Origin: Kappaphycus alvarezii
Taxonomy: Eukaryota; Rhodophyta; Florideophyceae; Gigartinales; Solieriaceae
Reading direction: 5' to 3'
Assembly: GCA_002205965.3 (NCBI GenBank)
Contig: NADL03000480.1
Span: 310,001 to 374,000 of the forward strand
DNA: 64,000 nt
The position numbers were made by a program, and so were the translations under genes. Positions within the stretch are counted from its first letter, which is position 1, and each line of letters opens with the position of its first letter. A model generated the notes under the pieces. The model made no database searches. It was not told where the DNA came from and saw only the letters and a list, made by a program, of their open reading frames with translations. Below are positions 1-64,000 of this stretch, piece after piece.

Positions 1-1289
1 TTTAACTCCCGCAATTTCAATAAATATCTCCTATCAACCACGAAACTACAGAAGACCTCTCAAAATTCATACTAAAATGCCTAAAATCCTATACTTATTA
101 CTTTTTTACAGCCTATGCAGCCTTTTGCGTAAGAGAAACGTCGAAGTAAAATAAAGAGAGTGAAAAAGAGGGCTTGTGTGTAGATCACGTGCGTTTCTTC
201 CCGATACTCATCCGATTAGAGTAATTGTGTGGTTTATTTAATGGGGATAGAAGCAGAAAATATCGCAAGCAATCTGATGCGTCAAAAGATTTGATATTTA
301 ATGTTGTTGATGAAATTGTGGCGCTGTTGTTTTAGGCTAGTTCTATCCTCCTTAGTCTCTTGATAGAGTCTGTGTCTTGAAAGGAAGGAATCATGGAAAT
401 CGTAGATAACAGTGACATTTAATATGTTTTTATTTTGCCCTTTTAGTCGAATTTCAGTGCCGGGGGCGAATTCTTTCTCCTTCATGGTGATTCGAGCACC
501 AGCAAGGAGATAAAATAATGCTCATATTTACAAATGACCCATTTGTAATTGATTATGTGAAGTAGAAGTTAGCGGCAACGGCCATGGACACGTGTACATC
601 CGTGACTCATACTCTCGAGTTGTTTGATAAAGATTGCCGCTTAAGGTCTCTTAAGTTACATAAAAGGTTTTCTAGAAGAATAAAAAGGGATAGCTAACGT
701 TTATTGTTTAGATATTGGGCCCTTTTGGACGGAGCACAATCTTGGACAGGAATTTTTCGATCTTTTTGATCATGTTGTCAGAAGCATGTATATTATTAAG
801 CCCCGTCTGAAAAAGAGTGTTTCATTTGGATGTTGCTCACAAAACAATGGCAGGTTCCACCTCATTTGAAGTTCTTTAAAATACCAAAGACGGATAACAA
901 TGCTTCAAGGTATCAGTAATCGGCGGAGTTTTCGTTTCTCAAGGTGAAAAAGGGCTCAAATGGCTCAAGTTCGTGGTGACTCAAATTGTTTAATGTGGCT
1001 AATCAAAATATTTAACGTCCCACTGTCCCAGCTTTGTGTTGCATATAAAATGGGTTCAGCATGAGCTTCAATATCAGCTCATTAACTTGATTTAAGCTCG
1101 TTTTCAGGAGCACACACTAGCTTCTGGAACAAATTTCAAGTATAAAATGAGATTAGGATGCTTTCAATTCCGCAACAATGTTGTGGTTGATCATATGCTG
1201 CTTGATGTTTTGGTTAAGAGTTTTCCGATCTGAATCTCCAAGAAACTGGATATTGTCATCAATAATATATTGGATCAGCACGGGCGTTC
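1..1289. other. No recognisable gene
   Basis: AT-rich sequence with only short open frames. The frames between 282 and 485 (minus strand) have no recognisable motif. It may contain the eroded 5' LTR, leader and gag of the Copia copy that becomes recognisable near 1290, but I could not align it to the better-preserved copy at 36-43 kb. Confidence 0.5.
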
Positions 1290-4053
1290 TTCCCCTCAAA
1301 AAATACCCGCATCTTTGGCTGCAAACGTGATGACAAAAAAGGCTTTATTACTGACTGTCCAGTGCCAAGTAATGTCAAGAAATATATTGGAAAAACATTG
1401 AGAAGTCATCCTGATCGTTCGAAGCAGATTATATTTGAGCTTTGTTCGCAAATAGAAGGAGCTATGTTTAATGATAACGAGAATAATGAGGATACATTCG
1501 ACGAAACTAATAAAAATACCGACTGATCCCATGAAGACGATGAAGTTGCTGCCGGGAATGATCAGGGAACAGCAGATACAACGCAATCTTTCCACAATGT
1601 TATAATAGCTTGCAGGTTTTAAGGCCCTGGATTTGACCCAGCTGATTTCCTCTGAGGAACAATAAATTTCATTCTCGTATGAAACATCTTTCATTTGGTA
1701 CTGCTCTCTCAGTACGTAGGTCTAAATAACGAATTTACAGAAGGTTGAAATTCAGCTGACACATCCGATTTCATCGAAAAAGGACAGAGATTTACACAAT
1801 CATGACTGATCCGGAAACTGTAACCGTAAATCGTAAATACAGCCTTAAAGGACAAATGGATGAAAATTGGCAAGGATCATGAGCTGACTCTGACGCACAG
1901 AGATCAGTCATATTTCTTCAACAAGCTTGTGGCTATTTTCTTTTCACAGGAGTTAAATTCGAAACGAGAACAGGCAAAAACTTGTACAAGTTCAGACAAG
2001 ACGTCCAACGTGCTAATGGTTCTATACACATTCAAATAATGATTCCTACGTCACATACATTAATGAAAGTGAACGTTAGAAAGTCGGACGTACTATTCCT
2101 CTTCGGACTTGAAACTCTTGAAAATTTAAAGGTATATTTTTCAATCATGTCTAAAATACCCCATGTGACCCTATCCTTAAATGGGAAATACCACTTGTTC
2201 GCAAAAGCGGCCATGGGTATCTCGAATTCGATCAAAGTCACGTGAGCTTCAAACATGGAGAACTGACAAAACTTCATAAAGGATCTCATAAACCTTCTAC
2301 TGAGAGGCTACTAAATCTTCTCAAAAGAGCTTGACCGGAAGAATGTGATGCTAATACGAAAAAAAATTGTTGATAGAATTTCCCTACATCGTGAAAAATG
2401 TCAACATCTTGGTTCAAATAATTTACGATTTAGAAGTATCAATGCAAGATATTTTTAAACTCGCTTTTGGAGAGGAATTATCACTGAATTGATTTTGCTC
2501 AATATTAATTCAGTTCTTCATGTCATCGACACGGCAACTCTTTTCTCAAGCGCCATTTCTCTTTATAAAACCAAAGTTTTGAATGGATCTGGCTTGCGTC
2601 TCTCGAAGCATGGTTTTTAAAGGTCCGTGGATGTCTAAATCTTATTCGTACAGATGCTGGCTCAGTGCTCACTTCTCCGCGATGGAAAGAAATTCTAAAT
2701 TGATGTGGTATCAAAATTAGGATCTCTGCTGTAGAGGCTCATCTCTCTCTCGGAATAGGGAAAAGGCTCCATGCTTTATTACGTCATATCTCTCGAAAGG
2801 TATATGGAACATACTCTGACGTCAAAAAGGATCTTTTTCTAGAGATAGCAAACAAAGAAATGAAGGATACATTCAGGTAAAATGGTTTATTTCCTTCAGT
2901 TCTATTGTTAGGAATCCAACCTTGATTCCCAATTCTCAACCTTTGTCTATCTAAGCAAAAGTAAAGGCATGAAAATTATTGCTGACACCAAGTTTTAGAT
3001 GAATAATATTTTTGCTGAAAGACGCATCGCCACTACTCTAGGTAGCAATGTTAAGTCTGCTACAGATATAATCTACTATCCTGGAGAGTAAGTTCTAATC
3101 TTCATATTAGGTTCTAATCTTCATAGAGAAAGAGAGGGAATGGATTGGTCCGTACATCCTTATCGATTTCCGGGGAAATATTGTAATATAATGCCTTCAA
3201 AGTTCTGAGGGAATGCTCGTAGATATTTACGTTAAGCCGAAAAAAGAGTTGAACCTTGGTTTGGACGCAATTGTAAAGCTTCTGAAGAAACTTTATGGAA
3301 TCTATGATAGCGGTAACTAATAAGGGAGAACCATTAATGAGATTCTTCGATCTGATCTTTGAATCTAACCGACAACTTATGACGGATCATTCTTCATCAT
3401 AATGCTCGGTGGGAAAATTTCTAGCCTTCTTATAACTTATGTTGATGACTTATTCAAGCTTTCAGTGATCATTTTGACAATCAAGGGAAGCCGAGAAAAC
3501 TTTAACTGCAACGTAGGATATACGACAATATCCAATCTTCCGGAGCAAAAAACCGAAAAAGACCTTTGGATTTGAAGTATGCCAATCCAGTTAAATTAGA
3601 AGACTCAAGTTACTCCCTTGTGATGCACATTTAAGTGTTTAAAAATCTCAGAAGGCTATGATTTCTTGAATATCGTACAATAGACCTGATATCTCATTTC
3701 AAGTCGCCCAAGCTGCTCAAAGTACTGAAGATGTGTTCAGAAAGGATCCACTAAAGAATGTCAAGAGAAGTAGTCTCGTTTTAAGTTTCGTAAAGAATAA
3801 CAAATCTATGCGAATCAATTTCTCAAATCTTTATGATAATTCCCTTCGTCTACTGATTTTATTCCGAGGCCTCGTTTGGGACAACAATTGACAGATCCTA
3901 ACAGCTTGGTTATATTATATCCTTGCCAGATGAAATTTACAAATTCCAGATGACAATGACAAATTTCAATCTCTCTATTCGTCATCACACACGTCTAAAA
4001 GTATGATTATATCTGTCCTTGGCAGTGAAGTTATGGCACTATCTGACGCTCTC
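1290..4053 (+). mobile_element. Copia family 1, copy A, left part (gag end to RNase H), degenerate
   Basis: Degraded Ty1/Copia polyprotein DNA, collinear with the better copy at 36-43 kb. Order: remnant of a CCHC zinc knuckle (about 1310-1350), spacer, second half of the protease (open frame 1982-2245), integrase zinc-binding and core (about 2250-3100), reverse transcriptase with a surviving Y-V-D-D motif at 3438-3449, then the start of RNase H (about 3800-4053). Many stops and frameshifts make it a pseudogene. The element stops abruptly at 4053, where a Gypsy LTR begins, and RNase H resumes at about 10695 on the far side. Copy A therefore predates the Gypsy insertion. Its 5' LTR, leader and most of gag are not recognisable. 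Confidence 0.8.
3250..3600 (+). pseudogene. Copia copy A reverse transcriptase remnant
   Basis: The frame around 3410-3480 reads through a Y-V-D-D catalytic motif (3438-3449) in the setting seen in copy B at 41806-41817. The flanks carry stops and frameshifts. In a functional element this domain would copy the element RNA into cDNA; here it cannot encode a full domain. Confidence 0.7.
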
Positions 4054-4568
4054 TGTTGCGATTATGCCCGTAAATCACCAAATACCCTGAAAGTATCCCT
4101 CCAGTAACCTGTACCAAGGATTTACACTGTAAGAAGACATCATTGCAACTTGTGCACCGTACTCACGCACCAGTTTAAAAGCATAATATCATACCTCTTT
4201 GTACCTAGCCAATGACATGGATCCATCATGGCTATCTCGCGTGGTTCTCGAAACATTTCGCACCCACCAATCAGCAACCACTTTATGCGTCCTTGCCAAT
4301 TGGACCAATGGGACTTTGCCATGATGTTTGTTGCTGTCTGTTATACTGATGGATGCTACATGAGCCTTCAGAACCTTGTAGTTTGATACCTCTGGGGTCG
4401 CTTTTTCTAGAATATCTTTGAATTCAGTACCGTTTAGTTACAATTTATCTCTGCTGGTGTTGAGTACATTTTCTATATAAACCCTGGTCTGATGTTCCGG
4501 CCTGTTTACCGGAAGCATTAACCAACAGCCCAACCATCGATTACCTTTTGTGCGCTCAACACCCCACA
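4054..4568 (+). repeat. Gypsy 5' LTR
   Basis: Starts TGTTGCGATTATGCCCG and ends near CCCCACA. It aligns with the 3' LTR at 10182-10694 with two single-base indels and only a few substitutions. Contains a TATA box (TATATAAA, about 4474). The right edge is uncertain by two bases (4566 or 4568). The near-identity of the LTRs implies recent insertion or later homogenisation. Confidence 0.93.
4473..4482 (+). promoter_or_regulatory. TATA box of Gypsy 5' LTR
   Basis: CTATATAAAC sits about 95 bp before the LTR end, as expected for the U3/R boundary of an LTR retrotransposon. The same motif recurs in the 3' LTR (about 10600) and in the LTR fragment at 50281. Transcription start is not directly visible. 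Confidence 0.6.
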
Positions 4569-4570
4569 TT

Positions 4571-4582
4571 TGGTAGCATCGC
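4571..4582 (+). other. Gypsy primer binding site (initiator tRNA-Met type)
   Basis: TGGTAGCATCGC lies two to four bases after the 5' LTR. Its complement would end GCTACCA, as the 3' ends of eukaryotic initiator tRNA-Met do, so minus-strand priming by that tRNA is likely. The same 12 bases follow the 5' LTR of Copia family 2 at 29896. Confidence 0.75.
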
Positions 4583-4622
4583 ATATCCGTTTGTCAGTAC
4601 TGCGAGTCCTTCCAATCCGACA

Positions 4623-4719
4623 GTAAGTTAAAATCTCTATTAGATTTGACGTTCTGCCCGATTGCAAGCAGAGACTAACATTTTGTTTTTTACTCTGATT
4701 CTTTTTGAATAACGCTCAG
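4623..4719 (+). other. Predicted leader intron that creates the ATG of the zinc-finger ORF
   Basis: A 97-nt candidate intron with donor GTAAGT (4623-4628), branch site ACTAAC (4674-4679), a T-rich tract and acceptor CAG (4717-4719). Joining A4622 to TG at 4720-4721 makes an ATG in frame with the 193-codon zinc-finger ORF. Unspliced, that frame has a TAA at 4710 and no ATG anywhere. The splice signals are seen; splicing itself is inferred. Confidence 0.7.
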
Positions 4720-5300
4720 TGCCGAAAAACAACACTTCCAGGGACCGCCCCTCGTCGCCGGACGAGTACAACGCAGAAGACTTACATTCGTTCTTCGCCG
4801 AAAATTGTCGGGAGCTGACAACGTTCGAGTTTGGAGTGGAGCCAAGAACACCCACCAGAATCGTGGTGGAGGAACCCAGGACACCAAGACCTTCCACTTT
4901 TTGCCTTCTCGAGGCTGTATCGCTACTCGCTCTACCGCCGATACCGAGAAGGCCCCCAGTCCCTCGCTCCAAACCGCAGAAGCCTAAGAAGACCCTACCG
5001 ATTCTCCCTGACGCGGCTTCCATCGTCATTCAGAGAACCGCCAACCACCGCATTCGTAAGAAGACCGGAAGGCCTCGCCTGACCAAGAACCCGCGACCGT
5101 CGCCCTTCCACTGCCGTCACTGTCAACTCACCTGCACAGGCCGAGTGCAGTATCACGAGCACCTCCGATCCCGCAAGCACCAGCACCGCGCCGATAAGAC
5201 GAGGCACATCTGCGAAATTTGCAAAATCGAAGTCCTAAGTAAGGCAGACCTTGAGCGCCACCGTCTTGGCCGCCGTTATCGAGAGACTGCCCGTCAGTAG
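4720..5300 (+). CDS. Accessory C2H2 zinc-finger protein in Gypsy leader
   Basis: An uninterrupted frame of about 193 codons between LTR and gag, more GC-rich than its surroundings. The N-terminal part is polar and acidic. Residues about 45-100 are rich in proline (several R-T-P and P-K-P repeats). A basic stretch follows with the motif A-N-H-R-I-R-K-K. Then come two C2H2 fingers with long histidine spacing: finger 1, C-x2-C-x12-H-x5-H (5112-5180); finger 2 the same (5211-5279), but its last His is Tyr (TAT at 5277). This spacing is typical of U1/JAZ/matrin-type fingers that bind double-stranded or structured nucleic acid. The start codon is predicted to come from splicing (intron 4623-4719). 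The role is unknown; nucleic-acid binding during transposition, or regulation, is plausible. A related ORF sits at the same place in the Copia element at 37173. Confidence 0.75.
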
Positions 5301-5575
5301 TTAAAATTTGAATAAATTTAGGGAAGAGGAAGCAAGAAAAACTCCAAAAGTTGCTTTCTCAACCGACTTCGTTTGTGCTGTGTTCAACCTCCCGCTGTGG
5401 CTACCTTACGAACTCGCTTTCCCCAGTTCCTTGCAGTAGGGCTTGTAAGCCCGTATCGCTGCCAGGTTCTAGACAGGAAAACAAACGTTCTGTAAAGCAT
5501 CGGAAGGAGGGCTACTATAGCACACCCGACGTGACTGACGTCAAACCCTTACGTCAGAGAAAACCAACTTTCCCA

Positions 5576-5660
5576 AGTTATCGACTGGGATTCGAACTCG
5601 AGACCTCTCACTGGTCTTTCGCTGGTCTAGCCAACTCGGCCACAGTGCATACCGATATTC
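5576..5660 (-). other. tRNA-like (Pol III promoter) segment in Gypsy leader
   Basis: On the minus strand, TGGCCGAGTTGG (5631-5642) is a perfect A box and AGTTCGAATCC (5588-5598) is a B box with one mismatch, 32 nt apart as in a tRNA gene. The acceptor strands do not pair, the T stem is weak and position 33 is not T, so it is not a working tRNA. A tRNA-derived SINE head or tRNA pseudogene between the zinc-finger ORF and gag is most likely; its limits and any tail are not resolved. Confidence 0.55.
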
Positions 5661-5739
5661 TTACTGGCCAATTTGAAAAATTCTATTTAAAAAAAAGAAA
5701 AAACCAAAACTACACATGTGACTTTTTCGACTAATAGGA

Positions 5740-6450
5740 CAAGACAATGTAAACTTCGGGCATTACTGTAGAGTCTCTGGCACAGGCTGTAAGCGAACTT
5801 CAACGACAGCTGTCAAAGGCTCATAAACAGATCCCGCACAACAGAACCAGCTCAATAACGCTGCTCACAAGGTGGGAGCTCTCGAGAATGAGCTTTTTTT
5901 CGTCAGGATCAATGCCGGTAGCTCAAATGGTCAAAAGAAACCAAGGACGCCCCTAAGAAGAAGAATAAGCCGGGATCATTCAGCGGAAAAGGGTCCTTCG
6001 GGAGCTGGTGCGTGCAGATGCAGAATTATCTTGGTGAAGCAGATGGACAAGCTACCATGAACATTGCACTAAGCTATCTCTCTGGAAATGCCCATGAGTG
6101 GTGGATGGTCCATTCCAAGAGCGCGCGGGGCAGGAGATGAAAACATGGAAGGAACTTAAGACTGCCCTTCTCAATCGCTTCGAGACGTTAAACAAGGAAA
6201 AAATCGCCCGAGACAAGCTGGCTCGCTGGAAACAAGTTAAAGACGTTACTGCGTTCAATGAAGATTTTAACAAAATATTGTTGGATATACCAGACATAGG
6301 AGTCAAAGATCAGGTTGATCGCTATTCACGCGGCCTGAAACCGTACATTTGGAAAGCCTTGTGCACGAAAGAATACTCTAAACTCTCCATTTGAATGGCA
6401 GATACGGGAAGAATTGAAGCTGCTTACAGGGTTCAGGGCCGTTAGGTAAC
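5740..6450 (+). pseudogene. Gypsy gag (Retrotrans_gag domain), frameshifted
   Basis: Capsid-type domain with typical chromovirus content. One frame (about 5990-6120) holds a stretch with a Y-L-S-G-N-A core followed by W-W, and another (6098-6394) the W-K-E-L-K-x-A-L-L-N-R-F motif through the Y-S-R-G-L-K-P region. At least three frame changes or stops (near 6110, 6393, 6444) break it. It would form the virus-like particle shell. The start codon is not clear: an ATG at 5746 is followed at once by TAA. Confidence 0.8.
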
Positions 6451-6513
6451 AACAAATCGAGTCCAAAATCGCTGAACGGAAGTTCAGGTACTGAAAATAG
6501 TGCTCCTGTACCC

Positions 6514-7083
6514 ATGGAAATTGGGAACGTGGAAATGAAACCGGGTATACAATCCTCAAATGTTAACTTACCGAAATTGGATCAAGCAGAACGTGAGAGA
6601 TGCATACGTGAAGGTCCTCTGCTTGAGATGCAGACAGAGAGGGCACATTGCAAAAAACTGCCCAAAAGCCCGAAGGAACTGACTGAAGGTCCTCAATCAG
6701 TTCTGGATGACAGAAATCTTATTGTTTCAACAATAAGATCACAGGAAGCATTTAGGGGAACACCAACCCCAACTTTCCAACGAAATCATAGAGTGCTTCT
6801 TATTGTTAAAGGAGTCATTTCCAATGGACAAGCAAAAATTCTCATCGACCTAGGTGGTGAGATCAATTTCCTCAGTGAATTGTTCTGCGATTACCATAAG
6901 ATTAAAACAAGAGAATCAGCAGAGCTTGCCGAAATGGCGAACGGTGCTAACCAGAAGTTGAGAGAAACAGCCGGTCCGGCAATCGTCCAAATAAAGAACT
7001 ACACAGAACCACTATACTTCGCCGTGAGCTCCCTCAAGAGATATGATGCAATCATAGGAGAAGGAATGGTGTGGAGCCCATAG
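6514..7083 (+). pseudogene. Gypsy gag C-terminus and aspartic protease
   Basis: In a neighbouring frame, a CCHC zinc knuckle (C-x2-C-x4-H-x4-C) lies at 6620-6661. The frame 6514-7083 then gives a retropepsin-like region. The catalytic triplet, normally D-S/T-G, reads D-L-G (Asp codon at 6847), followed by G-E-I-N-F-L where A-E-I-N-F-L is usual. The loss of the Ser/Thr would impair catalysis. Homology continues in another frame beyond 7083 to about 7160. The protease would cleave Gag-Pol inside the particle. Confidence 0.75.
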
Positions 7084-7159
7084 AACAATTATCGACTCTA
7101 CAAGCAATCAAGTTTCTTTCAACTACAAGGATGAAAATTACTCCGTCACTGCCAATGAA

Positions 7160-8240
7160 ATGACAAAGCACCCTTTCGTTTCTGCAAACTCAGTACTTAC
7201 TGATTTGGAGAAAAAATGTAGCACTTATGCTGTGCTAATTCGACCTTTAGACTCAAATTCAAATGTTCCAGATTCTTACCCAGAAGATATTCAAGGTGTA
7301 CTGAAAAAGTATACAGACGTTTTCCCGGAAAAACTTCCGAAGGGCCTTCCTCCGAAGCAAAAGTATGATTTCAAGATCGAATTGGAAAAAGATGCCAAGC
7401 CACAGAAAAAGGGTCTCTACAGACTTTCAGTAAAAGAAATGATGGAGCTTCGTAAACAAATAGATGATCTACTAGAGAGTGAATCATTAGACCAAGCAAA
7501 AGCCCCTGGGGAGCGCCAATACTCTTTGTAACGAAAAAGGACAGCGGTTTGTGTATGTGTATGGATTACAGAGCACTTAATCGGCTTACTGTAAAAAACA
7601 GCTACCCCCTGCCGCGCATCGATGATATCTTTGATCGACTTAAGGGAGCCAGGTACTTCTCGAAAATAGATCTGAGGATTGGTTACCATCAGATCAGACT
7701 GGAGGAATCTTCAATCCCTCTCACAGCGTTTCGAACCAGATACGGACATTTTGAATTTCTCGTACTACCTTTTGGATTGACCAACGCACCAGCAACTTTT
7801 ATGAATCTCATGAACGACATATTCAAAGATGTCCTGGATGTATTCGTTATCGTTTATTTAGATGACATTCTTATCTTCAGTAAGACACGGAAAGAACATT
7901 TAGAACACATTGATGTAGTACTAGAGATTCTTAGGAAGGAGAATCTGTTCGCAAAATTGTCGAAATGTGTCTTCGGTGTTAAAGAAGTCGAGTATCTTGG
8001 ACATGTAATCTGTCAAGAGGGAATCGCTGTGGATCCCAACAAGATAAAGGCAGTCATGTAATAGCCCTCACCAAAGAACAAGCAACAGCTTCAGTCATTC
8101 TTAGGACTAGTCAACTATTACAGAAGATTCATAAGAGGATGCTCATTGGTTGCTAAACCTCTTACAGAGCTGACGAAGGAAGAACGTTTCATTTCTGTGG
8201 ACAGATACTCAGGACAAATCATTCCAGACCTTGAAGAAAT
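7160..8240 (+). pseudogene. Gypsy reverse transcriptase
   Basis: Open frames 7160-7531 and 7549-8061 cover the RT domain. Visible are the entry region ending P-W-G-A-P (in a shifted frame at about 7480-7520), D-Y-R-A-L-N, L-P-R-I-D-D, the F-S-K-I-D-L catalytic Asp, L-P-F-G-L-T-N-A-P, and Y-L-D-D at 7855-7866. The thumb runs to Y-L-G-H. It is broken by an indel near 7484 and by consecutive TAA TAG codons at 8059-8064, where a Glu-Trp pair would be expected. The connection region continues to about 8240. The family synthesises cDNA from the element RNA. Confidence 0.9.
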
Positions 8241-8249
8241 CGTTATGCA

Positions 8250-8699
8250 GTGCCCCAGTCCTTAAAACTTTTGACTCTGAACTTCCAATATATGTCACTA
8301 CAGACGCCTCTCAGTACGCAATGGAGCTGTGTTGGAACAGGGGGATCCAAATCCAGAAGACCAGTTGCCTTTGCGTCTAGGACTTTGAATGATGCTGAGC
8401 AAAATTATGCCGCTCATGAGAGAGAGCTCTTGGCCATTGTAGAGTGCTTGAAATGGTGGAGAGCATACCTACACGGAAACTTTTTCACAGTTCGTTCTGA
8501 TCACTACCCTTTAAGATACCTCGAGACCCAGGACAATCTATCCCAAAGACAGGTTAGGTGGTTGGAAAGATTAGCGAACTTTGATTTCAAAATTATACCA
8601 TCTCCGGGAAAGCAAACATCGTTGCCGATGCCCTGTCAAGACAACCTCAGAATTATCCCTCACCTAAACATCGAAACAGAGAACTACTCAAGGAAGTGA
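8250..8699 (+). pseudogene. Gypsy RNase H
   Basis: Open frame containing the RNase H sequence usual for Ty3/Gypsy: R-P-V-A-F-A-S-R-T-L, N-Y-A-A-H-E-R-E-L-L-A-I-V (catalytic Glu region) and V-R-S-D-H-Y-P-L (catalytic Asp). The first catalytic strand (T-T-D-A-S) is in another frame at about 8290-8315, so one more frameshift lies before this ORF. The role is to degrade the RNA strand of the RNA:DNA hybrid. Confidence 0.85.
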
Positions 8700-8712
8700 T
8701 AACAAAGACATA

Positions 8713-9683
8713 CCTAGAATCGAACAATATATCCGTACCTATTTTGCGGATTCTGAAGTAGAAGATCTGGCCAAAGATTACAGGCTAGATGAAAACCTGA
8801 AAACCCAATACAAAGATCCAAAGGCACCTTTCGAAAAGAAAGGGTTGCTTTTACTAAGGAACGGAAAGATTTGCGTACCAGAAGGAAAATTTAAAGTCAA
8901 GCTATTACATGACTACCATTTAACTCCAAATACTGTACATTTGGGAATTTCAAAAACAATCAATAGAATATCACCGAAGTTTTACTGGAAAAACCTTCGT
9001 ACAGATGTACTTCGATACGTTCGTTCTTGCCACTGCCAAAGAGACAAAGCATCCAATCAGAAACCCGCAGGTCTTTTACAACCTCTTGATCCACCGAAAA
9101 CCAAATGGACTCACATAACGATGGACTTTATTAACCCCTTCCAAGGTCAACGGAAGGAAACAATGGCATCTTAACTGTCGTTGACAGATTATCAAAGATG
9201 ATCAGAATTATACCAACCAAGCCCAAAATAGATGCTCCTTCAACTGCCAGGCTGTTCAAGGATCATGTCTACAGAAACCACGGAATTCCGACGAATATCA
9301 TTTGTGATAGGGATGCTATTTTTATGAGCAAGTTTTGGAAGAGTCTGTTCCACCTTCTGGGTACCAAGATATCCCCTTCTTCAGCATATCACCCACAAAC
9401 AGATGGAAAATCTAAGGTTATGAACAGAAATCGAAGAAATGATCGTTCTTTTGTTAGCTTCGACAAGTCAGATTGGGACAAATACTTGATAGACTTCGAA
9501 GTTGCTTACAACTCATCTATTAATGCCACTACAACATTCTCTCCGTTCTTCCTCAATTATGGAATCCACCCTAGAACTGTCCCTTTGGACATACTCTCCA
9601 CAGAAAACCCTGCTGCGGCACAGTTCCTAAAAAACATGCAAGAGTCAATGAAAAAGCCCAAGAAAAATCAAAAAATCAAATAA
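8713..9683 (+). pseudogene. Gypsy integrase: H2C2 finger and catalytic core
   Basis: Open frames 8845-9174 and 9198-9683. The first holds the H2C2 zinc finger (His near D-Y-H, His in V-H-L-G, then C-H-C) and the first catalytic Asp in M-D-F-I. The second holds the second Asp in C-D-R-D-A and A-Y-H-P-Q-T-D-G. The third acidic residue, the Glu expected in the following helix, is Lys (AAG at 9414-9416), so the D-D-E triad is incomplete. The usual G-H-L-G of the finger reads V-H-L-G. A frameshift separates the two frames near 9180. The domain inserts cDNA into the genome. Confidence 0.9.
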
Positions 9684-9749
9684 ATCCACTGCCTTGTATG
9701 TAACAGAAGTAGAAGACCTTCTTCTTATAAAGTTGGTGACAAAGTCTGG

Positions 9750-10135
9750 TTGACCACAAAAAACATAGCTTTTGAAGATGGTGCAGGATCTCGAAAACTG
9801 AACGCAAAGTTTTGTGGTCCATTTCAAATATCTGAGGATATAAACGGAGTTACGTACCATTTAAATCTTTCCCAGCCAATGATCGACAGGGGAATTCACA
9901 ATGCTTTCCATGCTAGTCTCTTTAACCGTACTTTGAAGATGAATTCTATCGCCAAATTCCGCCGCCACCACCTATACAGGTTCAAGATGGACATAAAGAA
10001 TACGAAGTCGAATCAATTCTCAGTCACAAGAAACAATACGGAAAAACAAAATATCTCATTAAATGGAAAGGATATGCAGATCACGAGAACTCATGGCTAT
10101 CAGAAAATGAACTGAAAAATTGTCAAGATATGCCA
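9750..10135 (+). pseudogene. Gypsy integrase C-terminus with chromodomain
   Basis: Frame 9750-9950 gives the integrase C-terminal region (K-F-C-G-P-F-Q-I and N-A-F-H-A-S-L). After a shift near 9955, another frame reads a proline run and then a chromodomain at about 9998-10125, with E-Y-E-V-E-S-I-L, Y-L-I-K-W-K-G-Y and N-S-W aromatic-cage-type positions. Chromodomains of chromoviruses bind modified histone tails and steer integration to heterochromatin. The frameshift separates it from the rest of integrase here. Confidence 0.85.
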
Positions 10136-10170
10136 TACGAATACAAGAATCGGGGCGATTCTTCTTCGTA

Positions 10171-10181
10171 CGGGGGAGTGA
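10171..10181 (+). other. Gypsy polypurine tract
   Basis: CGGGGGAGTGA lies directly before the 3' LTR start (TGTTGCG at 10182), the expected place for the plus-strand primer. Confidence 0.75.
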
Positions 10182-10694
10182 TGTTGCGATTATGCCCGTA
10201 AATCACCAAATACCCTGAAAGTATCCCTCCAGTAACCTGTACCAGGATTTACACTGTAAGAAGACATCATTGCAACTTGTGCACCGTACTCACGCACCAG
10301 TTTAAAAGCATAATATCATACCTCTTTGTACCTAGCCAATGACATGGATCCATCATGGCTATCTCGCGTGGTTCTCGAAACATTTCGCACCCACCAATCA
10401 GCAACCACTTTATGCGTCCTTGCCAATTGGACCAATGGGACTTTGCCATGATGTTTGTTGCTGTCTGTTATACTGATGGATGCTACATGAGCCTTCAGAA
10501 CCTTGTAGTTTGATACCTCTGGGTCGCTTTTTCTAGAATATCTTTGAATTCAGTACCGTTTAGTTACAATTTATCTCTGCTGGTGTTGAGTACATTTTCT
10601 ATATAAACCCTGGTCTGATGTTCCGGCCTGTTTACCGGAAGCATCAACCAACAGTTCAACCATCGATTACCTTTTGTGCGCTCAACACACCACA
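10182..10694 (+). repeat. Gypsy 3' LTR
   Basis: About 513 bp, nearly identical to the 5' LTR. Ends near ACACCACA, after which Copia copy A RNase H sequence resumes. The exact right edge is 10692 or 10694. Confidence 0.93.
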
Positions 10695-11054
10695 CTCCGA
10701 TACTTCTTACGCCTTGCAATATGACTTACCAAAAATGAAATTACGATCTGTACATATTATCATGTTTCCAGATAGCTTGCTTCTTTTTGATTTCATTAGA
10801 AGGGCTTCTAAGACTGCTGAGAAGCATCTTATGATTGATATTTCCGCTGTTTTGAATTCCTAAAAATCGAAAGAACTTCAGACTGTCAACTCTATTCGCT
10901 CTAAGTTAAATCCCGTCGATGCATCGACTAAGTTCAGAGGTGACTCCATTCAAAACGAATTATTGGAGATGGTCGCATCAGTCATCCAATTGAGCAGTGG
11001 ATTGATGGAGGAATCTGAACTAGTTTTGATGCAAACGAACAGAAAAGGTGGGAA
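10695..11054 (+). pseudogene. Copia copy A, right part of RNase H
   Basis: Continues the RNase H broken at 4053. The frame to 10862 aligns with copy B at 42412-42560 (Y-A-L-x-x-D-L, M-F-x-D-S-L-x-L-F-D-x-I). A TAA at 10861 breaks it, and similarity continues to the end of the polyprotein at about 11020. A polypurine-like tract (AGAAAAGGTGGGAA) leads into the LTR. Confidence 0.85.
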
Positions 11055-11451
11055 TGCTAGAATTTGAAGTAGGTTTGATCAATAAACAATGTCAACCTAC
11101 ATTAGTTCCAGTTTATTACCCATGCCCAGAACTGACAAAAAAATCTGCGGCAATGATTTGAATTAGCAAATTTCAGATTACTTTACTATACTTTATGATG
11201 TCAGTTAGTCTGCAGTTGACTCATGACCTGTGCACCCCTGGCAGGGGAATCCACAGTGTGAAAGGAGTGTTGGTGTTGCATCCCACACACCATCACTATC
11301 ATCAAAACAAAAAAAGCACCAGATAGCTCCAGACATTCAGCAGTAGGGTGGTCAGAACCCCACCGACACATCGCTTGCGTGTCCCCCTCATTCCTGTGTT
11401 CGGTATAGCACAAACGAATTGGCCGTCATTCGGCTCTCGCCCCGCTCAACT
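11055..11451 (+). repeat. Copia family 1, copy A 3' LTR
   Basis: Begins TGCTAGAATTTGAAG, matching the LTR start TGTTAGAATTAGAAGATG of copy B. Similarity is clear through the central block (GGTGTTGCATCCCACACACC) and up to CCCCGCTCAAC near 11450. Diverged from copy B, so old. The right edge is approximate. Confidence 0.75.
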
Positions 11452-11615
11452 ACGTGGCAAAAAAGCACTAGCAGTGTCCTTCCAGTCCCCATATTCTACT
11501 ATTTAGTCTTTCATTTCCAACATTTCGCTCTTTAACATAATTTTTTTTGTCATTTAGAGTCTTTGACATTCAGAAACAAACTGACCCGTTCGCAATGGAT
11601 TTTTCTGTTATAATT

Positions 11616-12035
11616 TGAAATATAAATTCGAAGGCAGCTCTTATCAACTGGCAAAGAAAGGTTGTATTTTCCTTCAGTAGTTACAATTGATTACAGTCTC
11701 ATGGCCTGATGCTACATTAGTGATACTACTTCGATTTGATAGGTTTGGATTAATCTAAATGTACCGTATGGTGTCAAGTATTAAACGTTCTACAGATGTT
11801 TACTGCCTACCAGCAGGGAACTAACAGTATCAAAGGCGTAATTGTGCTTGGCCACCCACACCATCAATAATGTCATCAAGATCAGACAAAACGCCGAAAA
11901 CCAGGAAATCACCACATTTAGCAATAGACTTTCAAAACTTTTCTGTGGGCACAATGTAATTGTACCTAATCATTCCAAATGCTCCGTATAGCACTTGGAA
12001 ATCGGCCCACAAAAATTCCATCCTCGCGTCGACAA
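11616..12035 (+). repeat. Copia family 1, copy C 5' LTR
   Basis: Begins TGTTATAATTTGAAAT and shares diverged blocks with the copy B LTR (CAGTAGTTACAATT, the GGCAGGG-like block, CACACCATCA). It lies only about 165 bp after the copy A 3' LTR, so two family-1 elements sit head to tail. The right edge is approximate. Confidence 0.65.
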
Positions 12036-12409
12036 GGTTGAAAGCAATATTCCAGAATTCAAATGTAGCCATCAGCTGATATCTTTCTCTTGCTGTTTTT
12101 CGCAACTACCTGTTTGAATTGGTTTGGCTCATTTGGATTTGTTTGTTTTGTGATATTGCTGTTTGCTATCCGTTTGGCTCGGTTTGGCTTGATCTGGCTA
12201 GGTTGTTTTACTTGGAAATAGGATTAAGGATCAATGATATATCTTTACACTAGTTTCGGATCGTTATTGTTTGGTCTTCGCTTGGCTCTGTTCTGCTGAT
12301 GGAAAATATTTCGGTGCATTCTTGTAATAATTTGAGCCTTTCTGTTTCAAGATGTTGCTTTCCTTGATCCCATGGCTATTATGAGTATCATTGTGGGTAT
12401 TTATTCCTA

Positions 12410-12490
12410 GTAAGTTAACCCTTAGTTGTATTGCAGGTAAAAAAAATGTAGTATACTGATAAGTGAGTTACCAGTTTCACCATTTCGGAG
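12410..12490 (+). other. Leader intron remnant of Copia copy C
   Basis: Donor GTAAGT at 12410 follows an A (12409), and an AG acceptor at 12489-12490 is followed by TG, the same arrangement as in copy B. The resulting ATG would now run into a stop after two codons, as expected for a decayed copy. Confidence 0.45.
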
Positions 12491-12783
12491 TGACTTAGGG
12501 AACGTTTTTGTTTCATTTTTGACTCTGAAAAGGAACATAGCGAGGCTCCTGTGCTCACTGACGACCAGGCGGTTAGTGTTAGTGAGAACGTCCTTGTTGA
12601 AAATTGTACCATCCCGCTTCAGAACTCTGGTAAAAATCTTTCCTACGTACAAATTGCACCAGTCGTCGATCTAGAAATATTACAGCTCGCCAATAGTACT
12701 TATATTCCCACATATTTATCGCGTACTAACCCTCAACGAATTCAAAAGCTCTCTTCAACCCTCCATACCCGTCTGCAGCCTTA
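12491..12783 (+). pseudogene. Decayed zinc-finger leader ORF of Copia copy C
   Basis: Aligns with the N-terminal half of the copy B leader ORF (37173 onward): the sequence around 12540-12600 matches 37225-37310. A 77-codon frame survives at 12551-12781, but it is frame-shifted and has no fingers. Confidence 0.5.
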
Positions 12784-12899
12784 AACATCCGCCCACTTGA
12801 TGTGTAATCCAGTTCCTTTCAGCTACAACCGATCAAAGAAGAGCTTCCACACCATATATTCCACGTTCCACATGACAATATCAGGGGAAAAAAGAAGAG

Positions 12900-14660
12900 G
12901 AACCTGAAAATGGTTTTTGGAGTTATTCAATGGTAAGTTTTCATCAGAGTTGTAACTGAAGGTTCATCAGAAAGGAAAGTCATATATTTGTGAGGTATGA
13001 AAGCCGTAAACCCCGACTATTTTTCGTTGCGGCTTGTTCAAGGTCACCGATCAAATCAAAAGCGAGAACAGCTGCTACAGTATGAAGAATAGAAACGTAA
13101 ATAACAAGGGGATTCGCTTACCCCTTTGTTAAGTATAACTACTTACCTTCAATGACACCTTCTTACAACACGGTGAACAAGAATTGCACCGATAAGGTAT
13201 GGATATCACAAAACCTCGGTAATTGAGATTTATCTCCCCTATTTTAACCCGCACTCTACGATAAATTCCAAAGGAGAAGCTTTACTGTTGTTTCACTTGA
13301 CTGCATTCGAAGCTCCCATCATGCGCACAAAACAAATTCTAAACGTTACTGTGATTTCAAAGCGTATAGTTAAATTTCATTCAACGCAGACCCCAACTTT
13401 TGGGTACAGATGCGATACTCGGCCTTTGCAAATATATTACAGTCAAAATACTACACAGTACCCGTTTTTTCGGGTCCAGCGAAATTCGTCAGACTTTTCA
13501 TAATTACCTGAATTTGGAAAGACTTTAGAAATGCAACATCTGAAGAATATACCCATCTAATTGGAAATTTCGTCTTTCTTTGTCAGCTGGAACATAATAA
13601 AAGAGGAGCGTTTGCTATAGCCTCAAGCCCGAGGAGATATAAATTAATAAATAAATTCACCTTCTCCATAATAATTTTTGCTGTTTTAATGATTCTAAAG
13701 TTGCTCATTTACTTGGTACTCGTTTCAAATACTCGAAAAAACTTACTGGATACCTGGTAAGGGTATTCATGGATAATTATACAAGTAACTTTATGCCGCA
13801 CGAGACTAGTACCTTAATAGCAACACGAACCTGCAACACTTCCTTAATTTTTTTGATGGCTCAGAAAAGTTGCCTTACCGTGAGCATATCGAAGGACATT
13901 GTGAATCATTTGCAGAATTGACATTTAAAAAGCAGGAAAGGTTAAAATATTTCTACTCGTCAAAATAAAGCTTGGAAACGTCTGTGAAGCTTGAGGCTAA
14001 ACTTTAGAAACTCAAGCAAGCGCTCCAATATGTATGATTTGTTGGAAGAACCGATAGACGGAATAAAACAGCTTTGTCTACAAGGTACTCTACAGCACAG
14101 ATCGGAGGAAGGAGGAGATAAGGTAGAGTACCTATAAAAAGCCGTAACTAGTGCATCCTGGGCAAAGGCATCTTTCTCAAATGCATTACATGAATTTCTG
14201 ACAACATTTATTTATTTCCATTCTATTTGGCTCACCAATCAAGAATGCAAACTTACCTCCCACACTCTTGGAGAATCTTTGTTGAGACCGAACGACACTC
14301 CAACTATTCCTTGAATGTATTTCAAACAAGAAACAAATGGCAAACCACCTAAGCTCGCTTCGGGATTTTTTGCCTTCACATAACATCACGATCGCAATGA
14401 ACGAGGCAGAAATTCAAAATTATACGATACATAAACACCTGGAAAGTCTTCTGTTGATAGTTTTGGAAAATTTGGCCCTTTTAAAAAAAGTGGAGACAAA
14501 AATCATTTTATTCGAGATTTTTCAAAGAAGGTTATTTCTTGAATAACTTCTGTAAAGCTTTGAGAAGGTATCCTGATCATTGGAATTAGAATATCTTCAA
14601 GCTGTGTTAAAAAGCACACGAGGCTATGTTCAGTGATGACGAGGATGTTCAGGATCAATT
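12900..14660 (+). pseudogene. Copia copy C gag remnant
   Basis: Blocks at about 13690-13965 and 14080-14320 align with gag of copy B (38370-38610 and 38750-38930), and a CCHC-knuckle remnant lies near 14490-14520. Numerous stops and frameshifts. The open frame on the minus strand at 14186-14389 is a shadow of this. Confidence 0.65.
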
Positions 14661-14667
14661 CAAAAGC

Positions 14668-14984
14668 ATCGAACAATATATCCGTACCGTATTTTGCGGA
14701 TTCTGAAGTAGAGGATCTGGCCAAAGATTACAGGCTAGATGAAAACCTGAAAACCCAATACAAAGATCCAAAGGCACCTTTCTAAAAGAAAGGGTTGCTT
14801 TTACTAAGGAACGGAAAGATTTGCGTACCAGAAGGAAAATTTAAAGTCAAGCTATTACATGACTACCATTCTACTCCAAATACTGGACATTTGGGAATTT
14901 CAAAAACAATCAATAGAATATCACCGAAGTTTTACTGGAAAAACCTTCGTACAGATGTACTTCGATACATTCGTTCTTGCCACT
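14668..14984 (+). mobile_element. Internal fragment of Gypsy pol inserted in Copia copy C
   Basis: 317 bp nearly identical to 8719-9034 of the Gypsy element (between RNase H and integrase, ending inside the H2C2 finger at C-H). It starts and stops abruptly inside Copia DNA and includes neither LTR. It keeps the usual G-H-L-G where the full element has V-H-L-G, but has a TAA where the other has GAA (14783-14785). The donor was therefore a sister copy, not the element at 4-10 kb. Confidence 0.9.
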
Positions 14985-16772
14985 AAATTTGATCATACGA
15001 ATTTTATACAAGGAACATTAAATTTCTCTCCTAATTCAAAAATAGAGCGTAAATAATGGAAGTTAATTCATTCTTTTATGCTCTCTGAGAAATTAGTTTT
15101 GAGTTGAGCTTTGACAAAAGGTCATTTTTCAGTCGGCGCATCCGATTTCTTCGAATGAGGGCACGAAAATAAATTAAGATAGACGCGGAAAATATTTTCA
15201 TGGAATATGAATACAATATGAAAGGGCGAATTGATGCAATTAAATGTGCATGTAATGAGTCAAGCGCAAAATGTACCGTCATATGTATCCATTGTGTTTG
15301 CTCTAATTTCTTATATGGTGCAAGTTGAGTCCAAATTTAAAATAAGATGAAACTTATACAAGTTTAGGCAAAATATCCAAAATGTTATAGTTACAATGAT
15401 TATACAAATCCCTACGTAAACATCTCTTATTTCTCTCAAATTGGATTTCATCAAATCGTATATTAAGTTCCTACTAGGACTTGATGCACTTATTGAGTTA
15501 CCGACATATATTTCAAAAGTGTCTTAAATAATTTTTGTAATCCAGTAATCAAAAGAAAAATGCGAATTTCCCGCAAGAAATTTCATCTTGCTTTGAATGG
15601 AATCAACATAAAGTTATTTTGAGCCATAATCAGCTAAAAAAAATTTCATAAAGGATTCCATTACCCTGCTATAGATAGTTTATTTAATCTTTCCAAAATA
15701 ACCCAAGCAGGGAAATGCGATGGTAGTAAGAAACGAATTTTAGAGAAAATTTCCAGATTTTTTTGTACACGTAATCGTCTTGGCCCAATCACTGCTCGAT
15801 TTAAAGTTTATATGCAAAATAAAGATAAATTAGTGTTCGGGGAAGGATTCTAATGGGATTGATACTTCTATATAATCATGTATTCCCCATTTCATCCACA
15901 AAGCAGATCATTTCTCCAGCACCGTCTTTCTAGATGGTAACTCAGGATAAAATCAGAGTACTGAAGGCATCTGGCCTGCACTTTCCGAGAAAAATTGTTT
16001 GAAATAATATAGATACCCCAATAGGATTTGTATAAACGCAGGATTATTTTTCACCTCCCCGCAACGGAAAGATATTTTAAATGGATACGGTATCAGACTA
16101 AGGATCTATGGTGTATAAAAAAATAACTCTCCTGGAATAAGGGAAATATTTCATGCCCCACTAAGTCGTATTTATCAAAAGGTACACATAACATACGCAA
16201 GAGTCAAGAAGGAGCTCTTGATAGAGATTTATTACAAGGGATGAATGAAAAAGTGGACAAAATGGCTTGGTTCCTTCATTTTTTGGTGTTCGGAATCCAA
16301 CCCCAGTCCCAAATTCTCAACACTTCTCTACGTAAACCTAGAAAATATATGAAAGCTATCGCTGATGAAATGATTGAGATGAATAATATTGTTATTGAAA
16401 GACGTATTGCAACTGCCACAAGTAGTAAATTTATGTGTGCTTCATATATATTTCAATGTACTAAAGACATTATCTTTATCGGCAGGGAGAAAGAAAAGGA
16501 ATGGATCAGTCTATTTCCTTCGAAAAACCATTTTCTCAAAGCACCTTTCCCTACTCACCTCACAGAAAAAATAAACTCTAAAGATCTCCGTACTGCCGGT
16601 TTGGTAGAGAGAAACGAAACTAAATTTAAGAATTATTGAAGGCGTCAGATGAAAAGTATTGCGCAATGAGGAAGTACCAGATAACGCCAAATTTCTAGAC
16701 AAAAGATTTTTACTCGTTATTAAGGGAGGCTGATCATGAATACCGGAAAGGTAAGTTTCTTTCCAAGGACAC
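14985..16772 (+). pseudogene. Copia copy C protease and integrase remnant
   Basis: Collinear with copy B 39500-41400. The best block is the open frame 16241-16636, matching the integrase C-terminal half of copy B (F-G-I-Q-P-x-x-P, then E-R-R-I-A-T-A). Stops are frequent and the catalytic residues cannot be read reliably. Confidence 0.65.
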
Positions 16773-17173
16773 TGCGGGAAAATTGAAGGATTTATTTTCA
16801 ATATAAAGAAAAGTGCTTGTTTACCTACAGTAGTTACAATTAACTAAAGGCTCATAGTTCAGATATGAATTTTGCGAGAATAGTCGAATTGATAATTTTA
16901 GATTAATTTTAGTGTACTGAATGACTTCAGCTATTATAAGTTTTAAAAATGGCCTTTGCCCTCAGACAGGACATTCTGCAGTATAAGAGGCGCAATGGTG
17001 CTGCACCTTCCATGTCACCACCAATATAATCAAAACAAACAAAAAGATTAAAAAATAAAGTCCTGGCATTCAGCAGAAAGCTGCTCAAACCCCTATGGTT
17101 GCAACGTCAGTGTACCCAAAAATTTCGAGTGCTTGGTATAAAGTCTCTAAACCTGAAAAGAAACATTTACAAC
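16773..17173 (+). repeat. Copia family 1, copy C 3' LTR
   Basis: Starts TGCGGGAAAATTGAAGG and shares with the other family-1 LTRs the CAGTAGTTACAATT block, an AATTTTAGATTAATTT block and the CATTCAGCAG block. The right edge is a guess from LTR length (about 400 bp). Confidence 0.55.
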
Positions 17174-19785
17174 GGTGTTTTTGACATTTACATTTTTAGA
17201 CATAATAATATGTTTAGGAAACACACTCAAACTTGGGATAATCGCAGAAGAATGCCAAACAGGAAACCTAGACTAAACCCTATGTACCGCTGGGCAAAGT
17301 TCCTTTGGTAATTTGATATTGAAACTGTTTGTTTTCGAAATTACGCAGACTTCGCAGAATAGAGTTAAATGTATACAAAGTCGGCAAATTGCTCTCGCAT
17401 TATCTATTAGATCTGCAAGAAACTCTTTAATAATTGCCAAAATGTCTACTTTCTTCCCAGCACTTCAATATTACCGATCATTCCTTCGCATTGACAAGTT
17501 GTTTTGAACAGAATTTTCCAAAAATAGATGTTTGTTTCTTTAAATCAATGGCTAAGCTTCAGTCCTAGAGGTCGATGATGTTGACAAAAAGACTCATCAA
17601 ATTCAATTTTCGAAGCGAGTAAATCGACTTTCAATTTTAAAGCAATTTTAAAGCATGTTGTTTTGTCAGTCGTTTCCTGTTCTTTTATTTATGTCGTCGC
17701 AAAAGGCTCAATGGATTACCAAATTAGTCTATTTTTCTGCAAAGTACTGACAAAGTAGATCGTTCTGCCTGACATTTACCAGTTTCTTTGTAATATTTTC
17801 CTACTTGATGTTGGTATGTTTGTTAGACAAAGAGTTTTTTTAGTTAAAGAATTAAGAACTGACCACTAATAGTATTTTAAATATAAATTGAGCCACTAGA
17901 GATGTTTTACTTTATACTTGAAGAAAAACTCACTTGATCCTTCAATAGAAAAAAATTACGAAAACAAAGGCGAAGAAGTGACAAAGATATCAATAAATAT
18001 CAATTAATGCAATCATTAAAATTTTATTGAATTTTTAATTTCTTTAAAGATTGGTACATCATTTTTTTGTAAATGAATATTTTGTAGAAAGAGCTATGTA
18101 CTGGAATAATTAAATCAATACCGGCACAAACAGTGATCTCAAAATGTTCTTTTGATCTCACAAATTATTCATAACCATATGATATATAAGAGAGGAGACT
18201 GATAAATATATGTATTAAAGGCAGTAATTGTACAGAAGATATCATCGACTGCCCATATGAATGATATTTGAAATTTTTGAACTGCAAAATAGTTTAATGA
18301 CTATAATAAATAAATAATTAACGAAATCTTTTCTCTTCGTATTTTATCTGGAATATTAAAGCAGGTTCAAATGGTGAAAGTAAAATGAGAGATTATTGAA
18401 ATTATTTACGGCGTCAGAAATATAAAAATGATCTATCGAGTCATTTGAAAAGTTTGAAATCACTTATAAGCAGATAGAGCTGACGGATCATACTTAAAAG
18501 CATACTTCTGCCGTTCAGATCGTCCGGATCACGCTCGAATGTTTACTGAACACAGCCGCCTCAAATTCTGTTGCGGTTTTTTGCAGTTGGGTTCCATCGC
18601 AATTTAAATTTTCATACTGAAGAAGTTAAGGTTATTTGCGAAAAATTGAAATGAGAAAAGCTGTGCTGAGATTCTTCCTTGAACTCCAAATAACTTGTTT
18701 GCAGGCCTGATCTTGATTTATCTTCCATCATTTTCCCAATTTATCATGCTATTCGGCCTCTCCTGTCTCATTGAGAAGCTTAAAGCTGCATTATATTTCA
18801 TGTGTAGATATTTAAAATGTCTTATAGCTTAAGATAGAAGTAATCATGATTAAAGTAGAAGCCAAAGTAGATAGAATTAGGTTATTTCAATGTCTTTCAA
18901 ACGCTTGCCGAAGTAAGGGGGACTGGAATTTTTTTGGGGAGAAGAATCGCTTCGTTTCATAACTCTATTTCTCTATTGGCCCATGGAAACAAAAGAAAAT
19001 GTCTCTTTTCAGAAAAGGTATCTCTTTTAAATTTTCGAAGTCATGGGAAACTTTTTAGTGTTTTCTGATGTCGATTTTCAGCAAAAACCGCTCGTCGATC
19101 TAAGAAAAGCTTGCCTTGATGTTTGTGCAAGTATTTATTTTATGTGGTAACCGACCAAGTCTGAGGAAGAAGAGAAGAAAAATAGGACACAGACTTTTCA
19201 AAGATAAAATTCCATTTACGGACTCCCTTCAATAATGGGTTCAATAAAAGCAGTAACTTATCGTTAATTCATCTAGATTACGTTTTTACTATTTCAAGGT
19301 TCCAAGGGTGCCACAGTAGAGATTCAAATTAATTCCTTAACCTTATAATTAGACAGTATGTATATTTTGCATCCTTAGAAACCTTTCGAGATTTTTTGGG
19401 TATTTAAAACGAATTTTGGCCATAAATGCATAGAAAAAAGGAATTAAAACTGCTACTTATTGAAATAAGTTGAATATTTGAAATCAAAACCCTTGGCAAA
19501 GCTCTTTATCTAGCCTTGAAAATTCAGTATCACCGTTTAAATAACAAAGTAATTTTCCATTCGTCATTTGGGCAACTTTTGCGAGCAAATGCGACGTGCA
19601 AATAACTAATATGAATTATAAATGGGTATCTTCCAGGCTACAGTATAATAAGAATGTAGATAACTGAGAAACAGTTCCTTATGAAATTTTAAATGATAAA
19701 TCTCATTCAATAATTGCTATAACACTATGTCTAATCGAAATGCAACAACGGAATTCTTCTTATCTAAACAACCCAAAGGATATAG
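17174..19785. other. AT-rich DNA without recognisable genes
   Basis: Short open frames only (up to about 70 codons at 17099-17510), without motifs. No LTR or transposase similarity noticed. Confidence 0.5.
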
Positions 19786-20115
19786 ATGAAGAACAAAAAA
19801 GGAAAGAGTCGTTCTTCAATCCACCTTGTGGGCTTCGAAGTCATGGTTGTACTCAACTATACCAAATACTGTTGCGTCTTATTCACACCAATTTCCTTCA
19901 CAGCCGCTGAAGTTTTGGCCGTGATTTCACTCAATGACTTCATCTCTTCTCTCCTTTCAACTTGGTGTTTACTTCGAGGAATCATTAGCCTTTGGGATTA
20001 TTCGCGGCTGTTTTTCTCTGTAACGGGCGCAGATGAACACTTAATGCATTTCTGTACGATTCAGAGGGAAGTTAAGGTGAAACATCAACTAATTCCTAAC
20101 TTTGGTAACAGATAG
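19786..20115 (+). CDS. Hypothetical ORF, 109 codons
   Basis: Begins with ATG in a basic stretch, followed by two hydrophobic segments (about residues 20-45 and 50-75) that could be membrane-spanning. I recognise no family, and there is no supporting context: it lies between decayed transposons. It may be chance. Confidence 0.2.
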   Translation: MKNKKGKSRSSIHLVGFEVMVVLNYTKYCCVLFTPISFTAAEVLAVISLNDFISSLLSTWCLLRGIISLWDYSRLFFSVTGADEHLMHFCTIQREVKVKHQLIPNFGNR

Positions 20116-20882
20116 AAGTCAATAGAGGATTTACTCTACAAGTACTTCTCAAGTGTTTCGGAAGTAGATCCAGCCTCCTCAAAAACGTGCAAATCTTACG
20201 AATTCTGGGTCGCCCACACTGAATCTTCTTCTTGTAAAGAGAAAAGTATACGAACCTCATTTCGCGTGAGTCTGGGGGAGAAATCGAGGTTGACGGAAAA
20301 TCAGAAGCTAGTTATACAGCGACGGCGCCGGCTCGTTAGGTCCCTCCTGTATTACGATTGGCACTCTTACTGTGCTGACACCTGCACAGCTGATTTTCGT
20401 GATCTTTTTATGATCCAATCTTTTTAATGCCAGCGCACTGCTAGAAGTATGTAATGTATTGTGCAGTAACAGAGTTTTTTGATTTTCGACCACCATTGGT
20501 CTTGGTACAGTACAGTAGTCTCGCGATAATTGTAATACACGATAAGCGTAACGGCACTTTATTTGAAACAGGCTCCCGTTTCCCGACTCGGGAAACGCCA
20601 AAAAATAACTGAAAATTAAGCATAGTTTCAATAAACGATAATTGAAACGGATATTTTCCCTGGCCACGGCATCAGGCCTTGTTAATAATACTTTATCTAT
20701 GAAGGCATACAAAATCAGTGGAAAAAAGGCGACAAAAACCGCAGAGACTGTCGTTCTACGCATTCCAGTGTGCACATCATGACATCCAGCAAAAAAAGCA
20801 CACGGCATCGACCATGTTGCAAAAGCAACAGATATGCATCCACCTCTCAACTGAAAAGGACAAGTGAAATAAACCCTCACTT

Positions 20883-21830
20883 TCACAGCTCGCTGAATGG
20901 GCCAAGGCAAGGGTCAAACTAGCCAAACCCCCAAGCAAAGCAACAGTTTCTTGCATACTTCTTAACGCAACGGAATTGGTCGCTAAACCAAAGAGTGCTA
21001 TTTCAAGGCGCACTTGGGATAAGAAAGGGGTAATCATTCCTAGAAGAAGGCGTATTCCGCTGGTTTAATGACCATCAATCTAATCGCCGGAACATAAACG
21101 GCTAAATGATATGTGCAAAAGCAAGCAACCTTCAGGATAAAACTAATGGCCGTTTGACAGATGACAAGAAATCACATCTGAAGTTCTCCGTGGGTTGGCT
21201 CACAAACTTTAAAACACGGTGGGGACTACGGGTTTTCAAGTCCCATGGCGAGAATGGGGGTGCAGACGTTACAGCACTGGAACGGGAACTACCAAAGTTG
21301 GAAGAGGCCTTGTCTAAATATGATCCAAAGGACGTTTTTAATTGTGATGAATCTGGAATTTTCTAGCCGATGGCACCGGATGTAACTACTGCCACAGAAC
21401 GTTTGCCGGAACGGAAAAAAGCAAAGAACAGAACCTTCATGCCATGTTGCAATGCGGACAGTTCCCGGCGCTTTGAGCTGATGCTGATCGGAAAGTCGTG
21501 CAAACCGAGATATTTTGGAGGGAATACAGGGATAGGACTGGGATTCGACTACCAAGCGAATAAGAAAGCGTAGATGACCGCAAGTCTTTTCCGAGAATGG
21601 TTATTTACGCTCGACCAGTGGAATGGTTCTACGTCGAATTCAAAAAACGGCTCTAATAACGGACTACTGCAGTGCGCATGGTGTGCGTCAAACCCTACAC
21701 AATTGAAGTACACTATTGACACAATTGAAGTACACTACTGTTTTTTATCTTCCACCGAATACCACGTCAAAGCTACAGCCAATGGCCAGGATGTACCATT
21801 CTGATTTTTGTACAGTCTAATTAAGGCCAT
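20883..21830 (+). pseudogene. pogo/Tigger-like transposase (CENP-B-type HTH plus DDE)
   Basis: At 20883-20970 a frame reads L-A-E-W-A-K-x-x-x-K-L-A-K and a helix-turn-helix like that of CENP-B/pogo transposases. From 21106, in a single frame with two in-frame TAG stops, come a second HTH-like region (W-L-T-N-F-K-T-R-W-G-L), the F-N-C-D-E-S-G catalytic Asp motif (about 21343-21363), M-A-P, C-N-A-D and F-D-Y-x-A-N-K-K-A. The stop at 21571 stands where Trp is conserved in this family. The second catalytic Asp region (usually D-N) is not preserved: a 22-bp tandem duplication lies there. The family cuts and pastes the element at TA sites. Confidence 0.8.
21697..21740 (+). repeat. 22-bp tandem duplication in the transposase
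   Basis: ACACAATTGAAGTACACTATTG is repeated immediately with one change, near the expected second catalytic Asp. Confidence 0.85.
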
Positions 21831-22331
21831 AAGGCTATCCAGATTTTATCCTTTCCCATTGAAAAACTATGCGTACAGAACTGCTCTCTTCTGCATTAGA
21901 ACTCCGTGAAACTCGGAGAGATGTCCGTCACTCGATAAAAAATGTTCTTTCGTCATCCATAAAATCCCTTTAAGGTTCGAGGACCTGCCTCCAAACTCAG
22001 CCTAAAGATCGTATCACAGTTTTTGGCTTGGGAATCTTCGCAAAACAATGTACCATACTGTGCTCGAATTGCAGAAGTATCTACTATGTCATGTTGAAAG
22101 AGACTACATGTGCATGAGGGCAGATATGAACCTAATTTGCAAGGCCGTAAATTTGCACCTCTGCAGACATGCAGATACCGAAAGAGGGTTAATGTTATTA
22201 GATATAGCAGATATCGCTCTAGAAAGTGGACCTATGTTCTTCACATCAATTTCTTACTGTTTGAGTTTCGTGTAGTCACTCAGGAAAATTTTAACTCTTC
22301 GTTAATGAGTGCGAATTGCGCAAGTACTAAC

Positions 22332-22402
22332 CACGTATTCCTGTTTTCTGCAACGCAAAAATTGAGGTTACTATATTAAACACGTATTCCTGTTTTCTGC
22401 AA
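22332..22402 (+). repeat. 22-bp direct repeat across the transposon right end
   Basis: CACGTATTCCTGTTTTCTGCAA occurs at 22332-22353 and again at 22381-22402, so the predicted terminus (22373) lies between the copies. Confidence 0.85.
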
Positions 22403-23633
22403 TGCATAAATACCAGTTATCGTGCTGTTGCTTGTCGCAGACCGTAGTGCGATTGCGAGTTTGTGAAAGTTAATCGTGCAACAGCGGAGAAAGTAGCGTA
22501 GAGAAGTGCTGTTATGTCGGCATTCGAGAAAGGAACGAGCTGTTGTATTGGTGATGCGAGATGGAGTACGCAGTGACTTTGTGTGCAATATAGATAAACT
22601 GGAGTTAGTTATATTATAGATAACTTTTGGCTCCTACTTTTCATACAAAACAAATATTTAGTCTTCGGTGTATACTTTTTTTTGTTGGGTTGAAGTTCTT
22701 AACACGCAGGACGAAAGACTACACGGAACATTTTTACTGCCGAAATCCACTAAGAGCGTTATTAGAGTTCTTCGCTCTGTTTTTCTTAGATTTTGTTTCA
22801 TTATCATTTCTACGAATGGATATTGTATTGTACGGGATAGCATACCTAATTAGTCAGTTCAAAGTTTTTTAAACGTGCTCCTCTACGACGATAGTTAATG
22901 ATAAAGGCCAAGGAAGTAGGAGAGAACACAGCTATATGCTACGTGAGGAAGGTCTCTGGACTTATCGAAAGGCGTGATGTGTTTCAGTCTGACCAAATGA
23001 CCACTCTAAAGACGACAATCTCTGTGAATTTAGTCACTAAAGGTATCATTCTGTGGATGATTAATCGCTCATTGTGTAAAGAGAACCAGATGAGTTGTGT
23101 TTCAAGCTTCAGGACGGAAAAATAAGAAGATAAATCCAGAAAAACTGGGACAGGCTACTTAATAAATGCGATAGTACCGGAAAGCTATGCAGCAATGCAG
23201 TAAGGGTTTGGCGGACGCGTTCCTGGCTGAAATGTTTACCATGAATGCTAGTGGAAGACGTAATGCAAAATGAATGAGAACATGAGAAAAAGACGGCCGT
23301 GCCTACCACTGCAGTCCTCAGCCTCAAAGGGAACGTTATATGGGATCTGAAATTGAATGTTTTAAAGAAAAGTTGAATGGGAACATGTACGAACGGAACG
23401 GAACGCCGATATCAGTGCAGGGATATCATCAAGATTTTGTTGGAAGATGTCTACGCCAGGATTAAGATTTGAAGTTTTGAATTGCGACTAAAACCAAGCA
23501 GGTCCTTATCATTTATGGGCCAATATTGAAATTTTTTTTCCATACGTAAATTTATTCAGGTTGTTCCAATTAAGAAATTTAATAGATAAATACAATAGAT
23601 GAAATCACACTCTATTGTTAGCATCGTGTCATT
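22403..23633. other. No recognisable gene
   Basis: Short frames on both strands (for example 22627-22869 plus, hydrophobic) without motifs. Nothing supported. Confidence 0.45.
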
Positions 23634-23946
23634 TGTTGAAGACCACTTCCGTACGGCGATAGCATTGTACGTAATAGCCCAGAAGGGGTAAGCCTGGTCC
23701 GGCTGAAGGTACCATCAAATAGTGTGGCTATTGTATAGTGTAGGCTGTACTGTAGGCTACTGTAATTATTGATAACCTTAGTATCCGCGTGAAATGGGAC
23801 AGCTGTCCATGAGGGTTGCCGCCGCCGTGTTACTGTACAGTACACTAGCGGGACGGAGTGTGACCGCTGAAGGTCAATAAATACAAAGCCGCTGAGGGCC
23901 AACGGAAGAATGCGTCGAGGCACGACATCGACCCGCTTTATCATTG
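23634..23946 (+). repeat. Probable solo LTR of Copia family 2
   Basis: Starts TGTTGAAG and aligns with the LTRs at 29592-29895 and 34630-34937: shared GTACGGCG, CCGGCTGAAGG, TAGTATCCG, a TACTGTA-rich centre, GTGACCGCTGAAGGTC-like block and a CAATAAATACA poly(A)-signal block. No internal element DNA follows, so an LTR-LTR recombination product is likely. The right edge is less certain. Confidence 0.7.
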
Positions 23947-26900
23947 GCTATAAGTTATTCTATCCGTTTCTCTAGGTCCGATTTCAGTGGGACCTGCAGA
24001 AACGTTTCTCCAAGTCCCAAACTCCGAAATAGTGAATGAAATCCGAGTCGCAGATTCAAATTGGGATCCCTCTGCGGTGTGTTGACTGTATGTAATGACT
24101 GTATCTGTGTGTGAACAATCAAGTGCAGTCCATATGACAGTCTACAGAGTAATACGAGAATATAAAAGTTGCAAAAGCAAAGCTGGATGGCACAGTTTTT
24201 TGCTTCTGTCTATGCAACGACAACACTGTAAAATTTATTTCCTATTCTATATTAGAGAGTATTTCGTATTCCCTATGCTGGTAGTACATAGATATTGTAT
24301 TTATCTATGAAATTCTTTTCGTTAGAACAACATTCAGCACACTATTGTAGTATTGTGGTGGATTCATTTATCGGAAGATTTACCTGAACGTGATATTTTA
24401 CACAAACTGCAGAATTTGCAAGAATAAAAAGTGACGCTGTAAGAATCCAAGAAGGTATTGCTGGCCTGCATTTTGTGGTGTTTCGGGGAAGATAAAATAG
24501 AGGAGAAGCTGTGAATGTAAGAACGATGGAGCCATCTTTCTGTATGATCAAAGTAACTCCCTATTTAGATTACCACTTCGCTTGCAGTCGCGTGACTTAA
24601 AAATTTTTCAGGCTGAACAAGTTAGTGACTTGTGTCAAATGGATTGGAAATAAACCTACTCACCATAGCTTACCATATACCGACACCTTTCTGCATATAT
24701 TTTACCGCATTTGATTTATTATCCGTCTATTGACCACAGCAGCCATCCCGTACTCCGCCGTATTGTTATCATATTAAAATAAGCTTTCCAGTCTTTACGA
24801 AATGATGTACCGATGCTATTGAAAAATATTAAATGGGTCCTCTACTCTAAAACCATCAGTTGAACTAATTAAGATTCATCTTATTGAGAATTGGACAGAC
24901 TGAAGAATCTCCATTAATCATTAAATGGTACTAAATGATATTGGAAACCTTACTTTTTCGAGAAAGAATTTCTCTGAATGTAATTTTGCAGCACGATTGT
25001 GGATTATAAGATTTTACTAAGAGTCTATGGGTTACCGAATGTATCGAAAATAAGCAGTCTAAATGGAGCAATATTATTTCATTTGAGATATTCGGCATCC
25101 GATCATAGTTACATAAACTATACTAAGGCCTGGGATTGATCCAAAAATCGAAAACAATCGATTTACGATCTTAATGAGTCAATGATAGATTGGAAAATCC
25201 TAGTCCATTGAATTCTACGCACAAGTATCAACATCTTAGAGGCAATCCATATATGTTCTCAAAATATCCGGAAAATACTTCTAAGCCTGAAAGCGTACGC
25301 ATGCTTAAAATAACATAACAGTGTTAAAAGTTCGTAAAACCGTAATTACAGACGTAATTTATAAATGCATAGTAAATGTGCAATTTTTGGTTTCGTTAAG
25401 TTTCATTAAAACGGGTAAATTCAATTTAATATCAAAGAAGAGCATGGGACTTCTGCTTGCAGGAAATTGAAATTGAGAAATAGAAGTAAATCCTGGTAGA
25501 ACAAATAGAATTTCCTGTCTAACTTTGATAAAAGGATAAAAGGATAATGTCATGGTTTAATTTAAATAGGGCAGGTAGGCAATGCATGGTTTAATACTGT
25601 ATCAAATATTGGAAAACATCCCCCAATGTACCTACTATGCAGCAAATGTATGTAATTGAACAAAATGCTCAAAATACTTTAAGTAAATATAATTTTCTTT
25701 AGTTGTGCATTTCATCAAGTGTATAGTATTAATTTAACGGGTCCGAGGGAAATATGAAATCTATGTAGCATATGAATGGTCCTCAGTAACTTTCAGTCAA
25801 AAGTGAAATATGCGAGTTTAACTATTGGCCCAAGGTAGTTATAACTGCCGCGCTACAGGCTCATGACATACACATGGAAAATCAGTCCTATCCGTTGACA
25901 TTTTTCATTAAATCCTCTCTATATTCTAAAGCAGTCTCTAGTCAGACCTAGGGCCCTTGTCGTTTTATAACGACAGAATTAGAGATTATCCACTTTCTCC
26001 GAGGTCTTTTTCGGAAGCTTGGGACTCTGACACCTTTTCTGCACAGTTAAAAATTTATTTCGAAGCAATTCCTCCAGTTAAAAAATGCACACTTTGTACT
26101 CCTTTGTGAAAAACTAGTCTACAACACAGCAACGATAGATAAGCCCTTAGTTAATGTTTCCGCTACATATGAAGTAGACAACTTGCAAACAAGGGTTAAA
26201 GACAGACCATCAGCAATCATAGATACCTTTGTAGATATTCGAAAAGCATTCGGGCCCTCATATAGATCTTATAAACATTCTTCCCGTTGCCCTCCCAGAG
26301 TTTAACTGGTGCTCATGAAATATGAGAATAATCATGGGCAGATTTCACCCGGTCCTTTAGAAATGAGAAAAGAAAGTACAATTGATTATGAAAACTCAAG
26401 TTTCTTCAGTTGTAGTTTAGTTCCAATTCTATCCTTGCAAATTTGAAAATTGGGGCGACTAACTTTATAGAAAATCGGATCTATTTCCACGGTAGCTCCT
26501 TAAGTTCCCCTACTGAGACTTGACCAATATTACAGTAGCGTCCTGACGCTCATAACGGAACAGAAGATTTTTGTGATAGGGGTCATTTTTTTGATTCAGT
26601 AAAGGTATGGAAGAAGTTTGCGGGTGCAGCTACGAAGGAAATTTATAATACCTTTGCTAACCTATTATATTTATTTGTCCCGTCGTGGCATTCCACGATG
26701 CTGGATAAGATGTTGTTATTGATTTCTTTTCGGTCTATAATATATTTCGCATTAGCAACATCGGCTTTTTCTTTGGTCATATGATATTTCGTATTAGCAA
26801 TATCGGCGTAGCTGCTGGTTTCACGGTATCGTATGTTCTGAATAGAGAGTCTGTAGACTCTAAGTAAGACACTATAGCAGAGCAGCTCTCTGTAGTAGTG

Positions 26901-29591
26901 ACGCAATCACTAAAAACATCAGTGCTTCGGAATTGCCGAACGCATTGAAAAGTATGCAATGCATATCTGGATGCCGCTGCTCAGCGTTATATTATATTGT
27001 AATGAGCATTTCAGTGCAATTTTTATATTTTAAATAATTGTAACGTACTCAGTTACATCAGCTGACTCATCAATTAACTTCAGATTACACTGTTGGACTC
27101 TATGCCATTCCGCGCATCATGTGCTGTTTCCGGTACGTTGCATTCGCTACTGTGCTGCATTGAAACATTATAATACTTCCAGCAACGAACCAAGCTACGC
27201 CTTTCAGAAACGCATAAAATACTACTTCTCTGTGCACTGTGCAGTGCTCTGCCGAATGCAATCAAATTGTACTCTAATGCTATCTAGGACTATTCATAAA
27301 AATTTACAATACCTTATGTACTGTATGTGTGAGTGCAGTACTGTGCATTCTTGTATGATAAATTTCAATGAAGTACGTTTTTTAACTTTCTATTCAGAAA
27401 AACGTATCAGACACTTTAATCTACTGCTAGGAATAGCATCAATACGGCAACAATTTCGTCAGTAAATATTTGTTAATTTCGTATCCAAATTTCTGCACAT
27501 TTCTGGGTCCTGAATTTATTTTTAATTTATTTTCATAAGAAAGTCTCTAAAATATAACCGTAAAGTACTGAGAAAGGATACGGTATCAATAACACATTAC
27601 AATTAGACACGTAACAATTTTCATTCACTCATTCAACGCCTTCCCAGGGGCGTGAATACAACATAACACATCTACCATACATTAAAATAACCCAAAAGTT
27701 TCTCCGTTATATTTTTAAAACATGTTTGTAAGCTACCGAAAGATTGTGGCGAAACATTTGTAAAGTAATGTTGTTTCAAAACTGTACGGATTTTACGAAA
27801 AGTTTGGATCCATATTGTGCAGCGGAAATTTAAATTATTTCGACAAACATATCGACCATATAAGAATGATAAATAATATTTTGCCCTAAAATGATAAGGT
27901 AAATGTCGTAACTGTTAAACCGAAACATTGCTAATAAATTCAATTTATTGAAGTGGACATTGAATATATTGGAATTTTGCGGTTAGTCAAGATCTTTTGT
28001 TTTTGGCTTTGGTTCTATACCTCTGGCCCATTCCAGTAATTATATAGTACTTGCTATTTATATCTTCCAGTCGAACCAAGTCAAATCAGGGAAAATAATG
28101 TCTGACTCAAAAATGCAAGTCAACATTCAGCGAACCCTTGAAAAGATTCCATAGAACCACAATATGTTCTAAGTAAAGGACACAGTAAGTACATAATAGT
28201 ACCTAGTGAATATTCTATAGAATAATTGCAACAAAAAATCTCCGTCAATACACTCTGAACCGAGCATTAAATTTTAACTGAAATTTGTCATTAGACTAAA
28301 ATACAGACAAATGATACCAATTTTCGAACACGAACTTAATCCTACGTTCTACTACAGTTAAAAAGTTTCAATGAAGAAACTAATTGTGCATGAATGTAAC
28401 TGCGTGTTCATATTCATCAAAAAATAATGACATCCGGATGAACTCTGGACGGAAATGATCGGTTTACCCATATATTACATCAACTCATTATGCTCACAGA
28501 AATTTCGTACCGTGGACATTAGAATTGAGCCTATGATATTAATATCGAGTATCGAAATCTTCGGGCTTATTAATAGCGCAAACATCTCCATCTATAAAAA
28601 AACATAACAGGGAGATACAGAATGATTAAGAATGCGATTTTACCAGCTTATCTAAAATATTTATTTGGTAAATACATGTATCTAGAAAATATAATGAGGA
28701 ATAATACAGCCAATCCATCTCTAGCAACCAATTAATTAGTACCAATGACCACTTGCACAATACTTTCCATCACAACCAGAGAATTTACAACTACTCGATT
28801 CTAATTCATATTCAATCGAAAAATAAAATGCCTAGAGAGAGTGACCAAACAACAATCATCTTTGCCCTATTTTATTGATTTGAATCCACGCCTTGTAAGA
28901 AAACAACGCGATTACCGCAAGGAGAGAAATTAGTTGCCTCGCAATTTTCGGGGAAGAAATATTTTGACCCCGTTCCTCCCCAGTAAGGTACAGAACAGCA
29001 AAGCAAATATTATGCTGTATCAATTGATAAATAGCCACCAAAAAATTTCAATTACTTGAAATCGCGTCAGTATCAGTTTCATTTCGTACTCTTGATTTTT
29101 GTTCAAAATTTTCAGTTGGAAATTCTATCTAAGATTACCGTGCAAAACTAACAGACTCAACGAACATACTATTAGTAACGACATTAGTATAAATATTGAC
29201 TGCATGATGAATTTCATCAATAGCAACGTATACGGAAAGAATGGTCTTCCAGCACGTTGCTTACTGTGATGTAGTCTGCTTCTCTGTCATTAAGAGATGA
29301 TATTTACTGTATCTATATACCTTTCTGTACTGTAAAGTAAAATTCTGTAGTATTACAAATTAAAATTTAGTTTTATTTAATGCTGTACAGATCAAAAGCA
29401 GTTCAATACAGTGCAGAATGCTCCTTGCCGCACTGTACAGTGAAGTAGGGGGTTAATGTTGTTGTTTTACAGCGAGTGCGAATGGGTGAAGGCATTCAGT
29501 ACAGTATGAGTTCATCAACTTCGAATTCATACAATAGAGTAGTGCACAGTACAGTACAGTATGCTTTTATGGGATACAGTACAATTCTAAG
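23947..29591. other. Long AT-rich region without identifiable genes
   Basis: Only short open frames. It includes the two 14-residue repeats at 26724-26807 and, in 29260-29590, many TACTGTA/CAGTACAG words leading into the Copia family-2 LTR. No conserved domain was recognised on either strand. Confidence 0.45.
26643..26906 (-). CDS. Hypothetical ORF with 14-residue repeats, 87 codons
   Basis: The minus-strand frame contains two successive 14-residue units, A-D-I-A-N-T-K-Y-H-M-T-K-E-K and A-D-V-A-N-A-K-Y-I-I-D-R-K-E, encoded by 42-bp repeats at 26766-26807 and 26724-26765. The differences are mostly conservative, consistent with past selection on protein. The units are charged and helix-prone, perhaps a coiled coil. 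Family not recognised; it could be a fragment of a larger lost gene. Confidence 0.3.
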   Translation of the reverse strand: MRHYYRELLCYSVLLRVYRLSIQNIRYRETSSYADIANTKYHMTKEKADVANAKYIIDRKEINNNILSSIVECHDGTNKYNRLAKVL

Positions 29592-29895
29592 TGTTGAAGG
29601 CCAATCTTGTACGGCGCTGGGAGCTGCACACTTTCGGATCGCGCAGGGGCAAGCTGTGTCCGCCTGAGACCATATTTTACTTTACTGTAGTTGAGCTACC
29701 GCACGGTATTGAGAAAGTGACCCAGTATCCGCCAGAAATTGTATAGCAGCCCCTAAGAGTTGACGCTGTGTTGTTGCTGTAGAATGCACTGGTTGATAGA
29801 GGTGAGATCGCAGACGGTCGATAAATACCGAGGTGGGAGGGTCGATGAGGTTTTGTCCAGAGACACAACACAGACCGAAAACAAAGACTCTTACA
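29592..29895 (+). repeat. Copia family 2, 5' LTR
   Basis: TGTTGAAGGCCAATCTTGTACG to GACTCTTACA. Contains a CGATAAATAC block aligned with the AATAAA-type signals of the other copies. Followed directly by a primer binding site. Confidence 0.85.
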
Positions 29896-29907
29896 TGGTA
29901 GCATCGC
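29896..29907 (+). other. Copia family 2 primer binding site
   Basis: TGGTAGCATCGC directly after the LTR, complementary to a tRNA ending GCTACCA (initiator tRNA-Met type). Identical to the Gypsy primer binding site at 4571. Confidence 0.75.
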
Positions 29908-29999
29908 TCGAGTTCTACTGACTTCCATGATACACAAAAACATCAAATAGCTTTCATTTTTTACTGCATCACTTTCCCATTGTTTTGTTAAAAAGGTTC

Positions 30000-31640
30000 A
30001 CTGAGGGTGACTCTCCTGGAAAAGTCCCAACAATATTTTAAAAAAAGGGGTCCATTCCTTCGAAAAGAAGACTGAATGCATAAAATAAGCGAGAAGATCT
30101 GGAATTATTTGGAACACAACCGGGACCAGAAGATGTGACGGCAGCTCAACTATCTCGTTAGAGTAAGGCAAAAATTCCTGCTAAGACCACCACAATCTTG
30201 ACTCTCGCTAACGGACCAGTGGTTCAAACGAGCACAAATATTTATGACGATAAGAAGTACGAAATGACGTTTAGGATACCCTGAATAATCTTTAACTTCA
30301 TCAAATGAGCTCATTATCATCTTATACAAGAATTGGGGAAGTTGAAGCTCAGGGAAGGTTCGAACTCGGAAGAGAATTTAAACAAGTTTCATTATATTTC
30401 AAGTAACATATTTCGTTGGATAAGGCTTTTTCTGATAATAAGAAATACTTGAAGCTATTTCTTACGTTTCCGGGGCACTTTGGCCCGATGTCCATGACTA
30501 TTTGCAAACTTTCATACGACGAACTTCTCACAACAATTTAGACTGAGATGTATAGCCGTACATCTAAGGTTTAGATGAGAATAATAGTTTTAAGATACCA
30601 AGAGACTCGAAAGCTGGAGCAAGGAACCCCAAATCGCAGTGACATACAAATAGGGTGAACGAAAAAGGGTAATTTTGGGAATAATGTTGATCTCCGCTGG
30701 GTTTGAGGGCGTCAAGGGCATCTTTCAAAAGATTGAATCTATAATGTAGACAATTTGCACGACAAACCTCGTGGTCGCGGACATGGTTGTAATCGAAGAT
30801 TTGGACAATGTTAGTTTCGTAGAAGTCGGGGACGTGTGGGGCCTTACTGTACTAATAGCTATGTACATATGTCACATGGTGGTAGTCCTCAATTAAAACA
30901 AGTAATTTGGAAGTGGTAGGACCAATTTTCATGGAAACTTTAGTTGTGTTAGTTTTGGTGGGTCTGGTCCCTCAACACTTCCAGCTCTCGCGCCGGGTTA
31001 CTAGCCACAGAGTTTTCAAGGAAAATATTTCCATCAAGGGAGAAACAGTAGAGAAGAGAATTGGACACACTTTTTCATGTCTCAGATCAAATCCAAGGAG
31101 TTGAATGCATTATGTGGGATTCAGCAGCATCTTAGCTATCTGTCATAGTCTGAAAAGGTAGAATTTTTAATTTTGTTAGCAGGTGTATTAAATATATAGA
31201 GTGTACCATGCACCCCATTTCCAAGCGAACATACTTTCTCTGCGTGTGCTCATTCGAAGCCACAAAAATTTGTTTACAATGGACCATCCTGCCAGAGACG
31301 CAAGCATCTGACTTATTTTTCCATGTATTTCTCCCAAAACGTCAAAAGAAACTAAGATTGATAGCGATAGATTACACCGTATTCAAGTGCCTAAGGTCAA
31401 GGGAATCAATAATCAGATGCCTCACATTGGTCAAGCTTTCCAGTACGAGAATGGTACCGAAATCAATTGCAGCCATTGTTTAGGAACTCTTCGTAAAAAG
31501 GAGAGATGCAAAAATGGCTCTGGAGTGGCGTTACCGTACATTACATCCACATCCTATGAGATGTTTGAACTTTTCTAACATTTTTTCTGATATTGCTCAA
31601 CTTCAAAGAGTAGTTCTGGATTCAATAATCTGTATTTCAT
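30000..31640 (+). pseudogene. Copia family 2 gag and protease remnant
   Basis: Decayed. The only clear gag feature is a K-P-R-G-R-G-H-G-like stretch (about 30755-30785), typical of basic Copia Gag C-termini. Frames at 30907-31101 and 31208-31480 are open, but no zinc knuckle or D-S/T-G protease motif could be confirmed. Confidence 0.5.
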
Positions 31641-32290
31641 GCGCCATCACAAAAGCAAGTTGAAATCCAATAGAACTGAGCTTTCGAATCACTTGTTGCC
31701 TGTTCAAGCTTACCAACTAGACATAAGCGGCAAAATAGTACAACAGTCTCGTGTAAAACTTCATTATGCAATTGCATTTGTCGACTAACGCACCGCAAAG
31801 ACTGATGTCTATTTCATGAAGAGAAAGTCATATTTATTCCCCGCTCTGGAATACTACAAGAAAAGGTCAGAAAATATTACCGGCTTCAAAGTTGTAAATA
31901 TTCGCCTCGATGGAGCAAGAAAGAATATTTTCGCAGCGGTAGAACAATTTTGCTTTTGCACGGAAAGAGATTAGAGACAGCTCCGCCATATTTTCCCCAA
32001 AGCAATGGAATGGTAGAAAATTTCATCAAAGAAATGGGGGTTTTGCGCGTGTACCGCTCTTCGCATCAAAGATCAGCAACGATTTGTGGGCAGAAGATAC
32101 GAGGCACAGCAATCGGTTGCGATAAAACAGAGCTAACCAAAAGATTCCAATTCTTCTTTGGGATACGAGGACGGCATCGTATTAGAGGACTTACCACTCT
32201 TTGGTCATCAACCTTTTCCCTTCCTCTGCCAGTCTTCTACCCAGTCAGCTAGAAAATTACCTGCAATGACTGCTCATGAGCAATTTTTTG
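31640..32290 (+). pseudogene. Copia family 2 integrase remnant
   Basis: A frame from about 31640 matches Copia integrase core order: R-V-K-L-H-Y-A-I-A-F-V-D (first Asp), F-K-V-V-N-I-R-L-D-G-A (second Asp region), then in another frame P-Y-F-P-Q-S-N-G-M-V-E (31985-32020, the catalytic Glu). Interrupted by stops near 31785 and 31970. Confidence 0.7.
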
Positions 32291-32749
32291 GTCTCTAAAG
32301 TGACTAAACCCTGTATAATACCTACCTTACTGGCCGAAACAGTATCATAATGACAACCGCTCAAGACTTTGCGCATACTTCACGGATCAACTCTTCTGCA
32401 TATAATCTCTTATTGACGTAATCTCATGACTAAGCGTTCTTGAAGGCACACAGGATCGCAATGATGGTGACCTAGGTGAGATACTATGCAGGCCTTTTCT
32501 GTTTATTGCACATCTAAGAATCTTACATGCCCCTAATTTCGGATACGTCGCAACCGTTCAGATCCTAGACTACCGCGTTCTTTTCAAGAGGGAATTAAGA
32601 ACCGACTTTGATATGAAGTGATTGATCGAGAATGTCTTCCATTAAGAAGACAAAAAACATGGGAATAGTTTCGCGCGATCCCTCTGACAATTTTATGACA
32701 TTCACGTAGATGATTCGCCTCAAACCAATGGAAAATGATAGTAACAAAT

Positions 32750-33414
32750 TCCTTCATCAAGCCCGCTGTGTATCTAGAGGGGACATGCATTTGTCCTGAG
32801 TGGACTTTGATTTGGATTTTTTGTTGGCTCTGGTCGCATCAAAAGAAGCTATCCGAATTCTCCTGGCTTAGTACGCTTTAGCAGGTCTCATGGTTGAAGT
32901 ATGGTATGTCAGTAATGCCTATCTTTATGGGCAAATTGATACTACTGTGTGCATGAAACAACGTACGGATTCAACTGTAAATCAAGAGCGCTCTCGGATC
33001 ATCTTCAAGTTTAAGAATTCCATCTACCGACTTCGGTCAAGCTGGATGTATCTGGGGTTCCTCTTCGTTGTTTCAAAAATAAGCTGGGATTTTGAGCTGT
33101 CTAAAAATTATGCAAGAGTATTTTATAATGCAATTGGAAAACAATTTATCATTGCTGTTATCATTATCGATGACAGGTCATTTTTTAGTAACTCGCTTGA
33201 TCTGCTGGAGCATCTCAACAGAAGTTTACTACAGGAATTTGATGTAAAATTATTTGGAATATTGACATCATTTTTGAGCTGGGAAGTACACCAAAACCAA
33301 GACGGAATCAAGGTGTCAGAACATTGCTATGTAGGGCAACTTTTGGATAGCAACGTACTCCGTGAAGCAACCACAGCCTCGACTCCACTTCTCGAAACTT
33401 TCGATATTGTTTAG
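32750..33414 (+). pseudogene. Copia family 2 reverse transcriptase remnant
   Basis: Frame 32890-33411 gives V-S-N-A-Y-L-Y-G (normally D-V-x-N-A-Y-L-x-G), K-F-K-N-S-I-Y-R-L-R-S-S-W and the I-I-I-D-D position of the catalytic Y-V-D-D, already altered. Upstream, 32780-32880, homology continues with a stop at 32869. Cannot encode an active enzyme. Confidence 0.75.
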
Positions 33415-33589
33415 GCTCGAAACCCCTGTGTATCTCTGCGAAAGGACAAATAATCAATCTATTGTGCAACTATCGAATAACTTCTCCATTTGACAGTTTG
33501 TAGACTACCTGAAATCTAGTTCACCGTAAATGCACTTGCATGTAAAGTGCAAAGTCCGAAAGTGCGTCACGCTTCTTGTGATGAAACGA

Positions 33590-34165
33590 TTGCTCCGTTA
33601 TATATCGGGCAAACGTCGATTGGGCAAAAGGGTTCCGCGAAGCAGAAATGATGTTAAATAAATTAAGAAGTCTTTGAAAATAAAAGGAATGGTGGACTCA
33701 GATTTGGCAAGAGATGAAGAGTTCAGGGAATCAACAAAGGATTTTTAGTGATGCTCAGCGATGCACCTGTCGCGTGGAAAAGCCAGAGGCAATCGATCGC
33801 TTGACTTTCATTAAACGAAGCTGATTTTTTTGCTCTCTCACTATGCGTAAACGAATTGCTATTGATGCGCCGCTTATTCTGCTAAATGGTCAAACTCAAG
33901 CCGTATGAATTATCTATGAGTATTCCACATAAACTTATTCTCATCGACAACAAAGCTGCCATTTCGATTGCTGAGAAGGACCAGGTTTCTGCAAAAAGCA
34001 AGCATATTGAGGTGAAGTGCTGCCATTTATGAGAAGACATCAGGAATGTGGTGGTCAAAATTATACACATTGGGACCACCGAAAAAGTCTTTGATATTGT
34101 AAAAAGTCGGTTTACAGGCGCACTTGTCAAAAAACATCGCAATCGCTTCCTAGTGTAGTGTTTTA
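33590..34165 (+). pseudogene. Copia family 2 RNase H remnant
   Basis: Frames across the region read L-R-Y-I-S-G-K-R, M-V-D-S-D-L-A (first catalytic Asp), L-S-D-A-P-V-A-W-K-S, N-E-A-D-F-F-A-L-S (Glu region), D-N-K-A-A-I-S-I-A and K-H-I-E-V, the standard Copia RNase H order. Several frameshifts and stops. Confidence 0.8.
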
Positions 34166-34629
34166 TTTGTAATCTGTAGTCATGTACTGGTAACAATTAT
34201 TGGTCTACTCAGAAGTTCAAAGGTGCAAAAAAATCATGTATCACTGTACTTTGGCTGGATAAATCATACCACTTAAGGCGACATCAACCTCCACTAACGA
34301 TAATCACAATTATACTTTCACAGAAAATCCCTATTACTCACTAATTCACCGGGAGATATTAGTCCATGGGCCCTCCTTTCGCATATGCTGTCAATTATTG
34401 TGCTGAAGGAGGAAGAAAATTCGGTACTTGAAGAAAACATGCAAATTTTACTGCAGAAACTAATATAATATCCACATGGCCTAATTTTTAGTATTTGCTT
34501 AGTGACTGCTTGTATTGCTACCGTGAAATTGTCGAATAAGTGTTATAGCACGCCTACGAACTGAATCGATTTGAAAAATAAGTATTGGAACGCCGTGTAC
34601 AATGTAGCAAAGCTAGCGCCGAGGACAGT

Positions 34630-34937
34630 TGTTGGAGGCCAATCTTGTACGTCGGAAGGGACTTTACAGTTGTGAACCTCGCAGATCCAGGAAAGGCCCG
34701 GCTGAAGGAACCTTGAATTAATTTACTGTACTTCGGCAACCGTACTGTAATGAAAAAGAGACCCTAGTATCCGACTGAAATTGGATCGTAGTCCCAAAGG
34801 ATACCCGCTGAGGTGTTGCTGTAAAGTGCAGTGGTCTGTAGGAGTGAGACCGCAGAAGATCAATAAATACAGAGTTGAGAGGGTCAATTAGGGTGTATCC
34901 AGAAACACAGTACAGACCAAAAATGTTGACTCTTACA
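34630..34937 (+). repeat. Copia family 2, 3' LTR
   Basis: TGTTGGAGGCCAATCTTGTACG to GACTCTTACA. Contains TTTACTGTACTT and CAATAAATACAGAG. Clearly diverged from the 5' LTR. Confidence 0.85.
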
Positions 34938-36045
34938 CGGAATATACCTGCAGATGTCGACTGAAACTGAAATGATTAAACTTGAACTTCTTATCCATGT
35001 TTTTTTCATTTAAGTGTGTTTATGATTTCTTACCTGAATGAGTGTGAACGGATTGGTTTCCTGTGATTACATTTTTTGAGAACGATTGAAAAATTTGAGT
35101 CCTACGAGGATATTCATGTAGAGTAATTGCACTGAATCTGAGACTTTAAAGGGTGGTACAGCTTAGCATCATCAGAATGCAAGCGTATTGCATTGGGACC
35201 GAGGCTGTGAATTTGGTGATATAGCTTGGAATCTTGCTGGTAAAAGTGTGTACGCAACATTCCTGGGTGATGAATATCGATGAATGCAGCATGCGAGTCT
35301 TAAGTTTCGCGAGCCTGATAGGCATTGATGCAAAGATTACGTAAAGTTCATTCTGAAGCTAATGCAATAGTCTAGCAGAGAATCAAACGGTTACAGAGTA
35401 CCAGATAAGCGTTTACCAGACGCTAATAAAGACGCAGTAGCCCGAAGTTGTTCACTTGTGAGAGAGGACAGCCCAGAGAATGTGCTGAGCATCTGGCCTC
35501 CCCACAAAGTGTGATATATATCATTAATCCATGATTGAATTCTGATTTGAACTTAAGTACCAGAAACATGCAACACAGTACAGTGTTTGCGCAGCTTGAG
35601 CAAATTATTTCACCATTTGGTACTGTCCTTCGGTGTACAGCACTGCAAACATAGTACTACTGTGTTCAGTAAAGTTCTGTATAGTGTATTCTAGATAAGG
35701 TACTATACATTCCTATATTTGGCATACACGGTAAAATGCATTTGCCGCCTTATTAAATGAGTGCATTACAAAACAAAATCTCCCGTATGGTAATAATTTC
35801 AATGGTTAAAACAGTCAGATATGCTGCTCACTGTCTTAAAATGCGGAATAAAACATCCTTTGTAATCTTACTTTTGGTCGCCGGTGGGTATTATTGACAA
35901 CTCAAAAATACAAGCCCCGGGTTTACTCATGTAGTCGTGCATTTTAAGTAACATTCAACACAAAGAAATTGTCATTGACCGTTTTAGCTAGGGAAGGGGA
36001 ACCAGAGTTGGATGAAAACACAGAAAATCTCACTGACTAGGAGTG
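34938..36045. other. No recognisable gene
   Basis: AT-rich, with TACAGTA-type words at about 35570-35720. No open frame of note. Confidence 0.45.
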
Positions 36046-36124
36046 AAAGAAATCCCATTCCAGTACTGGAGCTAGTATATACATTATTAGGGTAAGCAAG
36101 GACAGAATGGGTGCTTTTGAAAAA
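36046..36124 (+). repeat. 79-bp flank duplicated inside the 3' LTR
   Basis: The 79 bp before the 5' LTR recur, essentially unchanged, at 42783-42861, inside the 3' LTR. Confidence 0.9.
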
Positions 36125-36553
36125 TGTTAGAATTAGAAGATGTTTTTGTCAGCCGGACAATGCTAACCGACAGTAGTTCCAATTCATTACGTATGATGAA
36201 TAGAATTGATATATTTTAGATTAATTTACTGTGCTTTATACTGTCAGTTAGGCTATGCAACTGTACTGTATTTTGTCAGCTAGTCTACAGTATACTGTCA
36301 GCTAGTCTACAGTATACTCCTGACCTGGGCACCTCAGGCAGGGTAATCTACAGTATAAAGAGAGTGATGGTGTTGCATCCCGCACACCATCACCAACAAC
36401 ATTATCAAACAACATCAAACACCCGAACCACGCTCCTCACCCTCAGCAGTAAGCTGACCGAAAATACCCGCGGGAACACCGTAAGTGTCCCCCTCAACTA
36501 AGGCGCCAGAGTAGCGCTTAAAGGGACGCACATTCGCGCCCCCCCGCTCAACA
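36125..36553 (+). repeat. Copia copy B 5' LTR
   Basis: Starts TGTTAGAATTAGAAGATG and ends about GCTCAACA. Carries a 22-bp tandem duplication (36275-36318, GTCAGCTAGTCTACAGTATACT twice) that the 3' LTR has only once. The rest is almost identical to the 3' LTR. The right edge is inferred from the 3' LTR and copy A. Confidence 0.8.
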
Positions 36554-36655
36554 GCGGGGCGAATCAACATTCCGGAATTTAACTTTCGCCCTCCCCGCTC
36601 TGCTGACTTGAATCCTATTGCCCTCCCACTGCTGCTTTGGAAACTCTTGCTTCTT

Positions 36656-36755
36656 CTCTGTTGTTTGGTGGTACGGTTGGTCAGTGTTGTCTCTGTTGTT
36701 TGGTGGTACGGTTGGTCAGTGTTGTCTCTGTTGTTTGGTGGTACGGTTGGTCAGT
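36656..36755 (+). repeat. 35-bp tandem repeat, three units, in Copia leader
   Basis: Three head-to-tail units starting CTCTGTTGTTTGGTGGTACG at 36656, 36691 and 36726. The T/G-rich leader makes long open frames on both strands here (36618-37056) that are not genes. Confidence 0.9.
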
Positions 36756-37100
36756 GGTAACTATTCTAGCCCTTTTTTGTCTTGGTGCTGGTATCAGTTC
36801 TGGTTTCGCTTTCGCTTTTGGTCTTGGTATTTGCAGCTTGGTCTCTGTTCTGGTCTGGTGCTGTCGCATTCGCTTGGGTCTGTCTACTCCTACGCTGTGC
36901 CTGGTTGTGGTCTGGCTGTGGTTCTACGCGCTCTTGGTACTGGTTGGGAATCTACTTGGCTCGCTGGTTGTGGTTGGCTACTTTGTTCTTGGAAGCTGTT
37001 GCTACATTTCTTTAACCGTTTGTGCCTTTTTTGTTTTAAGCTCTAGCTTGCTTTGATCACCTAGCTGTTCTAGGTATCACTGCAGGGTATCTTATAGCTA

Positions 37101-37172
37101 GTAAGGTAACCTTAGCTTTATTGCAGGTAAACAAAAGGTATCTAACATACTGACCAGTGGGTTTCTACATAG
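37101..37172 (+). other. Predicted leader intron creating the ATG of the zinc-finger ORF
   Basis: 72-nt candidate intron with donor GTAAGG (37101), branch site TCTAAC (37141-37146) and acceptor TAG (37170-37172). Joining A37100 to TG at 37173-37174 makes an ATG in frame with the leader ORF. Same design as the Gypsy leader intron at 4623-4719 and the remnant at 12410-12490. Confidence 0.65.
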
Positions 37173-37869
37173 TGTCTACGCTACGTGAACACCTGGAGGA
37201 CGTCTTCGGTTCAGAGCTTGACTCTGACGAGGAACGGAACGTGGCCCCTGCCCTCATCGATCACGAGGCAGTGAGCGCCGCGGAGGAAGTACCGGGAGAA
37301 CGTTCTTTCTCCCCTACGTCAACGCCTGGTGACTATATCCTCTCCGCGCCGGCAACGCCGGTAGTAAATTTAGACACTGCCCCCTCCCTTCCGGAGGACC
37401 TGTCACCGCGGCTTCCTCTTCTCGTACTCCGCCTCCTCCCGCATCGCTTTCTACCGCTGCCTATCCTCCTCCTCCTCCACACCAACCGTCTCGAATTACA
37501 AGGCTCCCAGTCCCTACCACGACGCCTGAAGCTCCGCGCGCCCGTGCTTCTAGCTCTCGTCAGCTGAGGCCGATAGAAGAAGGGCTTTCGCACTACATCT
37601 ACCGCGTAGCGAACGACCGCATCAGGAAGAAAAAGAAGGGCAAGACACGTCAAGCCCATTGCGAGACTTGCGACCGCAATTTTTCATCTCACCTGCCCGT
37701 CCACAAGAAAGGTAAGGACCACATATAAAAGGTCTGGAAACTCGAAAACCCGAGGGGTTTCCACTTCGAGTTGTGCAATATTACCATCTACAACAAGCCT
37801 GACGCCGATCGTCATATTCTCACCAAGAAGCACGTCAAGAACGAACGACTCCGCTTAGGACTTCTTTAA
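37173..37869 (+). pseudogene. Accessory C2H2 zinc-finger ORF in Copia leader
   Basis: After the predicted spliced ATG, the first frame (to 37567) starts with an acidic region (many D/E in the first 50 codons). After a frameshift near 37395, the other frame is proline-rich and reaches Y-R-V-A-N-D-R-I-R-K-K, close to A-N-H-R-I-R-K-K of the Gypsy ORF. Finger 1, C-x2-C-x10-H-x5-H, lies at 37660-37722 and is followed by a TAA (37726). Finger 2 at 37765-37833 has its first Cys changed to Phe (TTC) but keeps C-x12-H-x5-H. The frame ends at 37869. So the layout matches the Gypsy leader protein: acidic, proline-rich, basic, two long-spaced fingers. Function unknown; now broken. Confidence 0.7.
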
Positions 37870-37948
37870 ATAGTTCCAACCCCCCCTAATACACCCTAAA
37901 GACTAAATTCCTCTATCATCAGGAACCGTTGAAAAGGGACAACTCAAG

Positions 37949-39245
37949 ATGGTCACTCTGGAGTATATCCAGAAATGCCTTAACGCATATAAACCAATTT
38001 CCCCATCACATTGCAACGTTAAAGCTGCTCTTTCTCTTTACATAAATGCCGACCCGCAACCTTCGCATGAAGATGCGATAATTGGCCTTCGCGAAGATCT
38101 CCCCGTGGAAATCTTTTACAACACAGAATTTATTTCTGGTCCTGCGGTACTGTTCAGGCTTCTCCGCGACTAATTGCAACTACAAGGGCTGGAGTACACT
38201 CAGCATCCAGAAAATTCGCGTATTTTTTGGGGAATCCCATCAATGCTTTATCGGTCGGAACAGGATAAGAACGAAGCATATGCCGTACTCGCTAGTGCGA
38301 AAAGACATAATGAAGTACATTCAACCTCTCAAGTTATTGAGAAATCTCGCTATGCTGACGATTCGAGGGTTGCTCACAACCTTGCAACTCATTTCAAATA
38401 CGCGGAAAAGTTTACAGGTAAACTTGGTGAGGATATCAACGAATACATATCCAACTACCTCGATGCCACCACAGATTATGAACTCCCTAACGATAAGACG
38501 TTGCAATACTTCCATAACGTTTTCGATGGTGATGCGAAACGGTTCTACCGTGAGCATGTCTCTGGGCGCTGTGAAATGTTTTCGGAAGCGGTAGCTATTA
38601 TGAAGGAAGAATACAATAGTTCTACCCGTCAGAACAGAATTCGTAAACAACTTCAAAGCTTAAGACTTTCCGCTGTAATCGAAAGCAAGCGTTGTACTGT
38701 GCCTGAGGCATTGGAAGAACTAAGGGAGAAATCACCAAATTTGCTCCGCAAGGTCCCCCGCAGCACAGGTCTGAGGAAGACAAAGTCGAGTACCTCTATA
38801 AGGCTGTCATTGGTGCGCCCTGGGCTAAAACATCAATCGCAAATGCTCTATCGGCAAAACCCCAGTGGAATTTTCAACAGCTGTACACTTCTCTTGAATC
38901 AAGTTGGTTGATAAATCAAGAAGAGATTGAAAGAAACAGAGAGATTCCAAAGCTCCTGGTCGTTCGGAACCCTCATTGAGACCGAACGCACCTCCGACAA
39001 TCCCGAATATTCCTGGTCTCTACTTCAACCACGGAACATATGGTAAGCCCCGTAAACCAGGATCGCGGTCGTCTGCTCCCGCGTCATATCTACGCCGTCA
39101 AGAACAATCCAATCGTTCCAATTGCTATCGTAAGGATGCACCCGGCAAAAATGGTCTTGACCGCTTCGAAATGTTCGCCGGTGTAACAATTGTGGAGACA
39201 AAAATCATTTCATTCGAGAATGCCCTATGCCTCAGAATGTCATGA
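37949..39245 (+). pseudogene. Copia copy B gag with CCHC zinc knuckle
   Basis: ATG at 37949. The frame runs to a single in-frame TAA (38171-38173), then continues in the same frame to about 38735. After a frameshift the conserved reading passes into another frame (E-E-D-K-V-E-Y-L-Y-K-A-V, then S-W-L-I-N-Q-E-E). A CCHC knuckle, C-x2-C-x4-H-x4-C, lies at 39182-39223 in a further frame. Gag would package the element RNA. Matching remnants in copies A and C show that this is the family's gag. Confidence 0.8.
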
Positions 39246-39539
39246 ATAATGTCAGCAACGCGTTATGCAGAAACCAGGTCGTGCTCAGCAAATCCTCTTC
39301 GAACTATGTCAACAAGTCGAAGATGCCATTTTAGTGATAGTGAGGACGCAGAAGATCCGTTCAACGACACTGAGGAGAAAATTGACTGCTACAATGAAGA
39401 TGAAGGAAATAATGTCCCCAAAGAGCAAAAATCCCAGTTACGGCTGAAAATTTTCACAATGACATCATGGGATCCTATACAGAGAGCTTTGATGTAGATT
39501 TTGGTCCTAAAAATTTTCTTTAAGGAACAGTAAATCACC

Positions 39540-40096
39540 CTTCCGTATGAAAGATTTCTCATTCGGTACTGCTCTCCAGAAAAGTAGGACTCCATCTAGA
39601 GTCGATATAAGTTCTAACTTCAGTCGACGTATCCAATTCAACCAAAAACACATACTTCCCCATGATGTTTTCTTGACTGATGCAGAAACGGTTGCCTTCC
39701 ACAGAAAACTGAGCCTGAAAGGGCAAACGGAATGGCAAGGGGCATGCATTGACTCTGGTGCTCAAAGAACAGTCATTGGTCTTCAGCAAGCCCGTGCGTA
39801 TTGTAGATTAATGGGTAATAAATTCAAGATGAAAAAAAGCAGAAACCTATACAGGTTTGGACAACACGTTCAGCGTGCTATGGCTCGATTGGTATTCTGA
39901 TCCCTCTGCCCACATCTCCTATATCTTTGCAGGTTGATGTCGTCAATTCAGATATGCCATTCTTGCTTGGACTTGACACACTTGACAGGATACAGATTTA
40001 TTTCAACAACGTGGAAAACACTATGTGTAATCCAGTCCTGCAATGGAAGATGCCTGTTGTTCGCAAAAATGGTCATGCTTACCTTCTATGGAACCA
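39540..40096 (+). pseudogene. Copia copy B aspartic protease
   Basis: Frame 39547-39897 contains A-C-I-D-S-G-A-Q-R-T-V-I-G, with the catalytic D-S-G intact (Asp codon 39751-39753). After a frameshift near 39898 it continues in another frame with M-P-F-L-L-G-L-D-T-L-D, the conserved second half of Copia proteases. Confidence 0.85.
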
Positions 40097-41235
40097 AAGT
40101 GTCATCAACTTTACCCATAGCGAGCTGACTAAACTCCATCGAGGTTTCCATCACCCTTCCACTGAAAAATTATTGAATCTTCTCAAAAAGGCCCGATCGG
40201 AAGAGTGTGATGCTAATACGAAACAAATCCTCGAAAAAATTTCGCGACATTGCGATACATGTCAACGTCTGGGTCCTACTCCCATTCGCTTCAAGGTATC
40301 CATGCAAGATACAGATGAACTGTTTTTGGTGACGAACTATCTCTAGATTTAATGTTTATCAACAATCAACCAGTCCTCCATGTTATCGATACAGCCACTC
40401 ATTTTTCAAGCGCCGTTTTCTTAGACCCGAGCTCAGGATACAATCAGAGTGTTGAAGAATCTGGCTTGCTTTTCTTGAGGCCTGGTGTCTAAAGTACTCT
40501 GGATACCCTAATCAGATTCGGACCGACGCAGGATCAGTATTTAACTCTCCCCGATGGAAAGACATCTTGAATGGATGTGGAATCAAACTTAGAATTTCTG
40601 TGTTGAAGCCCATAACTCTCTCGGTAAGGGGAACGACTTCATGCTCCGCTACGCCGTATCTTTCGAAAGGTTCATCGAATGTACCCCCACATCAGAAAGG
40701 AGCTTCTCCTCGAGATTGCTAACAAAGCAATGAATGACACCATTGGAGAAAATGGTTTAGTCCCTTCATTTCTGGTATTTGGAATCCAACCGAGGTTCCC
40801 AGTTTTAAACTCAAAACTACCCCAGCAAAGTGAACGCATGAAAATTATTGCCGATGCCATGATGGAAAATAAAACTATCATTGCAGAAAGACGCATTACA
40901 ACTGCGTTAAGTAGTAATGTCCCTTCTGCTTCGGACAGAGTTTACTATCCAGGTGACGAAGTTCTCATCTTCAGAGAGAAAGAGAAGGAATGGATAGGCT
41001 TATACAGTTATCGATTTCCATGACAAAATTGTTCATGTTCAAAGGGGAAATTCACCGATTAAACGTTTCAACACACAACAAGCGAAACCGTACTTTCGCG
41101 AAATTAGGGAAGAAGTTGTCGACCCTTCGAATTCTCCACCCCCTCTGAATTCTATCAAACTATGTTGAAACCATTCCGTTCTCAAAAAACCCCTAGTCCC
41201 CTCTTCTCTACTCATCTTACAGAAATTATTCATCC
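40097..41235 (+). pseudogene. Copia copy B integrase
   Basis: The zinc-binding H-x11... region begins at L-H-R-G-F-H-H-P-S (about 40137) and ends C-D-T-C (40251-40262). The core follows in shifted frames: L-D-L-M-F-I (first Asp), H-V-I-D-T-A-T-H-F-S, R-T-D-A-G-S (second Asp, about 40525), V-E-A-H-N-S (Glu, about 40605), then frame 40679-41020 with F-G-I-Q-P-R-F-P. At least three frame changes occur. Confidence 0.8.
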
Positions 41236-42048
41236 CAAAGATCCACGCACAGCTGAGTTCGGTCCAGAAACGAAAGGAAATCATGGGACTGATTGAACAT
41301 GGCACATGGAAAGTAGTATGCAAGGATGAAGTACCATCTAACGCAAATGTTCTAGGTGAAGGTTTGTACTCGCCATCAAAGATTCTGGTACAAATCGTGA
41401 AGCGTGGAAAGCTAGATTCGTCGTACAAGGTCATAGGGATAAAATGAAAGAATTTCTTGTCCATGACACTAGCACTGCTCGTCAACATTCGATCAGAATA
41501 CTAGTTGGACTTGCATCTATCTTCGGCTTCAAACTCTTCTCAACGGATGTTACAAAGCATATCTGCAAAGCGCCGAGAAACTCCTTAGAGACATCTATGT
41601 AAAACCGACAAAGGAGTTTGAGCTTGGTCCTGATGCAATGCGTAAGCTTCTTAAGCCCCTCTACGGACTCCTTGACAGTGGTGATTACTGGGGAAGAGCA
41701 ATTTACGAACATTTAAGATCCGATCTTGGAATGGAATCTACAACTAATGACGGATCATTCTTCTTTACGGTAATTGATAAGAAGCTTTCTGGCCTTTGTG
41801 TAACCTATGTCGACGATTTACTTCAAGCTGGAAATGAGCACTTTGAAAAGTTCTCAAGGAAAACCGAAAATCGTTTCAAGTGTAAACGTAGGGAGTACGA
41901 TAACATCCAGTTCTCTGGAGCGCAAATCGAAAGAAAACAATTTGGTTCGAAGTGCATCAATCCAACAACATACAGAGGCTCAAATTACTTCCCAATGATG
42001 TCCCTTTTAGTTCGTATAAATCACAGAAGGCTAAACTGGCTTGAATAG
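41236..42048 (+). pseudogene. Copia copy B reverse transcriptase
   Basis: The frame before 41500 holds W-K-A-R-F-V-V-Q-G-H-R-D; a frame change near 41550 breaks S-T-D-V-T-K-A-Y-L-Q-S (catalytic Asp). Frame 41638-42045 gives K-P-L-Y-G-L-L-D-S-G-D and Y-V-D-D at 41806-41817. Another break follows at about 42000-42100. Confidence 0.9.
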
Positions 42049-42181
42049 CGTACACGAGGCCTGAATTTCATTTCGGGTCGCCCAAGCCGCTCAACTTACG
42101 GAAGACGTATTCAAAAGAGATCCGCAGAACCATATCAAAAGGATCAATCTAGCCTTAAAGGTCGTCAGAAATGACACCTCT

Positions 42182-42727
42182 ATGCGACTGAAGTTTCCGA
42201 AGCTTGATTTGAAATCACTCTACTTTCGTGTTTACTCCGATGCATCATTTGCTACAAATATCGACGGATCATCACAGCTTGGATACATTATTTTCTTGGT
42301 AGATGAAACTGACAAGTGTCAACCGCTTTACTGGTCATCTCAGAAATCGAAACGTGTCACGAAGTCCGTACTTGGCAGTGAAGTTATGGCATTAGCTGAT
42401 GCATTCGATATGTCCTACGCATTGAAACATGACTTACAGAAAATGTTATTAAGACCTGTTCCTATCACCATGTTTACGGATAGCTTGTCTCTTTTCGATG
42501 TCATTACTAGGGCAACTAAGACTAGTGAGAAACATCTCATGATAGATATTGCTACTGTTAAGAATTCTTACAAGTCGAAAGAACTCCAGAACATCAACTT
42601 TATTCGCTCTGCGTTCAACCCTGCTGACGCTCTAACAAAATTCAAAAGTGACGCAATTCTACACCGCATCATCCGAGATGGTCGCATTAGTCATCCAATT
42701 GAGCAATGGATTGATAGAGAAAGCTAA
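42182..42727 (+). CDS. Copia copy B RNase H, open segment
   Basis: A 181-codon segment, uninterrupted, with the Copia RNase H catalytic positions: Y-S-D-A-S-F-A (Asp), G-S-E-V-M-A-L-A-D-A (Glu) and M-F-T-D-S-L-S-L-F-D (Asp), followed by N-P-A-D-A-L-T-K near the end. It is the C-terminal part of the polyprotein, not an independent gene. The best-preserved domain in the window. Confidence 0.85.
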   Translation: MRLKFPKLDLKSLYFRVYSDASFATNIDGSSQLGYIIFLVDETDKCQPLYWSSQKSKRVTKSVLGSEVMALADAFDMSYALKHDLQKMLLRPVPITMFTDSLSLFDVITRATKTSEKHLMIDIATVKNSYKSKELQNINFIRSAFNPADALTKFKSDAILHRIIRDGRISHPIEQWIDRES

Positions 42728-42762
42728 ATTCGTTTGGTTCAAACGAACAAAGAGAGTGGGAA

Positions 42763-43267
42763 TGTTAGAATTAGAAGATGTCAAAGAAATCCCATTCCAG
42801 TACTGGAGCTAGTATATACATTATTAGGGTAAGCAAGGACAGAATGGGTGCTTTTGAAAAATGTTAGAATTAGAAGATGTTTTTGTCAGCCGGACAATGC
42901 TAACCGACAGTAGTTCCAATTCATTACGTATGATGAATAGAATTGATATATTTTAGATTAATTTACTGTGCTTTATACTGTCAGTTAGGCTATGCAACTG
43001 TACTGCATTTTGTCAGCTAGTCTACAGTATACTCCTGACCTGAGCACCTCAGGCAGGGTAATCTACAGTATAAAGAGAGTGATGGTGTTGCATCCCGCAC
43101 ACCATCACCAACAACATTATCAAACAACATCAAACACCCGAACCACGCTCCTCACCCTCAGCAGTAAGCTGACCGAAAATACCCGCGGTAACACCGTAAG
43201 TGTCCCCCTCAACTAAGGCGCCAGAGTAGCGTTTAAAGGACGCACATTCGCGCGCCCCCCCACAACA
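42763..43267 (+). repeat. Copia copy B 3' LTR, recombinant
   Basis: After a polypurine tract (AGAGAGTGGGAA) it begins TGTTAGAATTAGAAGATG (42763-42780), then TC, then 79 bp of the sequence that lies upstream of the 5' LTR (42783-42861), then a second TGTTAGAATTAGAAGATG (42862) and the rest of the LTR. Copy A's LTR has no such insert. The right end is near CACAACA. Confidence 0.85.
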
Positions 43268-43275
43268 ACAAAAAA

Positions 43276-43810
43276 CCTGCCATTTAAATATCATAGGCAC
43301 ATGGTACAACTTACAAAAATCTATTGTCCTGTTAGGAGCCTTAAGATGATGCTGGAAAACGGCGAAATACAGGGGTTGAAATCCTTCCGTGTTGTAAAAA
43401 AAGGATATCCCATTTAATGATGTTGGTAGCCACAATATCAGAGCATACTTTAACAAGCTAATGGCCCGGATGATCTCGGGAAAGATTAAGTCTATTTTTT
43501 CCTTTGCCTGTACTCTATTTCCTTTACCAACCCAATTGTACAAGTCATTGTTCTTAAATATATTCTTCACTCCTTGATTTAGAGTATCAGGTGGAAATGG
43601 GATTTTCTTGTATAATTCTGACATAAGGGAGGAATAAGATGGCTCGGTAAAGGATTCCATGATTGTGTATGGACTTAAATTTGGCACATGTATGAGTTCT
43701 ATGTGTAGTTTATGAAAGAGATGGATATGATGCGTTTTTCGGTTGCAGTTGTGCTCCAACTGGTTTGGTCTACAATGAATTCCAGTTGCGAGTTGGTACC
43801 GGTAAGTCAT
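43276..43810 (-). CDS. Hypothetical ORF beside Copia copy B
   Basis: The minus-strand frame opens with ATG at 43810 and runs about 178 codons before entering the LTR, where it carries on by chance to 43130. Mixed charged and hydrophobic composition, with an F-P-E-I-I-R-A-I-S-L-L-K-Y-A-L segment. No family recognised. It may be the 5' portion of a gene or older element cut by the Copia insertion. Confidence 0.3.
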
Positions 43811-45279
43811 TGGTTGGAAATCAGAATTGCATGCCCGTTTGAGGTCTAAATCTCAAATATCTGGCACAAGGCCTAGTACAGAGTAGAAGACCATGCAGTG
43901 CCCCTTTTCAACCCTGCATTATTTTCGGGTTCTAATATTAGACTGCGTGAGCACTAGGGACTGGTGCAAAAGAATTTTATATCCACCAGTAGAATTAAGG
44001 TAGCGTCCAGGTGTTATGTTTCTATAGAGGTAGTTTGTTACTTCTAGTTAGCCAATAGTTCTACATGCTTATTTTATGTTGGGTTATGTGTGATAAGCAC
44101 AATTCGTATGCAACCCGGGATTATTCATTCCAGCAAAAATGTTCTGAAACCCCTGGGGAACACAAAATTGGTTCCTGTTTAGGTATGGGATTCATGTAGG
44201 ACTTAAGTTTTTTAATTGAAATGATACACGTAGAAGGACTTCTTTCGGTAAACGACTTCAACTGTGTACAGTTCGCGAAGTTTTTTTACTGTTTAGGAGG
44301 AAAGCAGAAATTTACTGCACACTCATGAATTTTGATCGCAACTTTCTGCGAAATTTTTGCCAGTAATCTCGACATGACTTCTTAAGCTATAAAATTGAAA
44401 TAAATTCTATCAATTTGCAGAGAAAACCAATCGGTCATGCACTCTGTGTAATAGAATGAATCTTATTCGACATGAAGTATTAAATTAAAGATCTACTTAT
44501 ACCATCAGTTTTCTCCGCTTCTTTGCACCCTTTTACTTTCCGGCAAGAACGTACAATAACGCACTTCAGAACTGGAAATTCATTCGTCAAATAAAAAAGT
44601 GACCCAAATGCTATATACTCCATCAGCAACTGTGATCATTACAGTCGTAAACAATAAAAGGTTTTAGACATTCTGCAAAACATTTCGCAGGAGTCTAGTG
44701 TCTATAGAGTCACTGTTCTCGAATGAGCACAATTTTTAAGAAAATTTTCAAAATACTAAACTTTGTAGCCGCCTTTATCCGGCTCTATGTGTTAATAAAG
44801 GCATGGGAATACTAGACCAAAAAAAATTTCGAAAATTGCATCTCCGCTCAGCGTAGGAACGACTTTCCATTACGCGTTAAGAGAATGGATCTACGAACCG
44901 TTCCAGGAAATCCAATTCATTACTGACCTTCCCTTGTTACGTCAGCGGCAGAATGTAAATGCTTGTATGGGTCGGCTTGTAGGTTGAAATAGGTCTGTGG
45001 AACACTCATTGCAGTTCATATTGACATTGGAAGTGGGCGAAGGAGGAAGTCAGTGTAGGCAAGCTGGAAGATACGCGACTGTCTCAAGACCGTCACGCTA
45101 CAAACTGTCAAAATACAAGCGGAATTACCTCCACTAGACGATTTGGCGGAGACCGAACCAGCTCAATTGGTAAAATAACGCGAAAATCAAGATTTGAATG
45201 CTTCACCATCGTACTCGACCGCTTCAGATAGGAATTCAGATGCTTCAACGGTGCATTAATCAGATGCAACTGTAATTGC
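43811..45279. other. No recognisable gene
   Basis: AT-rich, without notable frames. The last 250 bp may hold the decayed N-terminus of the piggyBac-like transposase (a frame with repeated Asp/Glu at about 45120-45260). Confidence 0.4.
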
Positions 45280-46985
45280 TTACGATCGATTGTGGACCAA
45301 TCAGGACTTGTTCACACCTATTAATGAAAATGTTTCGGAAAAAAGCTGCAAGGTAATTGGCTACTCTTGTAATACTCTTACCTATGGTCGTGTTACTCAA
45401 GATTTATCGCCATTTGAATGCTTTACGAGCATGTTTCCGCACTGCCACCTCATTGTCATGCGTGACGTTACAAACGAGCGATTGGATGCCATTGGAATTC
45501 AGCCGGTCTCATCAAGGGAGATTTTGAATTTCTTTGCAGTTCCCATTTTAATGACCATATTTACATTTTAAAACCTCCGTGACCTCTGAAATGAGAATGG
45601 CTCGTAGTATATTCCAGGGTTAAGGTTTGGAGATATCATGTTACGCAGTAGACTGGAGCTGATTCTCAGAAATATTTGCTTCAGTCACTCCTCTAAAAGG
45701 GAAGAAAGGCCTTTGGATGACACAAGACGGTCTCTGTTGAGTGTATTTTCGAAGACTATCAATGACCATCGTGGGTAATATGTCACGCAATCTTCTCATA
45801 TCTGCGTAGATGAAAGTACCAGAAGTTGGTACGATCTCTGCAGTGGATTTATCAAGAAATGACTTCGCCATTATGGAAACATGAAAGCCCGAAAATGATC
45901 GCGAATTGAAGGCTTCGAGGTATGGTCAGTCTGGTGTAATGTTGATAATGGAGCTCTCCATAAGACAAACGGGTCTCCTTTTGCACGAAAGCACAGAAGA
46001 CTATTGTCAAACTATCGCTCTTACGTTTCGTCTCATTCAACGGTGGCTGAAAACAGATCGCTTCGTAGGCGGGTACTAATATTTTACATCGGTGCCAACC
46101 GCAGAAGACTTGATGAGATATGGAACTATATTTATTTGCGTGGTCAAATATGCAGTCAGGGAATTCCTATTCAATACATGTCCTTACAGGAGCTCACAGA
46201 GCGCGGAGATAATACATCAGTGGTCTCTAAGAATTTGGACACTAGCAATTATCTAATAGAGACTTTTTCTATAGACAAATAATAAAGATATTTCATGAGC
46301 AGCTGCCATACAACTAACCAAAGTACCCCGATTTGCAGGGAAAGATGGAAAAATGCGGAGCGTGAAACAAGAAAGTTTAATTAGAAATTGCTGTGCAAGA
46401 TATTGTGGAGAGATACTATGACACGTATTCTCAAATTGATCGTCACAACAGATGAAGGAAAGATAATTTTGGAACTGAAAAGAACTTGGAAGTCAGTATT
46501 TGGCCCCTCGTAGTCAATTCCTCTCTTTCTCCCATCATAGTAGTTGATTCATGGTTACTATACAAGCATTCTTTCAAGACATGGCTCGCATTATCACAGT
46601 CTAATTTTTATGAGATTCTTGCTGGGGAACTCACTGAAAACAAGTTTGATTCTATATCTCTTCGAGCATCTAATTGAGAAGGAGATGAGGAGGATGACAC
46701 GTCAGTGGACCCCGTTGCAGTTATTGAAACCCATCTGGCAATGATAAACAAAGAGAGAAGTTTAAGTAATGATGAATACACTAACGCATCTTGCCAGGGT
46801 CGCTGTCGGGTCTTTAATTCCAGTAAGTAGAAACTTATTTGCTCTGCTTGCCACAACAACGGCCTTGGGGAAATTTTTGTCTGTCACGCGAGCACGAAAA
46901 GGTGCTGGTTTATGGACCATTTGCCCGCAAAGCAAAATATGGACATTACCTAGGATTTAAAGGTGAAAAAATTCCTACAGCTTTC
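45280..46985 (+). pseudogene. piggyBac-like transposase (DDE_Tnp_1_7), degenerate
   Basis: Several frames align in order with this family. Frame 45290-45571: L-S-P-F-E-C-F-T-S-M-F-P and E-I-L-N-F-F-A-V-P-I-L-M-T, the start of the domain. About 45807-45890: C-V-D-E-S-T-R-S-W-Y-D (catalytic Asp, 45819), then K-K followed by TGA where Trp is expected. About 46080-46180: Y-F-T-S-V-P-T-A-E-D-L-M-R-Y-G and I-C-V-V-K-Y-A. Frame 46486-46674: V-V-D-S-W-L-L-Y. About 46780-46930: a Cys-rich tail, C-Q-G-R-C, C-S-A-C, C-H-x-S/A, C-W. The family excises and inserts elements at TTAA. Terminal repeats were not found. Confidence 0.75.
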
Positions 46986-47554
46986 TGAAATAAAAGTAAA
47001 AGTTGCTTTTAGCCTTTTTCTTATGCCCATACTGGTTTTACTTGCGTTATATAACTTAAAAAGATAGCTTCTGTCTATGGCGTACTGAATTACCCTTTAC
47101 TAGATGTTAGCATATTCTGGGACTTTTAAAAGTGGATGCCTATGGCGCACTGATACAGCAGCTTTTTCACCAGTCGAGTTCCCAATGGATTTTCCGGGCA
47201 CCTAAAACGGGTAACAGGGTGTTAAGGGAGCTTATTGTGCTGTTAGAAAGTTTGAAAGAGGCATTTCAAGCAAGGATGGGACATGTGATAAACGGCATTG
47301 GGCAAGTGAAAACAAACGTCTTGTAATTAAGATATTGGAGTTTTAAAATTCTTTATTGGTTACGAGTTGTGTTTATGATCGAATATTTGCACTACAAGCA
47401 GATTTTGGAGACTTCTGAGCTTTGTTTGATACGGCGATCATGGATTAGAGCTTGAAAACCTGGAGTGAAATATTGAGGGATATTATAGACGAAAAAGGAA
47501 AGAGGAGAATATAATTGCTATGTTACCGGTGAGGGTTTCTTCGGATTTGAGATA
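46986..47554. other. No recognisable gene
   Basis: Short frames (47132-47323 plus, 64 codons) without recognised motifs. Confidence 0.4.
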
Positions 47555-48076
47555 TTAAAAGACGTTGACGGCAAGGGGAAGTGATGAATTGTTGCAGAAT
47601 TTAGTAGATACGGAGATATTGGAGGAGAGATAGGAGTCGCTACGGCGGGCGAGGGAGAGGATTAGAGTGTCTTGGAAGTGAGTAGGTACAAGTGGTTGAG
47701 GCAGTAGATGACGCAGAAGCTGAGCGACGTGGATAGCGTTCGGAAGCGGGTGGCGTGAGACAAGACGTTCGGATTGTTGGGCTAAGACATTAGTATGAAG
47801 ACATCGAAGCCCAGGAAAGTGATGGAGCTCGCGGCTGAGTTGAAGAAAGCAGTTGGAGAAGCGCCAGAGAAGTTGAAGGGAGACGCAGAGGATGATGTTA
47901 ATTTTTCTTTTCTTGTAGAGAGAACGTTTGTTTAAGGAACTTGTGCACTTGAGGTCGAAGGCTAATGATAGTTTCAAGGAGTTTGTATCAGAGGATATGT
48001 ACTTTCTGAATGTGATGGAAGTTAAAGTGCTGGAGATGTTGATAGGGTACCTCGTGGGACTGGAAAAGGACGGCAA
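47555..48076. pseudogene. Coding-like segment of unclear strand
   Basis: The minus strand has a 173-codon open frame (47555-48076), rich in Ser/Leu. The plus strand, in pieces across frames, reads charged, helix-prone stretches (for example L-R-R-A-R-E-R-I-R-V-S-W-K, and M-E-L-A-A-E-L-K-K-A-V-G-E-A-P-E-K-L-K-G), which look more like a real protein broken by stops. I favour a decayed plus-strand gene, but cannot name it. Confidence 0.35.
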
Positions 48077-48577
48077 TATACCTCCCTCAATCTTTTATTA
48101 GCTAGGATTGCGTGCTATTTTTTTGAGTACTGTATGTACTGTAACTTTGGCTATTTTCCCTGTACGTGGCGGGAATGAAATCTGGTACATTTCATTGCAG
48201 GACGATCGTTCAAGCGTGACCAGGTTAGTACTGTTGGCAACACATCAATCTCCATAGATGGTGCCATTCGAACATAATTGGATCTTGGCGATGTGCTACA
48301 TGTCGTTTTTAAAAGTCTCATCGTTTTAAATCGCTTGTATCCACGATAACTCACTAGTTGTCTTTGCTCATAATAGCTCTGTCCATAGATACACGAATGC
48401 ACATACTTGGTTTGTGTAATAGTGATTTATAACGGGGAAGTGCAGAAGAATGGTAGAACTCACGAAAAACGCGGGCAGAGGCGATGCAATCCTCATTCGG
48501 TATGTCCATAATCCATGAATGCCCTTAGCCCCTTTGTGCAGGAATTACCGAGCCTTTCGTGGCGGGTAACTATCTTT

Positions 48578-48844
48578 TTAATCCAATAAATTTAAACTCC
48601 TTGATCCATTAGTGAAGCGAATGATGAACTTACTCTTCTCATTCTTTTCTTCCTTGCACTCACTTTCTTGACACACGTGAGAGATTGCAACGAAACAATC
48701 GCCTACCTCAAAATGCACCATCTGAATGCCGAAAGTTGTCAGCACCTGAGAAATCTGAGTAGTTCTATCGGATTCCTCATCTGCACACGACACAAGCCAC
48801 TCATTGCTGTTCCCCCTCCCTTCCCTCGAGACTAGATACTGCAA
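48578..48844 (-). CDS. Hypothetical ORF, 88 codons
   Basis: The minus-strand frame starts with ATG at 48844 and has a balanced, non-repetitive composition, including C-A-D-E-E-S-D and E-S-E-C-K-E-E-K-N-E-K. It could be an exon of a split gene, but no family was recognised and no clear splice sites were fixed. Confidence 0.25.
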   Translation of the reverse strand: MQYLVSREGRGNSNEWLVSCADEESDRTTQISQVLTTFGIQMVHFEVGDCFVAISHVCQESECKEEKNEKSKFIIRFTNGSRSLNLLD

Positions 48845-50278
48845 GTAGGCAGCTTACCCTTGAAAAATTTCCATTCTGTTCAAGAATAACAGAATTGAGA
48901 TCTGTTTGTAGCATATTTGTTTAAATGAACCCTACGCGATTGCGTTGTGATAAACAAACTCGTTAGATTGATGTACGTTGTTTTTTCTCATCCATTACTC
49001 GCTTGCTTAAAATACGGTTTTATCAGTTTTGCGGTACGAAATCGTGGTTTTCACGTTGGTGGGAATCTTTCACCCCGTTTATATATACATGTTCTATTCA
49101 ACTTAACATAACTCATCAATTCTCGCAACACAGGTTTCGCGAACGGCATGTCAATTTTTTTATCTGTTTCCGAAAAAAGCTTCAGTTTTCAGTATTTGCC
49201 TCCTCTAACATATCTATCTCGGAACCAAATGGCAATCTTCAAAATAATCTGCGAGATAGGGTACCGATTGTAAAAAGCTAAATGAAGTGCGTAGGTCCAA
49301 ATTAGGTAATTCCAAATAAATGGGTAATAAAGTTACTTGAAAAGGACTGAAAATAATAATGAATAGAAAGCCAATATTTTGAGAGCTTATCGACGGGGAT
49401 GTTTCGATGGACCGAGGATTGCTAAGATTTTCTAACAGCCCAAGACTATTTATACTGTAGATCAGAGTAGAACTATTACAAAAGTTATTCCAACAGAGTA
49501 ATAATTTTTGTAGACCAAATTCATACTCATTAATTACCATAGAATAATCCTGTACGTGAGGAATAATCCAATAAAAATGTGTTCACAATATAATTACAGT
49601 AAATATAACTGTATACTTTAAAAACAAACTGACAGAAATAAAAATTTCTTCATATGTAGTACCGTTAGAACATGGGACAGTGAAAAATAGATAAAATTGT
49701 TCATCGATGATTGACAGTAAAATAAAATGTGGGTCTCTAATAAGATATTTTTTCACAACTTATCATCACTTTATGCGATCTAGAAGACGAATTAACCATT
49801 TTTCACATATATGTGAAAACATTTTTTTTGACAGCTATCGCTTCATTATCCGACTTGGAAAGGTGATTTTGCAATCTGAAACTATCTATTCAGTCTTTTT
49901 CGATGCAGTGACTCTCTGGTAAAATTTGCACGTAATCATGATTTCTTAGCACTATGCATCGTTTCAGAGCCTGATGTTCACATTCAATTAACAACTCCAT
50001 TAAATGCGGTGCATGGACAAAAGAAGTGGGGAATTTAGCTATGGTTCAATAAATCCGGGTAAATTCTGATTTTCACGGCGAAATTCCTAGTTTCTTGTTC
50101 TTTTCGTTGAAACCGTTAACTATAATGACGTACTTTACGTCTTAAATCTTGTCAGAGTATGTCACTTGTCCTGACTACAATTCTGACATAGCTACTTACG
50201 ATACTGTTAGGGCTGTTTTACGGAAAAAACTTTACGTTCGCTATTGTTAGACTACATGATAGTATGTATCTATCTCTA
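48845..50278. other. No recognisable gene
   Basis: Strongly AT-rich; frames at 49003-49278 and 49214-49540 overlap on opposite strands without motifs. Confidence 0.4.
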
Positions 50279-50396
50279 GTCTATATAAACCCTGGTTTGG
50301 AGCGGCCTGCTTAACCCAGCCAGCCTCAATCAAAGTTTCAACCATAGTTCTACCTAGATCTGCCTGTGTGCGCTTAATACCCAACAGATGTCCTCA
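50279..50396 (+). repeat. Fragment of a Gypsy-type LTR
   Basis: CTATATAAACCCTGG (50281) and the following 100 bp align with the last 100 bp of the Gypsy LTR: CGGCCTG, TCAATCAAAGTTTCAACCAT and GTGTGCGCTTAATACCCAACA against the U5 end. Similarity upstream is weak; the LTR may start at TGTTAGGG (50205). No primer binding site matching the Gypsy one follows. A related, older family member. Confidence 0.7.
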
Positions 50397-53021
50397 CTCG
50401 GTTTCATACTGTCCAACTTTGCTTGCCCATGAGGTATCTTCCATTAACAAAAAGCAAATTATATATCCCAAAATGAGCTAGGGCCCAGTTAGGACTGTGA
50501 ATGGTCGTCAGGTACCAGCACTCATTTCCATTCCCTGATACCAACTTTCTAAAACCACGCACTGAACACGGGCAGTTAGAGTTGTGGCCTAGAACATTAC
50601 ACGCCTATAAAGAAGCAGATTATTCAAGATCTCTACTTTCAAGCCGTCCGGCAGTACTCTATCGAGCCCCTTAGAGCTTGCCTCGAATATATCCGGAATA
50701 ATAAACTTCAAAATTTGATCTGTATATATTCCTTGGTTCGTCAGTGAATCAATGTGTACGTCACAGCGATTAATTTAATGGGATGGAGATAAATGTATTG
50801 GTAGCACGCAGCAAACACCAACAGATAATTGCGGGTTGAGATTATTTGTTGGAATGAACTCAACCAATGCTGCGAAAAACGCGAAACTGAGCAGATACGA
50901 GTCATTCATCGCGAATCCTGCCAGAGGTAGACTCAATTACGGTCGCATCTCCACTCTTGGTTCCTGGAACTCAAATTACTACTCGCTACTGAGCTACGTC
51001 ACACGTAGTATGGCGGTACGTACAATAGAGACGTACGAAAAGGTTAAAGGATTCCTCACTCAAAGGCACGCCGCAGCGGCATCAATGTACACTGCTTCCT
51101 GCCTAATGGCCGGACTCCGGTCCGTTTCTTAGGGTGACGCCGCCAAGCTCCTAACCGCGAACTCTGAAATCTCACATCCACCCACCTCAATCCTTAATGG
51201 GACATTTTTCCTCACTTCAAGAAATGAGATTACTTTCCAAATAGTTAATTACTCGAAACGTTTCCCCACTGAACTCATCAAATTACAAATAATTCGATAC
51301 AAAACATATACCGTCCCACATTGCGAAGTTCCAATGTTTCGGGCATCTTAAACGCTTACACAAAAGTCGTCCTGAACTCCTATTACGTGTGTCACCAACC
51401 CTTAAGTGAGCTATTGGAGGTCCTCTAACTGGTTGTGGACAGTGGCTCATCGCAATCCGCTGCCAGGGGATTCGATAATTGTATTGTTCAAATTAGCATT
51501 TACACTTACTCTGTTAAGAACCAATATTTACGCCTGGTGAAACTTGATGCATATCATGTAGTAAGGGTAATCTTTTCTATGATACCCTAAAACCTATGTC
51601 CAAGTATGAAACAGCTGGATTAACATCTCATAGAGACAGATAAAACCTCAACCTAGCGGAGAAGAAAGGCCTGTACCACGTCGGTATGGGTATCGACGCT
51701 ACAACCGACGGTCCGGCTGGTTGGATTATTGGAGGCTCACCGACGGAACTGAGTTCTGTTTTAATTTGAAGCCATGCGGAAATTTGATAAAAATGGTTGC
51801 GGATCTGCCAATCTGCGGAAGTGGAGTCAATTATAGAAGAACGGAGGCATATTGAGACAGCTTTTTCATCCAGCTGCGTCAAAATAGATGCAATTTTCTG
51901 ATTTCAATTTCTGTACAGAAGCGGATCCACCGTGCCCTTTTTTTCGACCCAAAGACGTTGACTAGAAGCTCTTGGCGTGTACGAGTCTGCATCAAAACTT
52001 TCATCGATGCAATAAAATTTTGCCGTGAACAATAATTGGAAGGCCGATTTGCTCTACTTTCTCTGCTCTCTAGTGTCTATCCGCGATAATAATGTTCTCA
52101 TATGAGGCAAAATTTGTCCTTAAATGAGGATAAGCCTCTTTATCATACAATATTTTACAGGGAGTAAAATTTTGGGGAGGTTTTGTGAAATTTTACTTAA
52201 AATTTACTCTGAAAACATAGAATTACAGTCAAGAGGTGCTCAGTGGCTCCAGCTCTACATAATTTGGGCTAAAACATTCAACTACAACGTAAAATGTGGC
52301 AAAATCGCACTAAAATCAAATTTTTTCAGGTAGAATAAAATATTTTCTGCCTTATGTAACACTAAAGTTACCAAACGAGCCTATTTTGAGCGAGCTTTAC
52401 GTCTCTTGAAACATACATTACCGAAAAAATACATAAAAAAATTATTTTTAATTAAAGAAATAGCCATCAACTATGTAGCCATATGGAGATTAGGGTCCTA
52501 TAGACACTAGATGTATCTCTAGTGAGTGTTTTCATCACCCAGAGCTACTTCAATTATTTAAAAGGGGACTATAGCTGCTATGATGCTCAATGCCGCCCCT
52601 TGATCACCGTGTTATATTCAATAAGCTGTGGTGCCGTTCAAATTCAGCTAGCGAGAAGTATGCGATCGCGTATAAACTTAATCCGAGAGCTCTTGTTAGA
52701 CAAAACTCGAGCATTTCTACTTTTCGGATGGTCATTTACATGCAACCTGAAACTCAAAGGTTTCCGAGTACAGACCCTACATATGGTTAGATTTACGTTA
52801 AACCTCTCCACGTTATAGATACTAATTGGCTGCTCTGACAATTCACGCTAACAGTAATACCAATCTGCAGACGGCTAGTAATAGTCACTACAAGAAATTA
52901 TCCCGATTAGTCTCCACATAATTTGGCTGTTTAGCCTTTAGTTAAGCACATGGAATGCTGCTGAGTCTAATTCTGTAAAGCATCGTTTCTTGTTATCGAA
53001 AAACATAAAACTTGGTCATAT
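50397..53021. other. AT-rich region with small frames
   Basis: Contains open frames 50836-51132 (plus, 98 codons, no recognised motif) and 51628-51882 (minus, 84 codons). Neither has context or domains that support a gene. Confidence 0.35.
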
Positions 53022-53546
53022 TTGCGGAAGGGATTAACTGATCTAATTTTCAGCCAAATGTGGACATACCAAAAGAAAATCTATGAAAACGGGCCGGCTG
53101 AGAAGCTGTTGATCAGCAAACAGCGTCATGATATTCATTCTTGCATGTATCTCATCTCCTTCGTTCAGCTTGGTTCTTCTCAGCACATATTTGCTTATAA
53201 TTTGCTTGATCAAGTGAGGAGTATAAATCAAATCCAATGGATGATGAGACCCTTTCCTCTTATCAATATTGATCTGCAACATGGCTGCTTATTAGCTAAT
53301 GCAACGACAACTACAGTTGCTTCCAAAATTTATTCAACATATCATAAATATTTATTTATTCACGCCCTATTCCCAGACCTACAATACCCAACAGTCGGAA
53401 CCAGCAATATCCCACCTCGGTGGGGATCCAACTGCTTCCTCAGGGTCAGATGCGTAAAGACGTTTATTTTATGTACCAATGGAGTTCTATACGAAGTCAG
53501 AAAATTTTTTGTTTCCTGGCTAACTCGCTCTTTCCTTCCTTTTTAA
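53022..53546 (+). CDS. Hypothetical ORF, 174 codons
   Basis: One of the longest frames outside the transposons. No recognised domain, signal peptide or repeat; composition is hydrophobic and aromatic, with scattered Cys. It overlaps a 131-codon frame at 53420-53815 and a minus-strand frame at 53043-53282, so chance openness is possible. Confidence 0.25.
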   Translation: MRKGLTDLIFSQMWTYQKKIYENGPAEKLLISKQRHDIHSCMYLISFVQLGSSQHIFAYNLLDQVRSINQIQWMMRPFPLINIDLQHGCLLANATTTTVASKIYSTYHKYLFIHALFPDLQYPTVGTSNIPPRWGSNCFLRVRCVKTFILCTNGVLYEVRKFFVSWLTRSFLPF

Positions 53547-53815
53547 TCATCTCTCAACAATGTGGCGTATTTAGAGCTCCTCTATCCGTACGGGTTTGGT
53601 GTGATCTGTTTAGGTTGAGGCTCGTAAATTCGCTTGTTCTTGTAAGAACGCCTTTTCGAGGCAAGATGGCTACCGGATCGAGTTACCTTCCTATATTTGG
53701 GGAGAAAAGTTCGCGACCTTTTGGCTGGGATGGGAACCTACTTCCTGGCTTTGAATTAACCATTTTGGCCGGGATCAATGCAATTTTTGCTCAAGAGTGG
53801 TTCCCGGATATATAA

Positions 53816-55600
53816 AGGGGGACGTAAGATTGCAGCGGAAATCAAATTATTATAGTCCGCAAATTCTTGCAACGGAAGATATTATTTTGTAGAAATGGGC
53901 TTTTTAAATAGAATTTGTTGCTATTTGAGTACAGAATATTATACTCTCGCGCCAAATTGCTCCTACAAATCGTAAGTAAACAGGGGAGGTTCATTCAGAA
54001 AACCTAAAAATTTGGTGACGACCTTCAGTTGTTTCAACGACGTCATTATTTTCTACTATTTACATCATCGCTACGGGTCTTTCTGTTTTGCGCAAATATC
54101 ATATTGATAATATTCACTTCCGCAATTGGAGTAAATAAAACCCTCCAACTCGCCCCCAAATTCGAAACAAGTCTTGATCACTGAATGACCTCCACAGACT
54201 TTAGTGCCTTACAATTCGTGAGAAGTTTCTGTTCGTTCCGTTCCATTGCAAATTCGTAATGTCTGTGAACACGGAGCAACCATTACTACGTAAATTTTTT
54301 CCGTGTGAAGTCCCTACGTTCTTTACCATATACATTTCTCTTGCGCAAACAGTGAAAATGGACTTGCGGTCTTGCCGAGGAGAAATGGGCGGAAAAGCAG
54401 ATTGAAATACACATGAGAACAAAGATTAGGGGTAATTTTTAAAGTAAAAGTTTTTTCCTATCTATTTTAAAATTTTGCAAACTTTGCGCTGAAGTATACT
54501 TTGAACAGTATTAATGCTCAATCAAAAAAAACTTTTAGGTATTTTTGACGCTGTTCAGAGTTCGCTTTTTATGATTCGATAACCTTCGATTTTAGTGCCG
54601 CTTTGTCACATTTTACCACTTGAGCTACCTGTAGGTGGATGCTCTAGCCAAAATGATGTAGAGTTTTAAGGTACTAAGAACCTTTTTAGTGTAATCATAT
54701 GATTTATTGCATATTTTTTAGTAAATGTAACGGACCCAAAAAAAGTTTTTAATCGCTTCACTTACCGTACACATATTTGTCACAAAGAGGTTTTTCCTCA
54801 TAATAGATGAGCAAAAAGTGTGCTAAATGTGAGGAAAGTGCTAGATAGACAATCGTGAGTAGATTTATTACTGTAAAATAGTACTATCTAGGATATAAAT
54901 AAGTAAATAAAAAGATGGGTTGGGGCTCCACGCCCAATGAAAATATTGTAAAGAAATAAATACGCAGCACTTAATCCGTTAACTGATTATGCTGGGCTTT
55001 TAAATTTTCCAATATGACGCAATTTATCTTCCAAGCCACTGTATTGTAGAGGAATTTTGGAATAAATATTCCATCTTCTAATATATACAATTGTTATGAA
55101 CAGGAATAACATCAGCGAACAACTCTCTCTTCCACATCTTGTATTGGGGAAATTACAAGATGCCCAGCTTCGGAAGGTGTGCACGCAACCTATATAGAGT
55201 CACATTAATTAGAGAAAAAGGATTTTACTGCACCCTCACGTTCCGAGTTAACCAAATCTCAAATTTATAGCCCTGAGCTGTGTGGAACAATAGGGTTTGG
55301 AGTAACTTACCTGGCACTCGAGCCCGCCGGTACAGTATAGGCAATAATGCTTCCAGTAAACTGACAGCAAAGCTTTTACATCAAAAATTTGGTACAAATA
55401 GTCGGCATGAGAGAGCTAAGTAGCGGTATTCCTCATTATTTTTAAATTCTACGTCTCTAAAGTGTTCACTGACTAACACACTATTTATTTCAATTCTAAC
55501 TAGATAGTTCGGGTCTATCACGTGCAGTGGAGCCCTAGAGATGATGGCCATGGCTATCGGTGACCACAGACCACACAACTGTATTAAACGAATTCAAGAT
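53816..55600. other. No recognisable gene
   Basis: AT-rich, short frames only, on both strands. Confidence 0.4.
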
Positions 55601-57180
55601 AGCTAGAAGGCTGCCGCGAGGCAAGCTAAAAGTCAGGCCTCACTGGAAGTAGCAGCGACTGCAGCGTGCCTTTGCATGAATATCCCGCGAACTTTCCTGA
55701 ATGATTCCATGGCCCTAACTGAAATGCTTGTTACTACTTCGGCTACGACGGCGTATGCGTCTGGATGCTAAACGACGAGAGTGGATAATATAAAACAGAG
55801 ACGAGTATGCCTCGAGAGTAAGTGGCAATGAAGGGTTATTAACTTCTGTGCTTCGCCGTTCGGGGTGGGCTCAGAAAAGTCAGCTGGTTTAACGTGTTCA
55901 CTCTCATTTTCGATATCGAGAGAGTAATGACGAAAATGACGTCGAAAAAGTCAGTCCCTGTGCAGATTCCAATTGCCCGGATATACGGCCTCGCTCTGTG
56001 AAGGCCTTCTCTTAGCCCTACGACGGGATAACGGGTGGCTTTGGCCAAGTCCCAGGCCAGAAAATGCACTTGCCGGTCGTTTCGAATGTTGCTTTGGGGG
56101 GCGTACAAGGACTGAAGGAGACGGTCACCTTAGGCGTCCAGCATATGAGGGAAATTAGGTCTTGGTCATAGTGTGCAGTAGCAATCAGCGGGACCTGGCA
56201 GTGATATCGGAGCCACTGGGAGAATTGCCGGGCCTCGATGCGCGTTTGTAGCCCGTGACATGGCGCACAGCATACCCACTCTTTCAATCCTAGAAGCGCC
56301 ATGTATTCAAGGAACTCTCGCGTCCCAAGAGCTGAAAGAAGAGACGAAAAATAATCGAAATTTTCTTGATTTGAAAGCACGGATTTAGCTCTATCTCTGA
56401 AGCAAGCCGCTATTCCATTCAAACAATGATGCGCTCAGGTTCATTAAATCGCAAAACAGCAACAGGTTGAGGTAGAACACATCTTTACTCGGTCAAGGTG
56501 GTGTCAACTTGACCAAGCATGGCCTGAACATGTCGAACCAATATTAATCACTGTTTTAATTGTGTCTCCACTCATGCGTCATACACACAAGGAGATTTTT
56601 TTTGTGCTGACGATGGCAAAAATACCCATAAGCTCTCGTTATGAAAGGGAAGCTTTTTCTTCTGTGTAGTGACCTTGGCGCACGGCTTGAGGCCGCGGTT
56701 GACAAGACGGGAGCCGATGCGGTTAATATTGCGCTAGAGGGGGCGAGCAATATGCGGAGCTTGGAGACTTTGGGGGCGCGGGAAGTGGCCAAGGACGGGT
56801 CTTCGGGCGACGGGCCAGGTATGGCTCGATCAGAAAGGGATGACTATGATGCGATATGAAATCGTCGAACTTGATATATGCGTAAGTGGCACATTGAAAA
56901 TAGCATAAAATCACACTTCAAGGGGTATTGGTACAGATGTGAGATGGGCCAAAGTCGCTTTATGTGCTAATATGACAGCTTCCGAAGTGGCATTTAGCTG
57001 CGAGTTAATAGCGACATTTCAGAATTTCCTGCCAACACTAAGATTTGAAGGATATGGTCGGTTGTGGCCCGGAATATCAGTTAAGCACCCTTATTTTCAC
57101 CCCTTTTGGAAAATTTTGGTATCCGGATATGATCATTTTCGCCATTTTTGTGTCCGTTTTTTGTTTATTTCTTCCTAGTG
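55601..57180. other. Less AT-rich block with several open frames
   Basis: Base composition is visibly more GC-rich than the surroundings, and open frames lie on both strands: 55839-56108 and 56018-56422 (minus), 56641-56859 (plus), 56939-57175 (plus). The plus frame at 56641 (L-G-A-R-L-E-A-A-V-D-K-T-G-A-D-A-V) looks protein-like. It may be a decayed gene or an unrecognised element. Confidence 0.3.
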
Positions 57181-58535
57181 TGTAAAATAGCATTCCGATT
57201 AAACAGACGTTTCTGGAGCTTCTGGTGTTGCTCTGGATAGCATTTCCGAAGAAATAGTGAGACATTCAGCTCTTCTACGATAACACGGCAGCCATGGCTG
57301 ACGTGGATACTGGGATTAAAGCCGGGCCACGTATTTGCACAAATGCTTCTTTGTTGCGCATCAGGTGTCTTGCCAATTGTAGTAAGAACATCAAGAAAGT
57401 ATAGAAGACGAAAATTTGAGGATACTGCACCCGATTGGGCGGGAAGAATGTGGGTAGGAATGCCACATAAGATAGAAAAGTGATCAGATTGAACGCTTTT
57501 TTTTGACGTTGTTTAAACTTTAGAATATACAAATACACTGGCTACTCGAGACCCCTTCTGCTTCCTTCTCGCTCAGCTGCATACTGCCAGGCTCTGCTGG
57601 CTCACACTGAAATAATGAGGGCCCCAACAGGCCAAAATTTGGCCGATGCACATCGATCCACGGGCCGCCCCACCATCCGAACCTACAGCACTGTGTAATG
57701 GCTCTCGTCCGCATATTTGGAAAGCTTTTGTCTTCTTTTTTCGGGACTCCGTACAGAAATCCTTTCATAATATCGATCCAAAAAATATTTGTATGGCAAT
57801 TTCGGAGCGCGAGCGCACTAGAAAGCTCAAGACTAGTCAGGATAGTTGCCTTTACGAGTAGGATTCAAAAAAGGATCACAAGGACTCTCGACACGAGTAC
57901 ATCCCATCGCAGTTCTCAGCTGGAAGACTCATTCTAGGAAATTTTTCACACGGGATGTCATAAATCATTCTCAAGGCTTACCGAGAATTTTATTTAACCG
58001 CTTACGTCAATTGTAGATTTAATTAGTACCTACTGCTATTTTTCGGGCACTGTATGTATACCCACCCTACCACATGTGCTCTCGTGCTGTTTAATTCATA
58101 TTGACTCGGCTGTCCTTATGCGCTTCTACTTTTAATGCTGGCCAGAGGTGCGCAGGTCTCTCACTATTTTTTCAGGTAAAGTATTTTGGTAAGTCATCAT
58201 GCAGAATATGGAGAGTGCTGGGTGCTCTATATTTTCCTAGAACCACTCCTTCGGTATTTTAATGGTCTCGATCTGGCAGCAGCTGCCCTCTCATCGCCTT
58301 TCTTCAATATTACTGCCACAATATTACATCATGAGCAGGTCCAATCTTATATCCGGTGGGCTGCAGTCCATTTTGCCAAATTGCAATAGTATTTGACACG
58401 GTAAAAATGGCGTCAATGGATAAGAAAGCCCCTAACTATCCGAGATGAGAGTTTTCGCAACTGAATAAAGTTCTACACTAGACATTTTAGGATATGGACG
58501 AGTAATAATAGTGAAAAAAGTTATTGCTCTGAAAG
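57181..58535. other. No recognisable gene
   Basis: Frames 57275-57538 and 57520-57768 (minus) and 57646-57861 (plus) overlap one another and carry no motif. Confidence 0.4.
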
Positions 58536-58955
58536 CTAATTCTGAAGGATTAGGCTTTGTCGCCTTTCCTCAAGACTAGAGAGCTGGTCGAAGGTTTTTA
58601 GTTCGACGTTGATTCCTAACTTTTTTCTCTTCCCTGAAGGAAGCAACTCAACCAAATCATATAATCTTTTTCTACAAACGTAAATCTCGATAAAAATACT
58701 AGAAGAGCCAGAAATCCTAGGAAATGACTTCATGCGGAAGCTCGTAATTTGATAAAAGTCACTTAACAGAAAAAAATCAAATCTATTCTGCACAATCTTT
58801 TTGTCTAGATTGGAATCTATTAATTCTCTCAAGGCATCAAAAGTAATTATATGATCCCTACAAATACCTTTGAATGGTTCACGATTGTCTATCACTTTCT
58901 GCGAAAAGTACAGCTCAAATAACGACCCTCCAACTTGATCCATGGCCGAAACCAC
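58536..58955 (-). CDS. Hypothetical ORF, 139 codons
   Basis: Minus-strand ATG frame with a protein-like mix of residues: an acidic and hydrophobic middle (I-T-F-D-A-L-R-E-L-I-D-S-N-L-D-K-K) and a basic stretch S-G-K-R-K-K-L-G near residue 105. No family recognised. It starts close to an opposing plus-strand frame (58874-59098) rich in Ser/Asp. Confidence 0.35.
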   Translation of the reverse strand: MVSAMDQVGGSLFELYFSQKVIDNREPFKGICRDHIITFDALRELIDSNLDKKIVQNRFDFFLLSDFYQITSFRMKSFPRISGSSSIFIEIYVCRKRLYDLVELLPSGKRKKLGINVELKTFDQLSSLEERRQSLILQN

Positions 58956-61714
58956 CCAATTTATTCAGTTCATTCCTTCATCTTCCATATGATCCGGTTC
59001 AAGATCCCGCTCTTCACCCCACGAATCCTTGGGAATCTTTGCCCTTCCCTTATTCATCCTCGGACTCGGACTCGTCCTCCTCTTCGTTTACACGGTAGAA
59101 CAGTTCCGCGGCCTCCCAATCTTCGAAGCACTCCTCTAACTTACCGTCTTATTCTTCTAAGTCCCCCTGACGCGTCTTATGTTTCGATATCTACCAGATG
59201 AAGAGCTGAAAGCTCCATCAGTCGCGTTCCTGTTTGGCGAAGGAGATATTAATCTGCATCAGTTTGTCTGAATGGAATAGATGGAATAGACAGGACAAAG
59301 TGATGAGACGAGGCTGTCTAGATCTGGAAATGGGGGAGGAGGGTAAAGCCTGTCCATGTTGACTGCCGAAGGGGTTAAAAGTGGCCGATTTGTTCTTGTC
59401 AGAGGTCCGTCGATAAATTTAATTCCACACCTGAGGGGTTTGAATAGCGTCAACAGGATCATATTGGTAGGCCTGATGAATCAAAAAATAAGCGGGAATT
59501 AGCCTTGCAGTGAGGATTAGTGAAAATCGCATTTAGAAAGATAATTTACTGCAAAAATTACTTGCACAAATATTCATCATTGAAAGATATCTTAAGGATC
59601 GCGGAAAGTCAAATAGCCCGAAAAGTCTAAAAGAATAACTTTCAAGTAGGAAAATAGCTGCACACAAAAAGAGAAAAAGGGCAAAAACAAAGATTATTAT
59701 TGAAAAAAGAATTTCTTGGCGTAAAAGAAACAAGAAATAGTAGAAAGAACCATTAGAAAAAAGAATTTTTACGCACAAAGAGAATACCTTCAGTTTCCTT
59801 CTCGACAGTATTCACATCATTTCTGCCATAGCCAAGTAGGTTTTATCTTGAAAGTTGCTGATATCATAGTATGTCTCACACTCTGGTATGACTTCAACAA
59901 ACAGAAAACATGTGAACTTGCCCGAAGACTCGAAAAGATACTTGATGTCACCGGCAAGGGCACAAAAAACTATGTTCTGATCTGAATCTCGTTCGTCTGC
60001 AGCAATTTTTGGCTGTGTGGTACTATTCCAGATTTGGCAGCAATTCCTCCTTGTATCCTCCTTCAGTTGCTTTTAGCTCAATATTTTGACCGCTAGCACT
60101 CGACCTTCTTTTCCTGCTGACCATGATACAATATTAGCTTTCTAGATGACCGATATAATTGAAGAACAATTGTAGGAAACCATTACCGCAGAGGCACTCA
60201 CTCATAATTCGAAGTTCGAGCTGGATTTCTGCACTGGGTGTCCACCATCCTGGGAAGCGCCAAATAATCGAATTCCAAGTGACAACAATGAAATCTTTGT
60301 GGAGGGAGCTCGGTCGCAGTTTCCGAGTGGGCGTAGTGATTGTGTGGACTCCTCATCCAGGATCAGTATGACGTGGTCATGGAGAAATATTCTCTTGTGG
60401 AAAGAGTCACTCCTTCGTGTATTTTTTTATTTCTGATATACTTCTTCTTAGCCAAGCACAAAATCATCAGGGTAATGTTCACTTAGAACATACAGGGGCA
60501 TAATTTTGGTCTTTCTCGAAGTCTCTGGTCTTTCTACTGCGAATTTCGTTATCATCTTCTTTCTAGGCTGTATTTCATCGTGAGGAATACATCACGGTAT
60601 CGTGCCTTTTTTCACGTCATTTTTCTATGCAACAGTCTTAATTTCTTGTATCATTTGGTGAGAGCTCCCTTGCAAGCCAAGTAGAAGGTGAGCAGCTGCA
60701 AAATACGAGCAGAAACACACACAGAAAAAATTTGCAATTAGTAGTAGGGTCCCACAGTAATTTACAGCATTGTACAATACAGCCACAGAAATGCGTACAT
60801 ACGTGCAGTAGCGCACAGTTACCATTTGAAATATACCGAATTAAATTAGGGAATACAATGTAGTAATTGCCAATTTTGTGCAGTTCGGCATTTTAATATA
60901 CAATAAAAGGTTCACAGTAACAATTTCGCGCAGTTAGCTGTGCGAAAAGCAAATAATGAAAAAAATTCTTAAAGCAGTGAATTATTTCTAGATCTCTTAA
61001 CTTTATGTTTATATTTGAGGGGTGAAATTGAATTTTTACAATTAAATGATTTTTGAACTCAGAGTTTCAAATTATCCATGCTGTCTATTATTGGAGTATA
61101 AATGACGCAATAGCAACACGTGATATTACTCTCATGTAGTAGAGGATATCATTGTATTTTTGCTCACTAAATGCAGATTATGTACCAATTTTTACGGATA
61201 AAGCTATTACGTATTTTTAAATAATTACTTCAGAGACACTTGTTATTACTGAAAAACCACTCAAAGGTAGAGTAACTTCCGTTATTTAACTACCAAGCAA
61301 AGAAAATATTTTGAAAGCATGGACACCATTTATGATTCTCAAGTATTTTTCAACAATAAAATATAGATTTAAGACTTCGATAGTGCATAAATGTACAATT
61401 TACCATCATCACTTTGTCAGTTCAAATATTTTCTGAAAATTGTGAAAAGAGATATAGAAAAAATGTTGAAATAGGTTTCCAATTATTAATACTGCTATGA
61501 ACTATATTTTTGTTGTGGAGCGTTGCAGTTTACTTTTCTAATGATTTTTAGAGCTTAAAATGCATGAAAATGTATTAGTATTTCTTATTTAAACGAGATA
61601 AAGGTTATTTTAAATAGCATTCCCCTCTAAAAGAGGAAAAGTTAGTTAATTTTTCTAAGCACCTGAGTCGAAAATTTTTGAAATTTTCTGTTTAATGCAA
61701 CGATTAATTGTATT
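58956..61714. other. No recognisable gene
   Basis: Short frames only. 59259-59462 and 59533-59778 (minus) are hydrophobic or low complexity. 60700-60960 carries several CAGTA/TACAGT words. Confidence 0.4.
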
Positions 61715-62197
61715 ATGAGCAGAGTATCCAGAAGCATTCATGAACAAATTGTAAATGAGAACCATTTCATTTCCAGTTATTTGTACTTCTACGGCCGCTT
61801 AGAAGCATCTGGTTACATGTACTACTTTCGTTTTCTAGATGGGATTCATAGAAGTTCTAGGAATAGGAATGAGATGAGCCTTATTACGGAAATTGCAGAA
61901 GACTTTTTCGATAAAGGATATGATTCAGTTTTGCACAGCGTTTTTGTATCATTTAGAACTGAAATAAATCAGACAACTAGAGTACTCGACGGTTTTAGTG
62001 TAGTTCTTGATTCTCATGTTGTGCCAATCACGTCTGCGCGATGTGCAAGCATTAACTTGTCCAACTATGTTTTTATTAATGAAGGAGAATTGGTAATGAA
62101 ACCGGACAGTACTTATTTTCATCTAGAACAGCCAAGTTACGTACGACGTGATAGAGGATGGACCGTTTTACGCAGGCAAATTTGGAGAGATATATAA
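61715..62197 (+). CDS. Hypothetical protein, 160 codons, intact
   Basis: ATG-initiated, uninterrupted frame in very AT-rich DNA, where chance frames of this length are uncommon. The protein is soluble-looking, with many Arg, Ser and aromatic residues: F-I-S-S-Y-L-Y-F-Y-G-R near residue 20, E-I-A-E-D-F-F-D-K-G-Y-D-S-V near 65, a basic C-terminus R-R-D-R-G-W-T-V-L-R-R-Q. No signal peptide or membrane segment. Family not recognised. No opposite-strand competitor. The best candidate for a host gene, or an exon of one, in this window. Confidence 0.4.
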   Translation: MSRVSRSIHEQIVNENHFISSYLYFYGRLEASGYMYYFRFLDGIHRSSRNRNEMSLITEIAEDFFDKGYDSVLHSVFVSFRTEINQTTRVLDGFSVVLDSHVVPITSARCASINLSNYVFINEGELVMKPDSTYFHLEQPSYVRRDRGWTVLRRQIWRDI

Positions 62198-64000
62198 GAA
62201 TGGACATGGATTTGGATTATATGATGCCAGATTGATATTTTCAAGGATATAATACCATCCGTACAATTTATTCGTCTTCCACATAGTATCAAACACATAA
62301 ATTTTTTTATTCCTTAATAAAAATCTGTTCTTGTGTAATACGCAAGACCAACTGGAAAACTTTTGGAGGACAAAATGGAATTTTAAATTGTTTCTTTAGG
62401 AATAAAAATAGCTTTATTATTTTAAACGGTTGTAAAGTATATTCGAAAAGAAAATTTCGGTATTTAATTTGTTTCTCTAAATTAAAATAATCTTCCAGTA
62501 AGTTACTCAATACTTCTGTAATCATTTAATTTTTTATTTTAGCTTGCGTTTAATCACATTTTTAGATTTTAAGCACTGATCTTTCATTATTTGATCTCAT
62601 TAAAGATATATAGAACCTGCAAAAGTTTTCTTATATGTTACAGAAAACTTTTAATATCTTCCATTGAAGCAAAAAAAGGTATACTGAACTTTTGAAAGCA
62701 GCATATTTTCTTTCAACTACGGTAGGACTGAAACAATAACAGTCCTAGAATTTAAGCATTGTTTTCAAATTTCATACATAAATAATTTCTTGAGAACACT
62801 ACTCTGTATACTAACTTGAACTGACAATCAACATTATAAGCTATAATAAATAATGATCAGAGTTAAATAGAGAACTAAAAGCTTCAGTAGTTACAGAAGA
62901 TGGATATCTGGAGACATAGTAAACTTAATTGGTATAGAAAATTTTAATTCTAAACCTGTTTAACCTCCATCAGTAATTTTACATTAGATGTTTTATTTCA
63001 GTCTTACCTAAATATTGAAAAAACTTACACAATTTTCATGATATGACTGGAATCGAGAAGCAGCAATTGCACAACCGTAGAGTTTCGATAGTGTGTTTTT
63101 TCTGAAATTCTGTGTATTGTTGCCACAGTTTCAATGAGTAATTTCTTGAAATATATTCCGGACGAAGAGCTTACAAAGAAGATGTATGGGATAAGAAAAT
63201 ATGAAAAGAAAGGCAAATTGTCCCTAGTTTAGCAGCCTGAATAATTTATGGAGAGATTTTGAAACGACGAAAATCAGTATGTTTAATTTAAATATATAAA
63301 TATGCCTCAAATATATATCAAAAATTTTGCATAGAGATAAAAAAGTTCAGCCACAGGAAACATTTCAAATCTACCTTTTAGAACGTTTTAATCTCATATA
63401 GACCTAAACTCTATATTTTGATTGCGAAACATGACTCTGGTTCTATATTGTACATAGTTTGATTTGGTGTTTTTAAAGAATGAGGATGAAAGCAATTCAT
63501 CTGACTGATATAATGTTAAAGGTCCATCTTTAATCTTTAATGATAGCATTCTAAACATTGGCCCCATGAATCCGTTTCAAAACGTTAGTATTTTATCGGT
63601 ATTCCTGTATGCGAGTTATACACCTTAGAGAGAAAAACACTTTGTATACCTGCAAAGAAACTTCAAAACAGTACAAATGACATATTTATAATAAATATCC
63701 AACACTAACTGCATCATCTGCGTATGTGTCATTTCATGGCAACTCCTTTTCATACACTGAATTGGAACCCGGCTCGACTTTTGGATTGTTATGGTTTATT
63801 GATAAGCTCCATATATATATTTTCAAACAGATAATATAGAAAATAGTACAATGCTTACTCTGAATGCTTAGAAACTGTAAAGCATCGTGTTAGGCACGCA
63901 GACATTCGAATATTTTACAGTATCGAATTTGAGTTGCGTGCTTTATCTAAGCAATGTTAGCCGAAGATTTTAGCTCATTTCCAGTTTCATACCCTACTTA
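62198..64000. other. No recognisable gene
   Basis: Very AT-rich with only short frames on both strands. Nothing supported. Confidence 0.45.

Follow-up and report, generated by a model that had tools for sequence, protein, structure and literature searches.

Regulators made by splicing are a textbook feature of complex retroviruses, and HIV Rev couples unspliced RNA to export. Among LTR retrotransposons, the one splice-made regulator that we met in the literature covered, most of it outside the subscription journals, is CERV of Cer1, a Gypsy/Ty3 element of Caenorhabditis elegans. CERV is an extra protein produced from a spliced mRNA and is needed for export of the unspliced genomic RNA (PMC10309623, in part; sources so marked are cited for the portions available). 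Its ORF occupies the position of env and has no obvious homology outside Caenorhabditis (PMC10309623, in part), and the main text of that paper nowhere uses the terms "start codon", "AUG" or "leader". The plant Ty3/Gypsy element Ogre carries a 550-codon ORF of unknown function in the interval between LTR and gag; by 2005, introns upstream of gag were unreported in LTR retroelements, Ogre included (PMC1142308, in part). In EVD, an Arabidopsis Ty1/Copia element, splicing of one primary transcript (shGAG) raises Gag output (PMC8892269, in part), and the extra ORFs of plant elements are described between pol and the 3' LTR (PMC7264820, in part).

We analysed a 64,000-nucleotide stretch of Kappaphycus alvarezii DNA, hereafter the window, which sits in a 336 Mb assembly and contains a Copia and a Gypsy element, each with a zinc-finger ORF between its 5' LTR and gag. 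As with CERV, the product would be an extra protein of an LTR element made from spliced RNA (PMC10309623, in part). HIV Rev and Tat are likewise accessory regulators, although their proteins, positions and splicing differ (named in PMC10309623 and PMC7264820, both in part). Ogre shares the placement of its ORF between LTR and gag, but no upstream intron was known there by 2005 (PMC1142308, in part). As in EVD, splicing would pick between two protein outputs; however, the spliced EVD RNA gives more Gag, whereas here it would give a zinc-finger protein in place of Gag (PMC8892269, in part). In the titles and abstract openings covered, mostly outside the subscription literature, we found neither a leader zinc-finger gene nor a splice-created start in an LTR element. 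The proposed switch is unusually bare in its logic and readable from DNA: an ATG-free leader, an intron of 72-97 nt, and a start codon that would be present in spliced RNA only. Annotation based on ATG is blind to such genes, and ATG-free leaders combined with the pattern A/GT...AG/TG offer a simple screen for hidden genes in other genomes.

Leader organization of the Copia and Gypsy elements

The Copia element (36043-43267, forward strand, as for all features below unless noted) was delimited by its LTR pair, 36043..36553 and 42780..43267, with 93.9% identity over 511 columns, and by a reverse transcriptase fragment of the RVT_2 type (41473..42045; E 4.4e-6, below the Pfam cut-off, in a broken copy). 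No integrase was matched by Pfam in the four longer Copia ORF pieces scanned. A TATAAA lies at 36354 of the 5' LTR and the last LTR ATG at 36367; the next ATG is at 37949, leaving an ATG-free leader at 36370..37948. Within it, the splice signals read as the earlier note had described them: A37100 is followed by GTAAGG, TCTAAC occupies 37141-37146, and TAG (37170-37172) is followed directly by TG. Removal of this putative 72-nt intron (37101..37172) would join A37100 to TG37173 as ATG and open a frame reading STLREHLEDVFGSE... in the window copy. The leader ORF (37173..37869) contains VANDRIRKKKK and two zinc fingers. Its basic motif, ANDRIRKKKK (37609..37638), resembles a nuclear localization signal by inspection and recurs in the Gypsy leader. 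This ORF is interrupted in the window copy, by a change of frame near 37411 and a TAA at 37726. Finger 1 (CETC...H...H, 37660..37722) falls two residues short of its length in open copies, and in finger 2 (37765..37833) another residue takes the place of the first Cys (FELC). The region 37949..38911, beginning at the first ATG beyond the leader, is called gag by position, and its frame is interrupted by a stop near 38171; no Pfam gag match was obtained in the scanned Copia and Gypsy pieces.

Several smaller features of this element were also recorded. A 22-nt unit (36274-36318) is present twice in the 5' LTR but once in the 3' LTR, and a unit of about 35 nt (CTCTGTTGTTTGGTGGTACGG..., 36656-36757) occurs three times in the window leader and once in copy L005. 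Inside the intron, TTGCAG/GTAAAC (37121-37132) resembles a joined acceptor-donor pair, whose AG/GT is kept, as judged by eye, in 7 of 12 divergent loci.

The Gypsy element (4054-10694) is bounded by LTRs at 4054..4568, starting TGTTGCG and ending CCCCACA, and 10182..10694 (98.8% over 515 columns). Its pol pieces (7483..9680) encode, in order, an RVT_1-type reverse transcriptase (7483-8058), RNase H (8235-8696) and integrase (rve, 9135-9680; E 5.7e-6, below the Pfam cut-off). The 5' LTR has a TATA at 4474 and its last ATG at 4492, and the ATG-free leader extends over 4495..5715. Here A4622 precedes GTAAGT, the 97-nt intron (4623..4719, GTAAGT...GACTAAC...CAG) ends in CAG at 4717-4719, and TG follows at 4720, so that A4622 and TG4720 together form ATG. 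The ORF at 4720..5300 is open, with 192 codons after the spliced ATG, and encodes fingers of the zf-met type, although the last His of finger 2 is replaced by Tyr. Neither the Copia nor the Gypsy leader ORF has an ATG of its own in frame after the TG; the joined A and TG supply one. In the window Gypsy copy, a stop follows directly after both of the first ATGs (+996 and +1027), and the gag start of this copy is therefore broken. Just upstream of the element, the fragment 3948-4049 is 75% identical to a 3' part of Copia (42301-42402).

On neither strand of the window is there an ATG-free run longer than these two leaders, of 1582 nt for Copia (36367-37948) and 1224 nt for Gypsy (4492-5715); the next runs measure 395 nt on the forward and 521 nt on the reverse strand. 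Each extends from just after the TATA box, to the gag start in Copia and to about 30 nt from it in Gypsy. Of all trinucleotides, ATG alone is missing from 36525-37948 and 4569-5715, while CAT, its reverse complement, is found there 16 and 10 times; none of 1000 dinucleotide-preserving shuffles of either leader was free of ATG. Since the last LTR ATG lies only 13 nt (Copia) or 18 nt (Gypsy) past the TATA box, transcription starting about 30 nt past the box would give an RNA without any ATG before gag. In Gypsy loci L043, L052 and L081, the first ATG beyond the leader (+1024, +1024 and +1004 from the TG) opens the presumed gag (METSGITVESLAQAV...; METSGITVESL...). A second Gypsy type, type B, is looser in this respect, since five of its loci (L074, L075, L076, L078, L080) share an in-frame ATG within the ORF at +380; its context, CCTCGAATGAC, is weaker by the usual rules of start context than that of the L074 gag, AGGACAATGGA. 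Inside each ORF alone, avoidance of ATG beyond what protein and codon usage impose was weak (fractions of 0.028 to 0.41 in synonymous shuffles).

Relationship of the leader proteins

The earlier note had proposed a leader gene with a spliced start common to elements of two superfamilies, to be given up if the finger pair and RIRKK motif were no more alike than chance allows. Such a gene is supported, and by shuffling, BLASTP and profile comparison the likeness exceeds chance. BLASTP of the Copia protein L007 against the Gypsy ORF gave 29% identity over 94 columns, with an E value of 7e-9 that applies to a single comparison. We then compared Copia with Gypsy types A and B over 5000 shuffles in which all Cys and His were held fixed. 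The score of the module, that is the basic flank together with the fingers, was reached in 0 (A) and 2 (B) shuffles, that of the fingers alone in 0 and 5, and that of the flank alone (AN.RIRK) in 2 and 12. For the acidic, proline-rich N-terminal parts no relation could be demonstrated, since 689 and 332 shuffles reached their score, and a reading of their similarity as homologous was rejected; the common order of parts noted earlier therefore stands as a description and, for the N-terminus, fails as homology by this test. A profile built from Gypsy sequences only scored Copia at 25.6 bits (bias 11.5), or 22.9 with another set of rows. The best score of this profile among 177,635 sequences of solved structures (PDB) was 12.7 bits, and no RNA-binding protein was found in that search. 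By these sequence measures, the finger module and its basic flank are common to the Copia and Gypsy leader proteins. At the DNA level, the two leaders share short matches only (best 27 nt, E 0.001), and the LTR pieces compared have no motif of 10 nt or more in common.

The fingers had been described as long-spaced; their spacing, C-x2-C-x12-H-x5-H, is instead the ordinary one of the zf-met/JAZ (U1-like) type. Against Pfam, L007 passed both zf-C2H2_jaz (31.9 bits, cut-off 22.6) and zf-met (29.8, cut-off 21.2), as did the type A Gypsy protein L043 (zf-met 46.1, jaz 27.3). The type B protein L074 passed zf-met (46.5) with jaz below cut-off (19.4), and the divergent Copia protein L085 passed jaz (22.8) with zf-met below cut-off (17.6). 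The best solved match of a joint Copia-Gypsy profile was the RNA-binding protein ZFa (1zu1, E 2.8e-4), followed by weaker matches to Snu23, Bud20, ZNF622, Prp11 and ZNF346; the list also includes DNA-binding fingers (ZNF692, BCL11A and others). ZFa, ZNF346, Snu23 and Bud20, as zf-met/zf-C2H2_jaz proteins, have the finger spacing of the leader proteins, and the likeness to them is limited to the finger module. A search of IMG/VR for relatives of the Copia leader protein returned six stretches fitting the pattern, none of them confirmed, and scans of the window with Rfam at the gathering threshold and for tRNA returned nothing.

Conservation, splicing and exchange of the leader gene

Leader ORFs are present in many other family members, as the earlier reading had required. 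Protein and DNA searches of the genome, which give lower bounds, found at least 150 Gypsy and at least 162 Copia leader matches; candidate element copies in the two leader searches numbered 2086 and 7084. The Copia set comprised 40 leader copies, including that of the window. AG/TG is retained in 36 (the exceptions are L033, L038, L039 and L040) and a donor A/GTAAG at 71-73 nt in 36 (none in L028, L034 and L038, and only another GTAAG in L020). An open frame of 232-233 codons is found in 12 of the 40, and 25 are free of ATG over the 576 nt before the donor (less in L014), the intron and the stretch up to gag. Conservation of splice sites among these young copies was set aside as uninformative, every column being kept in 35-40 of 40. 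Copies L010, L015, L016, L022 and L023 differ from L007 by 0-1 substitutions and yet carry single-base deletions, which suggests indel errors of assembly rather than mutation. Since copies with 0-4 substitutions differ by single-base indels, some broken frames may be assembly errors, perhaps in part that of the window Copia copy.

The Gypsy set of 41 loci, including the window copy, ranges from 62 to 100% protein identity to it. AG/TG is retained in 39 loci (L064 counted by eye; lost in L077, not resolved in L079), the donor in all except L060, L066 and L067 (38 of 41), and the ORF is open over at least 185 codons in 38. Separately, on the minus strand of G000:C827 (330115-336652), three Gypsy leader ORF copies equal to the query in score and identity form a tandem array spaced by about 2,974 bp, an arrangement unlike placement by retrotransposition.

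Twelve divergent Copia loci were picked from the genome match list. Both donor and acceptor are present only in L085 and L086, and only L085 has an ATG-free leader, of about 1,190 nt. L082 has a donor with TT in place of TG, L083 has an open ORF with neither splice signal, and the other divergent loci look decayed. A second Copia lineage (L085, L086, L089 and L093, with one change in L088) has the acceptor TTCTTAG/TG and the same A/TG start, and the Copia rule rests on two lineages, the window family and that of L085. Within the window, a further Copia leader, copy C (12409..13126), contains 15 ATGs within 12080-13350. The earlier note held that copy C keeps both donor and AG-TG. The donor is there (A12409/GTAAGT); the AG/TG at 12489-12492, however, falls inside the stretch that aligns with the ORF (from 12479) and would read ATG ACT TAG. 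Copy C is a decayed relic without an equivalent acceptor, and was rejected as a third working example.

Evidence that the Gypsy intron is removed came from a genome search with a 27-nt exon-junction pattern, allowing at most 3 mismatches. This returned two matches (L094 and L095), and the reversed-pattern control returned none. Aligned to the intron-bearing L043, L094 falls into two blocks whose break, 1410 to 1508, is the exact intron. Past an unrelated flank, its homology begins at the first LTR bases (TGTTGCGATTATG), and it has a real ATG with 196 codons open; a complete LTR ahead of an intron-less leader is the expected product of reverse-transcribing spliced RNA. In L095, a type B copy, the alignment is interrupted at these intron ends too, with 103 nt of recognizable upstream leader and a frame open over 127 codons. 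These two exact intron-loss copies indicate that spliced element RNA encodes the Gypsy leader protein. The acceptor pattern was found with the intron at 227 places, so that intron-less copies make up 2 of 229, each found once. This rarity would fit a fate of intron-less copies as dead ends, owing to the ORF that then precedes gag. The Copia junction pattern had no genome match, as against 76 intron-bearing acceptors; at the Gypsy rate about 0.7 junction copies would be expected, and the zero therefore neither counts against nor proves splicing in Copia. A splice switch is thus well supported by genomic copies in Gypsy, and likely in Copia.

Substitutions were counted by the method of Nei and Gojobori. 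Type A L043 and type B L074 differ with dS 1.15 and dN 0.16, a dN/dS of 0.14 (0.09 in the fingers; Fisher p 4e-23), and Copia L007 and L085 with dS 0.455 and dN 0.161, a dN/dS of 0.35 (p 2.5e-6). Higher ratios in other pairs, up to 0.74 (L085-L086) and 0.71 (L007-L082) in Copia and 0.55 (L078-L080, fingers 1.17) in Gypsy, are as expected when individual copies in decay are set against each other; pairs that are very close carry no information (L043-L041 0.50, L007-L002 1.35). The leader ORF evolves as a protein gene.

The surroundings of the diverged ORFs of L043 and L074 behave differently. From -180 to the TG, all 179 compared positions agree with one gap, and the preceding window agrees at 52 of 60. 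Within the ORF, agreement drops to 35-42 of 60 in each window between +60 and +360 (49-55 of 60 in the fingers). It stands at 46 of 59 in the window following the ORF and reaches 59-60 of 60 at +780, a level kept up into the gag start. That leader, intron and gag start are nearly identical while the enclosed ORFs differ at a dS of about 1.15 demonstrates, at the level of alignment, a cassette exchange of the leader ORF between types A and B of Gypsy. The exchange of leaders between elements put forward earlier thus holds within Gypsy. A swap there makes exchange between superfamilies a live route as well: the leader gene may have passed between Gypsy and Copia, or a host gene may have been captured twice, the other origin put forward earlier. 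The related Copia and Gypsy forms suggest that accessory genes can cross superfamilies.

A proposed leader-encoded switch and its alternatives

We consider it probable that the leader encodes a switch in which unspliced RNA yields Gag-Pol and spliced RNA yields a nuclear RNA-binding regulator that favours the unspliced form. Transcription would begin about 30 nt past the TATA box of the 5' LTR. On unspliced RNA, which would double as the element genome, scanning ribosomes would meet no ATG before gag and would reach the gag ATG to make Gag-Pol. Removal of the 72-97 nt leader intron would instead fuse A and TG, giving the RNA a new first ATG from which the zinc-finger protein would be made. This protein, with its acidic, proline-rich N-terminus, RIRKK motif and two U1/JAZ-type fingers, would enter the nucleus, bind the RNA of its own element, and favour the unspliced form by export or by protection from splicing, like Rev or Cer1 CERV. 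By analogy with CERV, the combination of U1/JAZ fingers, basic motif and splice-dependent start makes action on unspliced RNA, as a nuclear RNA-binding regulator, the most likely role of the leader protein. A broader claim, for which we judge the case evenly balanced, is that of a mobile regulatory module which resides in LTR elements of two superfamilies in a single host and moves between elements as a cassette. Its start would be created by splicing within an ATG-free leader of 1.2-1.6 kb, and that leader would direct synthesis of Gag-Pol or, alternatively, of a Rev-like finger protein; copies derived from spliced RNA, having lost the switch, would leave no detectable descendants.

It is very improbable that the ATG-free leaders and splice signals are incidental and the ORF either a passenger in decay or a compositional artefact. 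The broken ORF of the window Copia copy, the 28 of 40 Copia copies without a full open frame and the 10 of 12 divergent Copia loci without donor or acceptor could all be read in that way. The leader ORFs are, however, under selection at the protein level, ATG is the sole trinucleotide missing from both leaders, and donor and AG/TG persist in 38 and 39 of the 41 Gypsy loci, whose protein identity goes as low as 62%; for Gypsy, selection together with the two exact intron-loss copies refutes this explanation.

The other alternatives keep the switch and assign the protein another task. C2H2 pairs are frequent in transcription factors, and the protein might activate transcription from its own LTR in the manner of Tat or Tax, the acidic N-terminus activating and the fingers binding LTR DNA. 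Acidic N-terminal segments with hydrophobic pairs are seen by inspection in both families (LEDVF, LQSFF), DNA-binding fingers appear among the weak matches of the joint profile, and the Copia 5' LTR contains a 22-nt unit twice. This role nevertheless seems unlikely to us, as the fingers are of the zf-met/JAZ type with an RNA-binding protein as the best solved match of the joint profile, the N-terminal parts lack demonstrable homology, and no 10-mer is common to the two LTR pieces compared. Less probable still is a role in suppressing host RNA silencing through binding of double-stranded RNA, with cassette exchange as the mark of an arms race. Pfam describes the jaz finger as binding double-stranded RNA, ZFa is an RNA-binding protein, and the ORFs of types A and B are deeply diverged on a near-identical leader and gag start; the low dN/dS between L043 and L074, 0.14 overall and 0.09 in the fingers, is unlike fast adaptive change.
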